Shown here piece after piece: positions 1 through 61,373 of a stretch of DNA of 61,373 bases. This DNA is from Capnocytophaga cynodegmi DSM 19736 (GTDB lineage Bacteria; Bacteroidota; Bacteroidia; Flavobacteriales; Flavobacteriaceae). Each line of letters opens with the position of its first letter. Within the stretch, counting starts at the first letter, position 1. The notes under the pieces were generated by a model. That model made no database searches, was not told where the DNA came from, and was given only the letters and a program-made list of their open reading frames with translations. Location: positions 1 to 61,373 of the forward strand of contig NZ_KB900708.1 of NCBI RefSeq assembly GCF_000379185.1, in the 5' to 3' direction. Position numbers and translations under genes: made by a program.

Positions 1-97
1 ATATATATTTAAAATTTATATATCTAAATTTACTTTTCATACATCATAAAAATAAAAATAAATATTATTTTTCAGAAAAGTAAGGTTACTTATAATT

Positions 98-1282
98 TCA
101 AAATGAAAAATTGAGTAATTCTTTTATTTCTTTTTCTGAATTAAAGCTATGTAAACAAATTCTCAATCGTTCTTGTCCTTTAGGAACTGTAGGAGAAAGA
201 ATTGGTATCACTCCAAAGCCTTTTTCTTGAAATTTTTGAGCTATTTGTTTTACAAAATCATTTCCAGATAAAATCACTGCTTGTATAGAAGATTCTGACT
301 CAATAAATGAATAATTTTTTAGTTTTTTTTCAGTTTTTACTTTCTTATCATCTATATCAGTATTCAAAACATTTTCTTTATCTGATTTTTTTAGAATATC
401 TCTAAAAAAAGATATATTTTGATGTAATTTTTTGATATTATTCGTAGTTTTAAGCTCTCCATACGCTGCAATTATTGTTGCAACACTATGCGGAGACATT
501 GCCGTAGTATAAATAAATGAACGAGCAAAATTTATCAAATATTTCTTCAGAATATCCTTCCCTAAAACAGAAGCTCCGTGACAACCCAATGCTTTTCCAT
601 AAGTAACAATTCGGGCAAATACTTTTTCTTCCAAAGCTAATTGCTGAACCAATCCACAACCTTGAAAACCAAAAACACCTAATGCGTGAGCTTCATCAAC
701 AACTAAAAAAGCATTATATTGTTCTGCCAATTTGGTCATTTGACGTAAATCAGGAGAATCTCCGTCCATTGAAAAAACAGATTCTGTAACTATGAAGATA
801 GAATGTATTGTACTGGAAAATTTCTTCAATAATTTTTCCAAATCTTCCAAGTTATTATGTTTAAACTTAAAAGATTGTGCTAAACTTAATGAAATTCCAT
901 CGCGAATAGAAGCGTGAATGTAATTATCATATAAAATTATATCTCCTCGTTGTGGAACGGACGAAAAAAAACCTACATTAGCATCATATCCTGAATTAAA
1001 AAGCAATGCACTCTCCGAATTATGAAAAGTTTTTATCTCATTTTCAGCAATTTCAAAAAGTGGGAAATTTCCTGATATTAATCGAGAACCTGTTGCTCCG
1101 TGCTGTAATTTTGTAGTTGATAAAATGTTTTTTACTTCATTTTGAATGTTAATTGAGGAAGAAAAACCAATATAATCATTGGAATAGAAATCAAACTCAA
1201 ATTGATTATTTTTCAGAGTTCGTAAAGCATTATTTTCTGCTCTTTCATTCAGTTTTTTAATAATTTGAGGAGGAAAATTCAT
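98..1282 (-). CDS. bioF: 8-amino-7-oxononanoate synthase-like PLP enzyme (BioF/KBL family)
   Basis: This is a 394-residue alpha-oxoamine synthase. The family is PLP-dependent and decarboxylatively condenses an amino acid with an acyl-CoA; BioF joins alanine and pimeloyl-CoA or -ACP in biotin synthesis. Visible family motifs are HGATGSRLISG near residue 62, the aspartate motif VVDEAHALGVFG near 195, and the Schiff-base lysine in TYGKALGCHGA near 230. The length is normal. It lies 16 bp downstream of tilS on the same strand and is probably the last gene of an aspartate kinase-tilS-bioF operon. No other biotin gene is in the window, so BioF versus 2-amino-3-ketobutyrate CoA ligase or another family member cannot be settled from context; the motifs favour BioF. 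A lysine- and serine-rich stretch around residues 300-330 looks like a species-specific insertion. Confidence 0.82.
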   Translation of the reverse strand: MNFPPQIIKKLNERAENNALRTLKNNQFEFDFYSNDYIGFSSSINIQNEVKNILSTTKLQHGATGSRLISGNFPLFEIAENEIKTFHNSESALLFNSGYDANVGFFSSVPQRGDIILYDNYIHASIRDGISLSLAQSFKFKHNNLEDLEKLLKKFSSTIHSIFIVTESVFSMDGDSPDLRQMTKLAEQYNAFLVVDEAHALGVFGFQGCGLVQQLALEEKVFARIVTYGKALGCHGASVLGKDILKKYLINFARSFIYTTAMSPHSVATIIAAYGELKTTNNIKKLHQNISFFRDILKKSDKENVLNTDIDDKKVKTEKKLKNYSFIESESSIQAVILSGNDFVKQIAQKFQEKGFGVIPILSPTVPKGQERLRICLHSFNSEKEIKELLNFSF

Positions 1283-1298
1283 TTTTCAAGCATTAAAT

Positions 1299-2681
1299 TC
1301 ACAAAATTGATACTTTTAAGATACGTTGTGTTTTGTTTGTAACTTTAAAACGATTATCCATCCGTTTGCCAATTACCCAAGCAATATTTTCTTGCGAACA
1401 AAGTAACCATTGTTGGTCTTTATCAAAAAGTGAATATTTTTCATCAATGTAAAACTTGCTAAGTTTCTTTTTTTGTTGCATTCCTATTGGATAGAAAAAA
1501 TCTCCCTCTTTTTTATGCCGGAACATCAATGGAAATTGCAATGTATCATAATCAAAGTACGCAACTTCATTATTTTCGTTTTTGAGTTGTTCTAAATCAA
1601 AAAAATGATTTATATCTCGCTTTAGGATAGTCATTTCCAGTGAAAGATAACTTCTCATATCAGAAATACTTAATTTTATCGTATCTTTTCTATCAAAATG
1701 ATTTTCACTGACTAAAAAAATGATACCTTCATCTTCTAATTCTTTATTTTTAGGAGATGTTTTCATCAAAACAAGATAATCACGACTGCTAATAAGGTTA
1801 TGTGTAGGCGAAAATAGTTGTTTTCCGCTTTCAGCATATAACATTTTCTTTAAATCTGGAATATTTCTGAAATTGTATGGATAAAAAAGTTTGTGAAGTA
1901 CAAAATCAATATCAGATACATTTCTAAGAGGTTCAAGACGAATAATAGTTTGATATTCTCGTTCCTCAAAACATTGTTCTTTAATTTTTTGGATATTTTC
2001 TTCTATAAATTGTGATGATTGTGAAAGATAATGTTGCGTTTCTTTAAAATTTTCCAAAAAAGTGGGGTGAATTTCTTTCAGAACGGGAATAATTGTATGT
2101 CGAATCTTGTTTCTGACATATTTTTCAGTTTGATTGGAGCTATCTTCTCTCCAATGAATAGAATTTTGTTTTGCAAATTCTAAAATCTCTTCACGCGAAA
2201 AAAGAAGCATCGGACGAATAATTTTTCCATTTTTTTGCGGAATTCCTAATAGTCCATCAAGTCCGCTTCCTCTGGAAAGATTTATAATGAACGTTTCGAG
2301 ATTATCATCAGCGTGATGCGCTGTAGCTATATAATCACACTGATTTTCAGAGGCTATTTCGTAAAACCAATCATATCGCAACTTTCGGGCAGATAGTTGC
2401 GTATTTAATTTACTTTCAGCAGAAAATTGTGACGTATCAAAACGCTTAACAATAGTTTTTACAGCTAAATTTTCGCCAAAATTTCTTACAAAAACCTCAT
2501 CTTGGTCACTTTCTTCACCCCTTAACTGAAAATTACAATGTGCTAAAACAATATCATAATTTAACTGATAAAACAACGTTGCAAGTACCATACTATCCAC
2601 TCCCCCACTGATAGCAACCAAAATTCTTTTATCTTTAAGATTAAAATTCTGACAGATATGTTCTTCAAAACGTTCTTTCAT
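1299..2681 (-). CDS. tilS: tRNA(Ile)-lysidine synthase TilS
   Basis: TilS uses ATP to attach lysine to C34 of the CAU-anticodon tRNA-Ile, which switches its decoding from AUG to AUA. The protein has 460 residues. The N-terminal N-type ATP-pyrophosphatase domain carries the P-loop SGGVDS near residue 25, followed by the family segments HCNFQLRGEESDQDE and ATAHHADDNLET. The C-terminal half, with KKEGDFFYPIGM and the KKLSKFYIDEK region, matches the TilS substrate-binding domains. Length and motif order are typical of Bacteroidota TilS. It follows aspartate kinase by 48 bp and precedes bioF by 16 bp, so co-transcription is likely. Confidence 0.95.
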   Translation of the reverse strand: MKERFEEHICQNFNLKDKRILVAISGGVDSMVLATLFYQLNYDIVLAHCNFQLRGEESDQDEVFVRNFGENLAVKTIVKRFDTSQFSAESKLNTQLSARKLRYDWFYEIASENQCDYIATAHHADDNLETFIINLSRGSGLDGLLGIPQKNGKIIRPMLLFSREEILEFAKQNSIHWREDSSNQTEKYVRNKIRHTIIPVLKEIHPTFLENFKETQHYLSQSSQFIEENIQKIKEQCFEEREYQTIIRLEPLRNVSDIDFVLHKLFYPYNFRNIPDLKKMLYAESGKQLFSPTHNLISSRDYLVLMKTSPKNKELEDEGIIFLVSENHFDRKDTIKLSISDMRSYLSLEMTILKRDINHFFDLEQLKNENNEVAYFDYDTLQFPLMFRHKKEGDFFYPIGMQQKKKLSKFYIDEKYSLFDKDQQWLLCSQENIAWVIGKRMDNRFKVTNKTQRILKVSIL

Positions 2682-2729
2682 CTGTTATCAACTTTAAAAT
2701 TGAAATAGGTATTTATTTTTTAAATTCTG

Positions 2730-3980
2730 CTACAAAACTACTATCTGAACAGTATTTTGAAGGACTTGTTTTAATAAAACTTCCTTATTTTCTTGAATTT
2801 TTTGAACAGAAGCTTCATCAGCGTGACGAATTGTATATAAATCTACGTTTTCAAACACTGAAACTTTGAATTTTTCCTTCAATTTCTCCACCAAATCAGA
2901 AAGTGTATCGAATTTATTATCAACACAAACAGAAAAACTAATAGCTGAATTCTGAATCATACTAACTTTCATTTTAGCATCAGAAAGCAATTTGAAAATA
3001 TAACTGATGTTATCTTCCACAATAAATGAAAAATCAAGTGACGAAAGTGAAATTACAACTTGTTGTTTCTTTAAAATGAAACAAGGTACCTTAGGTTCAA
3101 GCTCTGCAACGTTGCAAACGGCAGTTCCCTGAGCTTGAGGATTAATAAATGACTTTACAAACAACGGAATCTCCTTTTTTTGCAAAGGTTGCAATGTTTT
3201 GGGGTGAATTACAGAAGCTCCGTAAAAAGCAAGTTCAATGGCTTCTTTATATGGAATTTTATGCAATAATTCGGTTTTTTCAAAGTAACGAGGGTCTGCA
3301 TTAAGTACACCAGGAACGTCTTTCCAAATAGTTACACTTTCAGCATCTAAACAATAAGCAAAAATAGCTGCTGTATAATCCGAGCCTTCTCTTCCTAAGG
3401 TTGTAGTAAAAAAATTGGAATCACTCCCCAAAAAACCTTGCGTAATGTTCAAAAGTGATTTATTAACATTGCTAACGATGTTCTTTTGCGTTTCTTCCCA
3501 ATTAATTCCTGCATCACGATAATTACTATCGGTTTTTATTAAGTTTCGCACATCGAGCCACGTATTTTTAACACCACAATCATTCAAATACTGACTGACA
3601 ATCGTAGTAGAGATTAATTCTCCAAAACTAACTACTTGGTCATATACAAAACTATGTTTGGGAGATTTATTTCTTTCTAAAAAAGAAGTTAATTCGTTAA
3701 ATAAGTTATCTATTTTTGAAAAAATCGAATGTTTTTCATCAGGAAACAATCCTTGAAGAATTTTATGATGGAATTCTTTAACAAAATCAATACTTTCTTT
3801 GATTTTTTCTTTTTCTTTGAAATAATTATGTACAACTACTTCCAAAGCATTTGTTGTTTTTCCCATTGCCGAAATTACAATCAGCGTATTGGAATAACCA
3901 ACCTTTTGCAATATGTTTGCTATATTTTTTACACCTTCAGCATCTTTTACAGATGCCCCACCAAACTTGAATATTTGCAT
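2730..3980 (-). CDS. lysC: aspartate kinase (monofunctional)
   Basis: Aspartate kinase phosphorylates aspartate, the entry step to lysine, threonine, methionine and diaminopimelate. The 416-residue protein begins with the diagnostic KFGGASV. It contains the amino-acid kinase segment GREGSDYTAAIFAYCLDAE near residue 196 and WKDVPGVLNADPRYF near 220. The C-terminal 130 residues are an ACT-type regulatory region with the segment VSMIQNSAISFSV. No homoserine dehydrogenase domain is attached. It is the first gene of a probable operon with tilS and bioF. The best promoter match lies about 210 nt upstream, which implies a long leader. The symbol is given for function; which aspartate kinase isozyme this is cannot be told. 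Confidence 0.93.
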   Translation of the reverse strand: MQIFKFGGASVKDAEGVKNIANILQKVGYSNTLIVISAMGKTTNALEVVVHNYFKEKEKIKESIDFVKEFHHKILQGLFPDEKHSIFSKIDNLFNELTSFLERNKSPKHSFVYDQVVSFGELISTTIVSQYLNDCGVKNTWLDVRNLIKTDSNYRDAGINWEETQKNIVSNVNKSLLNITQGFLGSDSNFFTTTLGREGSDYTAAIFAYCLDAESVTIWKDVPGVLNADPRYFEKTELLHKIPYKEAIELAFYGASVIHPKTLQPLQKKEIPLFVKSFINPQAQGTAVCNVAELEPKVPCFILKKQQVVISLSSLDFSFIVEDNISYIFKLLSDAKMKVSMIQNSAISFSVCVDNKFDTLSDLVEKLKEKFKVSVFENVDLYTIRHADEASVQKIQENKEVLLKQVLQNTVQIVVL

Positions 3981-4301
3981 AGAACGATTTTGTTTAAAAT
4001 AAATGTTTTTATGAGATAATCAAGCTAATTTTATAGTGATTATAACATTTTCAGTCGGAAAATACAATTTATGAATATGTAAAATCATTAAAAAGTCTTT
4101 CCTTAAAAGAAAATCAAAATCTTTTTATTTAAAAACTTGACATCTACAATCAAACAGAATGTTTCTTACTCCAGATTTTAGAAAATGCTTCGCAAAGTTA
4201 AATTTTCTTCAGTAAATCTCAAAAGAAAACAGAAATATGTTTTGTTTTACACAAAAAAAGAATTTCCTGTAAAAGAATCTAACAAATATAAAAAAATAAC
4301 G
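3981..4301. other. intergenic region between aspartate kinase and the DUF423 gene
   Basis: This is AT-rich sequence without a supportable gene. It holds the divergent promoters described separately (4193-4223 on minus, 4302-4309 on plus). The part from 3981 to about 4187 would be the 5' leader of the aspartate kinase mRNA. I could not recognise a known riboswitch fold in it. Confidence 0.5.
4193..4223 (-). promoter_or_regulatory. Bacteroidota-type promoter for the aspartate kinase operon
   Basis: Read on the minus strand, TTTG is followed after 19 nt by TAACTTTG, a full match to the Bacteroidota TTG / TAnnTTTG promoter form. Transcription would start near 4187, about 207 nt before the aspartate kinase ATG. 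No closer match was found in the intervening sequence. Confidence 0.6.
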
Positions 4302-4309
4302 TAGATTTG
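4302..4309 (+). promoter_or_regulatory. -7 element TAGATTTG of the DUF423 gene
   Basis: TAGATTTG matches TAnnTTTG. Its position places the transcript start near 4316, which excludes the TTG at 4307 as a start codon and supports the ATG at 4337. Confidence 0.5.
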
Positions 4310-4336
4310 CCCTATAACCAGTTATATAAAGTACAA

Positions 4337-4720
4337 ATGAAAAAGAAAATTATTATTACTGCACTTTTGTTAGGAGTAACTTCTATCATTTTAGGAGCAT
4401 TCGGAGCACATTCACTAAAAAAGCATCTTTCACAAGAGGCTCTTGTTAGTTTTGAAGTGGGAGTTCGTTATCAGATGTATCACGCCTTGTTTTTATTGTT
4501 TTTAGCCTCAATTGAAGGAATATCAAGCAAACTAAAGAAATCAGCTTTCATAGTAACAGTATTAGGAGTGTTGTTTTTCTCTGGTTCTATCTACTTATTA
4601 GCTACAAAAAGTATCACTTCTATTGATATTTCATTATTTGCACTCATAACTCCTTTTGGAGGCTTACTTTTAATGCTAGGTTGGATTCTTTTACTGATTG
4701 CTTTCATAAAGAAAAAATAA
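4337..4720 (+). CDS. DUF423 family membrane protein (YgdD/YwdK-like)
   Basis: This small integral membrane protein of 127 residues has four predicted hydrophobic segments. It carries the DUF423 hallmark GAFGAHSLKKHL just after the first segment and VGVRYQMYHALFLL before the second. A later stretch, FSGSIYLLATKS, is also typical of the family. The biochemical function of DUF423 is not established. I chose the ATG at 4337 because an upstream in-frame TTG overlaps the -7 promoter element. The gene stands alone between divergent aspartate kinase and the convergent alternative complex III operon and is followed at once by a terminator hairpin. Confidence 0.85.
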   Translation: MKKKIIITALLLGVTSIILGAFGAHSLKKHLSQEALVSFEVGVRYQMYHALFLLFLASIEGISSKLKKSAFIVTVLGVLFFSGSIYLLATKSITSIDISLFALITPFGGLLLMLGWILLLIAFIKKK

Positions 4721-4732
4721 ACATAAAAAACA

Positions 4733-4759
4733 AAAGCCATAGTATAATTCTATGGCTTT
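4733..4759. terminator. bidirectional intrinsic terminator between the DUF423 gene and actF
   Basis: A perfect 10-bp stem (AAAGCCATAG / CTATGGCTTT) encloses a 7-nt loop. T-rich tracts flank it on both strands, so it can end both the plus-strand DUF423 transcript and the minus-strand act operon. Confidence 0.85.
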
Positions 4760-4789
4760 ATTTTTTATAATTCATCATTATTAATTTGA

Positions 4790-5992
4790 TTAATAATGAA
4801 AATGTTTACTTTCTTCAATTAGTGGATGACGTTTCGCCAATAAAGGAGCTTTTGTCAAAGATGTAAACACCACGAAGATAAAAAGCCCTAAAAAGAACAA
4901 CACCGCCGAAATTTCGGTAATTCCTATGCTCCATTGGTCGCCTACTGTTGCAGGCATAACCATAATATAGAAATCAATATAATGTCCTACCAATATTAAA
5001 ACTCCTGCTGTAAACACCAACCAGCCAATTCGTTTATAATCTGTGTTAATCAGTAACAACAAAGGCAACACGAAATTAAAAGCTAACATTCCGAAAAATA
5101 TTTCTTTATAATCTCTAATACGAGCAACATAGTAAACAGTTTCTTCCGAAATATCCGAATACCAAATCAATAAAAATTGAGAGAACCATAAATATGTCCA
5201 GAAAATCGAAAGTCCAAACATAAATTTGGCTAAATCGTGCAAGTGACTGCTATTTACGTATTCTAAGTATCCTCTGCTTTTTAAATAAATCGTAATCATC
5301 GCAATTACAGTTATAGCTGACACAAAGAAACTTGCAAACACGTACCATCCAAACAACGTACTGAACCAGTGCGGATCAACACTCATAATCCAATCCCAAG
5401 ACATCATTGACTCTGTTACCAAGAAGAATACTAAAAATCCTGCAGATAGTTTGAAATTCTTCACAAAATTTCTATCGTCAGTAGCTGTATCTTGCGCTAT
5501 GGACAACTTTCTTGAAAAATGGCGATACAGTACCCAGCCTAACATATAAAATGCAGCACGTGCCAAAAAGAAAGGAACATTTAAGTATCCTTGTTTTCCT
5601 TGTAGTAGAGCATCGTGAGCCACAACACTTTCATCCATCCAAACAAAAAGATGATTCAGATGCATTCCTGAAAGTACCAACAAAGTAAAAACTATTAATA
5701 CACCTGGGAATAAGTAAGCTGTAATTGCTTCCATAACACGGAAAAGAACTGGCGACCAACCCGCCTGAGCAGCTCTGTTTATAGCGTAAAAAGCCAACAC
5801 TCCTAAAGAGATAAGCATAAAGAAAAGAGCAGCAACATATACTGCAGCCCAAGGCTTGTTGTGCAACATATGTAAAATATGTTCATCTTCGGCTGTATGT
5901 GGAACTGTCAAGAAACCTACTACAACTCCTATAATTCCTACAACCATAAGAATGATAGAGGTGATTTTTAATTTATTTGAAAATGTGTACAT
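4790..5992 (-). CDS. actF: alternative complex III subunit ActF (NrfD-like quinol:cytochrome c oxidoreductase subunit)
   Basis: ActF is one of two polytopic NrfD/PsrC-like membrane subunits of alternative complex III, which oxidises quinol and reduces periplasmic cytochrome c or an oxidase. The 400-residue protein has about ten hydrophobic segments. It shows features typical of ActF, including ESMMSWDWIMSVDPHWFSTLFG near residues 192-213 and the segment LFGWYVFASFF. It is the last gene of the operon, 26 bp after actE, and is followed by a bidirectional terminator, so no cytochrome oxidase genes are co-transcribed downstream. The assignment rests on family features plus the complete act gene order. 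Confidence 0.92.
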   Translation of the reverse strand: MYTFSNKLKITSIILMVVGIIGVVVGFLTVPHTAEDEHILHMLHNKPWAAVYVAALFFMLISLGVLAFYAINRAAQAGWSPVLFRVMEAITAYLFPGVLIVFTLLVLSGMHLNHLFVWMDESVVAHDALLQGKQGYLNVPFFLARAAFYMLGWVLYRHFSRKLSIAQDTATDDRNFVKNFKLSAGFLVFFLVTESMMSWDWIMSVDPHWFSTLFGWYVFASFFVSAITVIAMITIYLKSRGYLEYVNSSHLHDLAKFMFGLSIFWTYLWFSQFLLIWYSDISEETVYYVARIRDYKEIFFGMLAFNFVLPLLLLINTDYKRIGWLVFTAGVLILVGHYIDFYIMVMPATVGDQWSIGITEISAVLFFLGLFIFVVFTSLTKAPLLAKRHPLIEESKHFHY

Positions 5993-6018
5993 AATCTAAT
6001 ATCTTTCTTTTTAGGAAA

Positions 6019-6588
6019 TTATTTTACTAACTCGTTACGCAATTTCTCAACATAAAGAGCTACCTGCCAACGTTCTTTCTCGTTGATTTGCGAAGCATAA
6101 GACCCCATTGCATTAAGCCCATAATAAATCACGTGATAAGTACCCCCTTGTGTAATAACACGATTTTTATCTCCGTAACTTGGTACTCCTGCGAATTTTC
6201 CTCTTTCTACCAAAATACCTTTTCCGTTTCCTTCTGCACCGTGGCAAACAGCACAATAAATATCATATAAAGCCTTACCTGCCTCTGTATTTGAGGTTAT
6301 GTTAAGCGAATCGGCTAACAAAGGATTTTTTAACTCCTCCTTGGCAAGAAGCAAACCTGCTGGTGTATCAGGATAATCATAAGGCATCCAACCACGTTTA
6401 ATACTTCCTTGTGCAGGTAGTTGAGCTTGCATACTATCCTTAAAAGCTACTGATTCCTGATATGTTTCATAACCAACACTTTCATACATATTAGGCATAA
6501 ACTGATAGTTCGGCTCACGTCTGTTAAAGCAAGATACTAAAAGTAAAGATACACTGCTGAATAAAGCTATTTTCACTATATTTTTCAT
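6019..6588 (-). CDS. actE: alternative complex III subunit ActE (monohaem c-type cytochrome lipoprotein)
   Basis: The 189-residue protein begins with a lipoprotein signal peptide ending LLLVSC (Cys20), so it should be anchored on the periplasmic side. A class I cytochrome c domain follows in the C-terminal half. The haem-binding motif is CAVCH near residue 112, and the probable axial methionine lies in NAMGSYA near residue 160. In alternative complex III, ActE is the monohaem subunit thought to pass electrons onward from the ActA haems. It lies 5 bp after actD and 26 bp before actF. Confidence 0.93.
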   Translation of the reverse strand: MKNIVKIALFSSVSLLLVSCFNRREPNYQFMPNMYESVGYETYQESVAFKDSMQAQLPAQGSIKRGWMPYDYPDTPAGLLLAKEELKNPLLADSLNITSNTEAGKALYDIYCAVCHGAEGNGKGILVERGKFAGVPSYGDKNRVITQGGTYHVIYYGLNAMGSYASQINEKERWQVALYVEKLRNELVK

Positions 6589-6593
6589 ATCCC

Positions 6594-7118
6594 CTATTTT
6601 TCTGCTATTTTAATTTCAACAGCTCCTGTTTCTTTCAAAAGTGTTGTTACATCTCCTATACTATTTTCTGTTACAGCAACTTCCATTAAAAAATGATCAT
6701 CTGTTGTCCTTACATCTGGATTTTCTGCCTCTTTAAATGGCCACAACTTACTTCTCAAATAGAAAGTAATTACCATTAAGTGAGCTGCAAAAAAGACAGT
6801 CATTTCAAACATCACAGGAACGAACGCTGGCATATTTTGCAAGAACGTCATACTTGGTTTACCTCCAATATCTTGCGGCCAATCCTCAATCATAATAAAA
6901 TTAACCATCAAAGCTGCCACTGTTAGTCCTATACAGCCATAAATAAATGATGCAATGGCAATCCTGGTAGGCTTCAACCCCATAGCCTTATCCAAACCGT
7001 GAACAGGAAAAGGTGTGTAAATTTCTGCAATATGATGATTTTCAGCTCTAACTTTTTTCACGGCATTCATTAGAACATCATCATCATTGTATAATGCTTG
7101 TATTACTTTATTACTCAT
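6594..7118 (-). CDS. actD: alternative complex III subunit ActD (DUF3341)
   Basis: ActD is a 174-residue DUF3341 membrane protein. It has an N-terminal cytoplasmic domain with the segment EIYTPFPVHGLDKAMGL near residues 33-49, followed by two transmembrane helices around residues 57-77 and 100-122. The C-terminal part with TTDDHFLMEV is also characteristic. It is a structural subunit of alternative complex III. Its start overlaps the end of actC by 8 bp, which suggests translational coupling. Confidence 0.93.
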   Translation of the reverse strand: MSNKVIQALYNDDDVLMNAVKKVRAENHHIAEIYTPFPVHGLDKAMGLKPTRIAIASFIYGCIGLTVAALMVNFIMIEDWPQDIGGKPSMTFLQNMPAFVPVMFEMTVFFAAHLMVITFYLRSKLWPFKEAENPDVRTTDDHFLMEVAVTENSIGDVTTLLKETGAVEIKIAEK

Positions 7119-8517
7119 TGTGGTTGTGGTTAGAATTATTATCTCTTAATTTTTTATATTTCTCTCCTGATGATTTCAAGATTGATTTTACTTCCGCCTG
7201 TGCAATTACAGGGAACGTACGAGCATACAACAAGAACAACACAAAGAAGAAACCAATTGTCCCAATGTAAATACCAATATCTACAAAAGTTGGTGAAAAC
7301 ATTGTCCAAGATGAAGGTAAGTAATCTCTATGCAAAGAAGTCACAATAATTACAAAACGTTCGAACCACATACCTACATTCACCACCAATGAAATAATGA
7401 AAGAGAACATTATACTTCTACGTGCCTTTTTTATCCACATAAATTGTGGTGAAAACACGTTACACGTCATCATCATCCAATATGCCCAAGCGTACGGACC
7501 AGTAGCACGATTCAAGAACGCATATTGCTCATACTCAACCCCCGAGTACCACGCAACAAATAATTCTGTTATGTAAGCACAGCCAACTATCGATCCTGTA
7601 ATCATAATCACAATGTTCATAAGCTCAATGTGCTGGATAGTTATATAATCCTCGAAATTACAAACCTTTCTCATAATGATAAGGAGCGTATTTACCATCG
7701 CAAACCCTGAAAAAATAGCCCCAGCAACAAAGTAAGGCGGGAAAATAGTAGTATGCCAACCTGGAATTACTGATGTAGCAAAGTCAAATGATACGATAGT
7801 GTGTACAGAAAGTACTAGTGGGGTAGCTAAACCTGCAAGTACCAACGATACTTCCTCAAAACGTTGCCAATCTTTAGCACGACCACTCCAGCCAAAACTA
7901 ACCAAACTGTATATTTTCTTTTGGAAAGGCTTTACAGCACGGTCACGAAGCATTGCAAAATCAGGCAATAACCCTGTCCACCAGAATACCAAAGACACTG
8001 AGAGATATGTTGAAATTGCAAATACGTCCCATAACAGTGGAGAGTTAAAGTTTACCCATAACGACCCAAACTGATTTGGAATAGGCATAACCCAATATCC
8101 CAACCAAGGACGCCCCATATGTATGATTGGAAACAAACCTGCTTGTACTACTGAGAAAATTGTCATAGCCTCAGCCGAACGGTTAATCGCCATTCTCCAC
8201 TTTTGTCTGAATAAAAGTAGTACTGCAGAAATTAACGTCCCAGCGTGACCGATACCTACCCACCATACAAAGTTTGTGATATCCCAAGCCCAACCAACTG
8301 TTTTATTCAATCCCCAAGTACCAATACCTACTGATACTGTGTAAATCATACTACCCAAGCCCCAAAGGAAAGCGACCAAAGAAATGGAAAAAACTATCCA
8401 CCACATCTTATTTGCCTTACCTTCCACAGGACGAGCAATATCAACAGTTACATCGTGATAAGTTTTATCGCCCGTTACCAAGGGTTTTCGTATAGGTGCT
8501 TCGTAATGCGATGCCAT
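7111..8517 (-). CDS. actC: alternative complex III subunit ActC (NrfD-like quinol-binding membrane subunit)
   Basis: The 468-residue polytopic protein of the NrfD/PsrC family has about ten membrane segments. It is the larger of the two NrfD-like subunits and is the proposed quinol-oxidation subunit of alternative complex III. Family segments include TNFVWWVGIGHAGTLISAVL near residue 87, MGRPWLGYWVMP near 133 and GMWFERFVIIVTSLHRDYLP near 383. It is separated from actB by a small lipoprotein gene, and actD overlaps its 3' end. Confidence 0.95.
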   Translation of the reverse strand: MASHYEAPIRKPLVTGDKTYHDVTVDIARPVEGKANKMWWIVFSISLVAFLWGLGSMIYTVSVGIGTWGLNKTVGWAWDITNFVWWVGIGHAGTLISAVLLLFRQKWRMAINRSAEAMTIFSVVQAGLFPIIHMGRPWLGYWVMPIPNQFGSLWVNFNSPLLWDVFAISTYLSVSLVFWWTGLLPDFAMLRDRAVKPFQKKIYSLVSFGWSGRAKDWQRFEEVSLVLAGLATPLVLSVHTIVSFDFATSVIPGWHTTIFPPYFVAGAIFSGFAMVNTLLIIMRKVCNFEDYITIQHIELMNIVIMITGSIVGCAYITELFVAWYSGVEYEQYAFLNRATGPYAWAYWMMMTCNVFSPQFMWIKKARRSIMFSFIISLVVNVGMWFERFVIIVTSLHRDYLPSSWTMFSPTFVDIGIYIGTIGFFFVLFLLYARTFPVIAQAEVKSILKSSGEKYKKLRDNNSNHNHNE

Positions 8518-8593
8518 ACTTATTATTAAATATTAAAAAATTAAACTTTTTACTTGATTTTTTCAGAAAATATTATCTATTAGGCAAAAACAA

Positions 8594-9028
8594 CTACTTT
8601 TCTTCCTTATTATCAACAAACTCAATCTGCTTATTAAGCCCATCGATTTTTCGTTGAACTTTTTCAATTTTTCGTTGAATCTTCTGCATTTTCTTATTAC
8701 TTTTCGCCAAATTACGATTCGCCTTTTCTGCTCTTTTCAAAGCTCGACGAGCTTGTTTTGCATCTTTAGCTGATGACGAACCCGCCTCAGCAGATGTAAA
8801 ATCAGATGTTTTCTTATCCGCTCTGTTATTAACTCTATCAACATCAGACTTCAAGCCCTCGTTTTCTATACGACTTTTCTCAAGTTCTATCTTTAGGCTA
8901 TTTAGCTCTGTGTTAAGTTTTAATATTTCCTCTTTTGCTTTCAGACGCTTCAATTCAGGAGACTTAGTTCCTCCACAAGAAACTAATAAAAAAGATAAAA
9001 CGTATATTAAAATATATTTACTCATCAA
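8594..9028 (-). CDS. small coiled-coil lipoprotein inside the act operon
   Basis: This 144-residue protein has a lipoprotein signal peptide with lipobox LLVSC (Cys18). The mature part is almost wholly charged helix. A first coiled coil spans about residues 27-70, a serine- and alanine-rich hinge about 75-90, and a strongly basic second coiled coil about 90-137. I do not recognise a named family. It sits 2 bp after actB and 76 bp before actC, so it must be co-transcribed with the complex. Its place inside the operon suggests an accessory or assembly role, but function is unknown. It could also be an envelope protein that merely uses this promoter. Confidence 0.8.
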   Translation of the reverse strand: MMSKYILIYVLSFLLVSCGGTKSPELKRLKAKEEILKLNTELNSLKIELEKSRIENEGLKSDVDRVNNRADKKTSDFTSAEAGSSSAKDAKQARRALKRAEKANRNLAKSNKKMQKIQRKIEKVQRKIDGLNKQIEFVDNKEEK

Positions 9029-9030
9029 AA

Positions 9031-12000
9031 TTAAATTTCTGCTGTATTTCTTACTTTTACTTGATAAACCACATTAGGTCTTGTCCCTATATGTTCTAAC
9101 AAATGATAAGCTCTGTCATCAGCAACTAATTTAGCTATTTCGCTGTTTTTCTCATTAATGTCACCAAAAACCATTGCTCCAGTTCCACAAGCTGCCGAAC
9201 AAGCACACGCATTATTAAACTCCCCTTCACGAACTGCACGTCCCTCATTTTTAGCTTTAAGAATAACCGCTTGTGTTTGTTGGATACAGAACGAGCATTT
9301 TTCCATTACCCCACGTGAACGAACTACAACATCAGGATTCAATACCATTCTTCCTAAATCGTTATTCATATGGAAATCAAACTCATCATTGTTATTGTAC
9401 AAGAACCAGTTAAAACGACGAACTTTGTACGGACAGTTATTGGCACAATAACGAGTTCCTACACAACGATTGTAAGCCATATGATTTTGTCCTTGACGAC
9501 CGTGAGACGTTGCAGCAACAGGGCAAACTGTCTCGCAAGGAGCGTGATTACAATGTTGGCACATCACTGGTTGGAAAGCAACTTGAGGATTTTCTGAAGC
9601 TATCTCCATTTCTCCATAGGTAGAAAGTGCAGCTCCCAACCCTTTAATATTGTTTTTTGTGTTAAGATCACCTGCGAAAGTTTCATCAGAAGAATAATAT
9701 CGGTCAATTCGCAACCAATGCATATCTCTCGAACGTCTTACCTCTTCTTTACCTACTACAGGCACATTGTTCTCTGCGTGACAAGCAATTACACAAGCTC
9801 CACAACCCGTACAAGCATTCAAATCAATTGAAAGATTGAAATGATGCCCTGACGAGCGATCAAAAGACTCCCAAAGGGAGATACTTGAAGCCAGAACTTC
9901 TTTATGATCCAATGAAACTACTGGCTTTTTATTCCACTCCTCAGCCGGTTTAGTGTTAAACTCCTCTAAAGTAGTTTCTTTGAGGATATCTCCACGTCCC
10001 ATCAGAGTATTATGTAGCTGAATACAAGCAAATTCGTGCGTGCCATCTACTTTTGTAATATCTTCAACTTTCTGTACGTTATTGAAGTTATGATAAAGCG
10101 GATAAGCATTCACACCTACCTGCATTTCTTTCTTCATACCCTCTACTCTACCATAACCGAAAGCTAACCCTAACGAACCTTTAGCTTGACCTGGTTGGAT
10201 TAATACAGGGGCTGTTAAACTAACTCCGTTTGCAGTGATTTTAACATAATTCCCGTCTAATGCTCCTGTCGCTACGTGCCAGTTTTTAACACCCAATTGC
10301 TTAGCATCAGCTGCTGACATTGTTACGTAATTATCCCAAGTGGTTCTTGTTATTGGGTCTGGAAGCTCTTGTAACCAAGGATTATTGGCTTGTTGTCCAT
10401 CTCCCATTCCTACTTTTGTATACAAAGTGAGTTCAAACCCTTTGGATTCAGATTTAGCTAAGTTTGTTATTAACTCACTAACAGATACTTCATTTTTAGA
10501 AAGAGATTCTCCTTCAGTAGCAATTGCAAAAGCACCATCGTGTAAAGCCTGATTCCATTTTGCTGAACCCAAGATATTTGCTGTCCAGTATTCTTTTACG
10601 AAATCATAGTATGTTTTATCCGAGCCTGACCATTTCAACAAAGCTTCTTGTAACTGACGAGTGTCAAATAACGGACGAATTGTTGGCTGTGTCAGTGCAT
10701 AATATCCTTTCTTCAACTCTACATCACCCCAAGATTCCAAGTAATGTGGAGTGGCAGCTATATAATTTGTTTTGATAGCGGTTTCATCAGCTTTCATTGA
10801 AAAAGAAACTGAAAATTCTACTTTTTCTAAAGCTTTTGCAAACTCGGAAGCATTAGGAAAAGTATATAACGGATTAACGTTATTGATAACTAATGCTCCT
10901 ACATTTCCAGCATTCATATCAGAAACTAACTGCTTTAACTCTGCTAAGTTTCCTTTTCTTGTTAATATAGGAGACTGAGGATTAAAGGCTTCACTTCCTA
11001 ATTTGTCATTTATCTCCAAAACTAACAACTGTGCATCTTCATCTTGAATTCCAGTAACTACCACGGCTTTTGTCCCAGCCTTTTTAACCTGAAGTGCTGC
11101 TTTTTTAACTGCTTCTTCTACGTTCTCTGGCAGATTTCCTGCGACAGAAGTACCCATTAAGTACCCATAAAATTTAGCTAAAGCTACCTTTTGTTGCGAT
11201 GGCGTGACAGGGACACGTTTGTCGGCATTAGCACCTGATAAGGTCATATTTGCTTCAAACTGAATATGTCGTGACATTTTTCCTTTCACAGGAATACGTC
11301 CTTTGGCATACCCACTTTCGAAACCTCCTCCTTGCCAATCAGCAATAAAATCTGCCCCAAATGAAACAATTACATCAGCTTTAGCAAAATCATAATCAGC
11401 CATTGCACGAGTATTGTACTTTTTAGCAAAAGCATTTAGTGTGGCCCCCTCTGAGATGGCATCATATTCAACTAATTTTAATGTTGGATATTTTTCTTTA
11501 AGATTTTCTATCAGTTTATATGTGGAAGGACTCGCCAAAGTATGGCTCAGAACAACAACTTGTTTTCCATTCTGTGTAGCTTTTTCGAAAGCTTTTATTG
11601 CTTCAGCATCTAAATTTGACCAAGAGATAGAATTTCCACCCTTAGCAATAGGATTTTTAACTCGTAAATTATCATACAAGCTTAAAACAGAAGCTATTAC
11701 CCTTGCATTGGCATCACAATGTGATTTTGCCTCACGATTATGTTCAATCAGAATAGGACGTCCTTCACGGGTTTTAACCAAAATACTTGCAAAATCAAAC
11801 CCATCAGCTATGGTAGTTGCATAATAATCAGCTACTCCCGGACGAATTTGCTCAGGTAGAACCACATAAGGAACTGCCTTATGTACAGGTCCCTCACAAG
11901 CAGCTAAGGTAGCAGCAGCTGTAGTAAAACCTACATATTTTAAGAAATCACGACGCGAAGTTGATGACGACTCTAAAATTGCCTTATCACCTAAAAACTC

Positions 12001-12105
12001 ATCAACAGGAATTTCTTCCACAAACTCATTCTGTTTCAGTGTATCTAAGACTGAATTTTCATTAAGTTCTTCTACACTTTTCCAGTACTTTTTGTTTGAT
12101 GCCAT
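9031..12105 (-). CDS. actB: alternative complex III subunit ActB (TAT-variant molybdopterin oxidoreductase-like iron-sulfur protein)
   Basis: ActB is a 1024-residue fusion. Residues to about 720 resemble a molybdopterin oxidoreductase; in the family this part is known to lack the cofactor. The C-terminal part, from about 750, is a ferredoxin-like domain with four cysteine clusters: CTGCGACVIAC, CQHCNHAPCETVC, CVGTRYCANNC, and CSFC with CACSAACGTG. This fits three [4Fe-4S] and one [3Fe-4S] cluster. Near residue 50 is an internal twin-arginine motif SRRDFLKYVG followed by a hydrophobic stretch and LAAC, which is the TAT-variant signal typical of this family. The protein passes electrons from the quinol site to the haems. 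It lies 39 bp after actA. Confidence 0.96.
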   Translation of the reverse strand: MASNKKYWKSVEELNENSVLDTLKQNEFVEEIPVDEFLGDKAILESSSTSRRDFLKYVGFTTAAATLAACEGPVHKAVPYVVLPEQIRPGVADYYATTIADGFDFASILVKTREGRPILIEHNREAKSHCDANARVIASVLSLYDNLRVKNPIAKGGNSISWSNLDAEAIKAFEKATQNGKQVVVLSHTLASPSTYKLIENLKEKYPTLKLVEYDAISEGATLNAFAKKYNTRAMADYDFAKADVIVSFGADFIADWQGGGFESGYAKGRIPVKGKMSRHIQFEANMTLSGANADKRVPVTPSQQKVALAKFYGYLMGTSVAGNLPENVEEAVKKAALQVKKAGTKAVVVTGIQDEDAQLLVLEINDKLGSEAFNPQSPILTRKGNLAELKQLVSDMNAGNVGALVINNVNPLYTFPNASEFAKALEKVEFSVSFSMKADETAIKTNYIAATPHYLESWGDVELKKGYYALTQPTIRPLFDTRQLQEALLKWSGSDKTYYDFVKEYWTANILGSAKWNQALHDGAFAIATEGESLSKNEVSVSELITNLAKSESKGFELTLYTKVGMGDGQQANNPWLQELPDPITRTTWDNYVTMSAADAKQLGVKNWHVATGALDGNYVKITANGVSLTAPVLIQPGQAKGSLGLAFGYGRVEGMKKEMQVGVNAYPLYHNFNNVQKVEDITKVDGTHEFACIQLHNTLMGRGDILKETTLEEFNTKPAEEWNKKPVVSLDHKEVLASSISLWESFDRSSGHHFNLSIDLNACTGCGACVIACHAENNVPVVGKEEVRRSRDMHWLRIDRYYSSDETFAGDLNTKNNIKGLGAALSTYGEMEIASENPQVAFQPVMCQHCNHAPCETVCPVAATSHGRQGQNHMAYNRCVGTRYCANNCPYKVRRFNWFLYNNNDEFDFHMNNDLGRMVLNPDVVVRSRGVMEKCSFCIQQTQAVILKAKNEGRAVREGEFNNACACSAACGTGAMVFGDINEKNSEIAKLVADDRAYHLLEHIGTRPNVVYQVKVRNTAEI

Positions 12106-12144
12106 AGTTATAATCTGAAATTTAACTCTTTAATAATAATTGAA

Positions 12145-13458
12145 TTAGTAGTGACACTTACCACATTCTAAACCTCCTAACTGAGCGATAGTAAGTTTCT
12201 CCACATTAAGTTTTTTAGCAAGTTCAGCGTGAACCTCCTTGTAATTTTGGTAATATCCATTCTCGGTATTAACCTCTGTTTTTCTGTGACAATCCACACA
12301 CCAGCCCATTGTTAATGGAGCGTGTTGATGAACGATTTCCATTTCTTCCACCTTTCCGTGACAAGTTTGGCATTCAAGTCCTGCTACGTTAACGTGTTGT
12401 GAGTGATTGAAATACGCAAAATCAGGCAAGTTATGAATTCGAACCCAACGAACTGGTTTAGTTTTTCCTGTGTAAGTAAATGTTTTCTCGTCCCACCCCA
12501 CAGCTTCATACAACTTTTTAATTTCATTGGTGTAAAATTCACGTGTATAGCCATTTGCTAAATCTTCAGCTCCTTTATATTCTGAAATTGTTTCGTGACA
12601 ATTCATACAAACATTTAACGAAGGAATACCTGCCGTTTTTGATACACGTGCAGCAGAGTGGCAGAACTTACAATCAATTTGATTATCACCAGCGTGAATC
12701 TTGTGTGAATAGTGTATTGGCTGAATTGGCTCATACCCTTGATTTACATCGATTTGCATCAAATAACCAAAGATAGCATACGTTGAACCAAACAAAAGCA
12801 CCAACACAGTCATTACAACCAAAAATGGATTATCTGCGAATGCTTTTGAAAGAAGCCCTTCTTTACGTTTTGCAAACTCTTCAGCTGAAATGTCCCCATT
12901 CGCAATAATTCTTGATGCATTCCCCAGAACAAACAAAATCACGAACAATGCTATTAAAAGCACTGTTATTCCTATAATAGCAGTAACATATGTAACCGAT
13001 TTTTCTTTCGCCACTTCAGGATTCTCAACAACAACTTGCGGAACTTCCTCTTCAACAACTTCCTGCACTGCAGGAGGATTTGCAGTATAAGCTAAAATAT
13101 CCTCTATATCCTGATGTGAAAGAATTCCTTCATAAGGAGCCATCGGAACCTGATTAAATTCCTCGAATATGGCTTTTGCGTCAGCGTCACCTGAAGCGAT
13201 TAACGCCGCACTGTTGTTAATCCATTTATGAAGCCACTCGTTAGTTCTTCTATCTGTTACACCTCCTAAAGCAGGACCAATTGTGCGTTTATCCAACTGG
13301 TGACAAGCCATACAGTTGGTTTTAAATAAGGTTTCTCCTTTTACAGGATCACCCTGAACCACATCTTCCTGAGCTAAAACTGAAGTTGAAAATAACAACA
13401 TCAGCAAAAAGCTAAAAATACTGATATTCAAAAATTTATGGTTTTTAACCTTTTTCAT
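12145..13458 (-). CDS. actA: alternative complex III subunit ActA (multihaem cytochrome c with N-terminal monohaem domain)
   Basis: The 437-residue protein has a Sec signal peptide, then a class I cytochrome c domain with CMACH near residue 49. Two transmembrane helices follow, around residues 157-182 and 213-236, and then a pentahaem domain. The five C-terminal motifs are CKFCH, CMNCH, CQTCH, CVDCH and CGKCH, so there are six CXXCH sites in all. The pentahaem part is the core ActA of alternative complex III; the N-terminal monohaem domain is an additional module. A proline- and valine-rich linker (about residues 127-150) joins the first domain to the membrane. It is the first gene of the operon. 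Confidence 0.95.
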   Translation of the reverse strand: MKKVKNHKFLNISIFSFLLMLLFSTSVLAQEDVVQGDPVKGETLFKTNCMACHQLDKRTIGPALGGVTDRRTNEWLHKWINNSAALIASGDADAKAIFEEFNQVPMAPYEGILSHQDIEDILAYTANPPAVQEVVEEEVPQVVVENPEVAKEKSVTYVTAIIGITVLLIALFVILFVLGNASRIIANGDISAEEFAKRKEGLLSKAFADNPFLVVMTVLVLLFGSTYAIFGYLMQIDVNQGYEPIQPIHYSHKIHAGDNQIDCKFCHSAARVSKTAGIPSLNVCMNCHETISEYKGAEDLANGYTREFYTNEIKKLYEAVGWDEKTFTYTGKTKPVRWVRIHNLPDFAYFNHSQHVNVAGLECQTCHGKVEEMEIVHQHAPLTMGWCVDCHRKTEVNTENGYYQNYKEVHAELAKKLNVEKLTIAQLGGLECGKCHY

Positions 13459-13521
13459 ATTAAAATATGTTATCTACTATTTCCTAATTGAACGTTCTGA
13501 TAAACTGATTTATTCAAGTGA

Positions 13522-13551
13522 CAAAAATAGAACATCTTAGGAATATACAAA
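13522..13551 (-). promoter_or_regulatory. promoter of the actA-actF operon
   Basis: On the minus strand TTTG is followed after 18 nt by TATTTTTG. The predicted start lies near 13515, about 57 nt before the actA ATG. A second match, TAACTTTG at 13616-13623, lies farther upstream and could be an alternative start. Confidence 0.55.
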
Positions 13552-13747
13552 AAAACTTATTTCTTTTAAAGTTAATTTATATAAGTTCTAAATAAAAGAC
13601 ATTTTACAGCATTTACAAAGTTAATTTCAATGATTCTCAGTCAATTTACAATTTTTCTATAAAAAGAAAAAATTAGACTTAACAAATTTATCAACTTTTG
13701 ATTTTTTTAACACTTTAATTTTCCTTAATTTTCGTAGTCAAAACTTC

Positions 13748-14347
13748 CTAACGAATTTTCTTGAGTTCCTCAATCACTTCTTCTGGATTTACACGTACTT
13801 TATAATCAGGATTTACAAAAGCATAACGTATATTCCCTTTTTTATCAATTATATAGGTAGCAGGAACGGGTAATTCAGAAGAATTGGTTCCATTTCGGCT
13901 ACTCAACTGTAAGACTTGTTCGTAACGCTTTGCCGTTGTATCATCTAACTTAAAAACAACACCATACTTTCGAGCAATTTGATTATTAATATCAGTAAGT
14001 ACTTCAAATTCAAGATTATTTTTTTCTTGAGTGGAGAGACTATGGTCTGGCAATTCAGGCGTAAGAGCTACCAAATTAGTATTCAACGACTTAAACTCTG
14101 GTAATTTCTCTTGCAACTGACTTAGAGCAACATTACAATAGGGACACCAACCACCTCTATACCAAGTTATTACTACATTTCCTTTCTCAAGAAGCGAATA
14201 CAACGTAACTTCCTCTCCTTTAGCATTTTTCAAAGTAAAATCAATAGCTTTATCTCCTACCTTCAATGATTTTGAAACATCCTGTGAATATAGAGACACA
14301 GACACCAAAAAAAGAATTCCTAAAAATATTTTCTTTATATTCATCAT
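13748..14347 (-). CDS. exported peroxiredoxin-like / AhpC-TSA family thioredoxin-fold protein
   Basis: This 199-residue protein has an N-terminal signal peptide (hydrophobic residues 6-20, probable cleavage near SLYSQ) and then an AhpC/TSA thioredoxin fold. The active-site region is WYRGGWCPYCN near residue 62, with two cysteines spaced CPYC. The C-terminal part has the fold's cis-proline segment LPVPATYIIDKKG. It should act in the periplasm on peroxides or as a thiol oxidoreductase; the substrate is not known. It lies 24 bp downstream of the acyl-CoA carboxylase gene and is probably co-transcribed with it. The start could be either of the two adjacent methionines. Confidence 0.8.
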   Translation of the reverse strand: MMNIKKIFLGILFLVSVSLYSQDVSKSLKVGDKAIDFTLKNAKGEEVTLYSLLEKGNVVITWYRGGWCPYCNVALSQLQEKLPEFKSLNTNLVALTPELPDHSLSTQEKNNLEFEVLTDINNQIARKYGVVFKLDDTTAKRYEQVLQLSSRNGTNSSELPVPATYIIDKKGNIRYAFVNPDYKVRVNPEEVIEELKKIR

Positions 14348-14371
14348 ATTAAATATTTAAAAAATTAATTA

Positions 14372-16000
14372 TTACACTTGTAAAATCCCCAAATTAAATG
14401 ATTTTTCGATGGGAGCGTGATTAGCAGCCTCAATACCGATTGAAATCCATTTGCGGGTTTCGAGCGGGTCAATAATAGCATCTGTCCACAATCGGGCGGC
14501 AGCATAGTATGGTGAAATCTGCTCATCATATTTTGATTTTATCTTATCGTACAACGCCTGTTCTTGCTCCTTACTAATTTCCTGACCTTTGTTTTTGAGT
14601 GAAGCGGTTTCAATTTGTAACAAAACTTTGGCAGCTTGATTTCCTCCCATCACAGCAATATTTCCACTATGCCACGAAACAATTAAACGCGGGTCGTATG
14701 CCTTTCCGCACATCGCATAATTTCCCGCACCATAGGAATTTCCAACAACAATCGTGAATTTAGGCACCACTGAATTTGCCACTGCATTTACCATTTTCGC
14801 TCCATCTTTAATGATACCGCCATGTTCAGATTTCGAACCCACCATAAAGCCCGTAACATCTTGTAGAAACACCAAAGGAATTTTCTTTTGATTACAATTA
14901 GCTATGAATCGGGTGGCTTTATCGGCACTATCAGAATAAATTACTCCACCGAATTGCATTTCACCTTTTTTGGTTTTCACCACTTTACGCTGATTAGCGA
15001 CAATTCCCACTGCCCAACCATCAATTCGAGCATATCCCGTGATAAGTGTTTGTCCGTAACCTGCCTTGTATTCATCAAATTCAGAATTATCTACCAGACG
15101 AAGAATAATTTCCATCATATCAAACTGTTCTGCTCGTGATTTAGGCAAAATACCATAAATTTCCTGCGGATTTTTCAGTGGTTTTTGAGCTTCAACACGA
15201 TTGAACCCTGCTTTTTCATAAGCACCGATTTTTGCCATCGTTCGCTTGATTCTGTCCAATGCATCTTTGTCATCTTTGGCTTTAAAATCGGTCACTCCAC
15301 TGATTTCACAATGCGTAGTAGCTCCACCAAGCGTTTCATTATCAATATCTTCCCCAATAGCTGCCTTTACCAAATAACTTCCTGCCAGAAAGATACTTCC
15401 TGTTTTATCTACAATTAGAGCTTCATCGCTCATAATGGGCAAATACGCTCCACCTGCAACGCAACTTCCCATAACGGCTGCGATTTGCGTGATACCCATA
15501 CTGCTCATTATCGCATTGTTACGGAAAATTCGCCCAAAATGTTCCTTGTCGGGAAAAATTTCATCTTGCATTGGCAGATACACTCCCGCACTATCCACCA
15601 AATAGATGATAGGCAAGCGGTTTTCAATAGCAATTTCCTGAGCACGAAGGTTTTTCTTTCCCGTGATAGGAAACCAAGCTCCTGCCTTTACAGCAGCATC
15701 ATTCGCTACTACAACACATTGTTTACCTGATACATAGCCAACTACCACAACCACACCAGCCGATGGACAGCCGCCGTGTTCGGGATACATTTCTTCACCT
15801 GCAAACGCTCCAATTTCGATATATTCTTTGTCTTTATCTAAAAGATATTCAATGCGCTCACGAGCAGAAAGCTTACCTTGGCTATGTAATTTTTCAAGAC
15901 GTTTCTTACCCCCGCCTTCCTTTACTTTGGCTAATCTTCGACGTAATTCACTCAGCTCAAGTTTATTAAAATCTTCATTGATATTAAATTGAACATCCAT
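14372..16000 (-). CDS. acyl-CoA carboxylase carboxyltransferase subunit (methylcrotonyl-/propionyl-CoA carboxylase beta type)
   Basis: The 542-residue carboxyltransferase moves the carboxyl group from carboxybiotin to an acyl-CoA. The first half has LHSQGKLSARERIEYLLD near residue 39 and SAGVYLPMQDEIFPDKEHFG near 137, the latter typical of the methylcrotonyl-CoA carboxylase beta branch. The second half has the oxyanion segments VTGFMVGSKSEHGGIIKDGA near 382 and GNSYGAGNYAMCGKAYDPR near 422. No biotin carboxylase or biotin carrier gene is adjacent, so the partner subunit must be encoded elsewhere. The substrate (methylcrotonyl-, propionyl- or geranyl-CoA) is not resolved by sequence alone. Confidence 0.88.
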   Translation of the reverse strand: MDVQFNINEDFNKLELSELRRRLAKVKEGGGKKRLEKLHSQGKLSARERIEYLLDKDKEYIEIGAFAGEEMYPEHGGCPSAGVVVVVGYVSGKQCVVVANDAAVKAGAWFPITGKKNLRAQEIAIENRLPIIYLVDSAGVYLPMQDEIFPDKEHFGRIFRNNAIMSSMGITQIAAVMGSCVAGGAYLPIMSDEALIVDKTGSIFLAGSYLVKAAIGEDIDNETLGGATTHCEISGVTDFKAKDDKDALDRIKRTMAKIGAYEKAGFNRVEAQKPLKNPQEIYGILPKSRAEQFDMMEIILRLVDNSEFDEYKAGYGQTLITGYARIDGWAVGIVANQRKVVKTKKGEMQFGGVIYSDSADKATRFIANCNQKKIPLVFLQDVTGFMVGSKSEHGGIIKDGAKMVNAVANSVVPKFTIVVGNSYGAGNYAMCGKAYDPRLIVSWHSGNIAVMGGNQAAKVLLQIETASLKNKGQEISKEQEQALYDKIKSKYDEQISPYYAAARLWTDAIIDPLETRKWISIGIEAANHAPIEKSFNLGILQV

Positions 16001-16148
16001 TTTTTCTTTTTTAGGGGCTAAAATACAAAGAAAGATTTAAATGAGAGAGAACATAGAAATAAAATAAAGTACGAGGTTATAGAGGTTATATTTAAGTAAC
16101 TCACTAAGCTATTGAGCTTCATCTCCATAAATGGAATATGTCATACAT

Positions 16149-16179
16149 TTTGTTTATTAAATAGTTTTGTATATTTTTG
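16149..16179 (+). promoter_or_regulatory. promoter of the beta-helix lipoprotein gene
   Basis: TTTG is followed after 19 nt by TATTTTTG, a full Bacteroidota promoter match. It predicts a start near 16186 and a leader of about 33 nt before the ATG at 16219. Confidence 0.65.
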
Positions 16180-16218
16180 TCCCGCAAATTAATTTTTTAA
16201 AATCTAAATAAATAGCAA

Positions 16219-17919
16219 ATGAAAAAAAAAATTATTACCTCACTCTTATTTTTAGGGATTATACCCATTGTGATTTTTGGAGGAAGTTCTTGTACTTTCG
16301 AGGACATCCTTGAACACACTAATGAAAAACACAAAAAGCTTGACGAAAATGATAATAACGAGGAATATGACTTCATAATTACCCCTAAAAATATAACAGG
16401 AGATTTCAGGGAGTTTTTTCAAAGTATTGTAAACACATACTCTAATGTTCTGATAAAAGATGGCATATATGAAATTGACTTAACTAGTCACTATCAAGGA
16501 GTTAAACCAAAAAATGGATGCATTATTACATTTGAACCAAATGCAAAAATAAAGGTAAAACCCAACAATCTTGATGTATACTCTGTAATAACTCTGAGAG
16601 CAAGAAGCAATATCACTCTCATTAATCCAAATATTGAGGGTGACAAGTACAATCATCTAGGCAACACTGGAGAATGGGGACATGGAATAAACGTTAGTGA
16701 CTGCAGCAACGTTGTGATAAAAAATGCACGGGTTGTTAAAATGTGGGGAGATGGTGTCTACATGAAAAACTGCAATAACATTACAATTAAAAACATATAC
16801 TTATCAGACAATAGAAGACAAGGAATATCAATCATATCAGGTAGGGACATAAAAATTCACAACCTTGTTGTTGAAAAAACTGGAGGAACTTCACCTGGTT
16901 ATGGAGTAGACATAGAACCTAATTGGAATGGAGAAAGCGTAATAGGGCTACGTCTCTACAATCCAATTTTCAGAAATAATGGAAATAAAAGTAAAGGATC
17001 TCATATGGTAGGATTCTGTCTAACAACTAGAGCAAGTACCACCCTTAATCCTACTCAAAATAAACTTGTAGACTCTATCTTTGACATTGAAATTTTCGAT
17101 CCAATTTTTGAAAATAACATGCTTTTCATAACACCACATAGCAATCATGTTAGAGGATTAATCAAAGTTCATAGACCCGTATTCTATAATTCAAAAGGTG
17201 TCGCTCTCTACTTTCGAAATCATCAATCAGATTTTTTTCAAAGTGAAATCATTGATCCCAAGTTTATTAATTGCGTTGAATACCCACAAAACTCAGTTGA
17301 TAAAGCCCCCATTGTCTTTCATTGTTCGGAGCAATTGTCCATTAAGAGAGAGGGAACAAAAAACATAACGATAACAAACCCAAAAATAGAAACAACTCAT
17401 GGAATTGGACTTAATTCTGTTGCTATTTTCAACATTTCCTCCAACAATTTTACAAACGACATGAAAAATGTAAAAGTACATAACATCTCACTCAAAGGGT
17501 ATGAAAAAGGATTCTATAACACAAAAGAACAAACAGATATACATTCAACGTTCTCTCTAAATTTCAGTGATGTAAGTGAAATACCAGAAATTCAATCGGA
17601 AAACATAACATCGAACACATTCGATGGCATGGTTGCCAATTACACGGGAGGCACCGAAAATCCAAAAATATACTTAGATAAGAGTGTTCCTATTTCAGAT
17701 GCAGAATTTTACTATACAAATAACTCTAGTAATAAGTCCTCTCTAGAATTGATATTTGGAAGAATAAATAATCTTGAGAAGATGCATATTCAAAATTGGG
17801 GTACCGAAAAGTTTAGTGGTATTGAGCTACCTTACGGAACCTTTATTAAACTAAAAAAAATCAAATCAAATCGCTGGGTAATCAGTTCAGCATCAGATTC
17901 AGTCCGTCCTATAAAGTAA
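16219..17919 (+). CDS. right-handed parallel beta-helix lipoprotein
   Basis: This 566-residue protein starts with a lysine-rich signal peptide and lipobox GGSSC (Cys25), so it is an envelope lipoprotein. From about residue 60 to 420 it shows repeated beta-helix coils: alternating short I/V-rich strands such as NITLINPNI, NVVIKNARVV, NITIKNIYL and DIKIHNLVV, spaced roughly 22-25 residues. This is the fold of pectate lyases, GH28 enzymes and epimerases, and the segment YGVDIEPNWNG near 233 resembles polysaccharide-acting members. No catalytic residues can be assigned with confidence. It has its own promoter and lies just upstream of the polysaccharide locus, so a role in trimming, modifying or binding that glycan is possible. 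Confidence 0.75.
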   Translation: MKKKIITSLLFLGIIPIVIFGGSSCTFEDILEHTNEKHKKLDENDNNEEYDFIITPKNITGDFREFFQSIVNTYSNVLIKDGIYEIDLTSHYQGVKPKNGCIITFEPNAKIKVKPNNLDVYSVITLRARSNITLINPNIEGDKYNHLGNTGEWGHGINVSDCSNVVIKNARVVKMWGDGVYMKNCNNITIKNIYLSDNRRQGISIISGRDIKIHNLVVEKTGGTSPGYGVDIEPNWNGESVIGLRLYNPIFRNNGNKSKGSHMVGFCLTTRASTTLNPTQNKLVDSIFDIEIFDPIFENNMLFITPHSNHVRGLIKVHRPVFYNSKGVALYFRNHQSDFFQSEIIDPKFINCVEYPQNSVDKAPIVFHCSEQLSIKREGTKNITITNPKIETTHGIGLNSVAIFNISSNNFTNDMKNVKVHNISLKGYEKGFYNTKEQTDIHSTFSLNFSDVSEIPEIQSENITSNTFDGMVANYTGGTENPKIYLDKSVPISDAEFYYTNNSSNKSSLELIFGRINNLEKMHIQNWGTEKFSGIELPYGTFIKLKKIKSNRWVISSASDSVRPIK

Positions 17920-18036
17920 AACAATTTTTTAATACAACGCACTGGAAATCATCAAACAAAAAAAAATCAAAACCACGAAATTAAGTTATTAAAACGTTAA
18001 TATATAGAAAAATTTCGTCTTTTAAAAAAAAATATA

Positions 18037-18044
18037 TAAATTTG
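18037..18044 (+). promoter_or_regulatory. -7 element TAAATTTG at the head of the polysaccharide operon
   Basis: TAAATTTG matches TAnnTTTG. A weak upstream element (TTTCG, 19 nt before) is present instead of TTTG. It predicts a start near 18051 and a leader of about 27 nt before the epimerase gene. Confidence 0.5.
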
Positions 18045-18077
18045 CGTTGTCAATTATGAATCATTCCTTGAAAGTAT

Positions 18078-19067
18078 ATGTTTTTTAAACAACTAATTAA
18101 TAAAAAAATATTGGTAACTGGTGGAGCTGGCTTCATTGGTTCTAATCTTTCCGAAAAGCTCTTGGAATTAGGTGCTGTGGTAACTGTTTTAGACAACTTT
18201 GCTACAGGTCACAGACACAACATTGAACCATTTCTATCAAACAAGAACTTCACTCTAATTGAAGGTGACATTCGTGATTTAGAAACTTGCAAAAAAGCCT
18301 GTGAAAGACAAGAATTCGTATTGCATCAGGCAGCCTTAGGTTCAGTACCCCGTTCTATCAACGACCCAATCACAAGTAATGATGTAAATGTGGGAGGCTT
18401 TCTTAATATGCTTGTGGCAGCAAGAGATGCTGGAGTAAAACGTTTAGTTTACGCAGCAAGTTCCTCGACTTACGGAGATTCTAAATCGTTACCTAAAGTA
18501 GAGGATGTAATAGGCAAACCACTTTCTCCTTACGCCATTACTAAATATGTAAATGAGCTATATGCTGATGTGTTCAAGCGTACTTATAATTTTGACACAA
18601 TTGGACTTAGATATTTTAATGTCTTTGGAAGAAGACAGGACCCAAATGGAGCTTATGCTGCAGTAATTCCAAAATTTGTTATTCAGTTAATGAATCACCA
18701 GTCACCAACAATTAATGGAGACGGCACCTATTCCCGTGATTTTACTTACATTGACAATGTAATTCAGATGAATCTTCTGGCAATGATTTCAGAAAATACT
18801 AACGCTGTAAACCAAGTATATAACACAGCAGTAGGAGATAGAACTACAATTAAGGATATGGCTGAATTATTGAGAACATTTCTTGCTAAGTATGATCCAA
18901 AAATTGCAGAAGTAGAAATTCTAAATGGTCCTAATAGGTTAGGTGACGTACCTCACTCATTAGCCTCTATAGAAAAAGCACAAAAAAACTTAGGATATCA
19001 ACCTACTCATAAATTCGCTGAGGGACTAAAAGAAGCGGTAGATTGGTATTGGAAAAATTTAAAATAA
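18078..19067 (+). CDS. NAD-dependent UDP-HexNAc 4-epimerase (WbpP/TviC-like SDR)
   Basis: This 329-residue extended short-chain dehydrogenase interconverts UDP-GlcNAc and UDP-GalNAc, or their uronic acids, in the WbpP/TviC group. It has the NAD-binding GGAGFIGSNL near residue 15, the catalytic serine region AASSSTYGDS near 133, and the YxxxK pair in YAITK near 154. The segment RYFNVFGRRQDPNGAYAAVIP is typical of WbpP/TviC rather than of GalE. Its neighbour is a UDP-HexNAc 6-dehydrogenase, the same pairing as tviB-tviC in Vi antigen and wbpO-wbpP in Pseudomonas. It is the first gene of the polysaccharide operon. The exact C4 specificity is inferred. Confidence 0.87.
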   Translation: MFFKQLINKKILVTGGAGFIGSNLSEKLLELGAVVTVLDNFATGHRHNIEPFLSNKNFTLIEGDIRDLETCKKACERQEFVLHQAALGSVPRSINDPITSNDVNVGGFLNMLVAARDAGVKRLVYAASSSTYGDSKSLPKVEDVIGKPLSPYAITKYVNELYADVFKRTYNFDTIGLRYFNVFGRRQDPNGAYAAVIPKFVIQLMNHQSPTINGDGTYSRDFTYIDNVIQMNLLAMISENTNAVNQVYNTAVGDRTTIKDMAELLRTFLAKYDPKIAEVEILNGPNRLGDVPHSLASIEKAQKNLGYQPTHKFAEGLKEAVDWYWKNLK

Positions 19068-19109
19068 TTCAAATAAAGAAACTTAAAATTCATTAATAAA
19101 AGTAAGAAA

Positions 19110-20393
19110 ATGAAACACAAAATAGCTGTTATCGGTTTAGGTTATGTTGGATTGCCTTTAGCAAGGCTTTTTGCTACAAAATATCCAGTAGTTGGTTTTG
19201 ACATCAATAAAGAAAGAGTTGAAAAACTTAAGGGAGGACACGATGATACTCTAGAAGTTTCTGATGAGTTGCTTCAATCCGCATTGGTAAAAGAGAACCC
19301 TTTCAACAGCAATACCAATGGACTTCTATGTTCTGCTGAATTAAACGATATCAAAGACGCAAATATTTACATAATCACAGTTCCTACACCTGTTGACAAA
19401 AATAACCGACCTGTTTTAACCCCACTAGTAAAAGCGAGTGAAACAGTAGGAAAAGTCCTGAAAAAAGGAGACATTGTAGTATATGAATCAACTGTATATC
19501 CAGGAGCTACTGAAGAAGACTGTATCCCAGTAGTAGAAAAAACTTCAGGAATGAAATTCAATGTAGATTTCTTCGCGGGTTATTCTCCTGAGAGAATCAA
19601 CCCAGGAGACAAGGAACATACAGTAGAAAAGATTTTGAAAGTAACCTCGGGTTCTACTCCAGAAATAGGGAGAATCGTAGACGATATTTACAAATCGGTA
19701 ATTACAGCAGGTACTCATTTGGCTCCGACCATAAAAGTGGCTGAGGCGGCTAAAGTGATTGAAAATTCACAACGTGATATCAATATTGCTTTTGTTAATG
19801 AATTGGCTAAAATATTCAATTTAATGGATATTGACACACACGCTGTTTTGGCTGCTGCTGGTACAAAGTGGAACTTTTTACCTTTCAAACCGGGGTTAGT
19901 TGGCGGACATTGCATTGGTGTTGACCCATTCTACTTGGCTCAAAAGGCACAAGAATATGGCTATCATCCTGAGATTATTTTAGCAGGAAGAAGATTGAAC
20001 GATTCTATGGGTAAATATGTAGCAGAACAAGTAGTAAAGGCAATGATTAAAAAGAACATCAATGTGAATGGAGCAGAAGTATTGATGTTAGGAATTACTT
20101 TTAAAGAAAATTGTCCTGATGTTCGCAATACGAAAATTGTGGATGTGATTGCTGCTTTGGAAGATTTCGGTGTGAAAGTAACTATTTTCGATCCTTGGGC
20201 GAATCCAGAAGAAGTTAAACACGAATATGGCGTTGAAAGCTCACAAAAACTATCTTCTACAAAGTTTGATGCTGTGGTTCTTGGAGTTGCCCATGAGGAA
20301 TTTAAAAACCTAAATTTCAATGCCCTGAAAAAAGACAATGCTATTGTGTATGATGTAAAAGGAGTCCTCATAAATTCAGAAGGTAGATTATAA
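19110..20393 (+). CDS. UDP-HexNAc 6-dehydrogenase (WbpO/TviB-like nucleotide sugar dehydrogenase)
   Basis: The 427-residue enzyme oxidises C6 of a UDP-N-acetylhexosamine to the uronic acid using two NAD+. The N-terminal Rossmann motif is GLGYVGLPLARLFA near residue 9, and the catalytic cysteine lies in GGHCIGVDPFYL near 268. The C-terminal domain has GITFKENCPDVRNTK near 327. The sequence pattern is that of the WbpO/TviB branch that forms GalNAcA or GlcNAcA. With the adjacent epimerase it should supply UDP-GalNAcA or a related precursor to the surface glycan. Confidence 0.9.
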   Translation: MKHKIAVIGLGYVGLPLARLFATKYPVVGFDINKERVEKLKGGHDDTLEVSDELLQSALVKENPFNSNTNGLLCSAELNDIKDANIYIITVPTPVDKNNRPVLTPLVKASETVGKVLKKGDIVVYESTVYPGATEEDCIPVVEKTSGMKFNVDFFAGYSPERINPGDKEHTVEKILKVTSGSTPEIGRIVDDIYKSVITAGTHLAPTIKVAEAAKVIENSQRDINIAFVNELAKIFNLMDIDTHAVLAAAGTKWNFLPFKPGLVGGHCIGVDPFYLAQKAQEYGYHPEIILAGRRLNDSMGKYVAEQVVKAMIKKNINVNGAEVLMLGITFKENCPDVRNTKIVDVIAALEDFGVKVTIFDPWANPEEVKHEYGVESSQKLSSTKFDAVVLGVAHEEFKNLNFNALKKDNAIVYDVKGVLINSEGRL

Positions 20394-20404
20394 ACATCAG
20401 GCAT

Positions 20405-21811
20405 ATGAGTAGTAAACTTAAATTAGGATTATTATGGAGTATTATTGAAGTTGTAATTAAAAGGACACTAGACTTTGTTGTCAAGCTAATATTAGCAAGA
20501 TTGTTATTTCCAGAAGATTTTGGGGTAATAGGTATGGCTACCGTTTTCATATCTTTTATACAAGTTCTCAATGACGGGGGAATGGGTCCCGCAATCATAC
20601 AGAAGAGAAATTTAACACAGAAACACCTTAATACCGTCTTCTGGACCAATGTGTTTTGGTCACTGTTTTTGTACAGTTTGCTTTCGTTTGGGGTGGCTCC
20701 TTTTGTATCTAACTTTTACAATCAACCAATACTTAGTAAAATAATACCTTTCCTAAGTTTGTCTATTTTGACTAGTGCACTAAATACTGTGCACTTTGCA
20801 TTACTCAGGAGAGATTTGAAGTTTAAACAAATCGCCATAATTCGTAACGTTTCTTCTTTAATCGGTGGTTGTTACGCTGTGTACCTTGCACTTTTTGATT
20901 TTGGAATTTGGGCTCTAGTTGCCAATGAAATCGTAGCGTGTATGGTATCTGTCCCATTGTTTTACAACAAATCCAGGTGGATTCCAAAACTGCAATGGAA
21001 TTCTAAAATTTTGAAAGAAGTAGTTTCTTTTGGAGTTTTTGTAACGGGTACAAAAGTCATAATGAATATTGTGTCTAATATTGACTACCTTATTATTGGA
21101 AAATGGATTGGAGCAGCTGCATTGGGCTATTACACACTTGCGTTCATGATGACTAACTTAGTTAGTGGTCAGATTACAAGTATGCTTGACACTGTGATGT
21201 TTCCCTTTTATAGCACAATACAGAATGATATAAACAAGCTAAAGGCGTATTACTTAAAATTGATTGGATATTACGCTTTATTAATATATCCCATTATGCT
21301 AACTCTAATTCTGTTTGCAGAAGATTTGATTAATCTATTTTTTGGCGAAAAATGGGGTGAGGTCGTTTTACCTTTAAGAGTTTTAGCATTAGCCGTGATG
21401 ATAAATGTTCTGACAAGTGGCTATAACCTATTGTTTAGAAGTACTGGTAATCCCAAATATGAGTTTAAAATCCAACAAATAACCTCTTTAGCAGTTTATT
21501 TACCGTGCATTTTGATTGGAGTTTACTCATATGGTGTAGTCGGAGCTGCAACAGGGATACTATTATCGAAAATAATCAATATTTTTGTCCACTTGCATGT
21601 ATTAAATAAGTACTTCAAGATTCAAGGCTTTGAAATTTTTAAACAAGTGTACAAAATTATAGTTCTTTGTTTAGTAACTTCTGTCGTTGTGTTGTTACTA
21701 CGATTACTAAGAATTGACAACCAACTAATTTTCGTTGTGTACATATTAACGCTAAGCATTTCTTACATTAAAATTTTCAAAAATAAACTGATAATTTTAT
21801 TAAAAAAATAA
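20405..21811 (+). CDS. wzx: polysaccharide flippase, Wzx/PST family
   Basis: This 468-residue integral membrane protein has about twelve to fourteen hydrophobic segments. The N-terminal pattern LLWSIIEVVIKRTLDFVVKL and LARLLFPEDFGVIGMATVFI is typical of the WzxC/TuaB branch of oligosaccharide flippases. It should move undecaprenyl-PP-linked repeat units across the inner membrane. Together with the probable Wzy polymerase it points to a Wzx/Wzy-dependent capsule or O-antigen. It starts 11 bp after the dehydrogenase gene and ends 4 bp before the next glycosyltransferase. Confidence 0.9.
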   Translation: MSSKLKLGLLWSIIEVVIKRTLDFVVKLILARLLFPEDFGVIGMATVFISFIQVLNDGGMGPAIIQKRNLTQKHLNTVFWTNVFWSLFLYSLLSFGVAPFVSNFYNQPILSKIIPFLSLSILTSALNTVHFALLRRDLKFKQIAIIRNVSSLIGGCYAVYLALFDFGIWALVANEIVACMVSVPLFYNKSRWIPKLQWNSKILKEVVSFGVFVTGTKVIMNIVSNIDYLIIGKWIGAAALGYYTLAFMMTNLVSGQITSMLDTVMFPFYSTIQNDINKLKAYYLKLIGYYALLIYPIMLTLILFAEDLINLFFGEKWGEVVLPLRVLALAVMINVLTSGYNLLFRSTGNPKYEFKIQQITSLAVYLPCILIGVYSYGVVGAATGILLSKIINIFVHLHVLNKYFKIQGFEIFKQVYKIIVLCLVTSVVVLLLRLLRIDNQLIFVVYILTLSISYIKIFKNKLIILLKK

Positions 21812-21815
21812 ACTT

Positions 21816-22946
21816 ATGAAAGTTTTAACTATAATAAATTCCGCAAATATGGGAGGAATTGAAAAAACTCTTTTATCTTGTTTAAACCATATGAAGGAAG
21901 AAAAATTAAGTATGTCAATCTTATGCTATGAACCTCTTGGTGTTTTGGAAAAAAAATTCAGGAAGCTAGGGGTCGATTTTCTTTATATAAAGAAAACGGG
22001 AATGATCGTGTTGGATGCTTTACAAATTCTCCTCATACTATTGAGGCATAAATTTGATTTGGTACATAGCCGTTTTGGATTTACCTCAGGAGGCTTTGTA
22101 TTGGGTTCAAAATTAGTTGGAAAGAAAATTTACGTTTCACTACATAGTACAGAACCTTCGTCTTTGAAAAAGTTTAAATCTAACAAGCTTTTATTCAGAA
22201 TGTTATTTTTTCATCTCAAGATTCATAAGTACATAACAATGAGATTTGCTGACAAGATAATAGGACACTCAAAATCTAATCTTTATTCTAATTATCCTGA
22301 ATGGAAAACTAATAAAAAATTTCAATTGATTTACAATGGGATAGACTTTGATACATTGGATAATGATCTTGAAGAGAGTGAAAAACTAAATATTTTTAAG
22401 AAGGTTGATGATTTTGTAATTCTACATATAGGTAATTTTAGACCTGTAAAGAATCATTCTTTACTTATAGAAGGTTTTCATGATTTAAATCCAAAGTACA
22501 ACAACTACAAACTGATCTTAGTAGGTGATGGAGAATCACTAACAACAATAAAGAAAAGAGTTAAGGAATTGGATATATCTGACCACGTTTTTTTTGCTGG
22601 ATTTGATGAGAATATAGGCAAATATCTTGAAAAAGCAGATTTATTTGTTCTGCCTTCACTAACCGAAGGTTTAGGAAATGTACTCATTGAAGCACAGTAT
22701 AAGGGCATTCCTATTTGTGTTTCTAATATTCCTCCACTTTATGAGTCTGGGTACAGAGAATATCATAAGTATTATTTTGACCCAAGTGATAAAAAAATGA
22801 TGGTTGAGAAATTGAATCAAATAATATCTGACATAAAGCAAAACAAATTGAATGACACAATCAATGAAGCTCGTAAATATGTAATAAAGAACTTTTCCAT
22901 CAAATCAATGACATTAAAACTATTGAATTTATATTATGAAAAGTAA
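21816..22946 (+). CDS. glycosyltransferase, family 4 type
   Basis: This 376-residue GT-B glycosyltransferase begins with an N-terminal Rossmann-like half (ANMGGIEKTLLSCL near residue 11, the acceptor-binding glycine loop). The C-terminal donor-binding half carries GNFRPVKNHSLLIEGF near 205 and the EX7E-type segment LPSLTEGLGNVLIEAQ near 285. It should add one sugar of the repeat unit; donor and acceptor are unknown. It is 4 bp after wzx, and the next gene starts within its last 11 bp. Confidence 0.88.
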   Translation: MKVLTIINSANMGGIEKTLLSCLNHMKEEKLSMSILCYEPLGVLEKKFRKLGVDFLYIKKTGMIVLDALQILLILLRHKFDLVHSRFGFTSGGFVLGSKLVGKKIYVSLHSTEPSSLKKFKSNKLLFRMLFFHLKIHKYITMRFADKIIGHSKSNLYSNYPEWKTNKKFQLIYNGIDFDTLDNDLEESEKLNIFKKVDDFVILHIGNFRPVKNHSLLIEGFHDLNPKYNNYKLILVGDGESLTTIKKRVKELDISDHVFFAGFDENIGKYLEKADLFVLPSLTEGLGNVLIEAQYKGIPICVSNIPPLYESGYREYHKYYFDPSDKKMMVEKLNQIISDIKQNKLNDTINEARKYVIKNFSIKSMTLKLLNLYYEK

Positions 22947-24120
22947 GCCTTTATCATCCCATCTTGATTTTAGTGAAAAAGTCCTATCTATAACGATAGC
23001 TGGCTTAGCTTTGTTGTCTTGTTCACCTATAGTTTTATTTGATCTTAACGAGTCTCTCATCTTATTATTTTGTGCATTTTTTTTTATTTTACTTATAAGG
23101 CAATTTATAAAAGAAAAGTTTTGTTTAGAAAACTCGGTCATTATTACATTTTTTTTTAGCATTACGACATTTTTATACGTAGCATTCCCTTTTAGAGAAT
23201 ATGATCGTTTTTCACCCTCGACAATATGGTTACTTTTATTTTCCACAATTCTGCTACTACGAAGGATTATTCTAATAAAAGCCTTTAATATTTTTTCTAC
23301 CGCAATATATTGGGTGTGTATAACATCATTTATTATTTTACTTCTGAATGCCGCCAACATTTCGCTACCCAATCAAATTATTCCAAGGGGTGATGTAGGG
23401 GGATATTTCACATCTTATTTTATTTCAATAAAACTAAGCGGACAAGAATATTCTATGTTTGGTATAAACTTGTATAGGTTAAGTGGTATATTTGCTGAGC
23501 CTGGTCATTTTGGCTTAGTTCTAACTATGATTCTATATACATACAAAGGCATAATGAAAAGTATAAAAGGAAAGGTAATTCTACTAACCTCCTTGCTCAC
23601 ACTTTCCTTTGGTACTTTTGTATTATTATTCGGGCTTCTATTAAAGTATATTATTTTAGAAAAAAAAATACGATTATTTTTCCTCATTGGATTAGCCATA
23701 TTACTGTTTTTCTCGCTAACCCCTGTGGAAATCATTGAGCGTTTTTTTCTTGACAAAGCTGAAGGTTCTTTAGAAGAAAGAACTTCTAATTATTTTCTGA
23801 ATTTTTACAATTCATTTCTACAAAGTGGTAATATTTTAATAGGAGAAGGAAGAGATATTTTAGAGATTAACAACATCAGAAATTCTGATTATAGAGGTTT
23901 TGTCATACGCTACGGTTTTTTAGGCATATTATTGTTTTGCTGTATCATGTTATCAATGTACTGGAAAAAAGACATCACCATCAAGTTCCTAGGTTTTTTC
24001 TATTTCTTAATAGTTTTAATGCATAGATCCTGGTTTGTAGATTACTTTGCTTTTTTATTTTTCCTGTTGGTTTTAACATACAACTTACATCACAATGATA
24101 GTCAAGGAAAATCTGCATGA
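22936..24120 (+). CDS. wzy: probable polysaccharide polymerase (Wzy-like multispanning membrane protein)
   Basis: The 394-residue protein is almost wholly hydrophobic with about eleven membrane segments. A larger extracytoplasmic loop around residues 140-190 contains SGIFAEPGHFGLVLTMIL, a common feature of O-antigen polymerases (EPGxxG). No other locus gene fits the Wzy role. Wzy proteins share little sequence, so the call is based on topology, loop motif and its position between wzx and the glycosyltransferases. The start overlaps the preceding glycosyltransferase gene by 11 bp. Confidence 0.7.
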   Translation: MKSKPLSSHLDFSEKVLSITIAGLALLSCSPIVLFDLNESLILLFCAFFFILLIRQFIKEKFCLENSVIITFFFSITTFLYVAFPFREYDRFSPSTIWLLLFSTILLLRRIILIKAFNIFSTAIYWVCITSFIILLLNAANISLPNQIIPRGDVGGYFTSYFISIKLSGQEYSMFGINLYRLSGIFAEPGHFGLVLTMILYTYKGIMKSIKGKVILLTSLLTLSFGTFVLLFGLLLKYIILEKKIRLFFLIGLAILLFFSLTPVEIIERFFLDKAEGSLEERTSNYFLNFYNSFLQSGNILIGEGRDILEINNIRNSDYRGFVIRYGFLGILLFCCIMLSMYWKKDITIKFLGFFYFLIVLMHRSWFVDYFAFLFFLLVLTYNLHHNDSQGKSA

Positions 24121-24530
24121 ATCATATTAAACAAATGTTTACTTAAATAATCTATATAATGGATAGTCAAAAGATAAAAACACTGATACAAAGTATTTAT
24201 ACTTAGTGTACAGGGAATATTTGAAGTTAAGATATAATTAGTTCCAGTTCGGAAGGAATCTATCCTTACACTGTCTGAATATGATCCTCTCTAGAATTGG
24301 TCTTCAAATCCTCTCATCTTGAGAGATAACTTGAAAATTATGTTTATAGCCAATTGAGGCTTATCATAGTCTCTGTTTTTATGAACATTAGGCATAAAAA
24401 ATTAATTCCATCTATAAAGGAAAAAATAAAGAAGTAATTTCTTTGGTTTTTAACTCCCACAGTGATAGCAACAAAAATGTTTTAAGTCGCACATATATTA
24501 CAAACTAAAAAAATAATTTAAAAATACAGT
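24121..24530. other. non-coding gap within the polysaccharide locus, possible decayed sequence
   Basis: No gene can be supported in these 410 bp. On the minus strand a short open stretch (24291-24395) reads as 34 residues from an ATG, beginning MPNVHKNRDYDKPQLA, then meets a stop. It might be a remnant of a transposase or other gene, but I cannot name it. The gap breaks the otherwise tight spacing of the operon, so the following genes may have their own promoter. Confidence 0.35.
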
Positions 24531-25691
24531 ATGAAGCCCAAACTTTTTCGCGTCACAACTATTTCTGGATCCCTAAAACTTTTAAAAGGACAGTACCGTT
24601 TCATGTCAGATCATGGGTTCGAGGTTATCGGAATCTCAAGCAAAGGAAGACATCTTGATGACATAAGAAAAGATGAAGAAATTAGAACTATCGCCTTGGA
24701 GATGACTCGTACCATTTCACTATTAAAGGACTTGAAATCACTATTTCAATTCTATAAAATATGTAAAAAAGAACGTCCTTTGATTGTGCATACTCACACT
24801 CCAAAAGCAGGAATTGTAGGAATGTTGGGAGCCAAACTAGCAGGTGTTCCAATTCGCTTACATACTGTCGCTGGATTACCTTTGGTAGAGTCTAGTGGAA
24901 TAAAACGAAAAATATTAGATTTTGTGGAAAGGTTAACCTACTCCTGTGCTAGTAGAATTTATCCAAATTCTAAAAAAATGTATGAATTCATTATAAAAAA
25001 CAATTACACCTCCAAAGGTAAACTAAAGGTTATTGCTAATGGTTCGTCAAACGGAATTGACACTCAATTTTTCTCTCCTGATAGAATCACAGAAGAAAAG
25101 AAAAGCCTATTAAAAAGAAAATTAAATATTTCAGATAGTGATTTTGTTCTCATATTTGTTGGGCGAATTGTAGGAGATAAGGGAATAAATGAGTTAGTAC
25201 AAGCTTTTGTAGAGCTCAACAATCCTCAAATGAAGCTTCTACTCGTGGGAAGTCAAGAGAAAGAACTTGATCCCCTAAAAAAGCAAACATTGATAGCTTT
25301 AGAAAAAAATAAAAACATTTTATCTGTGGGGTTTCAAGATGATGTTCGCCCATATTTTGCTATCTCAAAAGCGTTAGTATTTCCTAGTTATAGGGAAGGT
25401 TTCCCAAACGTAGTAATGCAGGCAGGAGCAATGGAAGTACCAAGCATTGTATCAGATATCAATGGATGTAATGAAATCATCGTCAGCGGTGAAAATGGAA
25501 TTGTTATTCCAGTCAAGAACACCGAGGAACTAAAAAAATCAATAACAACTTTGTTTAAAAATAACGTACTTTATAACAAGCTCAAAAGTAATTGCCGAAG
25601 AATGATTGTTAATCGTTACGAACAAAAGATTATTTGGAGTTCCTTATTGAGGGAATATCAAAACCTTTTGAAACAACACTCAAAAGAATAA
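24531..25691 (+). CDS. glycosyltransferase, family 4 type
   Basis: The 386-residue GT-B enzyme has an N-terminal segment VTTISGSLKLLKGQYRFM and HTHTPKAGIVGMLGAKLAGV near residue 87. The latter is characteristic of the GT4 branch seen with capsule and O-antigen transferases (WbpH/WbpT, CapM types). The donor-side motifs are FVGRIVGDKGINEL near 208 and the EX7E-type segment FPSYREGFPNVVMQAGAMEV near 283. It should act on a HexNAc or HexNAcA donor, but the specificity is not readable. It starts after the 410-bp gap and ends 14 bp before the next glycosyltransferase. Confidence 0.88.
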   Translation: MKPKLFRVTTISGSLKLLKGQYRFMSDHGFEVIGISSKGRHLDDIRKDEEIRTIALEMTRTISLLKDLKSLFQFYKICKKERPLIVHTHTPKAGIVGMLGAKLAGVPIRLHTVAGLPLVESSGIKRKILDFVERLTYSCASRIYPNSKKMYEFIIKNNYTSKGKLKVIANGSSNGIDTQFFSPDRITEEKKSLLKRKLNISDSDFVLIFVGRIVGDKGINELVQAFVELNNPQMKLLLVGSQEKELDPLKKQTLIALEKNKNILSVGFQDDVRPYFAISKALVFPSYREGFPNVVMQAGAMEVPSIVSDINGCNEIIVSGENGIVIPVKNTEELKKSITTLFKNNVLYNKLKSNCRRMIVNRYEQKIIWSSLLREYQNLLKQHSKE

Positions 25692-25705
25692 TTAGCCATA
25701 ATTCG

Positions 25706-26701
25706 ATGAAACTATCCATCATAATCCCCATCTATAACAGCGAGAGATACTTGGGAGGATGTATTCAAAGTCTTTTTGATCAAAAAATCCCACAAGATGA
25801 TTTTGAAATTATTTTAATTAATGATGGTTCTAGCGACCAAAGCTTGAGTGTCTGCCATAAACTATCTAAAAAATATGGAAATATAAAAATAATTTCTCAA
25901 ATAAATAAAGGTCAAAGTGCTGCCAGAAATGTTGGATTTAGAAAAGCAAAAGGCAAGTATATTTTTTTCATGGATTCTGATGATCACCTAAAATCAGGCT
26001 ATTTAAATCATTTTTTAAAGGTAATAGAAGCGAAGAAACTGGATTTTTTAGGTTTTGGAAATTACAAAACCTCAAAGATGTATCGTTTTTCTGATGATTT
26101 TCGCAACTTAGAAATCACAATTGAAGGAGATGGACATAATATAATAGCAAATTATCAGTATTACAATGGTTCATCCTGGTATCTATTTGAAAGAGAACTC
26201 GCAGAAGAAATTCAATTTGAAGAAGGACGTACATGTGAGGATGTTATTTTCACCACCTTGCTTCTTCTAAAAGTGAAAAATGGATGCATATATAGCAATA
26301 AAATTTATGGTTACTACGCAAATAGTGAATCGACTCTGAAATCCAAAAAACAGGAACAGTTATGTAAAGTGACTAATGATATGTTTTATGTCGCTCTGCG
26401 ATTTAGTGAAATTATAGAGCAAACTGACTTTAAGGAAAATATGAAAGTTTTTAATCGACTAAAATCAAGACAAGAATCATACACGTACTTCGCTATTGTT
26501 CGTTTCCTCAGAAGTAAAAGAAAATACTCCGAACTGGAAAAGTTTTTGTCAGATTTGAAAGAATGTAGATATCAAGCATATCCGATTACCAACTTCAAAG
26601 GATATAATAGAAGAGATAAATTGTTAATCAAATGCTTCAACAATAAATTCTTCTTACAAACTTTCATAAAGTTCAATAGACTTTTAAACATTTTTAAATA
26701 G
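25706..26701 (+). CDS. glycosyltransferase, family 2 (GT-A)
   Basis: This 331-residue GT2 enzyme starts with MKLSIIIPIYNSERYLGGCI. It contains ILINDGSSDQS near residue 33, NKGQSAARNVGFRKAKGKYI near 64 and the metal-binding DSDD near 88 (FFMDSDDHLKS). The C-terminal 100 residues are variable. I chose the ATG at 25706 because the longer in-frame form begins inside the previous gene and the family motif starts right at this methionine. It should add one sugar to the lipid-linked repeat unit. Confidence 0.88.
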   Translation: MKLSIIIPIYNSERYLGGCIQSLFDQKIPQDDFEIILINDGSSDQSLSVCHKLSKKYGNIKIISQINKGQSAARNVGFRKAKGKYIFFMDSDDHLKSGYLNHFLKVIEAKKLDFLGFGNYKTSKMYRFSDDFRNLEITIEGDGHNIIANYQYYNGSSWYLFERELAEEIQFEEGRTCEDVIFTTLLLLKVKNGCIYSNKIYGYYANSESTLKSKKQEQLCKVTNDMFYVALRFSEIIEQTDFKENMKVFNRLKSRQESYTYFAIVRFLRSKRKYSELEKFLSDLKECRYQAYPITNFKGYNRRDKLLIKCFNNKFFLQTFIKFNRLLNIFK

Positions 26702-26736
26702 TACAAAAACACATCTATTATAATTCAAAGTTCACA

Positions 26737-27702
26737 ATGAACATACTCATAACCTCCGCTGGACGGCGGGTTTCTTTGGTTAATTTTTTTCAGAAAGAGA
26801 TAAAACATTTAAATCCTGAGAATAAGGTTTATACGGTAGATTTAAATCCAAGCTTAGCTCCTGCTTGTGTAATTTCAGACGGTTACAAAAAAACTTGTAG
26901 TGTAACTGCTCCCGATTATATCGAAAATCTATTAAATATTTGTCAGTTATGGAATATAAAGATAATTATCCCAACGATTGACACCGAACTTTTAACTCTT
27001 GCCAAACACAAACAACTGATCTTAGATAATGGTATAATACCCATAATTTCATCGTTGGATTTTATAGACAAGTGTAGAGATAAAAGAAAAATTAATCAAT
27101 TTTTTGTAAGTAACAACATTGAAATTCCGAAAACTATTGATAAAAAAAAACTAGAGTTTCCTCTATTTATAAAACCTTATGATGGTTCAGCAAGCAAAGG
27201 TTCTATGTTGATAAATGACGCATCAGAGCTTAAAGAATATCATTTGAATAATCCTAAATTGATGTTCTTGGAGTACATTGATAAATCTCAATATGAAGAA
27301 TTTTCCATTGACACATATTATGACAAATATAATACGTTAAAGTGTTTGGTCCCTCGCAAGAGAATTTTTGTGCGTGCTGGAGAAATTAGTAAAGGAATTA
27401 CCAGAAAAAATGAACTTATAGATTTCATCAAAACTCGCTTAAACAAAATAGAAGGAGCTGTGGGTTGCCTCACGATGCAATTCTTCTTCAATCCTAATAC
27501 TAAACGAGTTGTCGGAATCGAAATTAATCCACGATTCGGAGGAGGTTATCCACTAAGTTATTTGGCTGGCGCCAATTTTCCCAAATTCATTATTGATGAG
27601 TACATCCTAAATAAAGAAATTCAACCTTTCGATAATTGGGAAGATAATTTATTGATGCTTCGTTATGATAACGAGATTTTAGTACACGACTATGAGGAAT
27701 AA
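26737..27702 (+). CDS. ATP-grasp ligase (first copy)
   Basis: The 321-residue protein has the N-terminal pre-ATP-grasp segment ILITSAGRRVSLVNFF and a CarB-like ATP-grasp domain with FIKPYDGSASKGSM near residue 144. Its C-terminal metal-binding motif is EINPRFGGGYPLSYLAG near 257. ATP-grasp enzymes of this kind activate a carboxylate as acyl phosphate and join it to an amine or thiol. It is related to the second ATP-grasp at 33528-34538. Its 3' end overlaps a ruined HAD hydrolase gene, a frequent partner in surface-glycan loci. The substrate is unknown; joining an amino or hydroxy acid to a sugar amine is one plausible role. Confidence 0.85.
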   Translation: MNILITSAGRRVSLVNFFQKEIKHLNPENKVYTVDLNPSLAPACVISDGYKKTCSVTAPDYIENLLNICQLWNIKIIIPTIDTELLTLAKHKQLILDNGIIPIISSLDFIDKCRDKRKINQFFVSNNIEIPKTIDKKKLEFPLFIKPYDGSASKGSMLINDASELKEYHLNNPKLMFLEYIDKSQYEEFSIDTYYDKYNTLKCLVPRKRIFVRAGEISKGITRKNELIDFIKTRLNKIEGAVGCLTMQFFFNPNTKRVVGIEINPRFGGGYPLSYLAGANFPKFIIDEYILNKEIQPFDNWEDNLLMLRYDNEILVHDYEE

Positions 27703-28288
27703 GTACATCATTTTTTTGATTTAGACGACACGCTAACTTACGAAATAGATTTTTTAAAATCAGCATATAAAGAGATTTCCCATTTTATTTCTAATTCTCA
27801 AAATCACGAATCTCTTTACGATAAAATGCTTGACATTTATCCTTGAGGAGAGGATGTCTTTTCATTTGTTGTTGAAAATGTATAGAAATCATTTTCCAAG
27901 TTTAAAATTAAATGATAGTGCTGAAGTAATCTTTAATTTCTATAAATCAAAAAATTATAAGATGGGACTCACACCTTATAACATTGTGTAAATCAGTAAA
28001 ATAAGCTAAAATCATTGAAGATAGAGAATATTTTTAACAAAATTATCATTTCAGAAGAATTTGGCTTTTCTAAGTCTGATGAAATTTTACCGCTTTCTAT
28101 AAAGAAGGAATTGACGAGTATTTTTATATTGCGAATGACCCAAAAAAGATTTTATCATTCCAAAATAAACTATATGCCTACTTGATAAAGGCTGAAATAT
28201 ACATACACAAAATTTCAATCTCGAAAAAGATTTCCTTCCAAAGCATAAAGTTGATGATTTAGCAAACATAACTGACATAATAATGTGA
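27692..28288 (+). pseudogene. HAD-family hydrolase pseudogene (several frameshifts and stops)
   Basis: Joining frames recovers a nearly full-length HAD hydrolase of about 200 residues. The start ATG overlaps the ATP-grasp stop by 11 bp. After MRNKYIIF a run of seven T (27711-27717) puts the frame off; one more T restores the catalytic DLDDTL at 27718-27735. Further lesions include TGA at 27844-27846, a frame change before the piece FHLLLKMYRNHFPSLKLNDS, a stop within VNQ*NKLKSLKIENIF, and frame changes around SEEFGFSKSDE and YFYIANDPKKDFI. The end is recognisable as FLPKHKVDDLANITDIIM. These repeated lesions exclude a sequencing slip at one site and show real decay. Confidence 0.85.
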
Positions 28289-28811
28289 AAAATATCATAA
28301 AATTGATATTTACATGAATCAGTATTAAATAATTTCCTACCTTTGCACTGATTAATTTAAAGAAGGTTATCATTAATATTTTGGACATAAAACAAAATTA
28401 GCTTTAGAAATATTCCAAAAGTGTAATGTAATAGTGTTTAATATGGTTTGTTGTATTTTTGCTGAAATTGAGAATCTGCTTTGTAAAGTTTTAATTAACA
28501 TTTGGAGAGGATTATGGTTGAAACACCTACCTCGAAGTTACTCTACTGAAGTATAATCCAATCTGACAGAATCGTTGTTTATTGATCTCTCAATCCTGTA
28601 ATATGGCTGCAGTCATCATAAATATAAACATTTTCGAAGAGTGACTTTATGCAATTTTTAACAATTTTAATAACAACACTTTTTGCTTACCTGTTAACCT
28701 GTCTGCCTCGAAAACAAATCAAAACTATTTTATATATAGAGTTGTTGTACAAAAAAGAGTTATAAATAAAAGATATATCGTTAATCATGCTAATGTAAAT
28801 ACTTAACTACT
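28289..28811 (+). other. unassigned region between the HAD pseudogene and the first CapK-like gene
   Basis: No intact gene is present. One frame is open for 59 codons (28377-28553) without a start codon. It reads YFGHKTKLALEIFQKC at its start and NIWRGLWLKHLPRSYS near its end, then stops. The sequence looks protein-like but I cannot name a family. Given the neighbouring ruined HAD gene, a second decayed gene is the simplest reading. Confidence 0.35.
28338..28345 (+). promoter_or_regulatory. possible -7 element TACCTTTG in the decayed region
   Basis: TACCTTTG matches TAnnTTTG and is followed by GCAC, as at the clearer promoter at 34685. No TTG at a suitable distance was seen. It could drive the genes from 28812 or be a relic of a lost gene. 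Confidence 0.35.
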
Positions 28812-30128
28812 ATGAAGAATATTAGAAACTATGTTTTTTGGGCGATAGACTTTGTAACAGGAGGAAAAAAGAGAGCATTCTACGAAGAAATTAGAAAAGT
28901 TTATTATCAAACTAATGGCTACGAAAAAATTACATCTCAACGATTGAGTGAGATTTTATCTTATGCCTATGAGAAAGTACCTTTCTATAAGGGAATTGAT
29001 TGCAGTAGCATAACAAACTTTCCTGTCATAACTAAGAAGATTATTAACAGCAACTACAACGATTTCTTTTCCACAGACTACATCAACAAGAAAAATAGAT
29101 TAAGACTAATGACAACGAGTGGCTCTACAGGGACTACTTTTAAAGTTTTTCAGAATTCTGATAAGGTGTTGAGAAATAAAATTGATGCCCTTTTCTTCTA
29201 TGAAATAGGTAACTATTCTCTTGGCGACAGAATTTACTCATTGCGTGTATGGACTCACTTAAATAGAAAAAAGAAGCTATCATGCCTAAAAGAAAATCTA
29301 AAGATGATAGACACCTCAGATTTATGCAAAAGAAATTGGAACTCTTTTAAGAGTGATATGTTAAACTACTCTTCTCCGAAAATAATTTTGGCGTATGCAT
29401 CATCCCTTACTGAATTTTTAAATTCTTTGTCTGACGAAGAAAAAAAGCTTAAATGGGGTATAAAGTCAATTTTTTCGGGTGCTGAGGAATTGCCTTTGCA
29501 CGTAAAAAGGGAATTAAAAAAAGTTTTTAAATGTCCTATAGTGTCTCGTTATTCGAATCAGGAAATGGGTATATTTGCTCAACAACCTATTTCTGGGGAA
29601 GAATATTTTTTAACTAATGATGCTAGTTATTATTTTGAATTTTTAAAACTTGATAGTGACAAAAACGCACAAGAGGATGAAATCGCAAGAATTGTAGTCA
29701 CAGATTTATTTAACAAAGCAATGCCTTTGATTCGTTACGACACTGGGGACTTGTGTACTTTTGGAACAAGAAACAATAGAAAATATATAAAAGTAATACA
29801 AGGAAGAACGTTGGATCTTTTAAAAAGTAAAAGCGGACAAATTTATTCCCCCTATACTATAATTCTCTTGCTGTGGAATTTTAAAGGTATCATACAGTTT
29901 CAATTCATACAAGAAGATTTAAATTTTATCGTACTGAGGTTAGTCCATAATTTTGAAAACAAAGAACAAAGTTTTAAGGATATTGAAGAAAATCTAAGGT
30001 CCCTCTTTGGAAAACAAACCACAATTAAGATTGAAGAAGTCACTGAAATACCGTCAGAAAAAACAGGGAAACGGAGATACATAATTTCGAAACTAAATAT
30101 CAATGATAATCAAACAATAACAAAATAA
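28812..30128 (+). CDS. CapK-like adenylate-forming enzyme (phenylacetate-CoA ligase superfamily), first copy
   Basis: This 438-residue protein belongs to the PaaK/CapK branch of adenylate-forming enzymes. Visible motifs are the phosphate-binding TTSGSTGTTFKVF near residue 100, the adenine-side segment SRYSNQEMG near 245 and PLIRYDTGDLCTFG near 302. The C-terminal part ends with EVTEIPSEKTGKRRYIIS, typical of the family. CapK-like proteins occur in capsule loci without a proven reaction; the superfamily activates carboxylates as acyl adenylates. It lies 21 bp before a second, divergent copy. I infer that it activates an acid used to decorate the glycan. Confidence 0.83.
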   Translation: MKNIRNYVFWAIDFVTGGKKRAFYEEIRKVYYQTNGYEKITSQRLSEILSYAYEKVPFYKGIDCSSITNFPVITKKIINSNYNDFFSTDYINKKNRLRLMTTSGSTGTTFKVFQNSDKVLRNKIDALFFYEIGNYSLGDRIYSLRVWTHLNRKKKLSCLKENLKMIDTSDLCKRNWNSFKSDMLNYSSPKIILAYASSLTEFLNSLSDEEKKLKWGIKSIFSGAEELPLHVKRELKKVFKCPIVSRYSNQEMGIFAQQPISGEEYFLTNDASYYFEFLKLDSDKNAQEDEIARIVVTDLFNKAMPLIRYDTGDLCTFGTRNNRKYIKVIQGRTLDLLKSKSGQIYSPYTIILLLWNFKGIIQFQFIQEDLNFIVLRLVHNFENKEQSFKDIEENLRSLFGKQTTIKIEEVTEIPSEKTGKRRYIISKLNINDNQTITK

Positions 30129-30149
30129 TTAACTATTAAAAGACTTAAC

Positions 30150-31469
30150 ATGTATTTAGATGAACTAATAAGAAACAAAGTTTTTTTCCTCTTAGATTTC
30201 ATTAAAGGGAAAAACATTTCTAAAAAGATTAATTTACTAGATGATTTTTATCGTGATTCCAAGGAAAATCAATTGCATATCGTCAACAATAAACTTGTAA
30301 ATTTATTGAACGATGTTACAAAAAATGTCCCTTTTTACATGGACAAAGGGGGGCTTTCTGATTTAAAAGACTTCCCTATTGTAAATAAGAAAAATATATA
30401 TCAAAACACCATTTCCTTTTATTCCAAGATATACAACTCCAAAAAACTTGTTCCTGTTCGCACAAGTGGTTCCTACGGAACTCCGTTAACTTACTTTCTA
30501 ACTAAGAAAAAAAAGGAAAGTCAGTTGGCTGAAGTCATTTTTTTTGGAAGGAAAAGCGGGTATGATGTAGGAGTTCGTCACGGATATTTTAGATCCATCC
30601 CACATAAAACAAACTTTAAATTTTGGATGCAAAATGAAACTTTTTTTGCTTCGAAACAGCTAAATGAGGAGTTTGTCTCCTTAGGAATAAAAAATCTTAA
30701 GAAAAAAAGAATTAAATCTTTGATAGGGTTTCCTTCTGCAATTTCTTATTTAGCTAAGAGTTGTCTTGAAAAGGGGTATCTCCCTTCTGATTTTAAAGTG
30801 AAAGGAGTGATTACTTCATCAGAAAATTTGACTAGTCACCAGAGAAAAACAATAAGGAAAGCTTTTGATTGTGCTATCCACAGTAGATACTCGACGGAAG
30901 AACTAGGTGTACTTGGGAATCAGCTTGATGAGACTTCTGGATTTGTGATGAATACGTTCAATTATATCATAGAAGTTTTAAAACTAGATAGAGATGAAAG
31001 TGCCGATATTGGGGAAATTGGAAGAATTGTTGTAACAGATTTACATTCTAACTCGATGCCTTTAATTCGTTATGAGACAGGCGATTTAGGTAAAATAGGT
31101 AATTTTTTCTGTAATGAAAAAAAATGGGTGGGCAATATAAGTATGTTATCTGGAAGAGCTGTTCAAATTATATACAGTACAAATGGAACACCTTTATATC
31201 CTCTTTTTTTAGACAGTATTATGGAAAAATATGATTACTTCTCCCAATATCAATTGATCCAGAATGACAAAAAAGACTTTACTATCAAACTGGTCACAAA
31301 CAACTATTACTCTGAGGATCAATTCGACATCAATAAATTTCTAAATTATTTCTATAATTGGCTAGGAAATGATGCAAATGTAACTGTTGATTTTGTAAAA
31401 GACATCGACAAACTCCCTTCTGGCAAAAGACCTTATATTATAAACAGATATAAAGAGTTTGCACCATGA
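30150..31469 (+). CDS. CapK-like adenylate-forming enzyme, second divergent copy
   Basis: This 439-residue paralogue or homologue of the preceding gene shares the order VRTSGSYGTPLTYF (near residue 107), SRYSTEELG (near 248), PLIRYETGDLGKIG (near 307) and PSGKRPYIINRY (near 425). The phosphate-binding loop reads SGSYGTP where the first copy has SGSTGTT, so one conserved position differs. The N-terminal halves are clearly less alike than the C-terminal halves. Its stop codon overlaps the start of the phosphoglycosyl transferase gene (ATGA), a sign of translational coupling. Different acid specificity from the first copy is likely but not shown. Confidence 0.82.
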   Translation: MYLDELIRNKVFFLLDFIKGKNISKKINLLDDFYRDSKENQLHIVNNKLVNLLNDVTKNVPFYMDKGGLSDLKDFPIVNKKNIYQNTISFYSKIYNSKKLVPVRTSGSYGTPLTYFLTKKKKESQLAEVIFFGRKSGYDVGVRHGYFRSIPHKTNFKFWMQNETFFASKQLNEEFVSLGIKNLKKKRIKSLIGFPSAISYLAKSCLEKGYLPSDFKVKGVITSSENLTSHQRKTIRKAFDCAIHSRYSTEELGVLGNQLDETSGFVMNTFNYIIEVLKLDRDESADIGEIGRIVVTDLHSNSMPLIRYETGDLGKIGNFFCNEKKWVGNISMLSGRAVQIIYSTNGTPLYPLFLDSIMEKYDYFSQYQLIQNDKKDFTIKLVTNNYYSEDQFDINKFLNYFYNWLGNDANVTVDFVKDIDKLPSGKRPYIINRYKEFAP

Positions 31470-32110
31470 ACATGATATACAAGACTTATATAAAACGTTT
31501 TATCGACTTTTCAGTAGCTCTTATGGGGTTGATTTTATTTTCTCCCATATTTCTAGTCACGATGATGTGTTTATATTTTGTAAATCAAGGAAAGCCATTC
31601 TTCTTCCAAGAACGACCAGGGTTGAACGAAAAGATTTTTAAAATTATAAAATTCAAATCAATGAATGATAAGAGAGATAGAAATGGAAATTTGCTCTCTG
31701 ACAATGAACGATTAACCAAAGTTGGTGCCTTTGTTAGAAGAACTTCGTTGGATGAGATTCCACAACTAATAAATGTCCTCAAAGGCGATATGTCTCTTGT
31801 TGGACCTCGTCCATTACTAACAAAATATCTACCATACTACACTGAAAGAGAAAAGATTAGACACAACGTAAGACCTGGAATAACGGGACTAGCACAAGTT
31901 ACTGGTAGAAATACTATTAATTGGGATGAAAAATTGGAGTTAGATGCTAAGTATGTAGAAACGATATCTTTTTGCAATGATATAAGAATATTGTTAAAGA
32001 CAGTAAAAAATGTAATAAGTAGAAAGGACGTTATTGTGATACCTGGAAGTGCTTTTACAACATTAGATAAATACAGACAAAATGACGATAATACCAAAAA
32101 AATTCAGTAA
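31466..32110 (+). CDS. initiating phosphoglycosyl transferase (PglC/WcaJ-C type)
   Basis: The 214-residue monotopic phosphoglycosyl transferase moves a sugar phosphate from UDP-sugar to undecaprenyl phosphate. It has one N-terminal hydrophobic re-entrant segment (residues 11-38), then [20 protein letters not shown], the catalytic Asp-Glu in [17 protein letters not shown] near 94 and VGPRPLL near 112. [21 protein letters not shown] near 134 is also diagnostic. It lacks the long N-terminal part of WbaP or WcaJ, so it resembles PglC, which uses UDP-diNAc-bacillosamine. The nearby aminotransferase and dehydratase genes support a 4-amino-4,6-dideoxy-HexNAc as first sugar. Confidence 0.92.
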
Positions 32111-32621
32111 ATTGGATATCCCAATTCGAGTAGCTTGGATTAATGATGAAAGAATAAACAAGAGCATGTCTTTTTCCTTACCAGCTTCAATTGAAGCTAC
32201 GGAGGCTTGGTTTGTGAATAATATTGGAAATACTAAAAGAGCTGATTTCTCTTTTTTCAACGAGTTTGGAGAACTTATTGCAATGGGAGGATTCACTAAC
32301 ATAAATCAACAAAGTCAAAATGCAGAATTTTACATCATGGTTAATCCTAACATGCAAGGGAAGGGTATTGGAAAACAAGTTTCAATTTGGCTATTTAATT
32401 ATGGCTTTTCTGTCGTTAAATTAAACAAGATCTATCTATATACTGATGATGATAATATAAAGGCCTACAATATTTATGAAAAAGCAGGCTTTGTATTAGA
32501 AGGCACTCTTAGGCAGCATCATTTTAGGAAAAACACATGGACTAACAAAAGATTCTACGGATTATTGAGAGCCGAATGGAATACAAAGCACTGGAAAAAA
32601 AACATTTACAATGAAGTTTAA
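32082..32621 (+). CDS. GNAT N-acetyltransferase (PseH-like)
   Basis: The 179-residue GNAT protein has the acetyl-CoA-binding loop NPNMQGKGIGKQVSIWLF near residues 87-104 and the C-terminal pattern DDDNIKAYNIYEKAGFVLEG near 124. This pattern is found in PseH-type and other GNAT enzymes that acetylate UDP-4-amino sugars. Its start lies 29 bp inside the preceding transferase gene, and its end overlaps the next gene by 11 bp. In the bacillosamine pathway the acetyltransferase PglD has a left-handed beta-helix, so a GNAT here would be a functional analogue, as in pseudaminic acid synthesis. The substrate is inferred from context. Confidence 0.83.
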   Translation: MTIIPKKFSKLDIPIRVAWINDERINKSMSFSLPASIEATEAWFVNNIGNTKRADFSFFNEFGELIAMGGFTNINQQSQNAEFYIMVNPNMQGKGIGKQVSIWLFNYGFSVVKLNKIYLYTDDDNIKAYNIYEKAGFVLEGTLRQHHFRKNTWTNKRFYGLLRAEWNTKHWKKNIYNEV

Positions 32622-33522
32622 TCTAATACAAAATATTCAAGGTTATACATTTTTTAGGGATGACTTATTTCCCTTTTTAGGGGGCGGAAACAAGGGACGA
32701 AAGATGAATGAAATAGGAAAATTTGTCCTATCGAATAGTTACAATGCACTAGTAACTACAGGAGGATTCCAATCAAACCACTGTAGAGCTGTTGCCGTTT
32801 TTGCCGCTCAAAACAAGATGGATTGTACATTAGTTATACATGGTTCAAAAGACTCTTTCCTTAAACAATCTGGCAATGCAAAAATCATGAGGCTGTCTGG
32901 AGCAGAGATTGTCTTTGTAAACGAGCCGAAAGAAATTGGATATGAAATGGATGAAGCCATGCAACGATATAATAAAAAAAATAAAAAACCTTTCTATATT
33001 TTTGGAGGAGGACACAATATAGAGGGAGGATATGCCTATGTAAAATCTATTAAGGAGCTACAAAGGTATAAAATAAAGCACAGCTGGGAACCTAAGTATA
33101 TTTTTCTAGCTTCAGGGACGGGTTCAACTCAATCTGGTATTCTAGCTGGGTTAGATAAGTTTAATTTCGAGAACACTAAAGTTATTGGAGTGTCTGTTGC
33201 CAGAAAATCTTCCCAAGCAGAAAAAATAGTGGATGAGTTATATCAATCCCTATGTGTATCCTACCAAATATCATACACTAAACGTACTTCAATTGTTCTT
33301 GATGATTATTTATGTGGTGGTTATGGCTTATATGACAAAAATATAGAAGAAGTAGCAAGAACCTCCGTAAAAAACTTTGGGGTAACTTTAGATTGCTGTT
33401 ATACAGCAAAAGCATTCCACGGAATGATAGATTTTATGAACAAAAATAACATCAATAAAAGAGACGTTTTATTTTGGCATACTGGTGGGATTTTTAACTT
33501 TATGGCAGAAGCAAATCAATAA
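32611..33522 (+). CDS. D-cysteine desulfhydrase / ACC deaminase-like PLP enzyme
   Basis: This 303-residue fold-type II PLP enzyme resembles 1-aminocyclopropane-1-carboxylate deaminase and D-cysteine desulfhydrase. The PLP lysine is in FLGGGNKGRKM near residue 27. The next segment, TTGGFQSNHCRAVA near 49, contains the Ser-Asn-His signature. The phosphate loop is ASGTGSTQSG near 167 and the C-terminal motif is FWHTGGIFN near 290. These enzymes act on small amino acids (elimination, deamination or, in relatives, racemisation). It lies inside a polysaccharide operon and only 5 bp before an ATP-grasp gene, which suggests that it prepares an amino-acid-derived group for attachment. Its true reaction is unknown. 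Confidence 0.82.
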   Translation: MKFNLIQNIQGYTFFRDDLFPFLGGGNKGRKMNEIGKFVLSNSYNALVTTGGFQSNHCRAVAVFAAQNKMDCTLVIHGSKDSFLKQSGNAKIMRLSGAEIVFVNEPKEIGYEMDEAMQRYNKKNKKPFYIFGGGHNIEGGYAYVKSIKELQRYKIKHSWEPKYIFLASGTGSTQSGILAGLDKFNFENTKVIGVSVARKSSQAEKIVDELYQSLCVSYQISYTKRTSIVLDDYLCGGYGLYDKNIEEVARTSVKNFGVTLDCCYTAKAFHGMIDFMNKNNINKRDVLFWHTGGIFNFMAEANQ

Positions 33523-33527
33523 ACATC

Positions 33528-34538
33528 ATGAATATACTTTTTACTTGTGCAGGACGAAGAAATTACTTAATTAACTACTTTAAAAAAGCTTTAGAGAATC
33601 AGGGAAAGGTTTTTGCCTCAGATATGAATCTCACAGCCCCAGCATTGGTTGATGCTGATATGGCCATTCAAGTCCCAGAAATTTATGAAAGAGACTACAT
33701 ATCGACAATCATTGGAATTATAAAAGAACACAACATTTCTGCTGTAATTTCATTGAATGATTTGGAACTCCCTATCTTATCTAGGTGCAAAGAAGAAATA
33801 GAAAAAATTGGAACAAGAGTCATCATTTCTGATGATAACGTAATTAAAATTGCTTTTGACAAATGGGAAACAGTGAAATTTCTAAATAGTATTGGACTAA
33901 AATCCCCCAAAACATTTATTAACTTAAATGAAGCTAAAAAAGCTATCGATGAAGGCTCTTTAAGTTTTCCTTTAGTCATTAAACCTCGTTGGGGGAGTGC
34001 TTCAATTGGAATTCACTTCCCAGAAAATCTTGAGGAGCTGGATTTAGTATACCAACTACAAACCATTCAATTAAAAAAAACTATTCTTGCGGAAGCTAGC
34101 AACGAGGATATTGATCATGCTATCCTCATACAAGAAAAGATACAAGGAACAGAATATGGAATGGATATCCTAAACGATTTTCAAGGAAACTATATAGGTA
34201 CATTCGTTCGTAAAAAATTGTCCATGAGAGCAGGTGAAACAGACAAAGCTATTTCAGTAATAGATGAGAGATTTAATCAGGTAGGAAAAATTATAGGAGA
34301 GAATTTAAAACATATAGGAAACTTAGACTGTGATGTTTTTGAGTGCGATGGAAAACTGTATATCTTAGAGCTAAATCCTCGCTTTGGTGGTGGATACCCT
34401 TTTTCACATGAAGCAGGAAGCAACACAGCAGCAGCTTATATCGAATGGTTGAAGGGAGGAAATAATATTTCCCAATACCTTGATTACAAAGAAGGAATAA
34501 TGTTTTCCAAGTGTGATAGACTACTAAGAATTAATTAG
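33528..34538 (+). CDS. ATP-grasp ligase (second copy)
   Basis: The 336-residue protein is a relative of the ATP-grasp protein at 26737-27702. The N-terminus ILFTCAGRRNYLINYF matches that of the first copy. The ATP-grasp core has LVIKPRWGSASIGIHF near residue 147, and the metal-binding motif is ELNPRFGGGYPFSHEAG near 282. It has an intact reading frame and follows the PLP enzyme by 5 bp, so the two probably work in sequence. ATP-dependent ligation of a carboxylate to an amine is the family reaction; donor and acceptor are inferred only from the locus. Confidence 0.85.
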   Translation: MNILFTCAGRRNYLINYFKKALENQGKVFASDMNLTAPALVDADMAIQVPEIYERDYISTIIGIIKEHNISAVISLNDLELPILSRCKEEIEKIGTRVIISDDNVIKIAFDKWETVKFLNSIGLKSPKTFINLNEAKKAIDEGSLSFPLVIKPRWGSASIGIHFPENLEELDLVYQLQTIQLKKTILAEASNEDIDHAILIQEKIQGTEYGMDILNDFQGNYIGTFVRKKLSMRAGETDKAISVIDERFNQVGKIIGENLKHIGNLDCDVFECDGKLYILELNPRFGGGYPFSHEAGSNTAAAYIEWLKGGNNISQYLDYKEGIMFSKCDRLLRIN

Positions 34539-34684
34539 CACCATCTTATAGCGTATAAAATATGAACACTTTCTAATACAATAAAATTTCCAATTTTTCA
34601 CAAGAGATACAGAATATCATTATAAAAACGCTAATAGGTAGCATAAAGAAATGTTAAATATATAAAAGAATAGAGTTTTATATT

Positions 34685-34692
34685 TACCTTTG
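34685..34692 (+). promoter_or_regulatory. -7 element TACCTTTG before the aminotransferase gene
   Basis: TACCTTTG is followed by GCAC, a strong match to the Bacteroidota -7 element. It predicts transcription from about 34699 and so excludes the in-frame TTG at 34690 as the start of the following gene. It suggests that the aminotransferase and dehydratase genes form a separate transcript. Confidence 0.55.
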
Positions 34693-34770
34693 CACACCAA
34701 AAACAGTTGTTATTACAACGATCAATCTAAAATAAAGTCATTTTTAAGTATTTCAAAACCATTAAAGAAA

Positions 34771-35895
34771 ATGAATTCAAAAGTATGGTTATCTTCACCT
34801 CATATGGGAGGAAGTGAACTTAAGTATATCCACGAAGCGTTTGACCAAAATTGGGTTGCCCCACTTGGTCCTAATGTAAACGGATTTGAAGAAGATTTAG
34901 AAAAATATTTAGAACAAAATGTAAAGGTGGCAGCTCTCTCTGCAGGTACTGCAGCTCTGCACTTAGCTTTAGTTGCTCTTGGTGTAAAATCGGGAGATGA
35001 GGTGATTTGCCAGAGTTTTACGTTTTCAGCTTCCGCAAATCCAATTGTTTATCAGGGCGCTACCCCCATTTTTGTTGACAGTGAGCCACAAACTTGGAAC
35101 ATTTGCCCACAAGCGTTAGAAGAAGCCATAAAACACCGTATTTCAAAAGGTAGAAAACCTAAAGCCATCATTGTTGTACATCTTTACGGAATGCCTGTAA
35201 AAATGGATGAAGTACTTCAAGTGGCGAATCGTTATGAAATCCCTGTCATCGAAGATGCTGCTGAGGCTTTGGGAAGTACATTCAAAGGACAAAAATGTGG
35301 TACTTTCGGAGAAATGGCAATCCTTAGTTTTAATGGAAATAAAATCATAACAACTTCTGGAGGAGGAGCTTTAGTGTGTAAAAAAGCTGAGCAAAAAGAA
35401 AAAGTTGTGTTCCTTTCTACTCAAGCAAGAGACAACGCACCTCATTATCAACACTCACACATTGGATATAACTACCGAATGAGTAATATATCAGCTGGAA
35501 TTGGTCGTGGACAAATGGAAGTACTTGAAGAAAGAGTTGCTCAAAGACGTAAAAATCACTCCTTCTATCAAGAGTTTTTTAAAGATTTTGATGGAATTAC
35601 ACTCTTCACGGAACCTAATTCTGATTTCTTTTCAAATCATTGGCTTTCAGCAATAACAATTGATAATAAAAAAACAGGTTTTGATAGAGAAGAACTGCGT
35701 CTGAAATTCCTTGAGGATAACATTGAAACGCGTCCTCTGTGGAAACCTATGCATTTACAACCCGTTTTTGCCGATGCTCCATATTACGGAGGAAATGTTT
35801 CTGAAACTTTATTCGATAAAGGTCTTTGTCTTCCTTCTGGTTCTAATATGACAGATGAAGATAGAGAACGAATCGCAAAAATTTTCTCTAAATAA
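34771..35895 (+). CDS. DegT/DnrJ/EryC1-family sugar aminotransferase (PglE-like)
   Basis: The 374-residue PLP-dependent enzyme transaminates a UDP-4-keto-6-deoxy sugar. Motifs in order are SSPHMGGSELKYI near residue 6, ALSAGTAALHLALVALG near 53, the PLP aspartate region VIEDAAEALGSTFKGQKCG near 158, and the Schiff-base lysine in LSFNGNKIITTSGGGAL near 183. The segment SFNGNKIITTSGGG is typical of PglE/PseC/WbpE-like enzymes. I chose the ATG at 34771 over an upstream TTG that overlaps the promoter. With the CapD-like dehydratase downstream it should make a UDP-4-amino-4,6-dideoxy-HexNAc. Confidence 0.9.
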   Translation: MNSKVWLSSPHMGGSELKYIHEAFDQNWVAPLGPNVNGFEEDLEKYLEQNVKVAALSAGTAALHLALVALGVKSGDEVICQSFTFSASANPIVYQGATPIFVDSEPQTWNICPQALEEAIKHRISKGRKPKAIIVVHLYGMPVKMDEVLQVANRYEIPVIEDAAEALGSTFKGQKCGTFGEMAILSFNGNKIITTSGGGALVCKKAEQKEKVVFLSTQARDNAPHYQHSHIGYNYRMSNISAGIGRGQMEVLEERVAQRRKNHSFYQEFFKDFDGITLFTEPNSDFFSNHWLSAITIDNKKTGFDREELRLKFLEDNIETRPLWKPMHLQPVFADAPYYGGNVSETLFDKGLCLPSGSNMTDEDRERIAKIFSK

Positions 35896-35982
35896 TTCAA
35901 AAACATAAATATTTACTACTTAACCTAAATTATAAAACTTTTGCTCAGAGATTCTTTGCAAAAATAAAAATAATTGCTGATA

Positions 35983-37920
35983 ATGAACAAAGTAACATAT
36001 AATGAGCGTAATGTCATTGACTTATCTAGTCTCAGATATCTTCCCAGATGGTCTGTTCTAATTATTGATATTTTCCTAGCTGTCGTCTCTCTTTTCGTTT
36101 CTTTTTATCTATTAAACGGATTAGATGTAAAAAATAGTGATAACCTACCTCTTTATCAAAAGTATATTTTGATTATCGGAATAAATATCATATTCATGTT
36201 AATTTTCAGAACATACTCTGGTATAATTCGTCACTCTACATTTGCCGATTTGTTCAAAATTTTACTATCAAATGTATCAACAATATTTATCCTTTGGCTC
36301 ATAAATGTAGCGAATATTATTGCGGTAGGAGAGGTATTGTTACCAAATATTCCTCTAATACTTTATTTTACAATTTCTTTTGTATTGATGTCGTTTTTCC
36401 GGTTGTTTGTCAAAGAAATTTTTCAGCAATTAAAAGAATTCAGAAGAAGTGCATTAAAGAAACGTATTCTTATATTAGGAATAGACGAGGAATCGATATC
36501 AATGGCAAAGGCAATTATGGGAAATCCAAAATTGCCCTATGATGTAGCTGGTTTCCTAACCCAAAGAACAGACTCCAACCACGCTGTACTTTTAGGTAAG
36601 GCTATCTATAGCAAGGACAAACTTATGAAATATCGTAAGGAGTATCTTGGTTTACATGGAATACTTATAAATAAAAATAACTTCTCTAAAGAAGAATTAA
36701 ACCAATGGGTAAATTTCTTCTTGGAGAGAGGATTGGTAATTCTAAAAACTCCGTCTTTACAAAAATTACGTCCTGATGAAAATATCAAAATTCACCAAGT
36801 TCAAATTGAAGATTTGCTCAACAGAAAACCTATTGTAATCCAAAACGACGAAGTGAAAAAACGACACTTCCAAAAAAATGTATTGGTTACAGGAGGAGCT
36901 GGTTCTATCGGGAGTGAAATTGTGCGTCAGGTGGCTTCATTCAACCCTTCATTAGTTGTAGTTTTAGACCAAGCTGAAACCCCTTTGTATGATATTGAGC
37001 TGGAAATGAAAGAGAAATTCCCTAATACGAAATTTAAGTTCGTTTTAGCAGATATCTCGAACAAAGAACGTATAGAAAGTGTTTTTATGGAACATGATTT
37101 TTCTATGGTATACCACGCGGCAGCTTACAAACACGTTCCTTTGATAGAAGAAAACCCTCACGAGGCTATTTTAGTAAACATTCAAGGAAGTAAAAACTTA
37201 GCATTACTTTCCAGCAAATACAAAATAAATCGTTTTGTAATGGTTTCTACCGATAAGGCTGTAAACCCCACAAACGTTATGGGAGCCTCAAAACGGACCG
37301 CTGAACTTTTCGTACAAGCACTTCAAAATGAAGAAGGTAACGCTACTAAGTTCATCACAACTCGTTTCGGAAACGTATTAGGTTCTAATGGTTCAGTAAT
37401 CCCTCACTTCAGAAAACAGATTGAAAAAGGAGGTCCCGTAACCATAACACATCCTGATATTGTTCGCTATTTTATGACTATTCCAGAAGCTTGTGAGTTG
37501 GTTCTTCAGGCGGGAACGATGGGTAAAGGAGGAGAAATTTTCGTGTTTGATATGGGAGAACCTGTTAAAATCCTCAATTTAGCTACCCGTATGATAAAAT
37601 TATCTGGTTATGAACCAAATGTAGATATAAAAATTGTTTACACAGGACTAAGACCAGGTGAAAAACTTTATGAAGAACTTTTAAGTGATGACACAAGAAC
37701 ACTTCCTACTCACCACGAGAAAATAATGGTGTCTAAAGATCCGACAATGGCTTTTAAAGAAATTGATGCCTTATCAAACAAAATTAGTGCAGCTGCCAAG
37801 TTAGGCGACAAAATTGAGGTGGTTCGTATTCTGAAAGAAATAGTTAAAGAATTTAAGAGTAATAATTCAATCTTTGAGATTTTGGACAGAAACCAAGAAC
37901 AAATTAAAGAACATTCATAA
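35983..37920 (+). CDS. membrane-bound UDP-HexNAc 4,6-dehydratase (CapD/WbpM/PglF-like)
   Basis: The 645-residue protein has four N-terminal transmembrane helices (to about residue 140), a CoA-binding-like Rossmann domain and a C-terminal SDR dehydratase domain. The NAD motif is LVTGGAGSIGSEIVRQ near residue 302, and the catalytic region is VSTDKAVNPTNVMGASKRTAE near 418. In this family a methionine replaces the tyrosine of the usual YxxxK. VRYFMTIPEACELVLQA follows near 500. The enzyme converts UDP-GlcNAc to the 4-keto-6-deoxy sugar, the substrate of the adjacent aminotransferase. An ATG was preferred to a TTG nine bases upstream. The gene ends before a strong terminator. Confidence 0.93.
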   Translation: MNKVTYNERNVIDLSSLRYLPRWSVLIIDIFLAVVSLFVSFYLLNGLDVKNSDNLPLYQKYILIIGINIIFMLIFRTYSGIIRHSTFADLFKILLSNVSTIFILWLINVANIIAVGEVLLPNIPLILYFTISFVLMSFFRLFVKEIFQQLKEFRRSALKKRILILGIDEESISMAKAIMGNPKLPYDVAGFLTQRTDSNHAVLLGKAIYSKDKLMKYRKEYLGLHGILINKNNFSKEELNQWVNFFLERGLVILKTPSLQKLRPDENIKIHQVQIEDLLNRKPIVIQNDEVKKRHFQKNVLVTGGAGSIGSEIVRQVASFNPSLVVVLDQAETPLYDIELEMKEKFPNTKFKFVLADISNKERIESVFMEHDFSMVYHAAAYKHVPLIEENPHEAILVNIQGSKNLALLSSKYKINRFVMVSTDKAVNPTNVMGASKRTAELFVQALQNEEGNATKFITTRFGNVLGSNGSVIPHFRKQIEKGGPVTITHPDIVRYFMTIPEACELVLQAGTMGKGGEIFVFDMGEPVKILNLATRMIKLSGYEPNVDIKIVYTGLRPGEKLYEELLSDDTRTLPTHHEKIMVSKDPTMAFKEIDALSNKISAAAKLGDKIEVVRILKEIVKEFKSNNSIFEILDRNQEQIKEHS

Positions 37921-37931
37921 AAAATTAAAAT

Positions 37932-37968
37932 AAAAAAATCGCAAATTTTTTAAATTTGCGATTTTTTT
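37932..37968. terminator. bidirectional terminator at the end of the polysaccharide locus
   Basis: A 17-bp inverted repeat with core ATCGCAAAT / ATTTGCGAT has outer A and T runs and a 3-nt loop. It lies between the convergent dehydratase and exonuclease genes and can work on both strands. Confidence 0.9.
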
Positions 37969-37971
37969 ATT

Positions 37972-38685
37972 TTACACGAACAAAATCTCGTCTTCTGTTA
38001 GTAATGCTTCTCCTCGAAAACGCAGAAATACCTGAGCAACAGTTACAGTATCTTTCTCACAATAGGTAACAATTCTGTCTATATTTTTCTCTTTGTAAAA
38101 AACATCTCTGACTTGGCTTCCGTCAATATCATCCTTAGGTGAAGGAATTCCTAAAACGTGTGTCAATAATTTCAATGAAGTAAAATGCTTATAATCCCCA
38201 AACTTCCACATCTCCAACGTATCTAAATGTGGAACTTCCCAAGGTTTTTTACCAAATAATTGCAATTTTTGGGGAATACGTATATTATTGATTATCATAC
38301 GCCTTGTGATATACGGAAAATCAAACTCTTTGCCATTATGAGCACACAATAACTTATTACTGCTTGAGAAATATTGTTCAATAAGACGGGAAAAATCTTT
38401 CAGAATCTTTACTTCATCGCCAAAAAAAGAAGTCACCCGAAAAGTTCGTTGTTCATAGCGAAACGAAAAATAGCCTACTGAAATACAAACTATTCTCCCA
38501 AATTCAGCCCAGATTCCTGCTCGGTCATAAAATTCCTCAGCAGTAAAATCTTCTTTTCGCTGATACTTGGTCTTTTCTTCCCATAATTCTTGTTCAGCTT
38601 GTGAAAGTTCTTGATAATCTTCAGATAAAGGAACCGTTTCAATATCTAGAAATAGAATATCTTCCAAATTGATTTTATTGAGCAT
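37972..38685 (-). CDS. predicted 3'-5' exonuclease (PolB-type DnaQ fold)
   Basis: This 237-residue protein has the three exonuclease motifs of the DEDDy group. Exo I is FLDIETVP near residue 11, Exo II is CAHNGKEFDFPYITRR near 121, and Exo III is TYCEKDTVTVAQVFLRF near 209. It resembles the stand-alone exonuclease domain of family B DNA polymerases (DNA_pol_B_exo2 type). It probably trims DNA or RNA 3' ends in the cytoplasm; the substrate is unknown. I chose the ATG at 38685, where the conserved domain begins. It overlaps the end of the serine hydrolase gene by 11 bp. Confidence 0.85.
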   Translation of the reverse strand: MLNKINLEDILFLDIETVPLSEDYQELSQAEQELWEEKTKYQRKEDFTAEEFYDRAGIWAEFGRIVCISVGYFSFRYEQRTFRVTSFFGDEVKILKDFSRLIEQYFSSSNKLLCAHNGKEFDFPYITRRMIINNIRIPQKLQLFGKKPWEVPHLDTLEMWKFGDYKHFTSLKLLTHVLGIPSPKDDIDGSQVRDVFYKEKNIDRIVTYCEKDTVTVAQVFLRFRGEALLTEDEILFV

Positions 38686-39841
38686 TATTTTCCAACATTT
38701 TATAAGTTTCGTCAATATATCCATAGATATCCTCAGTGAAAGGATCTCCTCCCTCCTCTTCTACCCCCTTCAAATGTCCAAGCCTAACAATCATAATGTT
38801 ATCTTCTGGCTGAACTATAACATACTGCCCCAAATGTCCTCGCATCATAAAAAACTTTTTGCTATTATGAGTCAAAAGCCACATTCCATATCCGTATTCT
38901 GGACTTTCGGGAAATCGAGGTTGAATGGATTTAGCTACGAAGGCAGAGTCTAAAACCTGCTGTCCATTCCATTTTCCATAATCACGATAAAGTTTACCAA
39001 GCCGAGCAAAATCACGAGCATTGGAAGCTATACAACAATAAGCTTTTTCCATCCCATTCGTTTCACTATCAACCTGCCAAAGAGCATCACTCTCCGACCC
39101 TAACGGCTTCCAAATCGATTGTGATAAATAATCGGAAAGCGTTTTGCCTGTTGCTTTTTCAATAACCATTGCCAATAGTTGTGTGTTGCCACTTTGATAA
39201 ACATATCTTTTTCCTGGCTCTTCAACAATTTTCATTCGCCCCATAACTTCCCGAAGATTCGTATCAAAATAAGCCTGCGTGGTGATTGAAAACGGACTGT
39301 AATACGACTCATCCCAATCAGAACCTGAAGCCATTGAAGCCAAATCACCCACAGTAAGTTTTGAAGCTAATCCTTCTGAAAACTCAGGAAGATAATCACT
39401 TACAGGCTGTTCCAAACTTTTTATATATCCATCATAAATAGATTTTCCAAGTAAAGCAGAAACATATGATTTTGCCATTGAGAAGGAATTACTTTTTGAT
39501 TTTTCAGAATACCCATCAAAGTATTGCTCGTGCCAAATACTATCATTTTTAAGAATAAGAAATGCCACAGACTCGTACTTTTTATGCAAATTTTCTAAAT
39601 CTTTTGTGGGTTTCGTCTTGTTGCAATCCTTACGTAACGCCCAAGGTTGTGATTCTGCTCCCTTATTGACGGTTCTGTTATCAAACTTCTCGTAATCAGA
39701 CAGAAAGGCTGTCTTATGTCCTGAACCATAGATAACATAAACTGCTTTGAGAATATATCCGTACCCGCTTATATAAATACCCCCAACAACCAATAACAAT
39801 ATTACAATCAACCCTATAAAAAATCTTTTGAAATATCTCAT
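38675..39841 (-). CDS. membrane-anchored serine hydrolase (class C beta-lactamase / 6-aminohexanoate-dimer hydrolase-like)
   Basis: The 388-residue protein has an N-terminal membrane helix (residues 5-25) and a penicillin-binding/beta-lactamase fold. The SxxK nucleophile motif is SFSMAKSY near residue 130, the YxN motif is VYQSGNTQL near 213, and the third motif is RGHLGQ near 333. The EstB/NylB-like pattern SMASGSDWDESYYSPFS near 170 is typical of this group. It should act in the periplasm as an esterase, amidase or peptidase; true beta-lactamase activity is unlikely but not excluded. The ATG at 39841 was chosen because the extra upstream residues are not family-like. Confidence 0.85.
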   Translation of the reverse strand: MRYFKRFFIGLIVILLLVVGGIYISGYGYILKAVYVIYGSGHKTAFLSDYEKFDNRTVNKGAESQPWALRKDCNKTKPTKDLENLHKKYESVAFLILKNDSIWHEQYFDGYSEKSKSNSFSMAKSYVSALLGKSIYDGYIKSLEQPVSDYLPEFSEGLASKLTVGDLASMASGSDWDESYYSPFSITTQAYFDTNLREVMGRMKIVEEPGKRYVYQSGNTQLLAMVIEKATGKTLSDYLSQSIWKPLGSESDALWQVDSETNGMEKAYCCIASNARDFARLGKLYRDYGKWNGQQVLDSAFVAKSIQPRFPESPEYGYGMWLLTHNSKKFFMMRGHLGQYVIVQPEDNIMIVRLGHLKGVEEEGGDPFTEDIYGYIDETYKMLENNAQ

Positions 39842-39991
39842 AACTTTAACGATTAAAATGCCTTTCCAAAAGTACAAATATTATTTTAAAAATCAATTTT
39901 TTATACAATTTTCATACTTCAAATTACAGCTGACTTAAATTTCTTTAATAAAAATCTACTTCTATTTACTACGAAAAATATAGAAACAGAA

Positions 39992-40017
39992 AAGCCACCT
40001 ATTTGCATAAGTGGCTT
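39992..40017 (-). terminator. terminator of the groESL transcript
   Basis: The stem AAGCCAC / GTGGCTT is continued by a shorter inner pairing (TAT / ATA after one mismatch). On the minus strand it is followed by CTTTTCTG, a moderate T-rich tract. It lies 36 bp downstream of the groEL stop. Confidence 0.6.
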
Positions 40018-40052
40018 CTCTTGTAGAAAATTTATTTTGATTATGATTTTAT

Positions 40053-41705
<1,653 letters not shown>

Positions 41706-41709
41706 TTAT

Positions 41710-41736
41710 GCAATAAGCTTTAAGCTAACTTATTGC
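41710..41736. repeat. hairpin overlapping the stop of the four-helix-bundle gene
   Basis: An 8-bp perfect stem encloses 11 nt, within which TAAGCTT-TAAGCTA repeats. No T tract follows, so it is not a standard terminator. It could be a processing signal or an element end. Confidence 0.65.
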
Positions 41737-42086
41737 GGATTGATTTTTTGTTTTAAATTGAAGATTTTACTCTTAATTTGATTGATGTTTTTTAACAAAC
41801 TCTCAGAAGTTTCTGCATCAATAAATTGTAAGTCTGTTGAAAGAATAACCAGATACTCTGCTTCAGAAGCAGAACCTAGAGCAATGTTCAAAAAGTGAGA
41901 AAACTCTTTATCAGAACTTCTTCCACATCCTTCACTAATATTTGTAGGGATTGAGGTAACAGCTCTACGCAATTGAGATGTTATATTAAATAGTTCATCT
42001 TTCGGAAAATTCTTAGAAATTTTGTAAACTTCCAATACTAACTTATGACTCAATTGCCAAACATCATATTTTTTGAATTCTCTCAT
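41730..42086 (-). CDS. four helix bundle protein (23S rRNA intervening-sequence / S23 family)
   Basis: This 118-residue protein is a clear member of the family first found in intervening sequences of bacterial 23S rRNA, whose fold also resembles the Avd protein of diversity-generating retroelements. Diagnostic stretches are FKKYDVWQLSHKLVLEVYK at the N-terminus, LFNITSQLRRAVTSIPTNIS near residue 32, GCGRSSDKEFSHFLNIALGS near 53 and ASEAEYLVILS near 73. The family's function is not settled; a basic surface suggests nucleic-acid binding. It lies between groES and groEL, with repeats on both sides. A hairpin overlaps its stop codon. Confidence 0.92.
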   Translation of the reverse strand: MREFKKYDVWQLSHKLVLEVYKISKNFPKDELFNITSQLRRAVTSIPTNISEGCGRSSDKEFSHFLNIALGSASEAEYLVILSTDLQFIDAETSESLLKNINQIKSKIFNLKQKINPQ

Positions 42087-42090
42087 TGCT

Positions 42091-42111
42091 TACAGCCTAT
42101 CGCCTATAGCT
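42091..42111. repeat. three tandem heptamers upstream of the four-helix-bundle gene
   Basis: TACAGCC, TATCGCC and TATAGCT are three adjacent heptamers of the form TAnnGCY. They fill nearly all of the space between the groES stop and the start of the next gene. Confidence 0.6.
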
Positions 42112-42115
42112 CTTC

Positions 42116-42394
42116 TTAGATGACAGCTAACACATCATTCTCTCTCATAATAAGATAATCTTTTCCTTCTAATTTAAGTTCAGTTCCTGCGTATTTCCCA
42201 TAAAGAACTACATCTCCTACTTTCAAGGTAATAGGATTGTCTTTTGTTCCTGCTCCTACTGCAACCACGGTACCTTTTTGTGGTTTTTCTTTTGCGGTGT
42301 CAGGAATGATGATACCTGATGCCGTAGTGGTCTCAGCTACAGCAGGTTCAATTAGTACTCTGTCTGCCAAAGGCTTAATTTTCACTTTTGCCAT
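42116..42394 (-). CDS. groES: co-chaperonin GroES
   Basis: GroES is the 10-kDa lid of the GroEL chaperonin. The 92-residue protein has [14 protein letters not shown] at the N-terminus and the mobile-loop region [19 protein letters not shown] near residue 20. It ends with the segment [22 protein letters not shown]. Length and motifs are standard. It is the first gene of the groESL operon and is preceded by a sigma-54-like promoter sequence. Confidence 0.99.
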
Positions 42395-42475
42395 ATTTTA
42401 TGTTTTTATTGAATTTATAATTTACTAAAAAATTTCAATACATTGTAAGTATTCAAAAATCTTCTTCAGAACAAC

Positions 42476-42515
42476 TCAGAAAGTGTGCCAAACAAAGAAA
42501 ACTGACACTATGTCA
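42476..42515 (-). promoter_or_regulatory. sigma-54-like promoter and inverted repeat upstream of groES
   Basis: On the minus strand TGGCACACTTTCTGA (42490 to 42476) matches the -24/-12 form TGGCAC-N6-TG, with A in place of the final C. Just upstream lies the inverted repeat TGACA-TAG-TGTCA (42503-42515 on plus), a possible activator or heat-shock regulator site. No clear TAnnTTTG element was found before groES. CIRCE-type repeats are absent. Confidence 0.45.
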
Positions 42516-42537
42516 TACTTTTATTTTAAACAAAAAA

Positions 42538-42570
42538 GAGAATTGAAAATACATATAATACTCAATTCTC
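42538..42570 (-). terminator. terminator of the lptE-TPR-secG operon
   Basis: A 9-bp stem (GAGAATTGA / TCAATTCTC) is followed on the minus strand by CTTTTTTG-type T-rich sequence. It lies 28 bp after the secG stop. Confidence 0.7.
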
Positions 42571-42597
42571 AATTTTTTAATTCCAGCCGCTCAACCT

Positions 42598-42954
42598 TTA
42601 TTGTGCAGTGTTTGAAGTTGTCCCAGGTTGTTGAGCCTCATTTGTAGAAACTGGCGTGTTTAAAACATCTGTTTGCACAGGAGTTCCATCTAATAATTTT
42701 GAGTCAGAACCTGTCGTTGTATTTGATTGCAACAAAGTGTTAGCCACCAAAATCAACACTGCCAAAAGGGTAGCAAATGTCCAAGTACTACGCTCCAAGA
42801 AATCTCCTGTCTTTTTAACTCCTCCCACAACTTGCGTATTTCCTCCAAAAGAAGAAGAAAGACCACCTCCTTTAGGATTTTGAACCATTATAACCAAAGC
42901 AAGTAGCAGACACACCACTACAATAAGGATTAAAAAAATATTGAATGTTGTCAT
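42598..42954 (-). CDS. secG: preprotein translocase subunit SecG
   Basis: SecG is a small membrane subunit of the SecYEG export channel. The 118-residue protein has two transmembrane helices (about residues 4-24 and 56-75). Between them lies the family signature VQNPKGGGLSSSFGG near residue 24. The C-terminal 35 residues are rich in Thr, Asn and Gln and are probably disordered. It is 9 bp after a TPR protein gene and ends the operon. Confidence 0.95.
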   Translation of the reverse strand: MTTFNIFLILIVVVCLLLALVIMVQNPKGGGLSSSFGGNTQVVGGVKKTGDFLERSTWTFATLLAVLILVANTLLQSNTTTGSDSKLLDGTPVQTDVLNTPVSTNEAQQPGTTSNTAQ

Positions 42955-42963
42955 TTAAATAAA

Positions 42964-43836
42964 TTATTTTTGTTGTTGTAAATTTTTTATTTCTTGTATT
43001 TGGGATGCAAAGTAAGCACTTTTTTCTGGATTTTTCAAAATTAATATTTCATAAGCCTGAATTGCTTGTTTATATTTCTTCTGATTCACATAAACTTGAG
43101 CCAACGTTTCGGTCATTAATTGGCGTGGGTCTGTTTTAACTTCATTAGCCAAATTTACATTTGAAGAATAATCTTTTACAGGCTCAATTTTAGGATTAGT
43201 CTCCAGAAATTTATCTATCAAATGAAATTTTTTAGCCACATTATCATCTTTATATTCAGAAGATTGCATACTTTTATCTTCAGAAATACTCTTCAGCCAT
43301 TCCGAAATAGAATCCAGCCTGTCACCTAATGCGTTTTTGCCTTGTACCCTTTCTGTTTCAGGTGTTACATCGTCCATTTCCTCCTTATAAACAAGGATAG
43401 ATTCTATATCTCCCTGACGAATAAATTTTTCTGAAAAAATATCTTCATCAAAAATAGATTTAGGCACTTGTGGAATGGTAAAAGGCTCTGGAGGCAGATA
43501 TTCTACATTGACAATTTCTGCATTTTCTTTTGCTTCTTGCCGTTGTACTGCTTTTTTAATTTCGTTCAAATCTTGCTTCAGAGCTGAAATATCAGGTACA
43601 ACCGCTTTTGAATGTATAAATTCATACAAAACAGAGCGATCCAAAACGTGAGCAGCAGCAAGTTTTAAAGCCTTGTTGTAACGGTAATTTCCTTCAGAAT
43701 GAAGCACTTTGAGCTGTAATACGCGAGCAGCCTGAAAGTAGGGATACTCCTTCACGATATGGTCTAATTCGTGTGCTTGTTCCTCTCCTATTACATAAGG
43801 ATTTTTTAGTATTTCAACAAACTCTTTTACCGTCAT
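42964..43836 (-). CDS. TPR-containing protein of the lptE-secG block
   Basis: This 290-residue cytoplasmic protein has no signal peptide. The N-terminal part (EFVEILKNPYVIGEEQAHEL and a helical segment with ARVLQLKVLHSEGNYRYNKAL) looks alpha-helical. The middle 130 residues are charged and probably disordered. The C-terminus carries a tetratricopeptide motif, ETLAQVYVNQKKYKQAIQAY near residue 240. The gene regularly sits between lptE and secG in Flavobacteriia, but its function is not known. I chose the ATG at 43836, 4 bp after lptE; the longer form would overlap lptE by 50 bp. Confidence 0.8.
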   Translation of the reverse strand: MTVKEFVEILKNPYVIGEEQAHELDHIVKEYPYFQAARVLQLKVLHSEGNYRYNKALKLAAAHVLDRSVLYEFIHSKAVVPDISALKQDLNEIKKAVQRQEAKENAEIVNVEYLPPEPFTIPQVPKSIFDEDIFSEKFIRQGDIESILVYKEEMDDVTPETERVQGKNALGDRLDSISEWLKSISEDKSMQSSEYKDDNVAKKFHLIDKFLETNPKIEPVKDYSSNVNLANEVKTDPRQLMTETLAQVYVNQKKYKQAIQAYEILILKNPEKSAYFASQIQEIKNLQQQK

Positions 43837-43840
43837 TCTT

Positions 43841-44332
43841 TTACCAATCAGCCAACGATGCGTTAAAAATATCTTGAGTGATTCGTTCAAAAATCTCAGG
43901 AATTGCTGTACCTTTCACCGAACTTAATTGTGATGTACCAGGATAATCGTAGTAGAAAGAAAAACGCTTTTCAAAATCCTTATTTTCTTCCACGTTATTG
44001 GTAAAACGTACATTCACTGCTATAGTAAGCCGATTCTGAGCTGCCGTCTGTTGTGCCGTAGCCGTCATTGGTGTAATATTAAATTCTACAATTTCCCCTT
44101 CATACACCAAATCCCCATTCCTATCTGTTAAAGACAAATTTGTTTGATTGTTAATCAAATCTTGTAATGCAATGGTAAAATCTCTGTCCAAACCAGGCTC
44201 AACCAAAGGGGCATCGTTACGAAAAAAGTTAACTTGAAATGTTTTTGCATCTCCAGTACTTCCTCCAGTAAAGTTATAAACTCCACATCCTGTTATTGTT
44301 AGAACTATAAACAAGAAAAAAAAATTCTTCAT
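43841..44332 (-). CDS. lptE: LPS-assembly lipoprotein LptE family
   Basis: The 163-residue outer-membrane lipoprotein has a signal peptide with lipobox TITGC (Cys16), followed by GVYNFTGGSTGDAKTFQVNF. This start is typical of the Bacteroidota LptE family. LptE plugs LptD and helps insert LPS into the outer membrane. Later segments, EGEIVEFNITPMTATAQQTA and NRLTIAVNVRFTN, are also family-like. It is the first gene of the operon with the TPR gene and secG, and it is divergent from rplU. Confidence 0.88.
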   Translation of the reverse strand: MKNFFFLFIVLTITGCGVYNFTGGSTGDAKTFQVNFFRNDAPLVEPGLDRDFTIALQDLINNQTNLSLTDRNGDLVYEGEIVEFNITPMTATAQQTAAQNRLTIAVNVRFTNNVEENKDFEKRFSFYYDYPGTSQLSSVKGTAIPEIFERITQDIFNASLADW

Positions 44333-44380
44333 AGTAGCTTAAAAATAAGTTTCGCAAGATAATTATTTTTTTTGAAATAG

Positions 44381-44388
44381 CAAAATTA
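44381..44388 (-). promoter_or_regulatory. -7 element of the lptE operon
   Basis: On the minus strand TAATTTTG matches TAnnTTTG. It predicts a start near 44374, about 42 nt before lptE. It lies immediately next to the divergent rplU promoter. Confidence 0.45.
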
Positions 44389-44399
44389 ATAAAAAGAAC

Positions 44400-44430
44400 T
44401 TTGACATTTGAAAAAAAAGAGTTACTTTTG
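44400..44430 (+). promoter_or_regulatory. promoter of rplU-rpmA
   Basis: TTTG is followed after 19 nt by TACTTTTG, one of the best promoter matches in the window. The start is predicted near 44437, giving a leader of about 25 nt. Confidence 0.75.
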
Positions 44431-44461
44431 CACCCAATTTTAACATTTTAAACAACAAGCT

Positions 44462-45091
44462 ATGTACGCAATTGTAGAGATAGCAGGGCAACAATTTAAA
44501 GTTTCAAAAGACCAAAAAGTGTTTGTTCATCGTTTGCAAAACCAAGAAGGAGAGAAAGTTGCATTTAATAACGTTCTGCTTTTGGACAACAATGGAACAA
44601 TCACAGTAGGCGCCCCAGCTATAGATGGTGCTTCAGTTGAAGCAAAGGTAGTAAAACACCTAAAAGGAGATAAAGTTATTGTCTTCAAAAAGAAAAGACG
44701 TAAAGGGTACAAAGTTAAAAATGGTCACAGACAGTATTTGACTGAAATCCTTATTGAAAACATCATCGCATCAGGAGCTGCTGTTAAACCAGCAAAAACT
44801 GAGAAAAAAGAGGAAAAACCTTCAAAATCAGTAAAAGCTGATGATTTGAAAAAAATTGAAGGAATTGGACCGAAAGCATCAGAAGCCCTTGTAGCCGCTG
44901 GTGTAGACACATTTGCTAAATTAGCCAAAAAGTCAGCAGAAGAAATCAAAACAATTTTGGCAGAAGCAAGTTCAACATTAGCTCATTTAGACCCACAAAC
45001 TTGGGCTGCACAAGCTCAATTAGCTGCCGATGGCAAATGGGACGAATTGAAAAAATGGCAAGATGAGCTTAATGGTGGTATCGTAAAATAA
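44462..45091 (+). CDS. rplU: 50S ribosomal protein L21 with helix-hairpin-helix extension
   Basis: The first 100 residues are ribosomal protein L21: MYAIVEIAGQQFKVSKDQ at the N-terminus and VFKKKRRKGYKVKNGHRQYL near residue 74. A lysine-rich linker (about 110-125) leads to a C-terminal helix-hairpin-helix region, DDLKKIEGIGPKASEALVAA near 127, followed by a helical tail with WAAQAQLAADGKWDELKKW. Standard L21 has about 100 residues, so the 209-residue form is a fusion. Such extended L21 is known in Bacteroidota. It is followed 25 bp later by rpmA. Confidence 0.97.
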   Translation: MYAIVEIAGQQFKVSKDQKVFVHRLQNQEGEKVAFNNVLLLDNNGTITVGAPAIDGASVEAKVVKHLKGDKVIVFKKKRRKGYKVKNGHRQYLTEILIENIIASGAAVKPAKTEKKEEKPSKSVKADDLKKIEGIGPKASEALVAAGVDTFAKLAKKSAEEIKTILAEASSTLAHLDPQTWAAQAQLAADGKWDELKKWQDELNGGIVK

Positions 45092-45116
45092 TTTTAAAAC
45101 TTAAAAATTAAAGAAA

Positions 45117-45377
45117 ATGGCTCACAAGAAAGGTGTCGGTAGTTCGAAGAACGGAAGGGAATCTCACTCTAAACGCTTAGGAGTGAAAATTTACGGTGGA
45201 CAAGCTGCTATAGCTGGTAACATCATCGTAAGACAAAGAGGAACTCAACACAATGCAGGAGAAAATGTGTATGTAGGTAAAGACCACACACTACACGCTA
45301 AAATTGATGGTATTGTTAAGTTTGAGAAAAAGAAAAATAATAAATCATACGTTTCAATTGTTCCTTTTGAAGCATAG
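45117..45377 (+). CDS. rpmA: 50S ribosomal protein L27
   Basis: The 86-residue protein is a standard L27. It starts [20 protein letters not shown] and contains [20 protein letters not shown] near residue 35. L27 reaches the peptidyl transferase centre with its N-terminus. There is no Firmicute-type N-terminal extension that needs processing. It is co-transcribed with rplU and ends before a strong terminator. Confidence 0.99.
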
Positions 45378-45400
45378 TTATTATTTAAAATAAAATTAAA

Positions 45401-45429
45401 AAGGCTTGGAATGGTTTATTCCAAGCCTT
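45401..45429. terminator. bidirectional terminator between rpmA and the hmu operon
   Basis: A perfect 12-bp stem (AAGGCTTGGAAT / ATTCCAAGCCTT) with a 5-nt loop has a T tract on the plus side and a T-rich sequence on the minus side. It can end both the rplU-rpmA and the hmu transcripts. Confidence 0.9.
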
Positions 45430-45452
45430 TTTTACATTTATCTGACGGCGAA

Positions 45453-45791
45453 CTACTCTGGAAGATAGATAATGTCTCCATTTTCCAATTGATAAGCTGT
45501 TCCGATGCGTTTGCCCCGTTTTTGAGAATCATTATCCGTATTTGAAGGGACGTATTTATGTATCTTTTTGCCTTCTCGAGTAATAATTTCCATATTATCT
45601 TTACCTGGATTTTTGACAATGGTAAAATCTTCATTAGTAAACATTTCTGTCATATTCATATTCATCACCATTGCAACCATTAATGCCACTGCAAAAACCA
45701 TTGCAACGTCAAAAAGATTGGCAATAACACTAAGAGGGTCGCTTTCTTCTTTATTTTTTGCTAAAAGTGAGATACGTCTGTTTGACTTCAT
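45453..45791 (-). CDS. hmuV: DUF2149 membrane protein, HmuV-like
   Basis: The 112-residue protein has one transmembrane helix (about residues 28-46, FDVAMVFAVALMVAMVM) preceded by the DUF2149 signature DPLSVIANLFDVAMVFA. The C-terminal part is a small soluble domain ending in AYQLENGDIIYLPE. DUF2149 proteins pair with a MotA/TolQ/ExbB protein and a CobN-like chelatase, like ExbD with ExbB. In Porphyromonas gingivalis the corresponding last gene of hmuYRSTUV is hmuV. Its start overlaps hmuU by 4 bp. A role in energising HmuS or haem uptake is inferred. Confidence 0.83.
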   Translation of the reverse strand: MKSNRRISLLAKNKEESDPLSVIANLFDVAMVFAVALMVAMVMNMNMTEMFTNEDFTIVKNPGKDNMEIITREGKKIHKYVPSNTDNDSQKRGKRIGTAYQLENGDIIYLPE

Positions 45792-46387
45792 TGGGTAATA
45801 TTTTGGTTTCGGATTTGTGAAATGTAATACAAGTTATTAGACTCCTGAGTGTACCATCGCTGTTTAATTTGCTGAGTAACAACCCCTACTATACTAATTA
45901 CTAGTCCCACAACAGTTGTCGCAAATACAATTTGCATATTGTAAGCCATACTTGAAATATCTCCTGATGACAATCCTACCAACGCAGGACTCATTGCAAT
46001 AAGCGTTCCGATAAGCCCAAGAATAGGACCTACTTTAGCTAAAATTTTTGAAGATGTAATATCTTTATCCGCATCAATTTCAAAATTTGTAATGAGAAAA
46101 TCTGTATATGCAGCATCTGGTTTATGTGACAACATATCCCTTAAATAACGAATATACAGGGAATTATCCGTATCAGGAAGCAATTTTTTTATATTTTCAA
46201 TTGTATCGGGAGTACTGGTTTTAATAGCCTCACTCAATAGTTTATCATTCTTCTGTCTATTAATAAATCGATTGTAGAAGCTCCCTACCATAAGTAGCGA
46301 TTTTATAAATAAATACAGCAAGGCAATAATATCAGGGATAAGCAAACTATTTGATACCCAAAATAATATCTTCGAAATAATTTCCAT
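45788..46387 (-). CDS. hmuU: MotA/TolQ/ExbB proton-channel family protein, HmuU-like
   Basis: The 199-residue protein has three membrane helices (about residues 10-38, 113-140 and 152-176). The segment LAKVGPILGLIGTLIAMSPAL near residue 111 and the following ATTVVGLVISIVGVVTQQIK are the MotA/TolQ/ExbB hallmark. The family couples proton flow to motion of a partner protein. Here the partner would be the overlapping DUF2149 protein. The gene order equals hmuU in hmuYRSTUV. It follows hmuT by 24 bp. Confidence 0.88.
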   Translation of the reverse strand: MEIISKILFWVSNSLLIPDIIALLYLFIKSLLMVGSFYNRFINRQKNDKLLSEAIKTSTPDTIENIKKLLPDTDNSLYIRYLRDMLSHKPDAAYTDFLITNFEIDADKDITSSKILAKVGPILGLIGTLIAMSPALVGLSSGDISSMAYNMQIVFATTVVGLVISIVGVVTQQIKQRWYTQESNNLYYISQIRNQNITQ

Positions 46388-46411
46388 CTTTTAATTATAT
46401 TTTATTATTTT

Positions 46412-47092
46412 CTATTTGTTAAAATACCTCCATTTGATTCGATTTACGAAAAATCCGATTAAGAAAATCACCACAAAAAGAACAAAAGTAAATAGGTGCT
46501 CTTTATAATTAATAAACTGATTTTTAGAAACATAAACAATCTTTCCGTTAGCTGTAGTTACCAAACCTAATACCGCAACCAACAGGCTAACAAGAAATAA
46601 CATTTCCAAACGGATATCTTTCTCTGGCAATAACCATCGGATAAGATAACTCATCGTAAAAATACCTACAACAAGCCCTAAAGCCACAAAAATTGCAATT
46701 ATTAAAAAATCCGTTCCTGTAAAGTAAAACATTGATTGTGTAGCGATATAAAATGACATTGGAAAAATTAATAATCCCGAATAGACCTCCAATACTAAAA
46801 ACTTTTTACTCTTTTGAGAAACATATAAATCTTTGATGGATAGAAAACAAAAACCAGCATACAACATTGATTCAATGGTTATTATCACAGCCATTGTACT
46901 TAGTACATTTGTATCCTCAAGCCACCATTTTAGTTCTGTTTGCGATTGTTCGGTAGCTATCGGATACACACACATAACAAAAAGACCAACCAAAACAGAA
47001 AAGATTAATCGGTATTTGGCTTTCCAAAAGCTGATTTTCAATATCGTACTAAGAGCTATACTTACCAATAAAACTGAAATAAGAATTTCCAT
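46412..47092 (-). CDS. hmuT: seven-helix membrane protein, HmuT-like
   Basis: This 226-residue protein consists of about seven transmembrane helices with short loops and no recognisable enzymatic motif. By position it corresponds to hmuT of the hmuYRSTUV haem operon, lying between the CobN-like hmuS and the MotA/TolQ-like hmuU. Its function is unknown; it may form part of an inner-membrane complex with HmuS, HmuU and HmuV. The symbol rests mainly on gene order. Confidence 0.7.
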   Translation of the reverse strand: MEILISVLLVSIALSTILKISFWKAKYRLIFSVLVGLFVMCVYPIATEQSQTELKWWLEDTNVLSTMAVIITIESMLYAGFCFLSIKDLYVSQKSKKFLVLEVYSGLLIFPMSFYIATQSMFYFTGTDFLIIAIFVALGLVVGIFTMSYLIRWLLPEKDIRLEMLFLVSLLVAVLGLVTTANGKIVYVSKNQFINYKEHLFTFVLFVVIFLIGFFVNRIKWRYFNK

Positions 47093-47145
47093 CGCATATT
47101 TAATTATATCTATCTATTAATCAAATAAATATAAAACATTCATAC

Positions 47146-50100
47146 TCATCTTCGCTTTCTTCTCCTGATGAAAAAGACAATTGTAATAAATGCAACAACA
47201 ACTCCAACTCCTACCCAAAGCCCATCAAGTTTTACTTTTTCTTTCTCTTCAGATAGCTCTTCTTTACGCAATACTTTGCCTTCTTTACGCTCTATATCCG
47301 TTGTGGCATTTTTGGTTTGTTCAATTTGTTTACGATATGCAACAGATTGTTCTTGAGACGCTTGACTCTCTATATACTTCTGCAATTTAACATTTTCGCC
47401 ACTAAAACCAGAAGGCTCTAATCCAAAGCGTTCTACAAATTCCAAATATTTATCAATTAGCGATTTAAGCTGAATATCTGTTGGTTTCCAAAATCCCTTA
47501 CGAGAAGTTTCTATCATTATAGCTGTAATTTCTTGCATTGCAGCTGGATTCTCTTTTTCAAAGAAAGCTTGAACTCCTAAGTTTTCTTTATCAAGAACAT
47601 ACAAGTCGTGAACCTGATTCCAGAAAGCATCATCAATAATTTCAGAACGAGTAGCTTCCCACCCAAAAGCATTTGTCACCAATTCGGTAATGCCTTCGGC
47701 GCTGGTTTTCCCTCCTTTAAGAACATCTTTGATGTATTTGGGATTGAAGATAGTTGCTCGTGACTCAACACCCACAGCTTCTTTAAGTTCTTGCATTCGC
47801 ATACGATTATGATTGCGATAGTCGGCCAGATAGGCATCAGGGTCTTTACCTGTAACTTTCTTGATTGCAGTATTCATTCCGCCCATAAATTCAAAAACGT
47901 GGTCAAGGCTTAATGCTCCCCAAACATTACTTTGCCGAGGTTGTATCAGTACATCTGTATTTTGTAAAGAAGCTTCAAACAAAGCTGCTTTGTGTTCACC
48001 CCATTCTTTTTCAAGACCATAGGTAGCTCCCATATTGTTAATATACACTTCAGCAATGTCGTTTTGTGACTCCCATTTATCCCCAGAAAGCATCAGTTCT
48101 TTGGTTCCTGTACTATAACCTCCTCCAAGTCCTCCAAAAATGCGTTGCTTTGACAATTCACGAGCTTCCTTAGGAGAAATTCCTTTGTCCACAAGTGTTT
48201 TTTCTATATCTTGGCTTCCTTTACTAACGTAATTTTCATACTCTTTATCAGAAGCTGAAGACGCTAAATCTATAGCCCGTGTGAGTAAAAACAACCGTGA
48301 GGCTGCTAAATCACGAAACTGACCTGAAGTTTGTACTACTATATCTATACGAGGTCTTTTAAGTTTGTCTGAAGGAATAAGCTGAAGGTCAGTAATTCTC
48401 CCAAAACTATCACGCGTAGGCTCAACCCCTAACATATACATTGCTTGGGCAATCGACACTCCTTCAGTTTCAATAAATTCACTACTCCAGAACGTGTAAG
48501 CTATCTTCTGTGGATATTTCCCGTGTTTATTGAAATACGTATCTATGGTGTGCTGAGCCAAGGCAACTCCTCTATCCCAAGCCAATTCGGTAGGAGTGAT
48601 TTCCGCATTGATAGAATAGAGATTACGTCCTGTGGGAATGGCACGTGGGTTTGCAATAAGATCTCCACCAGAAGAAGGAGAAACGTAACCTCCTTTCATT
48701 GCATTGAACAGCGATTGAAACTCTAAATCAGGGCTTTGCAACAAACTTTGCTGATACTTAACAATATTATTGATTGTTCTATCTATTTCTACAATAGCCC
48801 TTGCACGTTCTTTTTCCTCTTTCGTGTAAGCAGGCTTTTTATTTTTTTGCTGCATTTCTGCCATATTCATATCAGAAGGCTTTTTACTTTTCAGGCTATC
48901 TGGAACAGATATTTTTTCACGAGCAGAATCAGGTTTTTGTTGCTTTTCTTTATTTGTTTTTCCTTCGGTATTCGGATTATTTTTTTTACCTGCACCTACC
49001 ATAAAAGGCATTTTCACGGGAGTAAGAATTTGCTTTGCTTTTTCAATTTCTTCTACAGAAATATTAGCAAACGAAGCTGTTAATTCATAAGAAATCTGTT
49101 TCCCTGTTAAAATCTGGCGAATTAAATCTTTAGCAGGATTCAAATACTTCTGTGTGAAAAACACTTGACTTTTGAGTTCCTTATCTGATACTTTTCCACT
49201 TTGCTTTTCGAGATTGGCTAAACTATAAGCTATTGGGTCAGCTCCCATAGCGATTACAGTGGAAATTATTTTATCTTGGGTGTAGGGTTCTCCTGTTGTG
49301 TAGAGTATTCCATTGATTTTTTCAGTTGATATTTCTTCAGCAAAATTGTCCAACTTTAGTATATCTTCTTCAGTGTATGGAACAGAACGCACACTATCCA
49401 AGCGTAAATCGCGATGTAAACCCATATCAACGGCTATCTTCTTTACCAACAACGAAGCCTGTTTTTTTTCACTGTCAGGAGCTTTGAAATAGTTGCGAAT
49501 ATAATCTTGTAACTTACTGAATTTGTTACGCATATCTGTTTCTGTGAAAGGCGGAGTTAAATATGATAACGTTGTAGCGTACGAACGACGTTTCGCCATC
49601 ATACTCTCACCAATGTTTGCAATGGTATAATAATAGAAATGTGGCGTGGTTCCTACGAACACATCACTCCAATCCTCTCCACATAATGCAACTTGCTTTC
49701 CTGATGTAAATTCAAGACTTCCGTGTGTGCCAAAATGTAGTAAAGCATCAGGCTTGAAAGTATTTTGAACCCAAAAATAACTTCCTAAATAAGCGTGTGT
49801 GGGCGGTTCATCAACTCCGTGAGCCATTGTAAAATCGTCCTTACCTAAAGCAACAGCAGGTTGTGGAAGAATAACCACATTGCCTAATGTAATTTGTGCA
49901 ACCGCCAGATAATCTATCTCATTTTGATTTACAAACATATAACCCCTTTTAGGAGGTCCGTAAGTATTTATTACATTATCATAAGCAGGTTTTGTTAAAG
50001 ATTTCTGTAGCCATTTTTCATATTCCGAAGTTTCAATGAGTGCAGGATTGCCTTCTCTGATAAACTTTTCAAAAACACCAAAGGCTTTATCGGGAATAAT

Positions 50101-51363
50101 GCTACCGCTTCTATCCAAAAGAGCTTCAAATTCTTTGACATTTTCAGGAAGGTTTTCCACTTTAAATCCTTCTGCTTTCATACGTTTAAGCAAATTATAG
50201 AGAGACGCCCCCGCTTCCAATCCCTGACCTGCCAAAGCGTGTGAACCTATGCCTTTAAAGTAGTAAATGGCGACTTTCTTTTCAGAAGTAGGAATCGTTT
50301 TCAACCGAATGAAATTCTGAACAACTTGGGTAAACTTTTCAAGCCGGTCTGGAATGGTTTTGAAAGTAAAAAATCCTTTATCATTCTTTTCTTGAGCAAT
50401 AATCACATACGGATAAATAGCACCATCAAGTTCAGGCATTACTATGGTCTGCCCCATAAAACCTCCGAACATACCCATCTTATCTTTAAGCCAGTCTTCT
50501 TCAAGTTGCAAAATTGATATAGGTGTAAAAATGGGAATATTTCTTTGTTGCAGATAATCAACGAAAACATCTCCATTCGTCATAGAAAGCCTTCCGTGAG
50601 GGAAATAAATAACTGCATCTGGATTGATTTGCTGCAAAAATTCCAATCGCTTATCGAAAGAAAAGATAGGGTACACATTATTTCCTTTGTTTTCAAATGA
50701 ATGTATAATGTTACTAATGTATTCTCTATCACCACCAAAAGGAGAATGAATCCCTGAAATTATAGCGATTTTGGGAGCATTTTCCTTGTACCAATTATTA
50801 TCTTTCAAATATTGTTCAAACGAAGAAACATCGGGAAAATCAAGGGTTTCATCAATATGGAAAAGCACATCTTTTTTTCCTACTGAAGGAACTTCAGGAG
50901 CAGTGACAAACATTTTTTTCTGGTCTATCGACTGGCGAATGTATCTTCCCAAATTTTGGTAATTCTTCTTATCGCCACTATCCAAATAATCAGTTACATT
51001 TCTGAGATGGAGCGAATCCAAACTGCTAATTTTATTCTCAGGTGAGGTAACCACAAAGAAGTGTGTGGGAACTTTTTGGGATATCTTGACAAACTTTTCC
51101 CGTTGTTCCTCATTAATTTTAAGTCCCATACCCCAAGTTAGTACAAAATCATAATCTTTAAGGTTATCAATTTCATCAACTGATACGGATTCATACTTTA
51201 TAAAGTCGTCGGTATTAGACAAAGCAATATTCGATGCCTGAAACGACGGAAAATTCACTAAAGCAATCCGAGTTGGAGCAATCCATTTCTTCCAACCAAC
51301 AAAGCCTATTGTTACGACAAACAAAACTATTAAGCTGATTAAAACGATTTTTTTAGCTTTCAT
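47146..51363 (-). CDS. hmuS: CobN/BchH-like chelatase HmuS
   Basis: The 1405-residue protein belongs to the cobaltochelatase CobN / Mg-chelatase H family. Unlike CobN it has a membrane helix at each end (residues 5-23 and about 1378-1398), so the body is held at the inner membrane. Family segments include FGTHGSLEFTSGKQVALCG near residue 540, IAYTFWSSEFIETEGVSIAQ near 955 and DIVVQTSGQFRDLAASRLF near 1010. A Lys/Pro-rich linker at about 795-845 is an insertion. In hmu loci HmuS is reported to remove iron from haem, the reverse of chelation; cobalamin synthesis is unlikely because no cob genes are present. It lies 28 bp after hmuR. Confidence 0.88.
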   Translation of the reverse strand: MKAKKIVLISLIVLFVVTIGFVGWKKWIAPTRIALVNFPSFQASNIALSNTDDFIKYESVSVDEIDNLKDYDFVLTWGMGLKINEEQREKFVKISQKVPTHFFVVTSPENKISSLDSLHLRNVTDYLDSGDKKNYQNLGRYIRQSIDQKKMFVTAPEVPSVGKKDVLFHIDETLDFPDVSSFEQYLKDNNWYKENAPKIAIISGIHSPFGGDREYISNIIHSFENKGNNVYPIFSFDKRLEFLQQINPDAVIYFPHGRLSMTNGDVFVDYLQQRNIPIFTPISILQLEEDWLKDKMGMFGGFMGQTIVMPELDGAIYPYVIIAQEKNDKGFFTFKTIPDRLEKFTQVVQNFIRLKTIPTSEKKVAIYYFKGIGSHALAGQGLEAGASLYNLLKRMKAEGFKVENLPENVKEFEALLDRSGSIIPDKAFGVFEKFIREGNPALIETSEYEKWLQKSLTKPAYDNVINTYGPPKRGYMFVNQNEIDYLAVAQITLGNVVILPQPAVALGKDDFTMAHGVDEPPTHAYLGSYFWVQNTFKPDALLHFGTHGSLEFTSGKQVALCGEDWSDVFVGTTPHFYYYTIANIGESMMAKRRSYATTLSYLTPPFTETDMRNKFSKLQDYIRNYFKAPDSEKKQASLLVKKIAVDMGLHRDLRLDSVRSVPYTEEDILKLDNFAEEISTEKINGILYTTGEPYTQDKIISTVIAMGADPIAYSLANLEKQSGKVSDKELKSQVFFTQKYLNPAKDLIRQILTGKQISYELTASFANISVEEIEKAKQILTPVKMPFMVGAGKKNNPNTEGKTNKEKQQKPDSAREKISVPDSLKSKKPSDMNMAEMQQKNKKPAYTKEEKERARAIVEIDRTINNIVKYQQSLLQSPDLEFQSLFNAMKGGYVSPSSGGDLIANPRAIPTGRNLYSINAEITPTELAWDRGVALAQHTIDTYFNKHGKYPQKIAYTFWSSEFIETEGVSIAQAMYMLGVEPTRDSFGRITDLQLIPSDKLKRPRIDIVVQTSGQFRDLAASRLFLLTRAIDLASSASDKEYENYVSKGSQDIEKTLVDKGISPKEARELSKQRIFGGLGGGYSTGTKELMLSGDKWESQNDIAEVYINNMGATYGLEKEWGEHKAALFEASLQNTDVLIQPRQSNVWGALSLDHVFEFMGGMNTAIKKVTGKDPDAYLADYRNHNRMRMQELKEAVGVESRATIFNPKYIKDVLKGGKTSAEGITELVTNAFGWEATRSEIIDDAFWNQVHDLYVLDKENLGVQAFFEKENPAAMQEITAIMIETSRKGFWKPTDIQLKSLIDKYLEFVERFGLEPSGFSGENVKLQKYIESQASQEQSVAYRKQIEQTKNATTDIERKEGKVLRKEELSEEKEKVKLDGLWVGVGVVVAFITIVFFIRRRKRR

Positions 51364-51391
51364 TATAAATATTTTTATTGATTATCTTTTG

Positions 51392-53560
51392 CTAAATCGA
51401 CCATTTCAGCCCAACAAAATACGTTCTACCTGGCGAAATGCTCGAATAAAAACTTGCCGTTTTAGTTACATAATCAAACAGATTGTTAATCCCCGCATTG
51501 AGCGTAAAATAATACGGCAAACGAATGGAAGTTTGTAATCGCCATATCACATAACTTTCATAAGGTATGTAAAAACTTCTGTCATCATTATCAATATCGT
51601 ATAATTTAGATGAGCTTACATATTTTCCACTTAGGATAACGTTGGGAACATATTTTGCATCTGCTTTCGGAATATATTCAGCTTTAAAAGTGAATGTATG
51701 AGGTCGGTTAGTTGATTTTCTCTTTTCTATATCATAGTAAGAATACGAACCTTTGATTCGCAACGACTTACTCAATCGGTATGTTGCGGAAAGCTCGGAA
51801 CCAATAATGCGAGTTTTTCCACTAAAGTTGGTATATTGAATCGTGTCTCGGGAGCTATTCCAGTCATTATCAATTTTATCCTTCATTACAGAAACTTGCG
51901 TCATTGCAGTTATATTCCATTTTTTAGTATTGTAATCTACTGAAAAATTAATGTTGTTATTACTTTCAGGTTTTAGATTTTTATTTCCCATTATCTGAAA
52001 ACCTCCTCCCCAAGGATGAAACCAATTGGTATACAACTCCTTAAGAGTAGGCGAACGAAACCCAGTGGAATATCCTAACCTGAATGTTAAATCCTTTACT
52101 TTGTACATTCCTGAAAGGCGATACGTAAAATGTTCTTTGAAAAATGAATGATAATCCATACGAAGACCCGCAACTAAAGTAAAACTTGGGCTAACAATCC
52201 AATCCTGTTGTGCAAATAGCGTATAACTTTTGGCACTTTCCATAGCTTCTGTTCCTTTGCTATTAAATCGGAAACTGAGTAATTTATCTGAAAAAATTTC
52301 TCCTCCAGCTACGAAAGTATGTTCGTTCCTTATGGCTTGATTATATTGAGCTGCAACTCGCCAGATTGTATTTTCGTAATTTTTCTCTCTTTCGTTGAGC
52401 AATCTGTAATAATTTGATTTTTCATATTGGTCAAAAGCTCCTGACAAACTGAGTGTTTTATTTTCAGTGAACGAAAAATCTGTTTTTGCTCCCATTGTGT
52501 AATTGTGGTAATGGTCACGTACTTTTTCGGCTGCTTGTGTTCCACTGTTTCTTTCACTAAAATAATAACTTGGTGTAAGTTCAAAAGTCATTTTCTGTGG
52601 CACAACATTAAATTTCAGCTTTGGCGATACACCATAATTAGTAAATCCAGCGACATTCATCTGAGAAAGCTCAGACTCTTTAACACTTCCGTCATTGTAG
52701 ATTCTTCTCAAAGGATTTGTATCTTTCAGAATATAAGGTTCTCTTTGTTTATAAAAAGAAGCTACACCCAAACTTCCCCATTTCTGTCTGGTTCCTACTG
52801 AAAAGTTAATTTTGTGATCCTGACTTGTATCATAAAGATAATTCGCGGAAATATCGATAGGATTTCGAGCCTCTTTAGTAATAATATTTATCACTCCCCC
52901 CAAAGCATTTGAACCATACAACGAAGAGGAAGCTCCTTTGATAATTTCAATTCGTTCAATATTATCAAGGTCAATGCGGTCATAATCAATATTATCAAAA
53001 GTTTCACCAGCCATTCGTTCTCCATTCATCAGAAAAAGAACGTATTTTCCGCCAAATCCCATCATATTGATATTGGGCATTCCACCATCGTATGTAAAAT
53101 TAATTCCTGAAAATTCAGTTTCTAAAAAATTCTGAAAATCGGTAGCTTGTGATTTTCTAATTTCTTCAGAAGTAATCACTTGAACCGTAATAGGCACATT
53201 TTTAAGATTTTTGGGAGTACGAGTAGCTGTAACAATAACCTCATCTATTTCGATATCTTTATCCTTACAAATGGAAAGTGTGAGGTTACTTGTTTTTTCT
53301 GTCAAATGAATTGAAGCAAAAGCACCCTTGAAGCCATCTTTGGTTATATAAAGAATATACTTCCCTTTGGGCATATTGTGAAAAACAAAATTTCCGTTTT
53401 TATCAGACACGGCTTTTCTGTCAACATTTTGTATTTCTACAAAAACATTTGAAACCCCCTTATTAGTTTGACAATCCATTATTTTTCCTGAAATAGAATA
53501 TTGTCCAAACAAATTGGTTATAAATAAAGAAGATAGAAGTGATAAATAAATTAATTTCAT
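51392..53560 (-). CDS. hmuR: TonB-dependent haem receptor HmuR
   Basis: The 722-residue outer-membrane receptor has a signal peptide (to about residue 20) and a carboxypeptidase-regulatory-like domain (about 22-100). A plug follows with TRTPKNLKNVPITVQVITSEE near 112 and ASSSLYGSNALGGVINIITK near 211. The rest is a 22-strand barrel. The haem-receptor boxes are seen as GFRSP near residue 500 and NKNLKPE near 525, with a histidine (FHPWGG) between them near 514, as in HmuR/HemR/HmbR. It should import haem or haem passed on by HmuY. It lies 71 bp after the second hmuY-like gene, with a GC-rich hairpin in between. Confidence 0.92.
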   Translation of the reverse strand: MKLIYLSLLSSLFITNLFGQYSISGKIMDCQTNKGVSNVFVEIQNVDRKAVSDKNGNFVFHNMPKGKYILYITKDGFKGAFASIHLTEKTSNLTLSICKDKDIEIDEVIVTATRTPKNLKNVPITVQVITSEEIRKSQATDFQNFLETEFSGINFTYDGGMPNINMMGFGGKYVLFLMNGERMAGETFDNIDYDRIDLDNIERIEIIKGASSSLYGSNALGGVINIITKEARNPIDISANYLYDTSQDHKINFSVGTRQKWGSLGVASFYKQREPYILKDTNPLRRIYNDGSVKESELSQMNVAGFTNYGVSPKLKFNVVPQKMTFELTPSYYFSERNSGTQAAEKVRDHYHNYTMGAKTDFSFTENKTLSLSGAFDQYEKSNYYRLLNEREKNYENTIWRVAAQYNQAIRNEHTFVAGGEIFSDKLLSFRFNSKGTEAMESAKSYTLFAQQDWIVSPSFTLVAGLRMDYHSFFKEHFTYRLSGMYKVKDLTFRLGYSTGFRSPTLKELYTNWFHPWGGGFQIMGNKNLKPESNNNINFSVDYNTKKWNITAMTQVSVMKDKIDNDWNSSRDTIQYTNFSGKTRIIGSELSATYRLSKSLRIKGSYSYYDIEKRKSTNRPHTFTFKAEYIPKADAKYVPNVILSGKYVSSSKLYDIDNDDRSFYIPYESYVIWRLQTSIRLPYYFTLNAGINNLFDYVTKTASFYSSISPGRTYFVGLKWSI

Positions 53561-53579
53561 CGTGTTAGCTATAAATATA

Positions 53580-53603
53580 AGGGCGGAAAAATTCTCCCGC
53601 CCT
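53580..53603 (-). terminator. GC-rich hairpin between the second hmuY-like gene and hmuR
   Basis: A 7-bp stem (AGGGCGG / CCGCCCT) encloses 10 nt in AT-rich surroundings. On the minus strand it is followed by TATATTTATAG rather than a clean T run. It may cause partial termination or protect the hmuY mRNA. Confidence 0.5.
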
Positions 53604-53631
53604 GTGCAGACTTTTACTTCATAAATTTGAA

Positions 53632-54264
53632 TTAAAATTTTCCGTCCTGACTTGTTACATATCTGAAAGTCAAATAACCTGCCTTTGCCTTATCATTGTA
53701 AAAATCCGTAACTTGAATTTTTGCAAAATTCCCATTAGCAGTTTTAATTACATACACTCGCTTGGTTGGTGCATACACACTAGGCCAAGTGCCTAAATTG
53801 GAAGGAGAAAGACTCACAAAGCCTGTTTTTGTTTCAAATCCACCTGACATTAAAGCAGAAAATGTATCTTCTTTGCTCACTAAATTAGGATAATTCCCAT
53901 AGCTCATTGTGCCTTGTGTATCCTTAACATATTCCGTAGTTGGAGCTTCTTTTACTGCATCAAATTCTTTATTTTCAACCAAAACGACCTCTGCTTTTCC
54001 TTTTCCTGATTCGCCTCCGTTAGTTTTCACATAATATTCAAAGAAAGCGATATCCCAATCAGTACCTTCCTTCGGATTCGTAACCTGAACAACAGTCCCT
54101 TTTTCAAAAGAAAAATACGTCCATTCTTTTGAGGTAGTAACATCTAAATTTTTTATTTCTGTTAATTTAGTTTCTTTTTCTTCTTTTTTGCTAACCTCAT
54201 CTTTTTGGCAAGATATTAATGCACCTGTAGCTGCCAGAATTGCTGTAATAAAAAATCTTTTCAT
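53632..54264 (-). CDS. HmuY-family haem-binding lipoprotein, second copy
   Basis: The 210-residue lipoprotein has a signal peptide with lipobox GALISC (Cys19). The HmuY pattern follows: EWTYFSFEKGTVVQVTNP near residue 48, TDWDIAFFEYYVKTNGGESG near 68, and the C-terminal FAKIQVTDFYNDKAKAGYLT. HmuY of P. gingivalis takes haem from host proteins using two histidines. This copy contains no histidine at all; methionines at 120 and 139 are possible ligands, as reported for some other HmuY homologues. It lies 4 bp after the first copy and 71 bp before hmuR. Confidence 0.85.
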   Translation of the reverse strand: MKRFFITAILAATGALISCQKDEVSKKEEKETKLTEIKNLDVTTSKEWTYFSFEKGTVVQVTNPKEGTDWDIAFFEYYVKTNGGESGKGKAEVVLVENKEFDAVKEAPTTEYVKDTQGTMSYGNYPNLVSKEDTFSALMSGGFETKTGFVSLSPSNLGTWPSVYAPTKRVYVIKTANGNFAKIQVTDFYNDKAKAGYLTFRYVTSQDGKF

Positions 54265-54268
54265 TGCA

Positions 54269-54910
54269 TTAAAATTTTCCGTCAGTACTATATTTGTAGG
54301 TAAAAGTCAGAAAACCAGATTTGTCGGTTTTGCTGTGATTATATCCCGTTAGTTGAATCTTAGCAAACTTACCATCAGCAGTTTTAACAACATAAACCCA
54401 TTTCGTAATTTCTTGTGTGGGTGTAGTTGCTGGAGGAACAGGTGGAGCATAATTCCACCATCCTTTGGCTTCTTTCACCATTACTGTTCCTGTAATAACA
54501 GAATTGACTGAAATGGTAACAGGCTCTTGACCAGGACGTGGAGAACTTACCACTTCTGTATCTACCACGTAACCCTCTGTAGGCGATTCTTTTACTGAAT
54601 CAAATTCCTTAGTGTTCGTATTTACCACCCCTGCTTGTCCTTTACCTGAAGTTCCTCCATTAGTCTTAATATTATAGCGATTGAAAGCTATATCCCACGA
54701 AAGGTCTGTAGCGGGTTCAGTAATAGGCACTTCACTTCCTTTTGAAAAAGAAAAATACACCCAAGCATCTGACTTAGAAGCATCTAAATCCTTAACTTCC
54801 TTATTACCATTATTAACAATTGGCGGTTCTATTGGCTTGTTCTCATCTTTATTACAAGCTCCAAACACGAATGCTCCCATCAAAAGAGCTGATAAAATAT
54901 ATTTATTCAT
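54269..54910 (-). CDS. hmuY: HmuY-family haem-binding lipoprotein, first copy
   Basis: The 213-residue lipoprotein has lipobox VFGAC (Cys19). It shows the HmuY family pattern AWVYFSFSKGSEVPITEP near residue 49, LSWDIAFNRYNIKTNGGTSG near 69, and the C-terminal KWVYVVKTADGKFAKIQLTG. Only one histidine is present (GYNHSK near 191), so the bis-histidine haem coordination of P. gingivalis HmuY cannot be used. Met144 (GTVMVKEAKG) is a candidate ligand. It is the first gene of the hmu operon and has its own promoter. It has a proline-rich loop (PPVPPATTP near 158) that the second copy lacks. Confidence 0.88.
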   Translation of the reverse strand: MNKYILSALLMGAFVFGACNKDENKPIEPPIVNNGNKEVKDLDASKSDAWVYFSFSKGSEVPITEPATDLSWDIAFNRYNIKTNGGTSGKGQAGVVNTNTKEFDSVKESPTEGYVVDTEVVSSPRPGQEPVTISVNSVITGTVMVKEAKGWWNYAPPVPPATTPTQEITKWVYVVKTADGKFAKIQLTGYNHSKTDKSGFLTFTYKYSTDGKF

Positions 54911-54937
54911 ACTAAATAAAAATTAAAATTTCAAAGG

Positions 54938-54969
54938 CAAAGATATTATTTTTATTTAGAACAAACAAA
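54938..54969 (-). promoter_or_regulatory. promoter of the hmu operon
   Basis: On the minus strand TATCTTTG is preceded by two candidate TTTG elements, at spacings of 16 and 20 nt. Transcription should start near 54931, about 20 nt before the first hmuY gene. Control by iron is likely from the function, but I could not identify a Fur box with confidence. Confidence 0.55.
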
Positions 54970-55081
54970 AATAATGATGTTTTTTACACTTAATGAATGT
55001 AATATATTACAAAAACCCTTTACGAATCTACCTTTTTTATAGATTTCACAGATGAATTTTCGTTTTTAAAATAATATTTTA

Positions 55082-55089
55082 TACCTTTG
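55082..55089 (+). promoter_or_regulatory. -7 element of the hypothetical gene-rsmI operon
   Basis: TACCTTTG matches TAnnTTTG and predicts a start near 55096. That leaves only about 10 nt before the ATG at 55106 and 22 nt before the ATG at 55118, which favours the second. Confidence 0.5.
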
Positions 55090-55117
55090 GAGCCTATTTA
55101 CTATTATGTTTGAGATT

Positions 55118-55957
55118 ATGAAAAAGCAACTAGAAAAAGAATTACAGGAATTAGCACAAAATATTATCTCAACAAAAGATAATTTGGATCTGCCTGACTT
55201 AAAAAAAGAATTGGAAAAACTATTGGAAAAGGTTTCAATTTTAAATTTTGTAGAGAAATATTACAACTCTGTTGGCTCCTCGGAAGACCGTTTACAATAC
55301 ACAATGAAGAAAGTTGCAGATTTCATAGAAGAGGAACAAGATGAAAACGACATCTTCAACCTCCCTGTTGAAACAACTAAAGTGCAGAAAATCGTTCTGT
55401 CTCAAACAGAAAAAACACCTACTGATACAGAAAAAAAAGAAGAAAGCCACGCAGTAAAAACAAGTTATACTTCTACTGAGTCACATAAAACATCTGCTTA
55501 CAAGGCTTATCAGGATATCGTTCAAAAGGCACACGCTAACCAAGAAGCAGAAAATCAACACACTCATAATGAGCCTGTTGCTGAAGCATATAAAGAATCA
55601 GAGGCAAAACAAGGAAACAAAGGTCAGTCTCTAGAGGATTTCATCTCTCAAACACAACATCCTGTATTTGAGAAAAAAGAGGAAGCAGAGACCACAAAAA
55701 CTTCTTCATTAAATGACCATCTCGGAAAAACTGCTCAAATTGGGTTGAATGACAGACTTGCGTTTATTCGTCAATTATTTTTCGGAAGTGAAAGTGAATA
55801 CAACGCTGTAGTTCAACACATTAATGACTTACAAAGCGTAGAGGAAATTGCACTTTACATAGAGCAAGAAATAAAGCCTATCTATAATCACTGGAGAGGA
55901 AAAGAAGATTACGAGGAGCGATTTTTAGGTTTAATGCTTAAACGGTTTGAAGTTTAA
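55118..55957 (+). CDS. hypothetical protein with disordered centre and conserved C-terminal domain
   Basis: This 279-residue cytoplasmic protein has no signal peptide. Its N-terminal 85 residues are helical and charged (KELQELAQNIISTKDNLDLP). The central region, about residues 95-205, is rich in Glu, Lys, Gln, His and Thr and probably disordered. The C-terminal 70 residues form a compact segment with GLNDRLAFIRQLFFGSESEY and HWRGKEDYEERFLGLMLKRF, which I recognise only as a flavobacterial conserved region. Function is unknown. It overlaps rsmI by one base (TAATG), so the two are translated together. The ATG at 55106 is an alternative start. Confidence 0.75.
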   Translation: MKKQLEKELQELAQNIISTKDNLDLPDLKKELEKLLEKVSILNFVEKYYNSVGSSEDRLQYTMKKVADFIEEEQDENDIFNLPVETTKVQKIVLSQTEKTPTDTEKKEESHAVKTSYTSTESHKTSAYKAYQDIVQKAHANQEAENQHTHNEPVAEAYKESEAKQGNKGQSLEDFISQTQHPVFEKKEEAETTKTSSLNDHLGKTAQIGLNDRLAFIRQLFFGSESEYNAVVQHINDLQSVEEIALYIEQEIKPIYNHWRGKEDYEERFLGLMLKRFEV

Positions 55958-56634
55958 TGGGTAAAATCTACCTCATCCCTACTCCTATTGGAAATCTGGA
56001 AGACATCACTATCAGAGCTTTACGTATTTTAAAGGAAGTTGATTTTATACTTGCAGAAGACACTCGAACAAGTGCTAAACTCCTAAAACACTACGAGATT
56101 TCCACACCAATGCAAAGTTATCATATGCACAATGAGCATCAAGTGGTTGGGCATTGGGTGCAACGAATTATAAGTGGAGAAAACATCGGTTTAATCACAG
56201 ATGCTGGAACACCAGCTATTTCCGACCCTGGCTTTCTGCTTGTTAGAGAGTGTGTTGAAAAAGGTGTTGATATAGAATGCCTTCCTGGAGCTACAGCTTT
56301 TGTCCCCGCGTTGGTGAATAGTGCTTTGCCGAATGACCGCTTTGTTTTTGAAGGCTTTCTGCCAGACAAAAAAGGGAGACAAACCCGCTTATCCTCTCTT
56401 GCTGATGAGAAGAAAACAATGATTTTTTATGTTTCTCCTCATAAATTGCTCAAAACTATTTCCGACTTTATTTCCGTTTTTGGAAAAGAAAGAAGAGCTT
56501 CTATCTCTCGGGAAATCACAAAAATACACGAAGAAACGCAGCGAGGAACTCTTGAAGAATTATCACAATATTACGAAAAAAAAACACCCAAAGGCGAAAT
56601 TGTAATGGTTATTGAAGGAAAAACAAAAAAATAA
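55957..56634 (+). CDS. rsmI: 16S rRNA (cytidine(1402)-2'-O)-methyltransferase RsmI
   Basis: RsmI methylates the 2'-OH of C1402 in the 16S rRNA decoding centre. The 225-residue protein has the tetrapyrrole-methylase fold, with IYLIPTPIGNLEDITIRALR at the N-terminus, AEDTRTSAKLLKHY near residue 35 and LITDAGTPAISDPGFLLV near 77. GEIVMVIEGK lies at the C-terminus. It is shorter than the E. coli enzyme because the C-terminal extension is missing, as usual in Bacteroidota. It overlaps the preceding gene by one base. Confidence 0.95.
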   Translation: MGKIYLIPTPIGNLEDITIRALRILKEVDFILAEDTRTSAKLLKHYEISTPMQSYHMHNEHQVVGHWVQRIISGENIGLITDAGTPAISDPGFLLVRECVEKGVDIECLPGATAFVPALVNSALPNDRFVFEGFLPDKKGRQTRLSSLADEKKTMIFYVSPHKLLKTISDFISVFGKERRASISREITKIHEETQRGTLEELSQYYEKKTPKGEIVMVIEGKTKK

Positions 56635-56664
56635 TTCTTCCGAAACATTTTCAAAATTGACTTT

Positions 56665-57306
56665 ATGACGAAAATTCTTTGTATAGAAACCTCTGGCTTA
56701 AATTGTTCCGTAGCAATTTCAAAAGATAGCACTCTTCTGGCTGAAAGAACCGAAAACAAAGGGAAATTCACACACGCTGAAAGTTTGCACGTTTTCATAA
56801 ATGAAGTAGTCGGTTTAGCGGGGATTTCTCTCAGTGAAATTGATGCTATCGCTGTAAGCGGAGGACCTGGCTCCTACACAGGCTTACGAATTGGTATTTC
56901 GACAGCTAAAGGATTATGTTTCGCCTTAAATAAACCATTAATTGCCATCTCAACACTTCAAATTTTAGCTTCACAAGTAACAGATAATGAAATCATTATC
57001 CCTATGATAGATGCTCGACGTATGGAAGTGTATAGTGCTGTTTTTGACAGAAATTTCAATGAAATTGAAAAAACTGAAGCCAAAATTCTGGATAAGAATA
57101 GCTACGCAGAGTGGCTCTCAAAAGGAAAAGTAATTTTTTTAGGTGATGGTGTAGATAAATTTTCGGAAATCTGTGACAATCCAAACGCAGTTTTTGTAAA
57201 AAACGCCTACCCTCAAGCAAGAGATATGATTATACACGCTCTTGAAAAATTTAAAAACAAAACTTTTGAAGATATTGCTTACTTTGAGCCAAACTATCTG
57301 AAATAA
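56665..57306 (+). CDS. tsaB: tRNA threonylcarbamoyladenosine biosynthesis protein TsaB
   Basis: TsaB is the inactive Kae1-like partner of TsaD in making t6A37 on tRNAs that read ANN codons. The 213-residue protein has CIETSGLNCSVAISKDS at the N-terminus and the ASKHA motif AVSGGPGSYTGLRIGISTAK near residue 67. Length and pattern are standard. It lies 30 bp after rsmI and converges with rlmN, whose stop is only 14 bp away. No separate terminator is visible between them. Confidence 0.94.
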   Translation: MTKILCIETSGLNCSVAISKDSTLLAERTENKGKFTHAESLHVFINEVVGLAGISLSEIDAIAVSGGPGSYTGLRIGISTAKGLCFALNKPLIAISTLQILASQVTDNEIIIPMIDARRMEVYSAVFDRNFNEIEKTEAKILDKNSYAEWLSKGKVIFLGDGVDKFSEICDNPNAVFVKNAYPQARDMIIHALEKFKNKTFEDIAYFEPNYLK

Positions 57307-57320
57307 TTGATTACTATCTT

Positions 57321-58367
57321 TTAGTTCTTGACTTTTTTGTTTGCCAGTTGCCCACACGCAGCGTCAATATCTTTTCCTCTTGATTTTCTAACTGTTACAG
57401 TAATCCCTGCTTCTTCCAGCATATTTTGATACATTTCAATAGCTGCACTATCCGCTTGAGCAAAACCATCTTCCCCAATTGGGTTGTATTCTATAAGATT
57501 TACTTTTGAAGGAGCAAAACGACAGAATTTTATCAACGCTTCTACATCTTTCTTCTTATCATTGATATCTTTCCAAACCACATATTCATAAGTGATTCTG
57601 TTCTTTGTCTTTTTGTACCAGTATTCCAAAGCTTCACGAAGTTCGGTTAACGGAAATTTTTCATTAAAGGGCATAATAGATGTTCGCACTTGGTCTATAG
57701 CAGAATGCAATGACACAGCAAGTTTAAACTTAACATCATCATCAGCCATTTTTTTTATTAATTTCGGAATTCCTGAAGTTGAGACTGTTATACGTTTAGG
57801 AGACATTCCTAACCCCTCTTCTGAAGTAATTTTCTCAATAGCAGCCAGTACGTTGTTGTAATTCATTAAAGGCTCTCCCATACCCATAAAAACAATGTTG
57901 GAAAGCGGTCTGTTAAAGAACATACGACTTTGACTATCAATCACTTTTACTTGGTCAAAAATTTCATCAGGAAGCAGATTTCGCATACGTTTCAAACGAG
58001 CTGTAGCACAGAAAGTACAATTCAAACTACACCCAACTTGACTTGATACACAAGCAGTTGTTCGTGTTTCAGTAGGGATTAAAACAGATTCAACTAATAA
58101 TCCATCGTGCAGTCGAACCGCATTTTTGATTGTTCCATCAGAGCTGCGTTGCATCATATCAACCTCAATATGTTTGATAACAAAATTATTATCAAGCATC
58201 TCTCTAGTTTTTTTTGGTAAATTGGTCATTTCATCAAAGGAGTGCAACCCTTTGCTCCAAAGCCAATCATATACCTGATCTCCACGGAAAGCTTTGTCTC
58301 CGTTCGTTTCAAAAAACTCACGCAACTCACTTTTACTTAATGCTCGTATGTCCTTCTTTTCCTGCAT
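57321..58367 (-). CDS. rlmN: 23S rRNA/tRNA adenine C2-methyltransferase RlmN
   Basis: RlmN is a radical SAM enzyme that methylates C2 of A2503 in 23S rRNA and of A37 in some tRNAs. The 348-residue protein has the radical SAM cysteines in GCSLNCTFCATARLKRMR near residue 107, FMGMGEPLMNYNNVLAAI near 160, and the catalytic C-terminal cysteine in DAACGQLA near 339. I chose the ATG at 58367 (MQEKKDIRALS), which matches the start of the family. The longer reading frame runs through the promoter. The predicted transcript start is at or next to this ATG, so the mRNA may be leaderless. Confidence 0.93.
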   Translation of the reverse strand: MQEKKDIRALSKSELREFFETNGDKAFRGDQVYDWLWSKGLHSFDEMTNLPKKTREMLDNNFVIKHIEVDMMQRSSDGTIKNAVRLHDGLLVESVLIPTETRTTACVSSQVGCSLNCTFCATARLKRMRNLLPDEIFDQVKVIDSQSRMFFNRPLSNIVFMGMGEPLMNYNNVLAAIEKITSEEGLGMSPKRITVSTSGIPKLIKKMADDDVKFKLAVSLHSAIDQVRTSIMPFNEKFPLTELREALEYWYKKTKNRITYEYVVWKDINDKKKDVEALIKFCRFAPSKVNLIEYNPIGEDGFAQADSAAIEMYQNMLEEAGITVTVRKSRGKDIDAACGQLANKKVKN

Positions 58368-58372
58368 AGGTG

Positions 58373-58403
58373 CAAAGGTAGTAAATAATTGATAAGCAGC
58401 AAA
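58373..58403 (-). promoter_or_regulatory. promoter of rlmN, very close to the start codon
   Basis: On the minus strand TTTG is followed after 19 nt by TACCTTTG. The ATG of rlmN begins only 5 nt after the end of this element, where transcription should start. Confidence 0.65.
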
Positions 58404-58544
58404 CATATCTTTTTTCTTTGCAAAAACACAATTCAACTCATCTTCGAATTTTCTTTTACAAACAAATTCTTAACATAATTCCTCTCAACATATATAAAAA
58501 AAGCCAAAGTATTGTTAATTTTTTTTAGATGTGATATTAATTTG

Positions 58545-58552
58545 TATTTTTG
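58545..58552 (+). promoter_or_regulatory. -7 element of the OmpA-family gene
   Basis: TATTTTTG matches TAnnTTTG and lies 33 nt before the ATG. A TTG at the preferred distance was not found. Confidence 0.45.
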
Positions 58553-58585
58553 CTAATGTTTTAAACCAATAATTATTTTTTTCAT

Positions 58586-59686
58586 ATGAAAAAGACAACC
58601 CTGAGCTTAATTGCTATTTTATCGGTTGGTGGGTATGTGTGTGCCCAAGATTTACCAGCAAACCCTGCCCCAGGAAAGTGCTACGTTAAATGTATCACAA
58701 AGGATGAATTCCGCGAAGAAACAGAAACTATCGAAATTTCTCCTGCGTACAGCAAATTAGAGGTAGTTCCTGCTAAGTACAAAACCATTGAAGAACGTGT
58801 TCTTGTAAAAGAAGCAAGCAAAAAGTTGGTTTACGTACCTGCTGTTTATGAAACAGTCGATGTCCCTTACGAGAAAAAAGAACAAGGAAGTATTTTGAAA
58901 GTTGTTCCTGCTGCTTTTGGAAATGATGTAAAAACTATTGAAGTATTCCCTAAAACTTCAGGGTGGGAATACAAACATCTTGACAATTGTCCTTCAATTA
59001 ATAAAGACGCTTGTGTTACTGCGTGTTTTGTTGAAAGACCAGCTCGTTTTGAAAGTGTTAACATCGTTACATTAACAAAAGATGCTCACACAACTGAGAG
59101 TGAAATCCCTGCTGTATCAGCAAACTTCAAACGTCAGGTAATCAAAACTCCTGCTCGTGTTGAAGAAATTGAAATTCCTGCTGAATACGCCACTATCAAA
59201 CGTGAAGTAATTGATTCACCAGCAACAACTCGCAAAGTAGAAGTTCCTGCTGAACACAAAACCATAACTAAACAAGTTTTAGTTAAACAAGGAGGTGTTA
59301 CTGTTTGGGAAGAGGTTGATTGTAAGTTATTAGAACCTACTTTGTTGCCTATTCTTTATGAGTACAATAGTGCTAAGTTAACAAAAGCTTCTGAAAAAGT
59401 TATTGATGATATGTTATTACCTTTGTTAAGAGGAAAAAACACAAGTGTAGAGATTATGTCACACACAGACTCAAGAGGAAACGACCAATACAATATGTCT
59501 CTTTCTCAACAGAGAGCAAATGCTGTTGTTAACTACTTAGCTAACAAAGGTATTCAACGTTCAAGAATGATCGCAAAAGGATACGGAGAATCTCGTTTGA
59601 TTAACAGATGTGCTAACGGAGTTCAATGTTCAGAAGAAGAGCATCACAAAAACCGAAGAACAGAGTTTAGAATTCTTGGAGAATAG
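58586..59686 (+). CDS. OmpA-family protein with repeated Pro-Ala beta motifs
   Basis: The 366-residue protein has a signal peptide (cleavage near VCAQ). A repeat region spans about residues 40-240, and a C-terminal OmpA/MotB peptidoglycan-binding domain follows with EIMSHTDSRGNDQYNMSLSQ near 291. The repeats follow the form P-A-x-Y/F-x-T-I/V with a period of about 22, for example TPARVEEIEIPAEYATIKRE and SPATTRKVEVPAEHKTITKQ. There is no 8-strand barrel as in classical OmpA. It should tie the outer membrane or an envelope structure to peptidoglycan. It stands alone between its own promoter element and a terminator. Confidence 0.85.
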   Translation: MKKTTLSLIAILSVGGYVCAQDLPANPAPGKCYVKCITKDEFREETETIEISPAYSKLEVVPAKYKTIEERVLVKEASKKLVYVPAVYETVDVPYEKKEQGSILKVVPAAFGNDVKTIEVFPKTSGWEYKHLDNCPSINKDACVTACFVERPARFESVNIVTLTKDAHTTESEIPAVSANFKRQVIKTPARVEEIEIPAEYATIKREVIDSPATTRKVEVPAEHKTITKQVLVKQGGVTVWEEVDCKLLEPTLLPILYEYNSAKLTKASEKVIDDMLLPLLRGKNTSVEIMSHTDSRGNDQYNMSLSQQRANAVVNYLANKGIQRSRMIAKGYGESRLINRCANGVQCSEEEHHKNRRTEFRILGE

Positions 59687-59706
59687 TTAAAATTGAATTC
59701 AAAAAT

Positions 59707-59735
59707 AAAAAGAGCCTGAATTTTAGGCTCTTTTT
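59707..59735. terminator. bidirectional terminator after the OmpA-family gene
   Basis: A perfect 11-bp stem (AAAAAGAGCCT / AGGCTCTTTTT) has a 7-nt loop and T tracts in both directions. It separates the OmpA-family gene from the convergent polyprenyl synthase gene. Confidence 0.9.
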
Positions 59736-59745
59736 ATTTGTATAA

Positions 59746-60726
59746 TTATATCTTTCGGTCAATAACATAATTCACCATCAGTATTAGTGCGTTCTTATAC
59801 TCCGAATCAGGAAATTCAGCAAGAATTTTCAAAGCTTTTTGTTGAAATTCACGCATTTTTCCCTGAGCGTAAGCAAGTCCATTCTTTTCTTTCACCAAAT
59901 TGATAACTTCCCGAACGCGTTTTTTGTCTTTATTATGATTTTTAATAGAATTTATTATCCATTTTCTCTCTTTTTCCGTACAAGTATTCAATGTGTAGAT
60001 AAGAGGAAGCGTCATTTTTTGTTCTTTAATATCAATTCCTGTTGGTTTACCGATACTTTCTTCTGTGTAATCAAACAAATCGTCCTTGATTTGGAAAGCC
60101 ATTCCGATATATTCTCCAAAAAGACGCATTTTTTCGATAGTCTCCTCATCATCTGGAATTACAGAACACGCACCCATAGCACAACAGGCAGCAATCAATG
60201 TAGCTGTTTTCTGACGAATAATTTCATAATAAACGGACTCAACAATATCCAACCTACGAGCTTTTTCTATTTGCAAAAGCTCTCCTTCACTCATTTCACG
60301 AACCGCAACCGAAATTATTCTAAGCAAATCAAAATCAGAGTTATCAATTGAAAGCAACAATCCTTTGGAAAGCAGATAATCACCAACCAAAACGGCTATT
60401 TTGTTTTTCCACAAAGCATTTATCGAAAAAAATCCACGACGTTTATTACTATCATCAACCACATCATCGTGAACCAAAGTTGCCGTATGAATAAGCTCAA
60501 TTACAGAGGCTCCACGATATGTACGTTCTTCCACATTACCACCAGAAACCATTTTCGCCACCAAAAACACAAACATCGGACGCATTTGTTTGCCTTTTCT
60601 ATTAACAATGTAATACGTAATCCGATTAAGTAATGCCACTCGAGAGGACATTGAATCGCGGAATTTCTGCTCAAAAAGCTCCATCTCTTGGCGGATAGGT
60701 TCCTTTATTTGTGAAATAACTTTCAT
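59746..60726 (-). CDS. long-chain polyprenyl diphosphate synthase (IspB-like)
   Basis: The 326-residue trans-prenyltransferase extends farnesyl diphosphate with isopentenyl diphosphate, most likely to make the menaquinone side chain. The first aspartate-rich motif is LVHDDVVDDSNKRRG near residue 89, and the second is FQIKDDLFDYTEES near 212. GKQMRPMFVFLVAKM near 45 and the lysine-threonine pair in RQKTATLIAACC near 170 are also conserved. Small residues before the first motif fit a long-chain product, but the length cannot be fixed. It follows the YhcH-family gene by 20 bp. Confidence 0.92.
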   Translation of the reverse strand: MKVISQIKEPIRQEMELFEQKFRDSMSSRVALLNRITYYIVNRKGKQMRPMFVFLVAKMVSGGNVEERTYRGASVIELIHTATLVHDDVVDDSNKRRGFFSINALWKNKIAVLVGDYLLSKGLLLSIDNSDFDLLRIISVAVREMSEGELLQIEKARRLDIVESVYYEIIRQKTATLIAACCAMGACSVIPDDEETIEKMRLFGEYIGMAFQIKDDLFDYTEESIGKPTGIDIKEQKMTLPLIYTLNTCTEKERKWIINSIKNHNKDKKRVREVINLVKEKNGLAYAQGKMREFQQKALKILAEFPDSEYKNALILMVNYVIDRKI

Positions 60727-60746
60727 ATCCTTATGCTTAAAGCCTT

Positions 60747-61196
60747 TTATTCCACACTGATTTTCACTACCATTTTCCGAATTTTACCTTCGCCAATAAT
60801 CGGGGCGTGAGCATCTTCAGGATATACAATCGCAAATTGATTGGGTTTTAGCGTAATGTAAGTTGTTGGTTTATCTTCGTAAAGTCCATAATCATTTTCC
60901 TCATCAAAAGCTTTTTTTTCCTGTTTGCAATCAGCCAAATTCTTCCAGCCGATAGTTTCTTCACCAGAAAGAAGAATATGAATATCCAAATACTTCCTAT
61001 GATACTCAAGTACTTGATTTTCTTTAGAAAGGCATTCAGGTTCTGAATTAATTATAAAAACTTTATCGCCATCTATTTCTATTTTCCCCAGTTCTGCGTT
61101 TAACAAATCATGACTTTTCACATACTGAAAAACCTTCGGAAAAGCAGAGTGCAAACCCTCATAACGGCTACTTTGGCTTAAATCGGACAGAATCAT
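60747..61196 (-). CDS. YhcH/YjgK/YiaL family protein (DUF386)
   Basis: This 149-residue cupin-like protein of the YhcH/YiaL family has GKIEIDGDKVFIINSEPECL near residue 36 and LEYHRKYLDIHILLSGEETI near 63. The C-terminal metal-site region is FAIVYPEDAHAPIIGEGKIR near 117, with conserved His and Glu residues. Members sit in sialic acid or sugar-acid catabolic operons and are thought to act as sugar anomerases or isomerases. No such catabolic genes are nearby here. It has its own promoter and is followed 20 bp later by the polyprenyl synthase gene. Confidence 0.87.
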   Translation of the reverse strand: MILSDLSQSSRYEGLHSAFPKVFQYVKSHDLLNAELGKIEIDGDKVFIINSEPECLSKENQVLEYHRKYLDIHILLSGEETIGWKNLADCKQEKKAFDEENDYGLYEDKPTTYITLKPNQFAIVYPEDAHAPIIGEGKIRKMVVKISVE

Positions 61197-61221
61197 TATT
61201 TTCTTTATTTTTAGTGCTTTG

Positions 61222-61252
61222 CAAATGTATTGAAAAAATCAGCGAAAACAAA
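61222..61252 (-). promoter_or_regulatory. promoter of the YhcH-family gene
   Basis: On the minus strand TTTG is followed after 19 nt by TACATTTG, predicting a start near 61216 and a leader of about 20 nt. Confidence 0.65.
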
Positions 61253-61373
61253 AATAATATCCAAATTTGTTGATTCTAAATTTATTATAATCTTTGGAAA
61301 AGATTCCATTTCACTACTTGCAAAAACAACAATCAATTCATATTCATTCTAAATTTATATTTAAAAATAAAAT

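Follow-up and report, generated by a model that had tools for sequence, protein, structure and literature searches.

The Pgl bacillosamine pathway of Campylobacter (PglF, PglE, PglD, PglC), which we take to be the organism of the Pgl-type solved enzymes named below, resembles the locus described here in its dehydratase, aminotransferase and loading transferase. However, while the Campylobacter pathway has PglD, the corresponding slot here contains no PglD/NeuD-type N-acetyltransferase; a GNAT N-acyltransferase, a PLP enzyme (PALP) and an ATP-grasp ligase are found there instead.

According to PMC6519341, the O-polysaccharide genes of Flavobacterium psychrophilum include a PglC homolog and pglE/pglF, together with wfp genes that serve the N4-acylation of D-Qui2NAc4NR and vary between strains. 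R1 is 3,5-dihydroxyhexanoyl, for which the authors hold an acyl-carrier-protein pathway plus a PglD-like transferase responsible, and R-group gene differences for the N4 substituent of the 4-aminosugar accompany antigenic differences between LPS (PMC6519341). Our locus shares the PglC homolog and pglE/pglF with swappable, putative N4-acyl genes, and would be a further variant of the exchangeable N-acyl cassettes already known in that species. The terms 'ATP-grasp' and 'aminotransferase' are, however, absent from that main text, while the cassette studied here has an ATP-grasp.

The proposed type of sugar is known from the chemistry of marine bacteria. In the part of PMC3210612 drawn on here, N-acetyl-D-alanyl occurs on 3- or 4-amino-dideoxy-D-glucose, 4-(N-acetyl-D-alanyl)amino-4,6-dideoxy-D-glucose is known in Pseudoalteromonas, and Qui4N carries N-acetylglycyl or 3-hydroxybutyryl-L-alanyl; genes are not given in that part. 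For the Capnocytophaga canimorsus capsule, the text of PMC5156936 that we drew on reports QuiNAc, FucNAc and GalA and has neither 'aminotransferase' nor 'bacillosamine'; 'ATP-grasp' and 'aminotransferase' are absent from the main text of PMC5442547, as are 'desulfhydrase', 'deaminase' and 'alanyl' from that of the Acinetobacter baumannii K-locus paper PMC9676051. The original prediction knew of no described pathway with this exact gene set. Within the open-access PMC literature searched this stands. No paper there has both ATP-grasp and bacillosamine, and genes of this kind were not linked to the chemistry of aminoacyl groups in the portions searched; the general R-group arrangement, on the other hand, is already known from the text of PMC6519341.

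The locus in Capnocytophaga cynodegmi

The window, i.e., the whole stretch of 61,373 nucleotides from C. cynodegmi DSM 19736 (contig NZ_KB900708.1), contains the following features.

18078..19067, + strand: TviC-like UDP-HexNAc(A) C4-epimerase (Pfam Epimerase; NCBIfam PRK15181 TviC 381 bits, below the cut-off of 760)
19110..20393, + strand: TviB-like UDP-HexNAc 6-dehydrogenase (NCBIfam PRK15182 TviB 568 bits, cut-off 592; NDP-sugDHase 391, cut-off 189.8)
20405..21811, + strand: Wzx-type flippase (Pfam Polysacc_synt_3; MOP flippase PRK10459 239 bits, cut-off 273)
21816..22946, + strand: GT4 glycosyltransferase (Pfam Glycos_transf_1)
22936..24120, + strand: probable Wzy polymerase, from hydrophobic sequence and position (no Pfam or NCBIfam match)
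24531..25691, + strand: GT4 glycosyltransferase (54-55% in same-genus loci L188-L190, 63% in L195)
25706..26701, + strand: GT2 glycosyltransferase (ORF 25634-26701, likely start 25706; 56-68% in same-genus L188-L190)
26737..27702, + strand: ATP-grasp #1 (nearest PRK12767.1-4, 389.0 against a cut-off of 390; clade separate from ATP-grasp #2)
about 27715..28285, + strand: broken HAD-hydrolase gene (two tblastn matches, 54% and 50% identical with E 4e-30 and 4e-32)
28812..30128, + strand: CapK1, distant PaaK-like protein (59-62% relatives in four same-genus loci)
30150..31469, + strand: CapK2, second copy (31% to CapK1)
31466..32110, + strand: PglC-like phosphoglycosyl transferase (Pfam Bac_transf 209 bits; best PDB 8e37)
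32082..32621, + strand: GNAT N-acyltransferase (Pfam GNAT families)
32611..33522, + strand: PALP, a PLP enzyme of fold type II from a separate module clade (Pfam PALP 92 bits)
33528..34538, + strand: ATP-grasp #2, carboxylate-amine ligase family (Pfam PylC-like_N plus ATP-grasp domains)
34771..35895, + strand: PglE-like 4-aminotransferase (ORF 34690-35895, likely start 34771; Pfam DegT 340 bits)
35974..37920, + strand: PglF-like UDP-GlcNAc 4,6-dehydratase (Pfam Polysacc_synt_2 397 bits; best PDB 5bju WlaL)

The TviB-like and TviC-like pair points to HexNAcA as a component of the repeat. The HAD-hydrolase gene, broken here between ATP-grasp #1 and CapK1, is intact in the same-genus locus L188.

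All eight genes at 28812-37920 (two CapK-like, PglC-like, GNAT, PALP, ATP-grasp #2, PglE-like and PglF-like) are open ORFs, and six belong to Pfam families. CapK1 and CapK2 are 21 bp apart, CapK2 overlaps PglC by 4 bp, the PglC and GNAT ORFs overlap by 29 bp, GNAT and PALP overlap by 11 bp, and a gap of 5 bp separates PALP from ATP-grasp #2. The distance from there to the aminotransferase (DegT) is 151 bp from its TTG start, or about 232 bp from M28 (~34771), the start to which same-genus orthologs of 373-377 aa point; DegT to PglF is 78 bp. Thus, the predicted overlapping or nearly overlapping arrangement is found mainly in the first six genes and less so in the last two.

Probable synthesis and loading of a 4-amino sugar

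The best PDB match of the dehydratase is 5bju WlaL, which we take to be PglF (284.5 bits over residues 275-631 of 648). The aminotransferase matches 1o61 and 4ztc, presumably both PglE, with 336 and 334 bits, and eight of the 19 other same-genus genomes encode relatives of it at 72-94%. For the transferase, the best match is the N,N'-diacetylbacillosaminyl-1-phosphate transferase 8e37 (225 bits). The nearest solved relatives of all three are Pgl-type enzymes, in agreement with the predicted making and loading of a 4-amino-4,6-dideoxy-HexNAc. UDP-QuiNAc4N is the probable product.

What lies between PglC and PglE is exchangeable. In eight same-genus loci this slot contains an acyltransferase alone (two loci), an ATP-grasp alone (two), both (three) or a ketosynthase set (one), which with GNAT-PALP-ATP-grasp in the window makes five kinds of content. 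A PglD/NeuD-type N-acetyltransferase is present in L189-L191, and that of L189 passes TIGR03570 (226 against 160.8). Neither in the window nor in L188 did a search of the stretch from ATP-grasp to DegT reveal the remains of a hexapeptide acyltransferase (best E 0.75). As the slot is swapped within one genus, the simplest reading is that the ATP-grasp is likely the 4-N-acylating ligase; the ATP-grasp-only slots, judged by the genes at those loci, suggest that it could acylate the amine itself. PALP then likely supplies a special amino acid, which GNAT would cap.

A recurrent PALP/ATP-grasp module

The pair of PALP and ATP-grasp is found in the window and in at least 22 further instances from Bacteroidota, Pseudomonadota and Bacillota, so the predicted gene set recurs in this part. 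An instance was counted when a relative of ATP-grasp #2 (tblastn, E 1e-25) lies within 4 kb of a PALP, which is the case for 22 of the 92 PALPs in the loci examined, including all 17 top scorers. The 80 named loci (L numbers) are the best 80 of at least 492 confirmed relatives, so non-module PALPs are undersampled, and those retained are largely from Chloroflexota. Among 22 other genomes with a PALP match at E 1e-25, the module is present in two of the six with context examined. Several loci stop at contig ends, and absences there apply to the examined stretch. A pattern scan of genome contigs with the single PALP protein gave 26 matches and no confirmed one, a search for the Acinetobacter module in E. 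coli DNA gave no match, and no strain that combines the module with a solved glycan came to light.

An N-acyltransferase is near the pair in 23/23 listed instances: 19 GNATs (a partial domain in L060), two formyltransferases and two hexapeptide enzymes. GNAT is fused to PALP in one ORF in L059 and to ATP-grasp in L068, L060 has a partial GNAT plus PALP, and one Pseudoalteromonas contig (L061) has two module copies. In 20 of the 23 listed instances (the window and 19 of 22) a sugar aminotransferase is found no more than 4 kb away, which is not so for L045, L052 and L057. For three of these aminotransferases, located away from PglC, the highest score comes from the model of the dTDP-4-keto-sugar aminotransferase DesI and is under the cut-off. 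Given these neighbors and scores, the common partner of the module is probably a 4-amine.

PALP and ATP-grasp also diverge together. Their distances correlate with r = 0.88 (n = 23), the best of the six pairs tried, followed by PALP-PglC (0.73, n = 19), PALP-GNAT and ATP-grasp-GNAT (0.72 and 0.68, n = 15), ATP-grasp-DegT (0.59) and PALP-DegT (0.54, both n = 20); n reflects the number of the 23 instances covered for GNAT (15), PglC (19) and DegT (20). None of 5000 permutations reached any of the six correlations.

A distinct clade of PLP enzymes

The best solved relative of the window PALP is D-cysteine desulfhydrase (101 bits; the match to 4d8t starts at window residue 15 and chain residue 52), and module-clade PALPs are publicly annotated as 1-aminocyclopropane-1-carboxylate deaminase/D-cysteine desulfhydrase. 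The residues K28, which we take to be the PLP lysine, S55, Y264 and T291-G292-G293, all presumably in the active site, are kept in 23/23 module PALPs and 69/69 others. In contrast, H135 and T170 are found in 23/23 module PALPs, and S at both sites in 69/69 others; ACC deaminase, as aligned, also has T at site 170. These counts exclude one row with a very long branch (L023), which was kept in the PALP tree. There, the module PALPs (window + 22) form one clade against 70 others, with support 99/97 and in 98% of 200 bootstrap trees; the tree contained no experimentally tested enzyme, and the module PALPs are not in the same clade as the other sampled PALPs. In line with the call of a D-cysteine desulfhydrase-like PLP enzyme, PALP shares the fold family and the aligned active-site residues with the desulfhydrase/ACC deaminase family. 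It scores below the curated cut-offs (TIGR01275 168.9 against 289.4; CuyA NF052482 177.8 against 450), and its clade is separate.

ATP-grasp #2 belongs with the PRK12767/PylC-like ligases, as it passes PRK12767.1-3 (NCBIfam, 439.5 against 316) and at near full length (168 bits) matches PDB 2pn1, which its depositors named a large subunit of carbamoylphosphate synthase; invariant residues are kept across 18 module ATP-grasps. No member with a tested sugar-aminoacylating role was found in the open-access literature searched. Five same-genus ATP-grasps, 64-77% identical, and two from other families, 40-44% identical, have no adjoining PALP. The same-genus ones nest within the PALP-bearing clade, and strict dependence of the ligase on PALP is therefore rejected.

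Proposed mechanism and alternatives

We suggest that the PglF-like dehydratase, PglE-like aminotransferase and PglC-like loading would give a QuiNAc4N-type sugar, whose C4 amine is decorated by the GNAT-PALP-ATP-grasp cassette. PALP would make or invert a non-standard amino acid, whose amino group GNAT would cap either ahead of ligation or following it. At the expense of ATP, the ATP-grasp would couple the carboxylate of the amino acid to the 4-amine, yielding UDP-QuiNAc4N-(N-acyl-aminoacyl). Sequence and comparison show the enzyme families, the recurrence and co-inheritance of the module, the fusions and the exchangeable slot, while the sequence of steps, the amide as product and the part played by each enzyme are inferred. 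That the cassette N-acyl-aminoacylates the sugar in this way is, as a whole explanation, about evenly balanced between right and wrong. The original prediction, that an activated carboxylate or amino acid is attached to the sugar amine, is in line with an ATP-grasp/PLP/N-acyltransferase module at 4-aminosugar loci, but its CapK part is not.

The two CapK-like proteins are present as predicted, but 'adenylating' is a call from distant homology, since they have no Pfam match at E 0.001, score 80 and 92 bits on the NCBIfam DVU_1553 AMP-dependent CoA ligase (cut-off 300), and have weak PaaK-like PDB matches of partial coverage (CapK1 29 bits, CapK2 50 bits). They could convert an organic acid to an adenylate or CoA ester for transfer by GNAT to the 4-amine, with PALP and ATP-grasp serving another purpose. 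In four same-genus loci CapK1 is the gene immediately before PglC, a place that CapK relatives also take in L170 and L171; CapK sits between PALP and ATP-grasp in L059, and the L058 module includes another, Pfam-recognised AMP-binding ligase. We nevertheless find this quite unlikely, as CapK relatives are absent from 21 of the 22 other listed module instances, within the stretches examined, and occur upstream of PglC without GNAT or PALP. Membership of the CapK pair in the amino-acid module is not supported and was set aside on these grounds, and CapK1 looks like a backbone gene; no second close copy was found in 19 other same-genus genomes. That PALP has no glycan role and simply travels with the locus as a housekeeping D-cysteine desulfhydrase is highly improbable: its solved relative, fold family and active site would fit, and same-genus loci manage without it, but its ATP-grasp-tied clade, the co-divergence, the fusions and H135/T170 argue otherwise, and a further PALP relative is encoded elsewhere in the genome, on contig C18. 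The plain desulfhydrase was therefore set aside.

Alternatively, GNAT could acetylate the 4-amine, giving a diacetylbacillosamine-like sugar, while PALP and ATP-grasp act on a different residue, for instance to amidate the HexNAcA carboxyl. PseH acetylates the sugar amine itself, and GNAT scores 58.0 bits on its model TIGR03585, under the cut-off of 93.1; it resembles polyamine acetyltransferases more strongly (best PDB diamine/spermidine N-acetyltransferases, 61-63 bits, against 25-26 for PseH). The TviB/TviC-like genes and UDP-sugar dehydrogenase relatives in several module loci (L051, L054, L066, L068, L069, L091) would agree with amidation. Against it, no dehydrogenase is present in the examined stretch of, e.g., L044, L053, L060, L061, L063 and L167, where it could lie elsewhere, aminotransferases accompany most listed instances, and same-genus loci have ATP-grasp-only slots at the same position, so this reading is unlikely. 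The ATP-grasp might also attach a small acid or standard amino acid, with the PALP product entering elsewhere, as a second dipeptide-like residue or as a sulfur or amino donor. PALP-less relatives of the ATP-grasp are also seen together with a formyltransferase-like gene in L135 and a beta-keto acid cleavage enzyme in L136, but the tight linkage in the 23 listed instances makes this very unlikely.

Returning to N-acyl-aminoacylation, it can be speculated that the module PALP clade has a new, dedicated amino-acid-making (racemising or beta-substituting) activity and forms, together with an ATP-grasp that ligates aminoacyl groups to sugars and an N-capping enzyme that can be exchanged, a general, horizontally mobile toolkit for N-acyl-aminoacyl 4-aminosugars in at least three phyla, a tentative proposal that we hold to be possible rather than probable. 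If true, one gene cassette would predict one non-standard amino acid on surface glycans. If the module has a fixed enzyme logic, aminoacyl groups on glycans would become predictable from sequence, and the module would define a testable new activity for the ATP-grasp ligase and the PLP enzyme clade.

The locus and its 4-amino sugar

The polysaccharide locus spans positions 16219–37920 of the window, with this gene order:

16219–17919, + strand, right-handed beta-helix lipoprotein, which opens the locus
then, + strand, TviC-like epimerase, TviB-like dehydrogenase, Wzx, glycosyltransferases and a probable Wzy
26737–27702, + strand, ATP-grasp #1
27715–28285, + strand, HAD-hydrolase gene, broken and decayed
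28812–30128, + strand, CapK1
30150–31469, + strand, CapK2
31466–32110, + strand, PglC-like loading transferase
32082–32621, + strand, GNAT acyltransferase
32611–33522, + strand, PALP, a D-cysteine-desulfhydrase-like fold-type II PLP enzyme
33528–34538, + strand, ATP-grasp #2
34771–35895, + strand, DegT (PglE-like) aminotransferase
35974–37920, + strand, PglF-like dehydratase

The eight genes from CapK1 onwards are each an open frame at these coordinates, which confirms the gene set of the original prediction at 28812–37920. The best solved relatives of the PglC-like transferase (225 bits), the DegT aminotransferase (336 bits) and the PglF-like dehydratase (284 bits) are all Pgl-type enzymes. 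Because of these relatives, the 4-amino sugar of the locus is likely to be UDP-QuiNAc4N, as judged from enzyme families.

A similar-looking beta-helix lipoprotein gene lies beside a CapK-PglC locus in another genus of the family (L171, 12360–14210; L-numbers denote the loci compared), and such a protein is possibly a glycan-acting enzyme. In the same-genus loci L188–L190, the HAD-like gene has an open frame and overlaps the gene for ATP-grasp #1. A similar ATP-grasp/HAD pair is found on a Priestia plasmid (L169), downstream of PglF-, DegT- and PglC-like genes.

PALP and ATP-grasp #2 form a module

Genomes were scanned with a three-row PALP alignment, and the best 80 of at least 492 confirmed relatives were taken as loci. 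Together with stretches from further genomes and two plasmid loci, 92 PALP matches were mapped for neighbours. A relative of ATP-grasp #2 lies within 4 kb of the PALP in 22 of these, including all 17 best-scoring matches. A maximum-likelihood tree built from 93 PALPs puts the window PALP and the 22 module PALPs in one clade (support 99/97) and all 70 non-module PALPs outside it. The evolutionary distances of PALP and ATP-grasp correlate with r = 0.88 (n = 23), and the correlations of PALP with PglC (0.73, n = 19), GNAT (0.72, n = 15) and DegT (0.54, n = 20) are weaker. By these comparative measures, PALP and ATP-grasp are a module.

Module instances span Bacteroidota, Bacillota (Aquisalibacillus) and Pseudomonadota, e.g., Acinetobacter, Pseudoalteromonas, Marinobacter, Advenella, a Sphingobium plasmid and an E. 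coli IncR plasmid. The phylum sample contains the module in at least 2 of 394 other genomes (G359 and G439). Module DNA of the plasmid type occurs in 4 of 5426 genomes of the E. coli collection, plasmid-borne in all four and never on a chromosome. On the IncR plasmid (L167), the module is part of an O-antigen-like locus at 4108–12982. Several Chloroflexota contigs (L062, L067, L070, L079, L081, L086, L090, L098, L125) carry a non-module PALP about 2–5 kb from PglC- or PglF-like genes.

The target is probably the 4-amine of the sugar. Counting the window, 20 of the 23 instances have a sugar aminotransferase within 4 kb of the module (the exceptions are L045, L052 and L057), and 19 have a PglC-like gene in that range. 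The instances without PglC in this range are L044, L060, the first of two copies in L061, and L167. In L167, genes are annotated as rfbA and dTDP-glucose 4,6-dehydratase, and L044 and L060 have genes read as RmlA/RmlB-like. For the aminotransferases of L044, the first L061 copy and L167, the top model is the DesI dTDP-4-keto-sugar aminotransferase, at scores below the cut-off. Judging from these genes, the module appears to go with 4-amino-6-deoxy sugars whichever of the two nucleotides carries them.

An exchangeable slot within the genus

Of 19 other same-genus genomes, eight have a DegT ortholog (72–94%). The stretch between PglC and DegT, here called the slot, differs between their loci.

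Slot content between PglC and DegT in the eight other same-genus loci
L188, L193: ATP-grasp #2 alone
L189, L190, L191: ATP-grasp #2 and a NeuD/PglD-like acyltransferase
L194, L195: PglD-like acyltransferase alone
L192: PglD-like acyltransferase, ketoacyl synthase III and proteins read as VOC, FkbH-like and SDR

Only the window, among the nine loci compared, has the GNAT-PALP-ATP-grasp slot. Judged by gene content, the slot can be exchanged between members of the genus. Since acyltransferase or ATP-grasp can be the sole enzyme in it, the simplest reading of slot content is that both acylate the same 4-amine. The layout resembles that of the F. psychrophilum R-group genes (PMC6519341). Downstream of PglF, L188 (14840–16463) has one more PglC-like gene (63%) and a further ATP-grasp (34%), which suggests a second loading transferase and cassette within one locus.

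CapK1 is a backbone gene in four same-genus loci (L188–L191). The backbone order in L188–L190 is GT, GT2, ATP-grasp #1, HAD, CapK1, PglC, and the L191 stretch starts at CapK1. CapK relatives also precede PglC in L170 and L171, without PALP, and accompany one of the 22 other module instances (L059) within the stretches examined. The 19 other same-genus genomes yielded no second close copy resembling CapK2. Tandem CapK-like genes exist elsewhere in the phylum, three at L142 and its contig (G298:C50) and two at L149 (G337:C37).

Proposed roles of PALP, ligase and capping enzyme

At the positions that align with the active site of D-cysteine desulfhydrase and ACC deaminase, the window PALP keeps the PLP lysine and further residues; none of its family matches reaches a curated cut-off. 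Residues were counted in 23 module and 69 other PALPs, leaving out the very long branch L023, which was kept in the tree. G132, H135 and T170 are found in all module rows. All 69 others have serine at 135 and 170, with glycine at 132 in at least one. As aligned, the solved D-cysteine desulfhydrase has serine at both positions and ACC deaminase has threonine at 170. The module PALP likely acts on a different substrate from these relatives.

Five same-genus relatives of ATP-grasp #2 have no PALP partner, and their genomes hold weak PALP relatives or none. In the ATP-grasp tree, all five nest among sequences that have a PALP beside them. L135 and L136 likewise lack PALP; the neighbour is a formyltransferase-like gene in L135 and a beta-keto acid cleavage enzyme in L136. 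The ligase can therefore presumably act on a substrate not made by PALP, and in our reading PALP provides a special amino acid but is not indispensable. In L136 (9128–12593), the ATP-grasp relative and the cleavage enzyme are accompanied by genes read as GT2-like and NeuD-like, a set that perhaps includes another acid-making partner.

An N-acyltransferase is close to the pair in every instance. This presumed capping enzyme is a GNAT in 19 of 23 (a partial domain in L060, about 2.2 kb away in L058), a formyltransferase in L044 and L053, and a hexapeptide enzyme in L050 and L055. The last two loci (6540–9356 and 2853–4876, respectively) also hold HpcH/HpaI-type genes (by Pfam for L050) and genes read as MaoC-like; a hydroxyacyl cap may be the product. 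The predicted capping group is formyl for L053 (Parapedobacter soli) and either hydroxyacyl or acetyl for L050 (Sinomicrobium), two loci from environmental isolates with a close module.

GNAT and PALP form a single 477-aa ORF in L059, GNAT and ATP-grasp a 528-aa ORF in L068, and PALP is fused to the partial GNAT in L060. These fusions point to consecutive steps on one substrate. The simplest sequence would be PALP, then GNAT, then ATP-grasp; alternatively, the GNAT might acylate after ligation. GNAT action on the free amino acid would agree best with its fusions to PALP and to ATP-grasp. The best PDB relatives of the window GNAT are diamine/spermidine acetyltransferases, with PseH weaker, so its acceptor cannot be deduced from sequence.

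Implications for the glycan

In the open-access literature, we found no description of this enzyme logic of PLP enzyme, capping enzyme and ATP-grasp, nor a strain combining a solved glycan structure with a known module. The proposed product class exists: according to a review on marine bacterial antigens (PMC3210612), 3- and 4-(N-acetyl-D-alanyl)amino-dideoxy-D-glucose are known from Pseudoalteromonas, and Qui4N with N-acetylglycyl or 3-hydroxybutyryl-L-alanyl is on record. The Pseudoalteromonas contig L061 holds two module copies. For the core of the original proposal, that an activated carboxylate or amino acid is made and attached to the sugar amine, the support is comparative only. On gene content, the cassette is an exchangeable N-acyl cassette.
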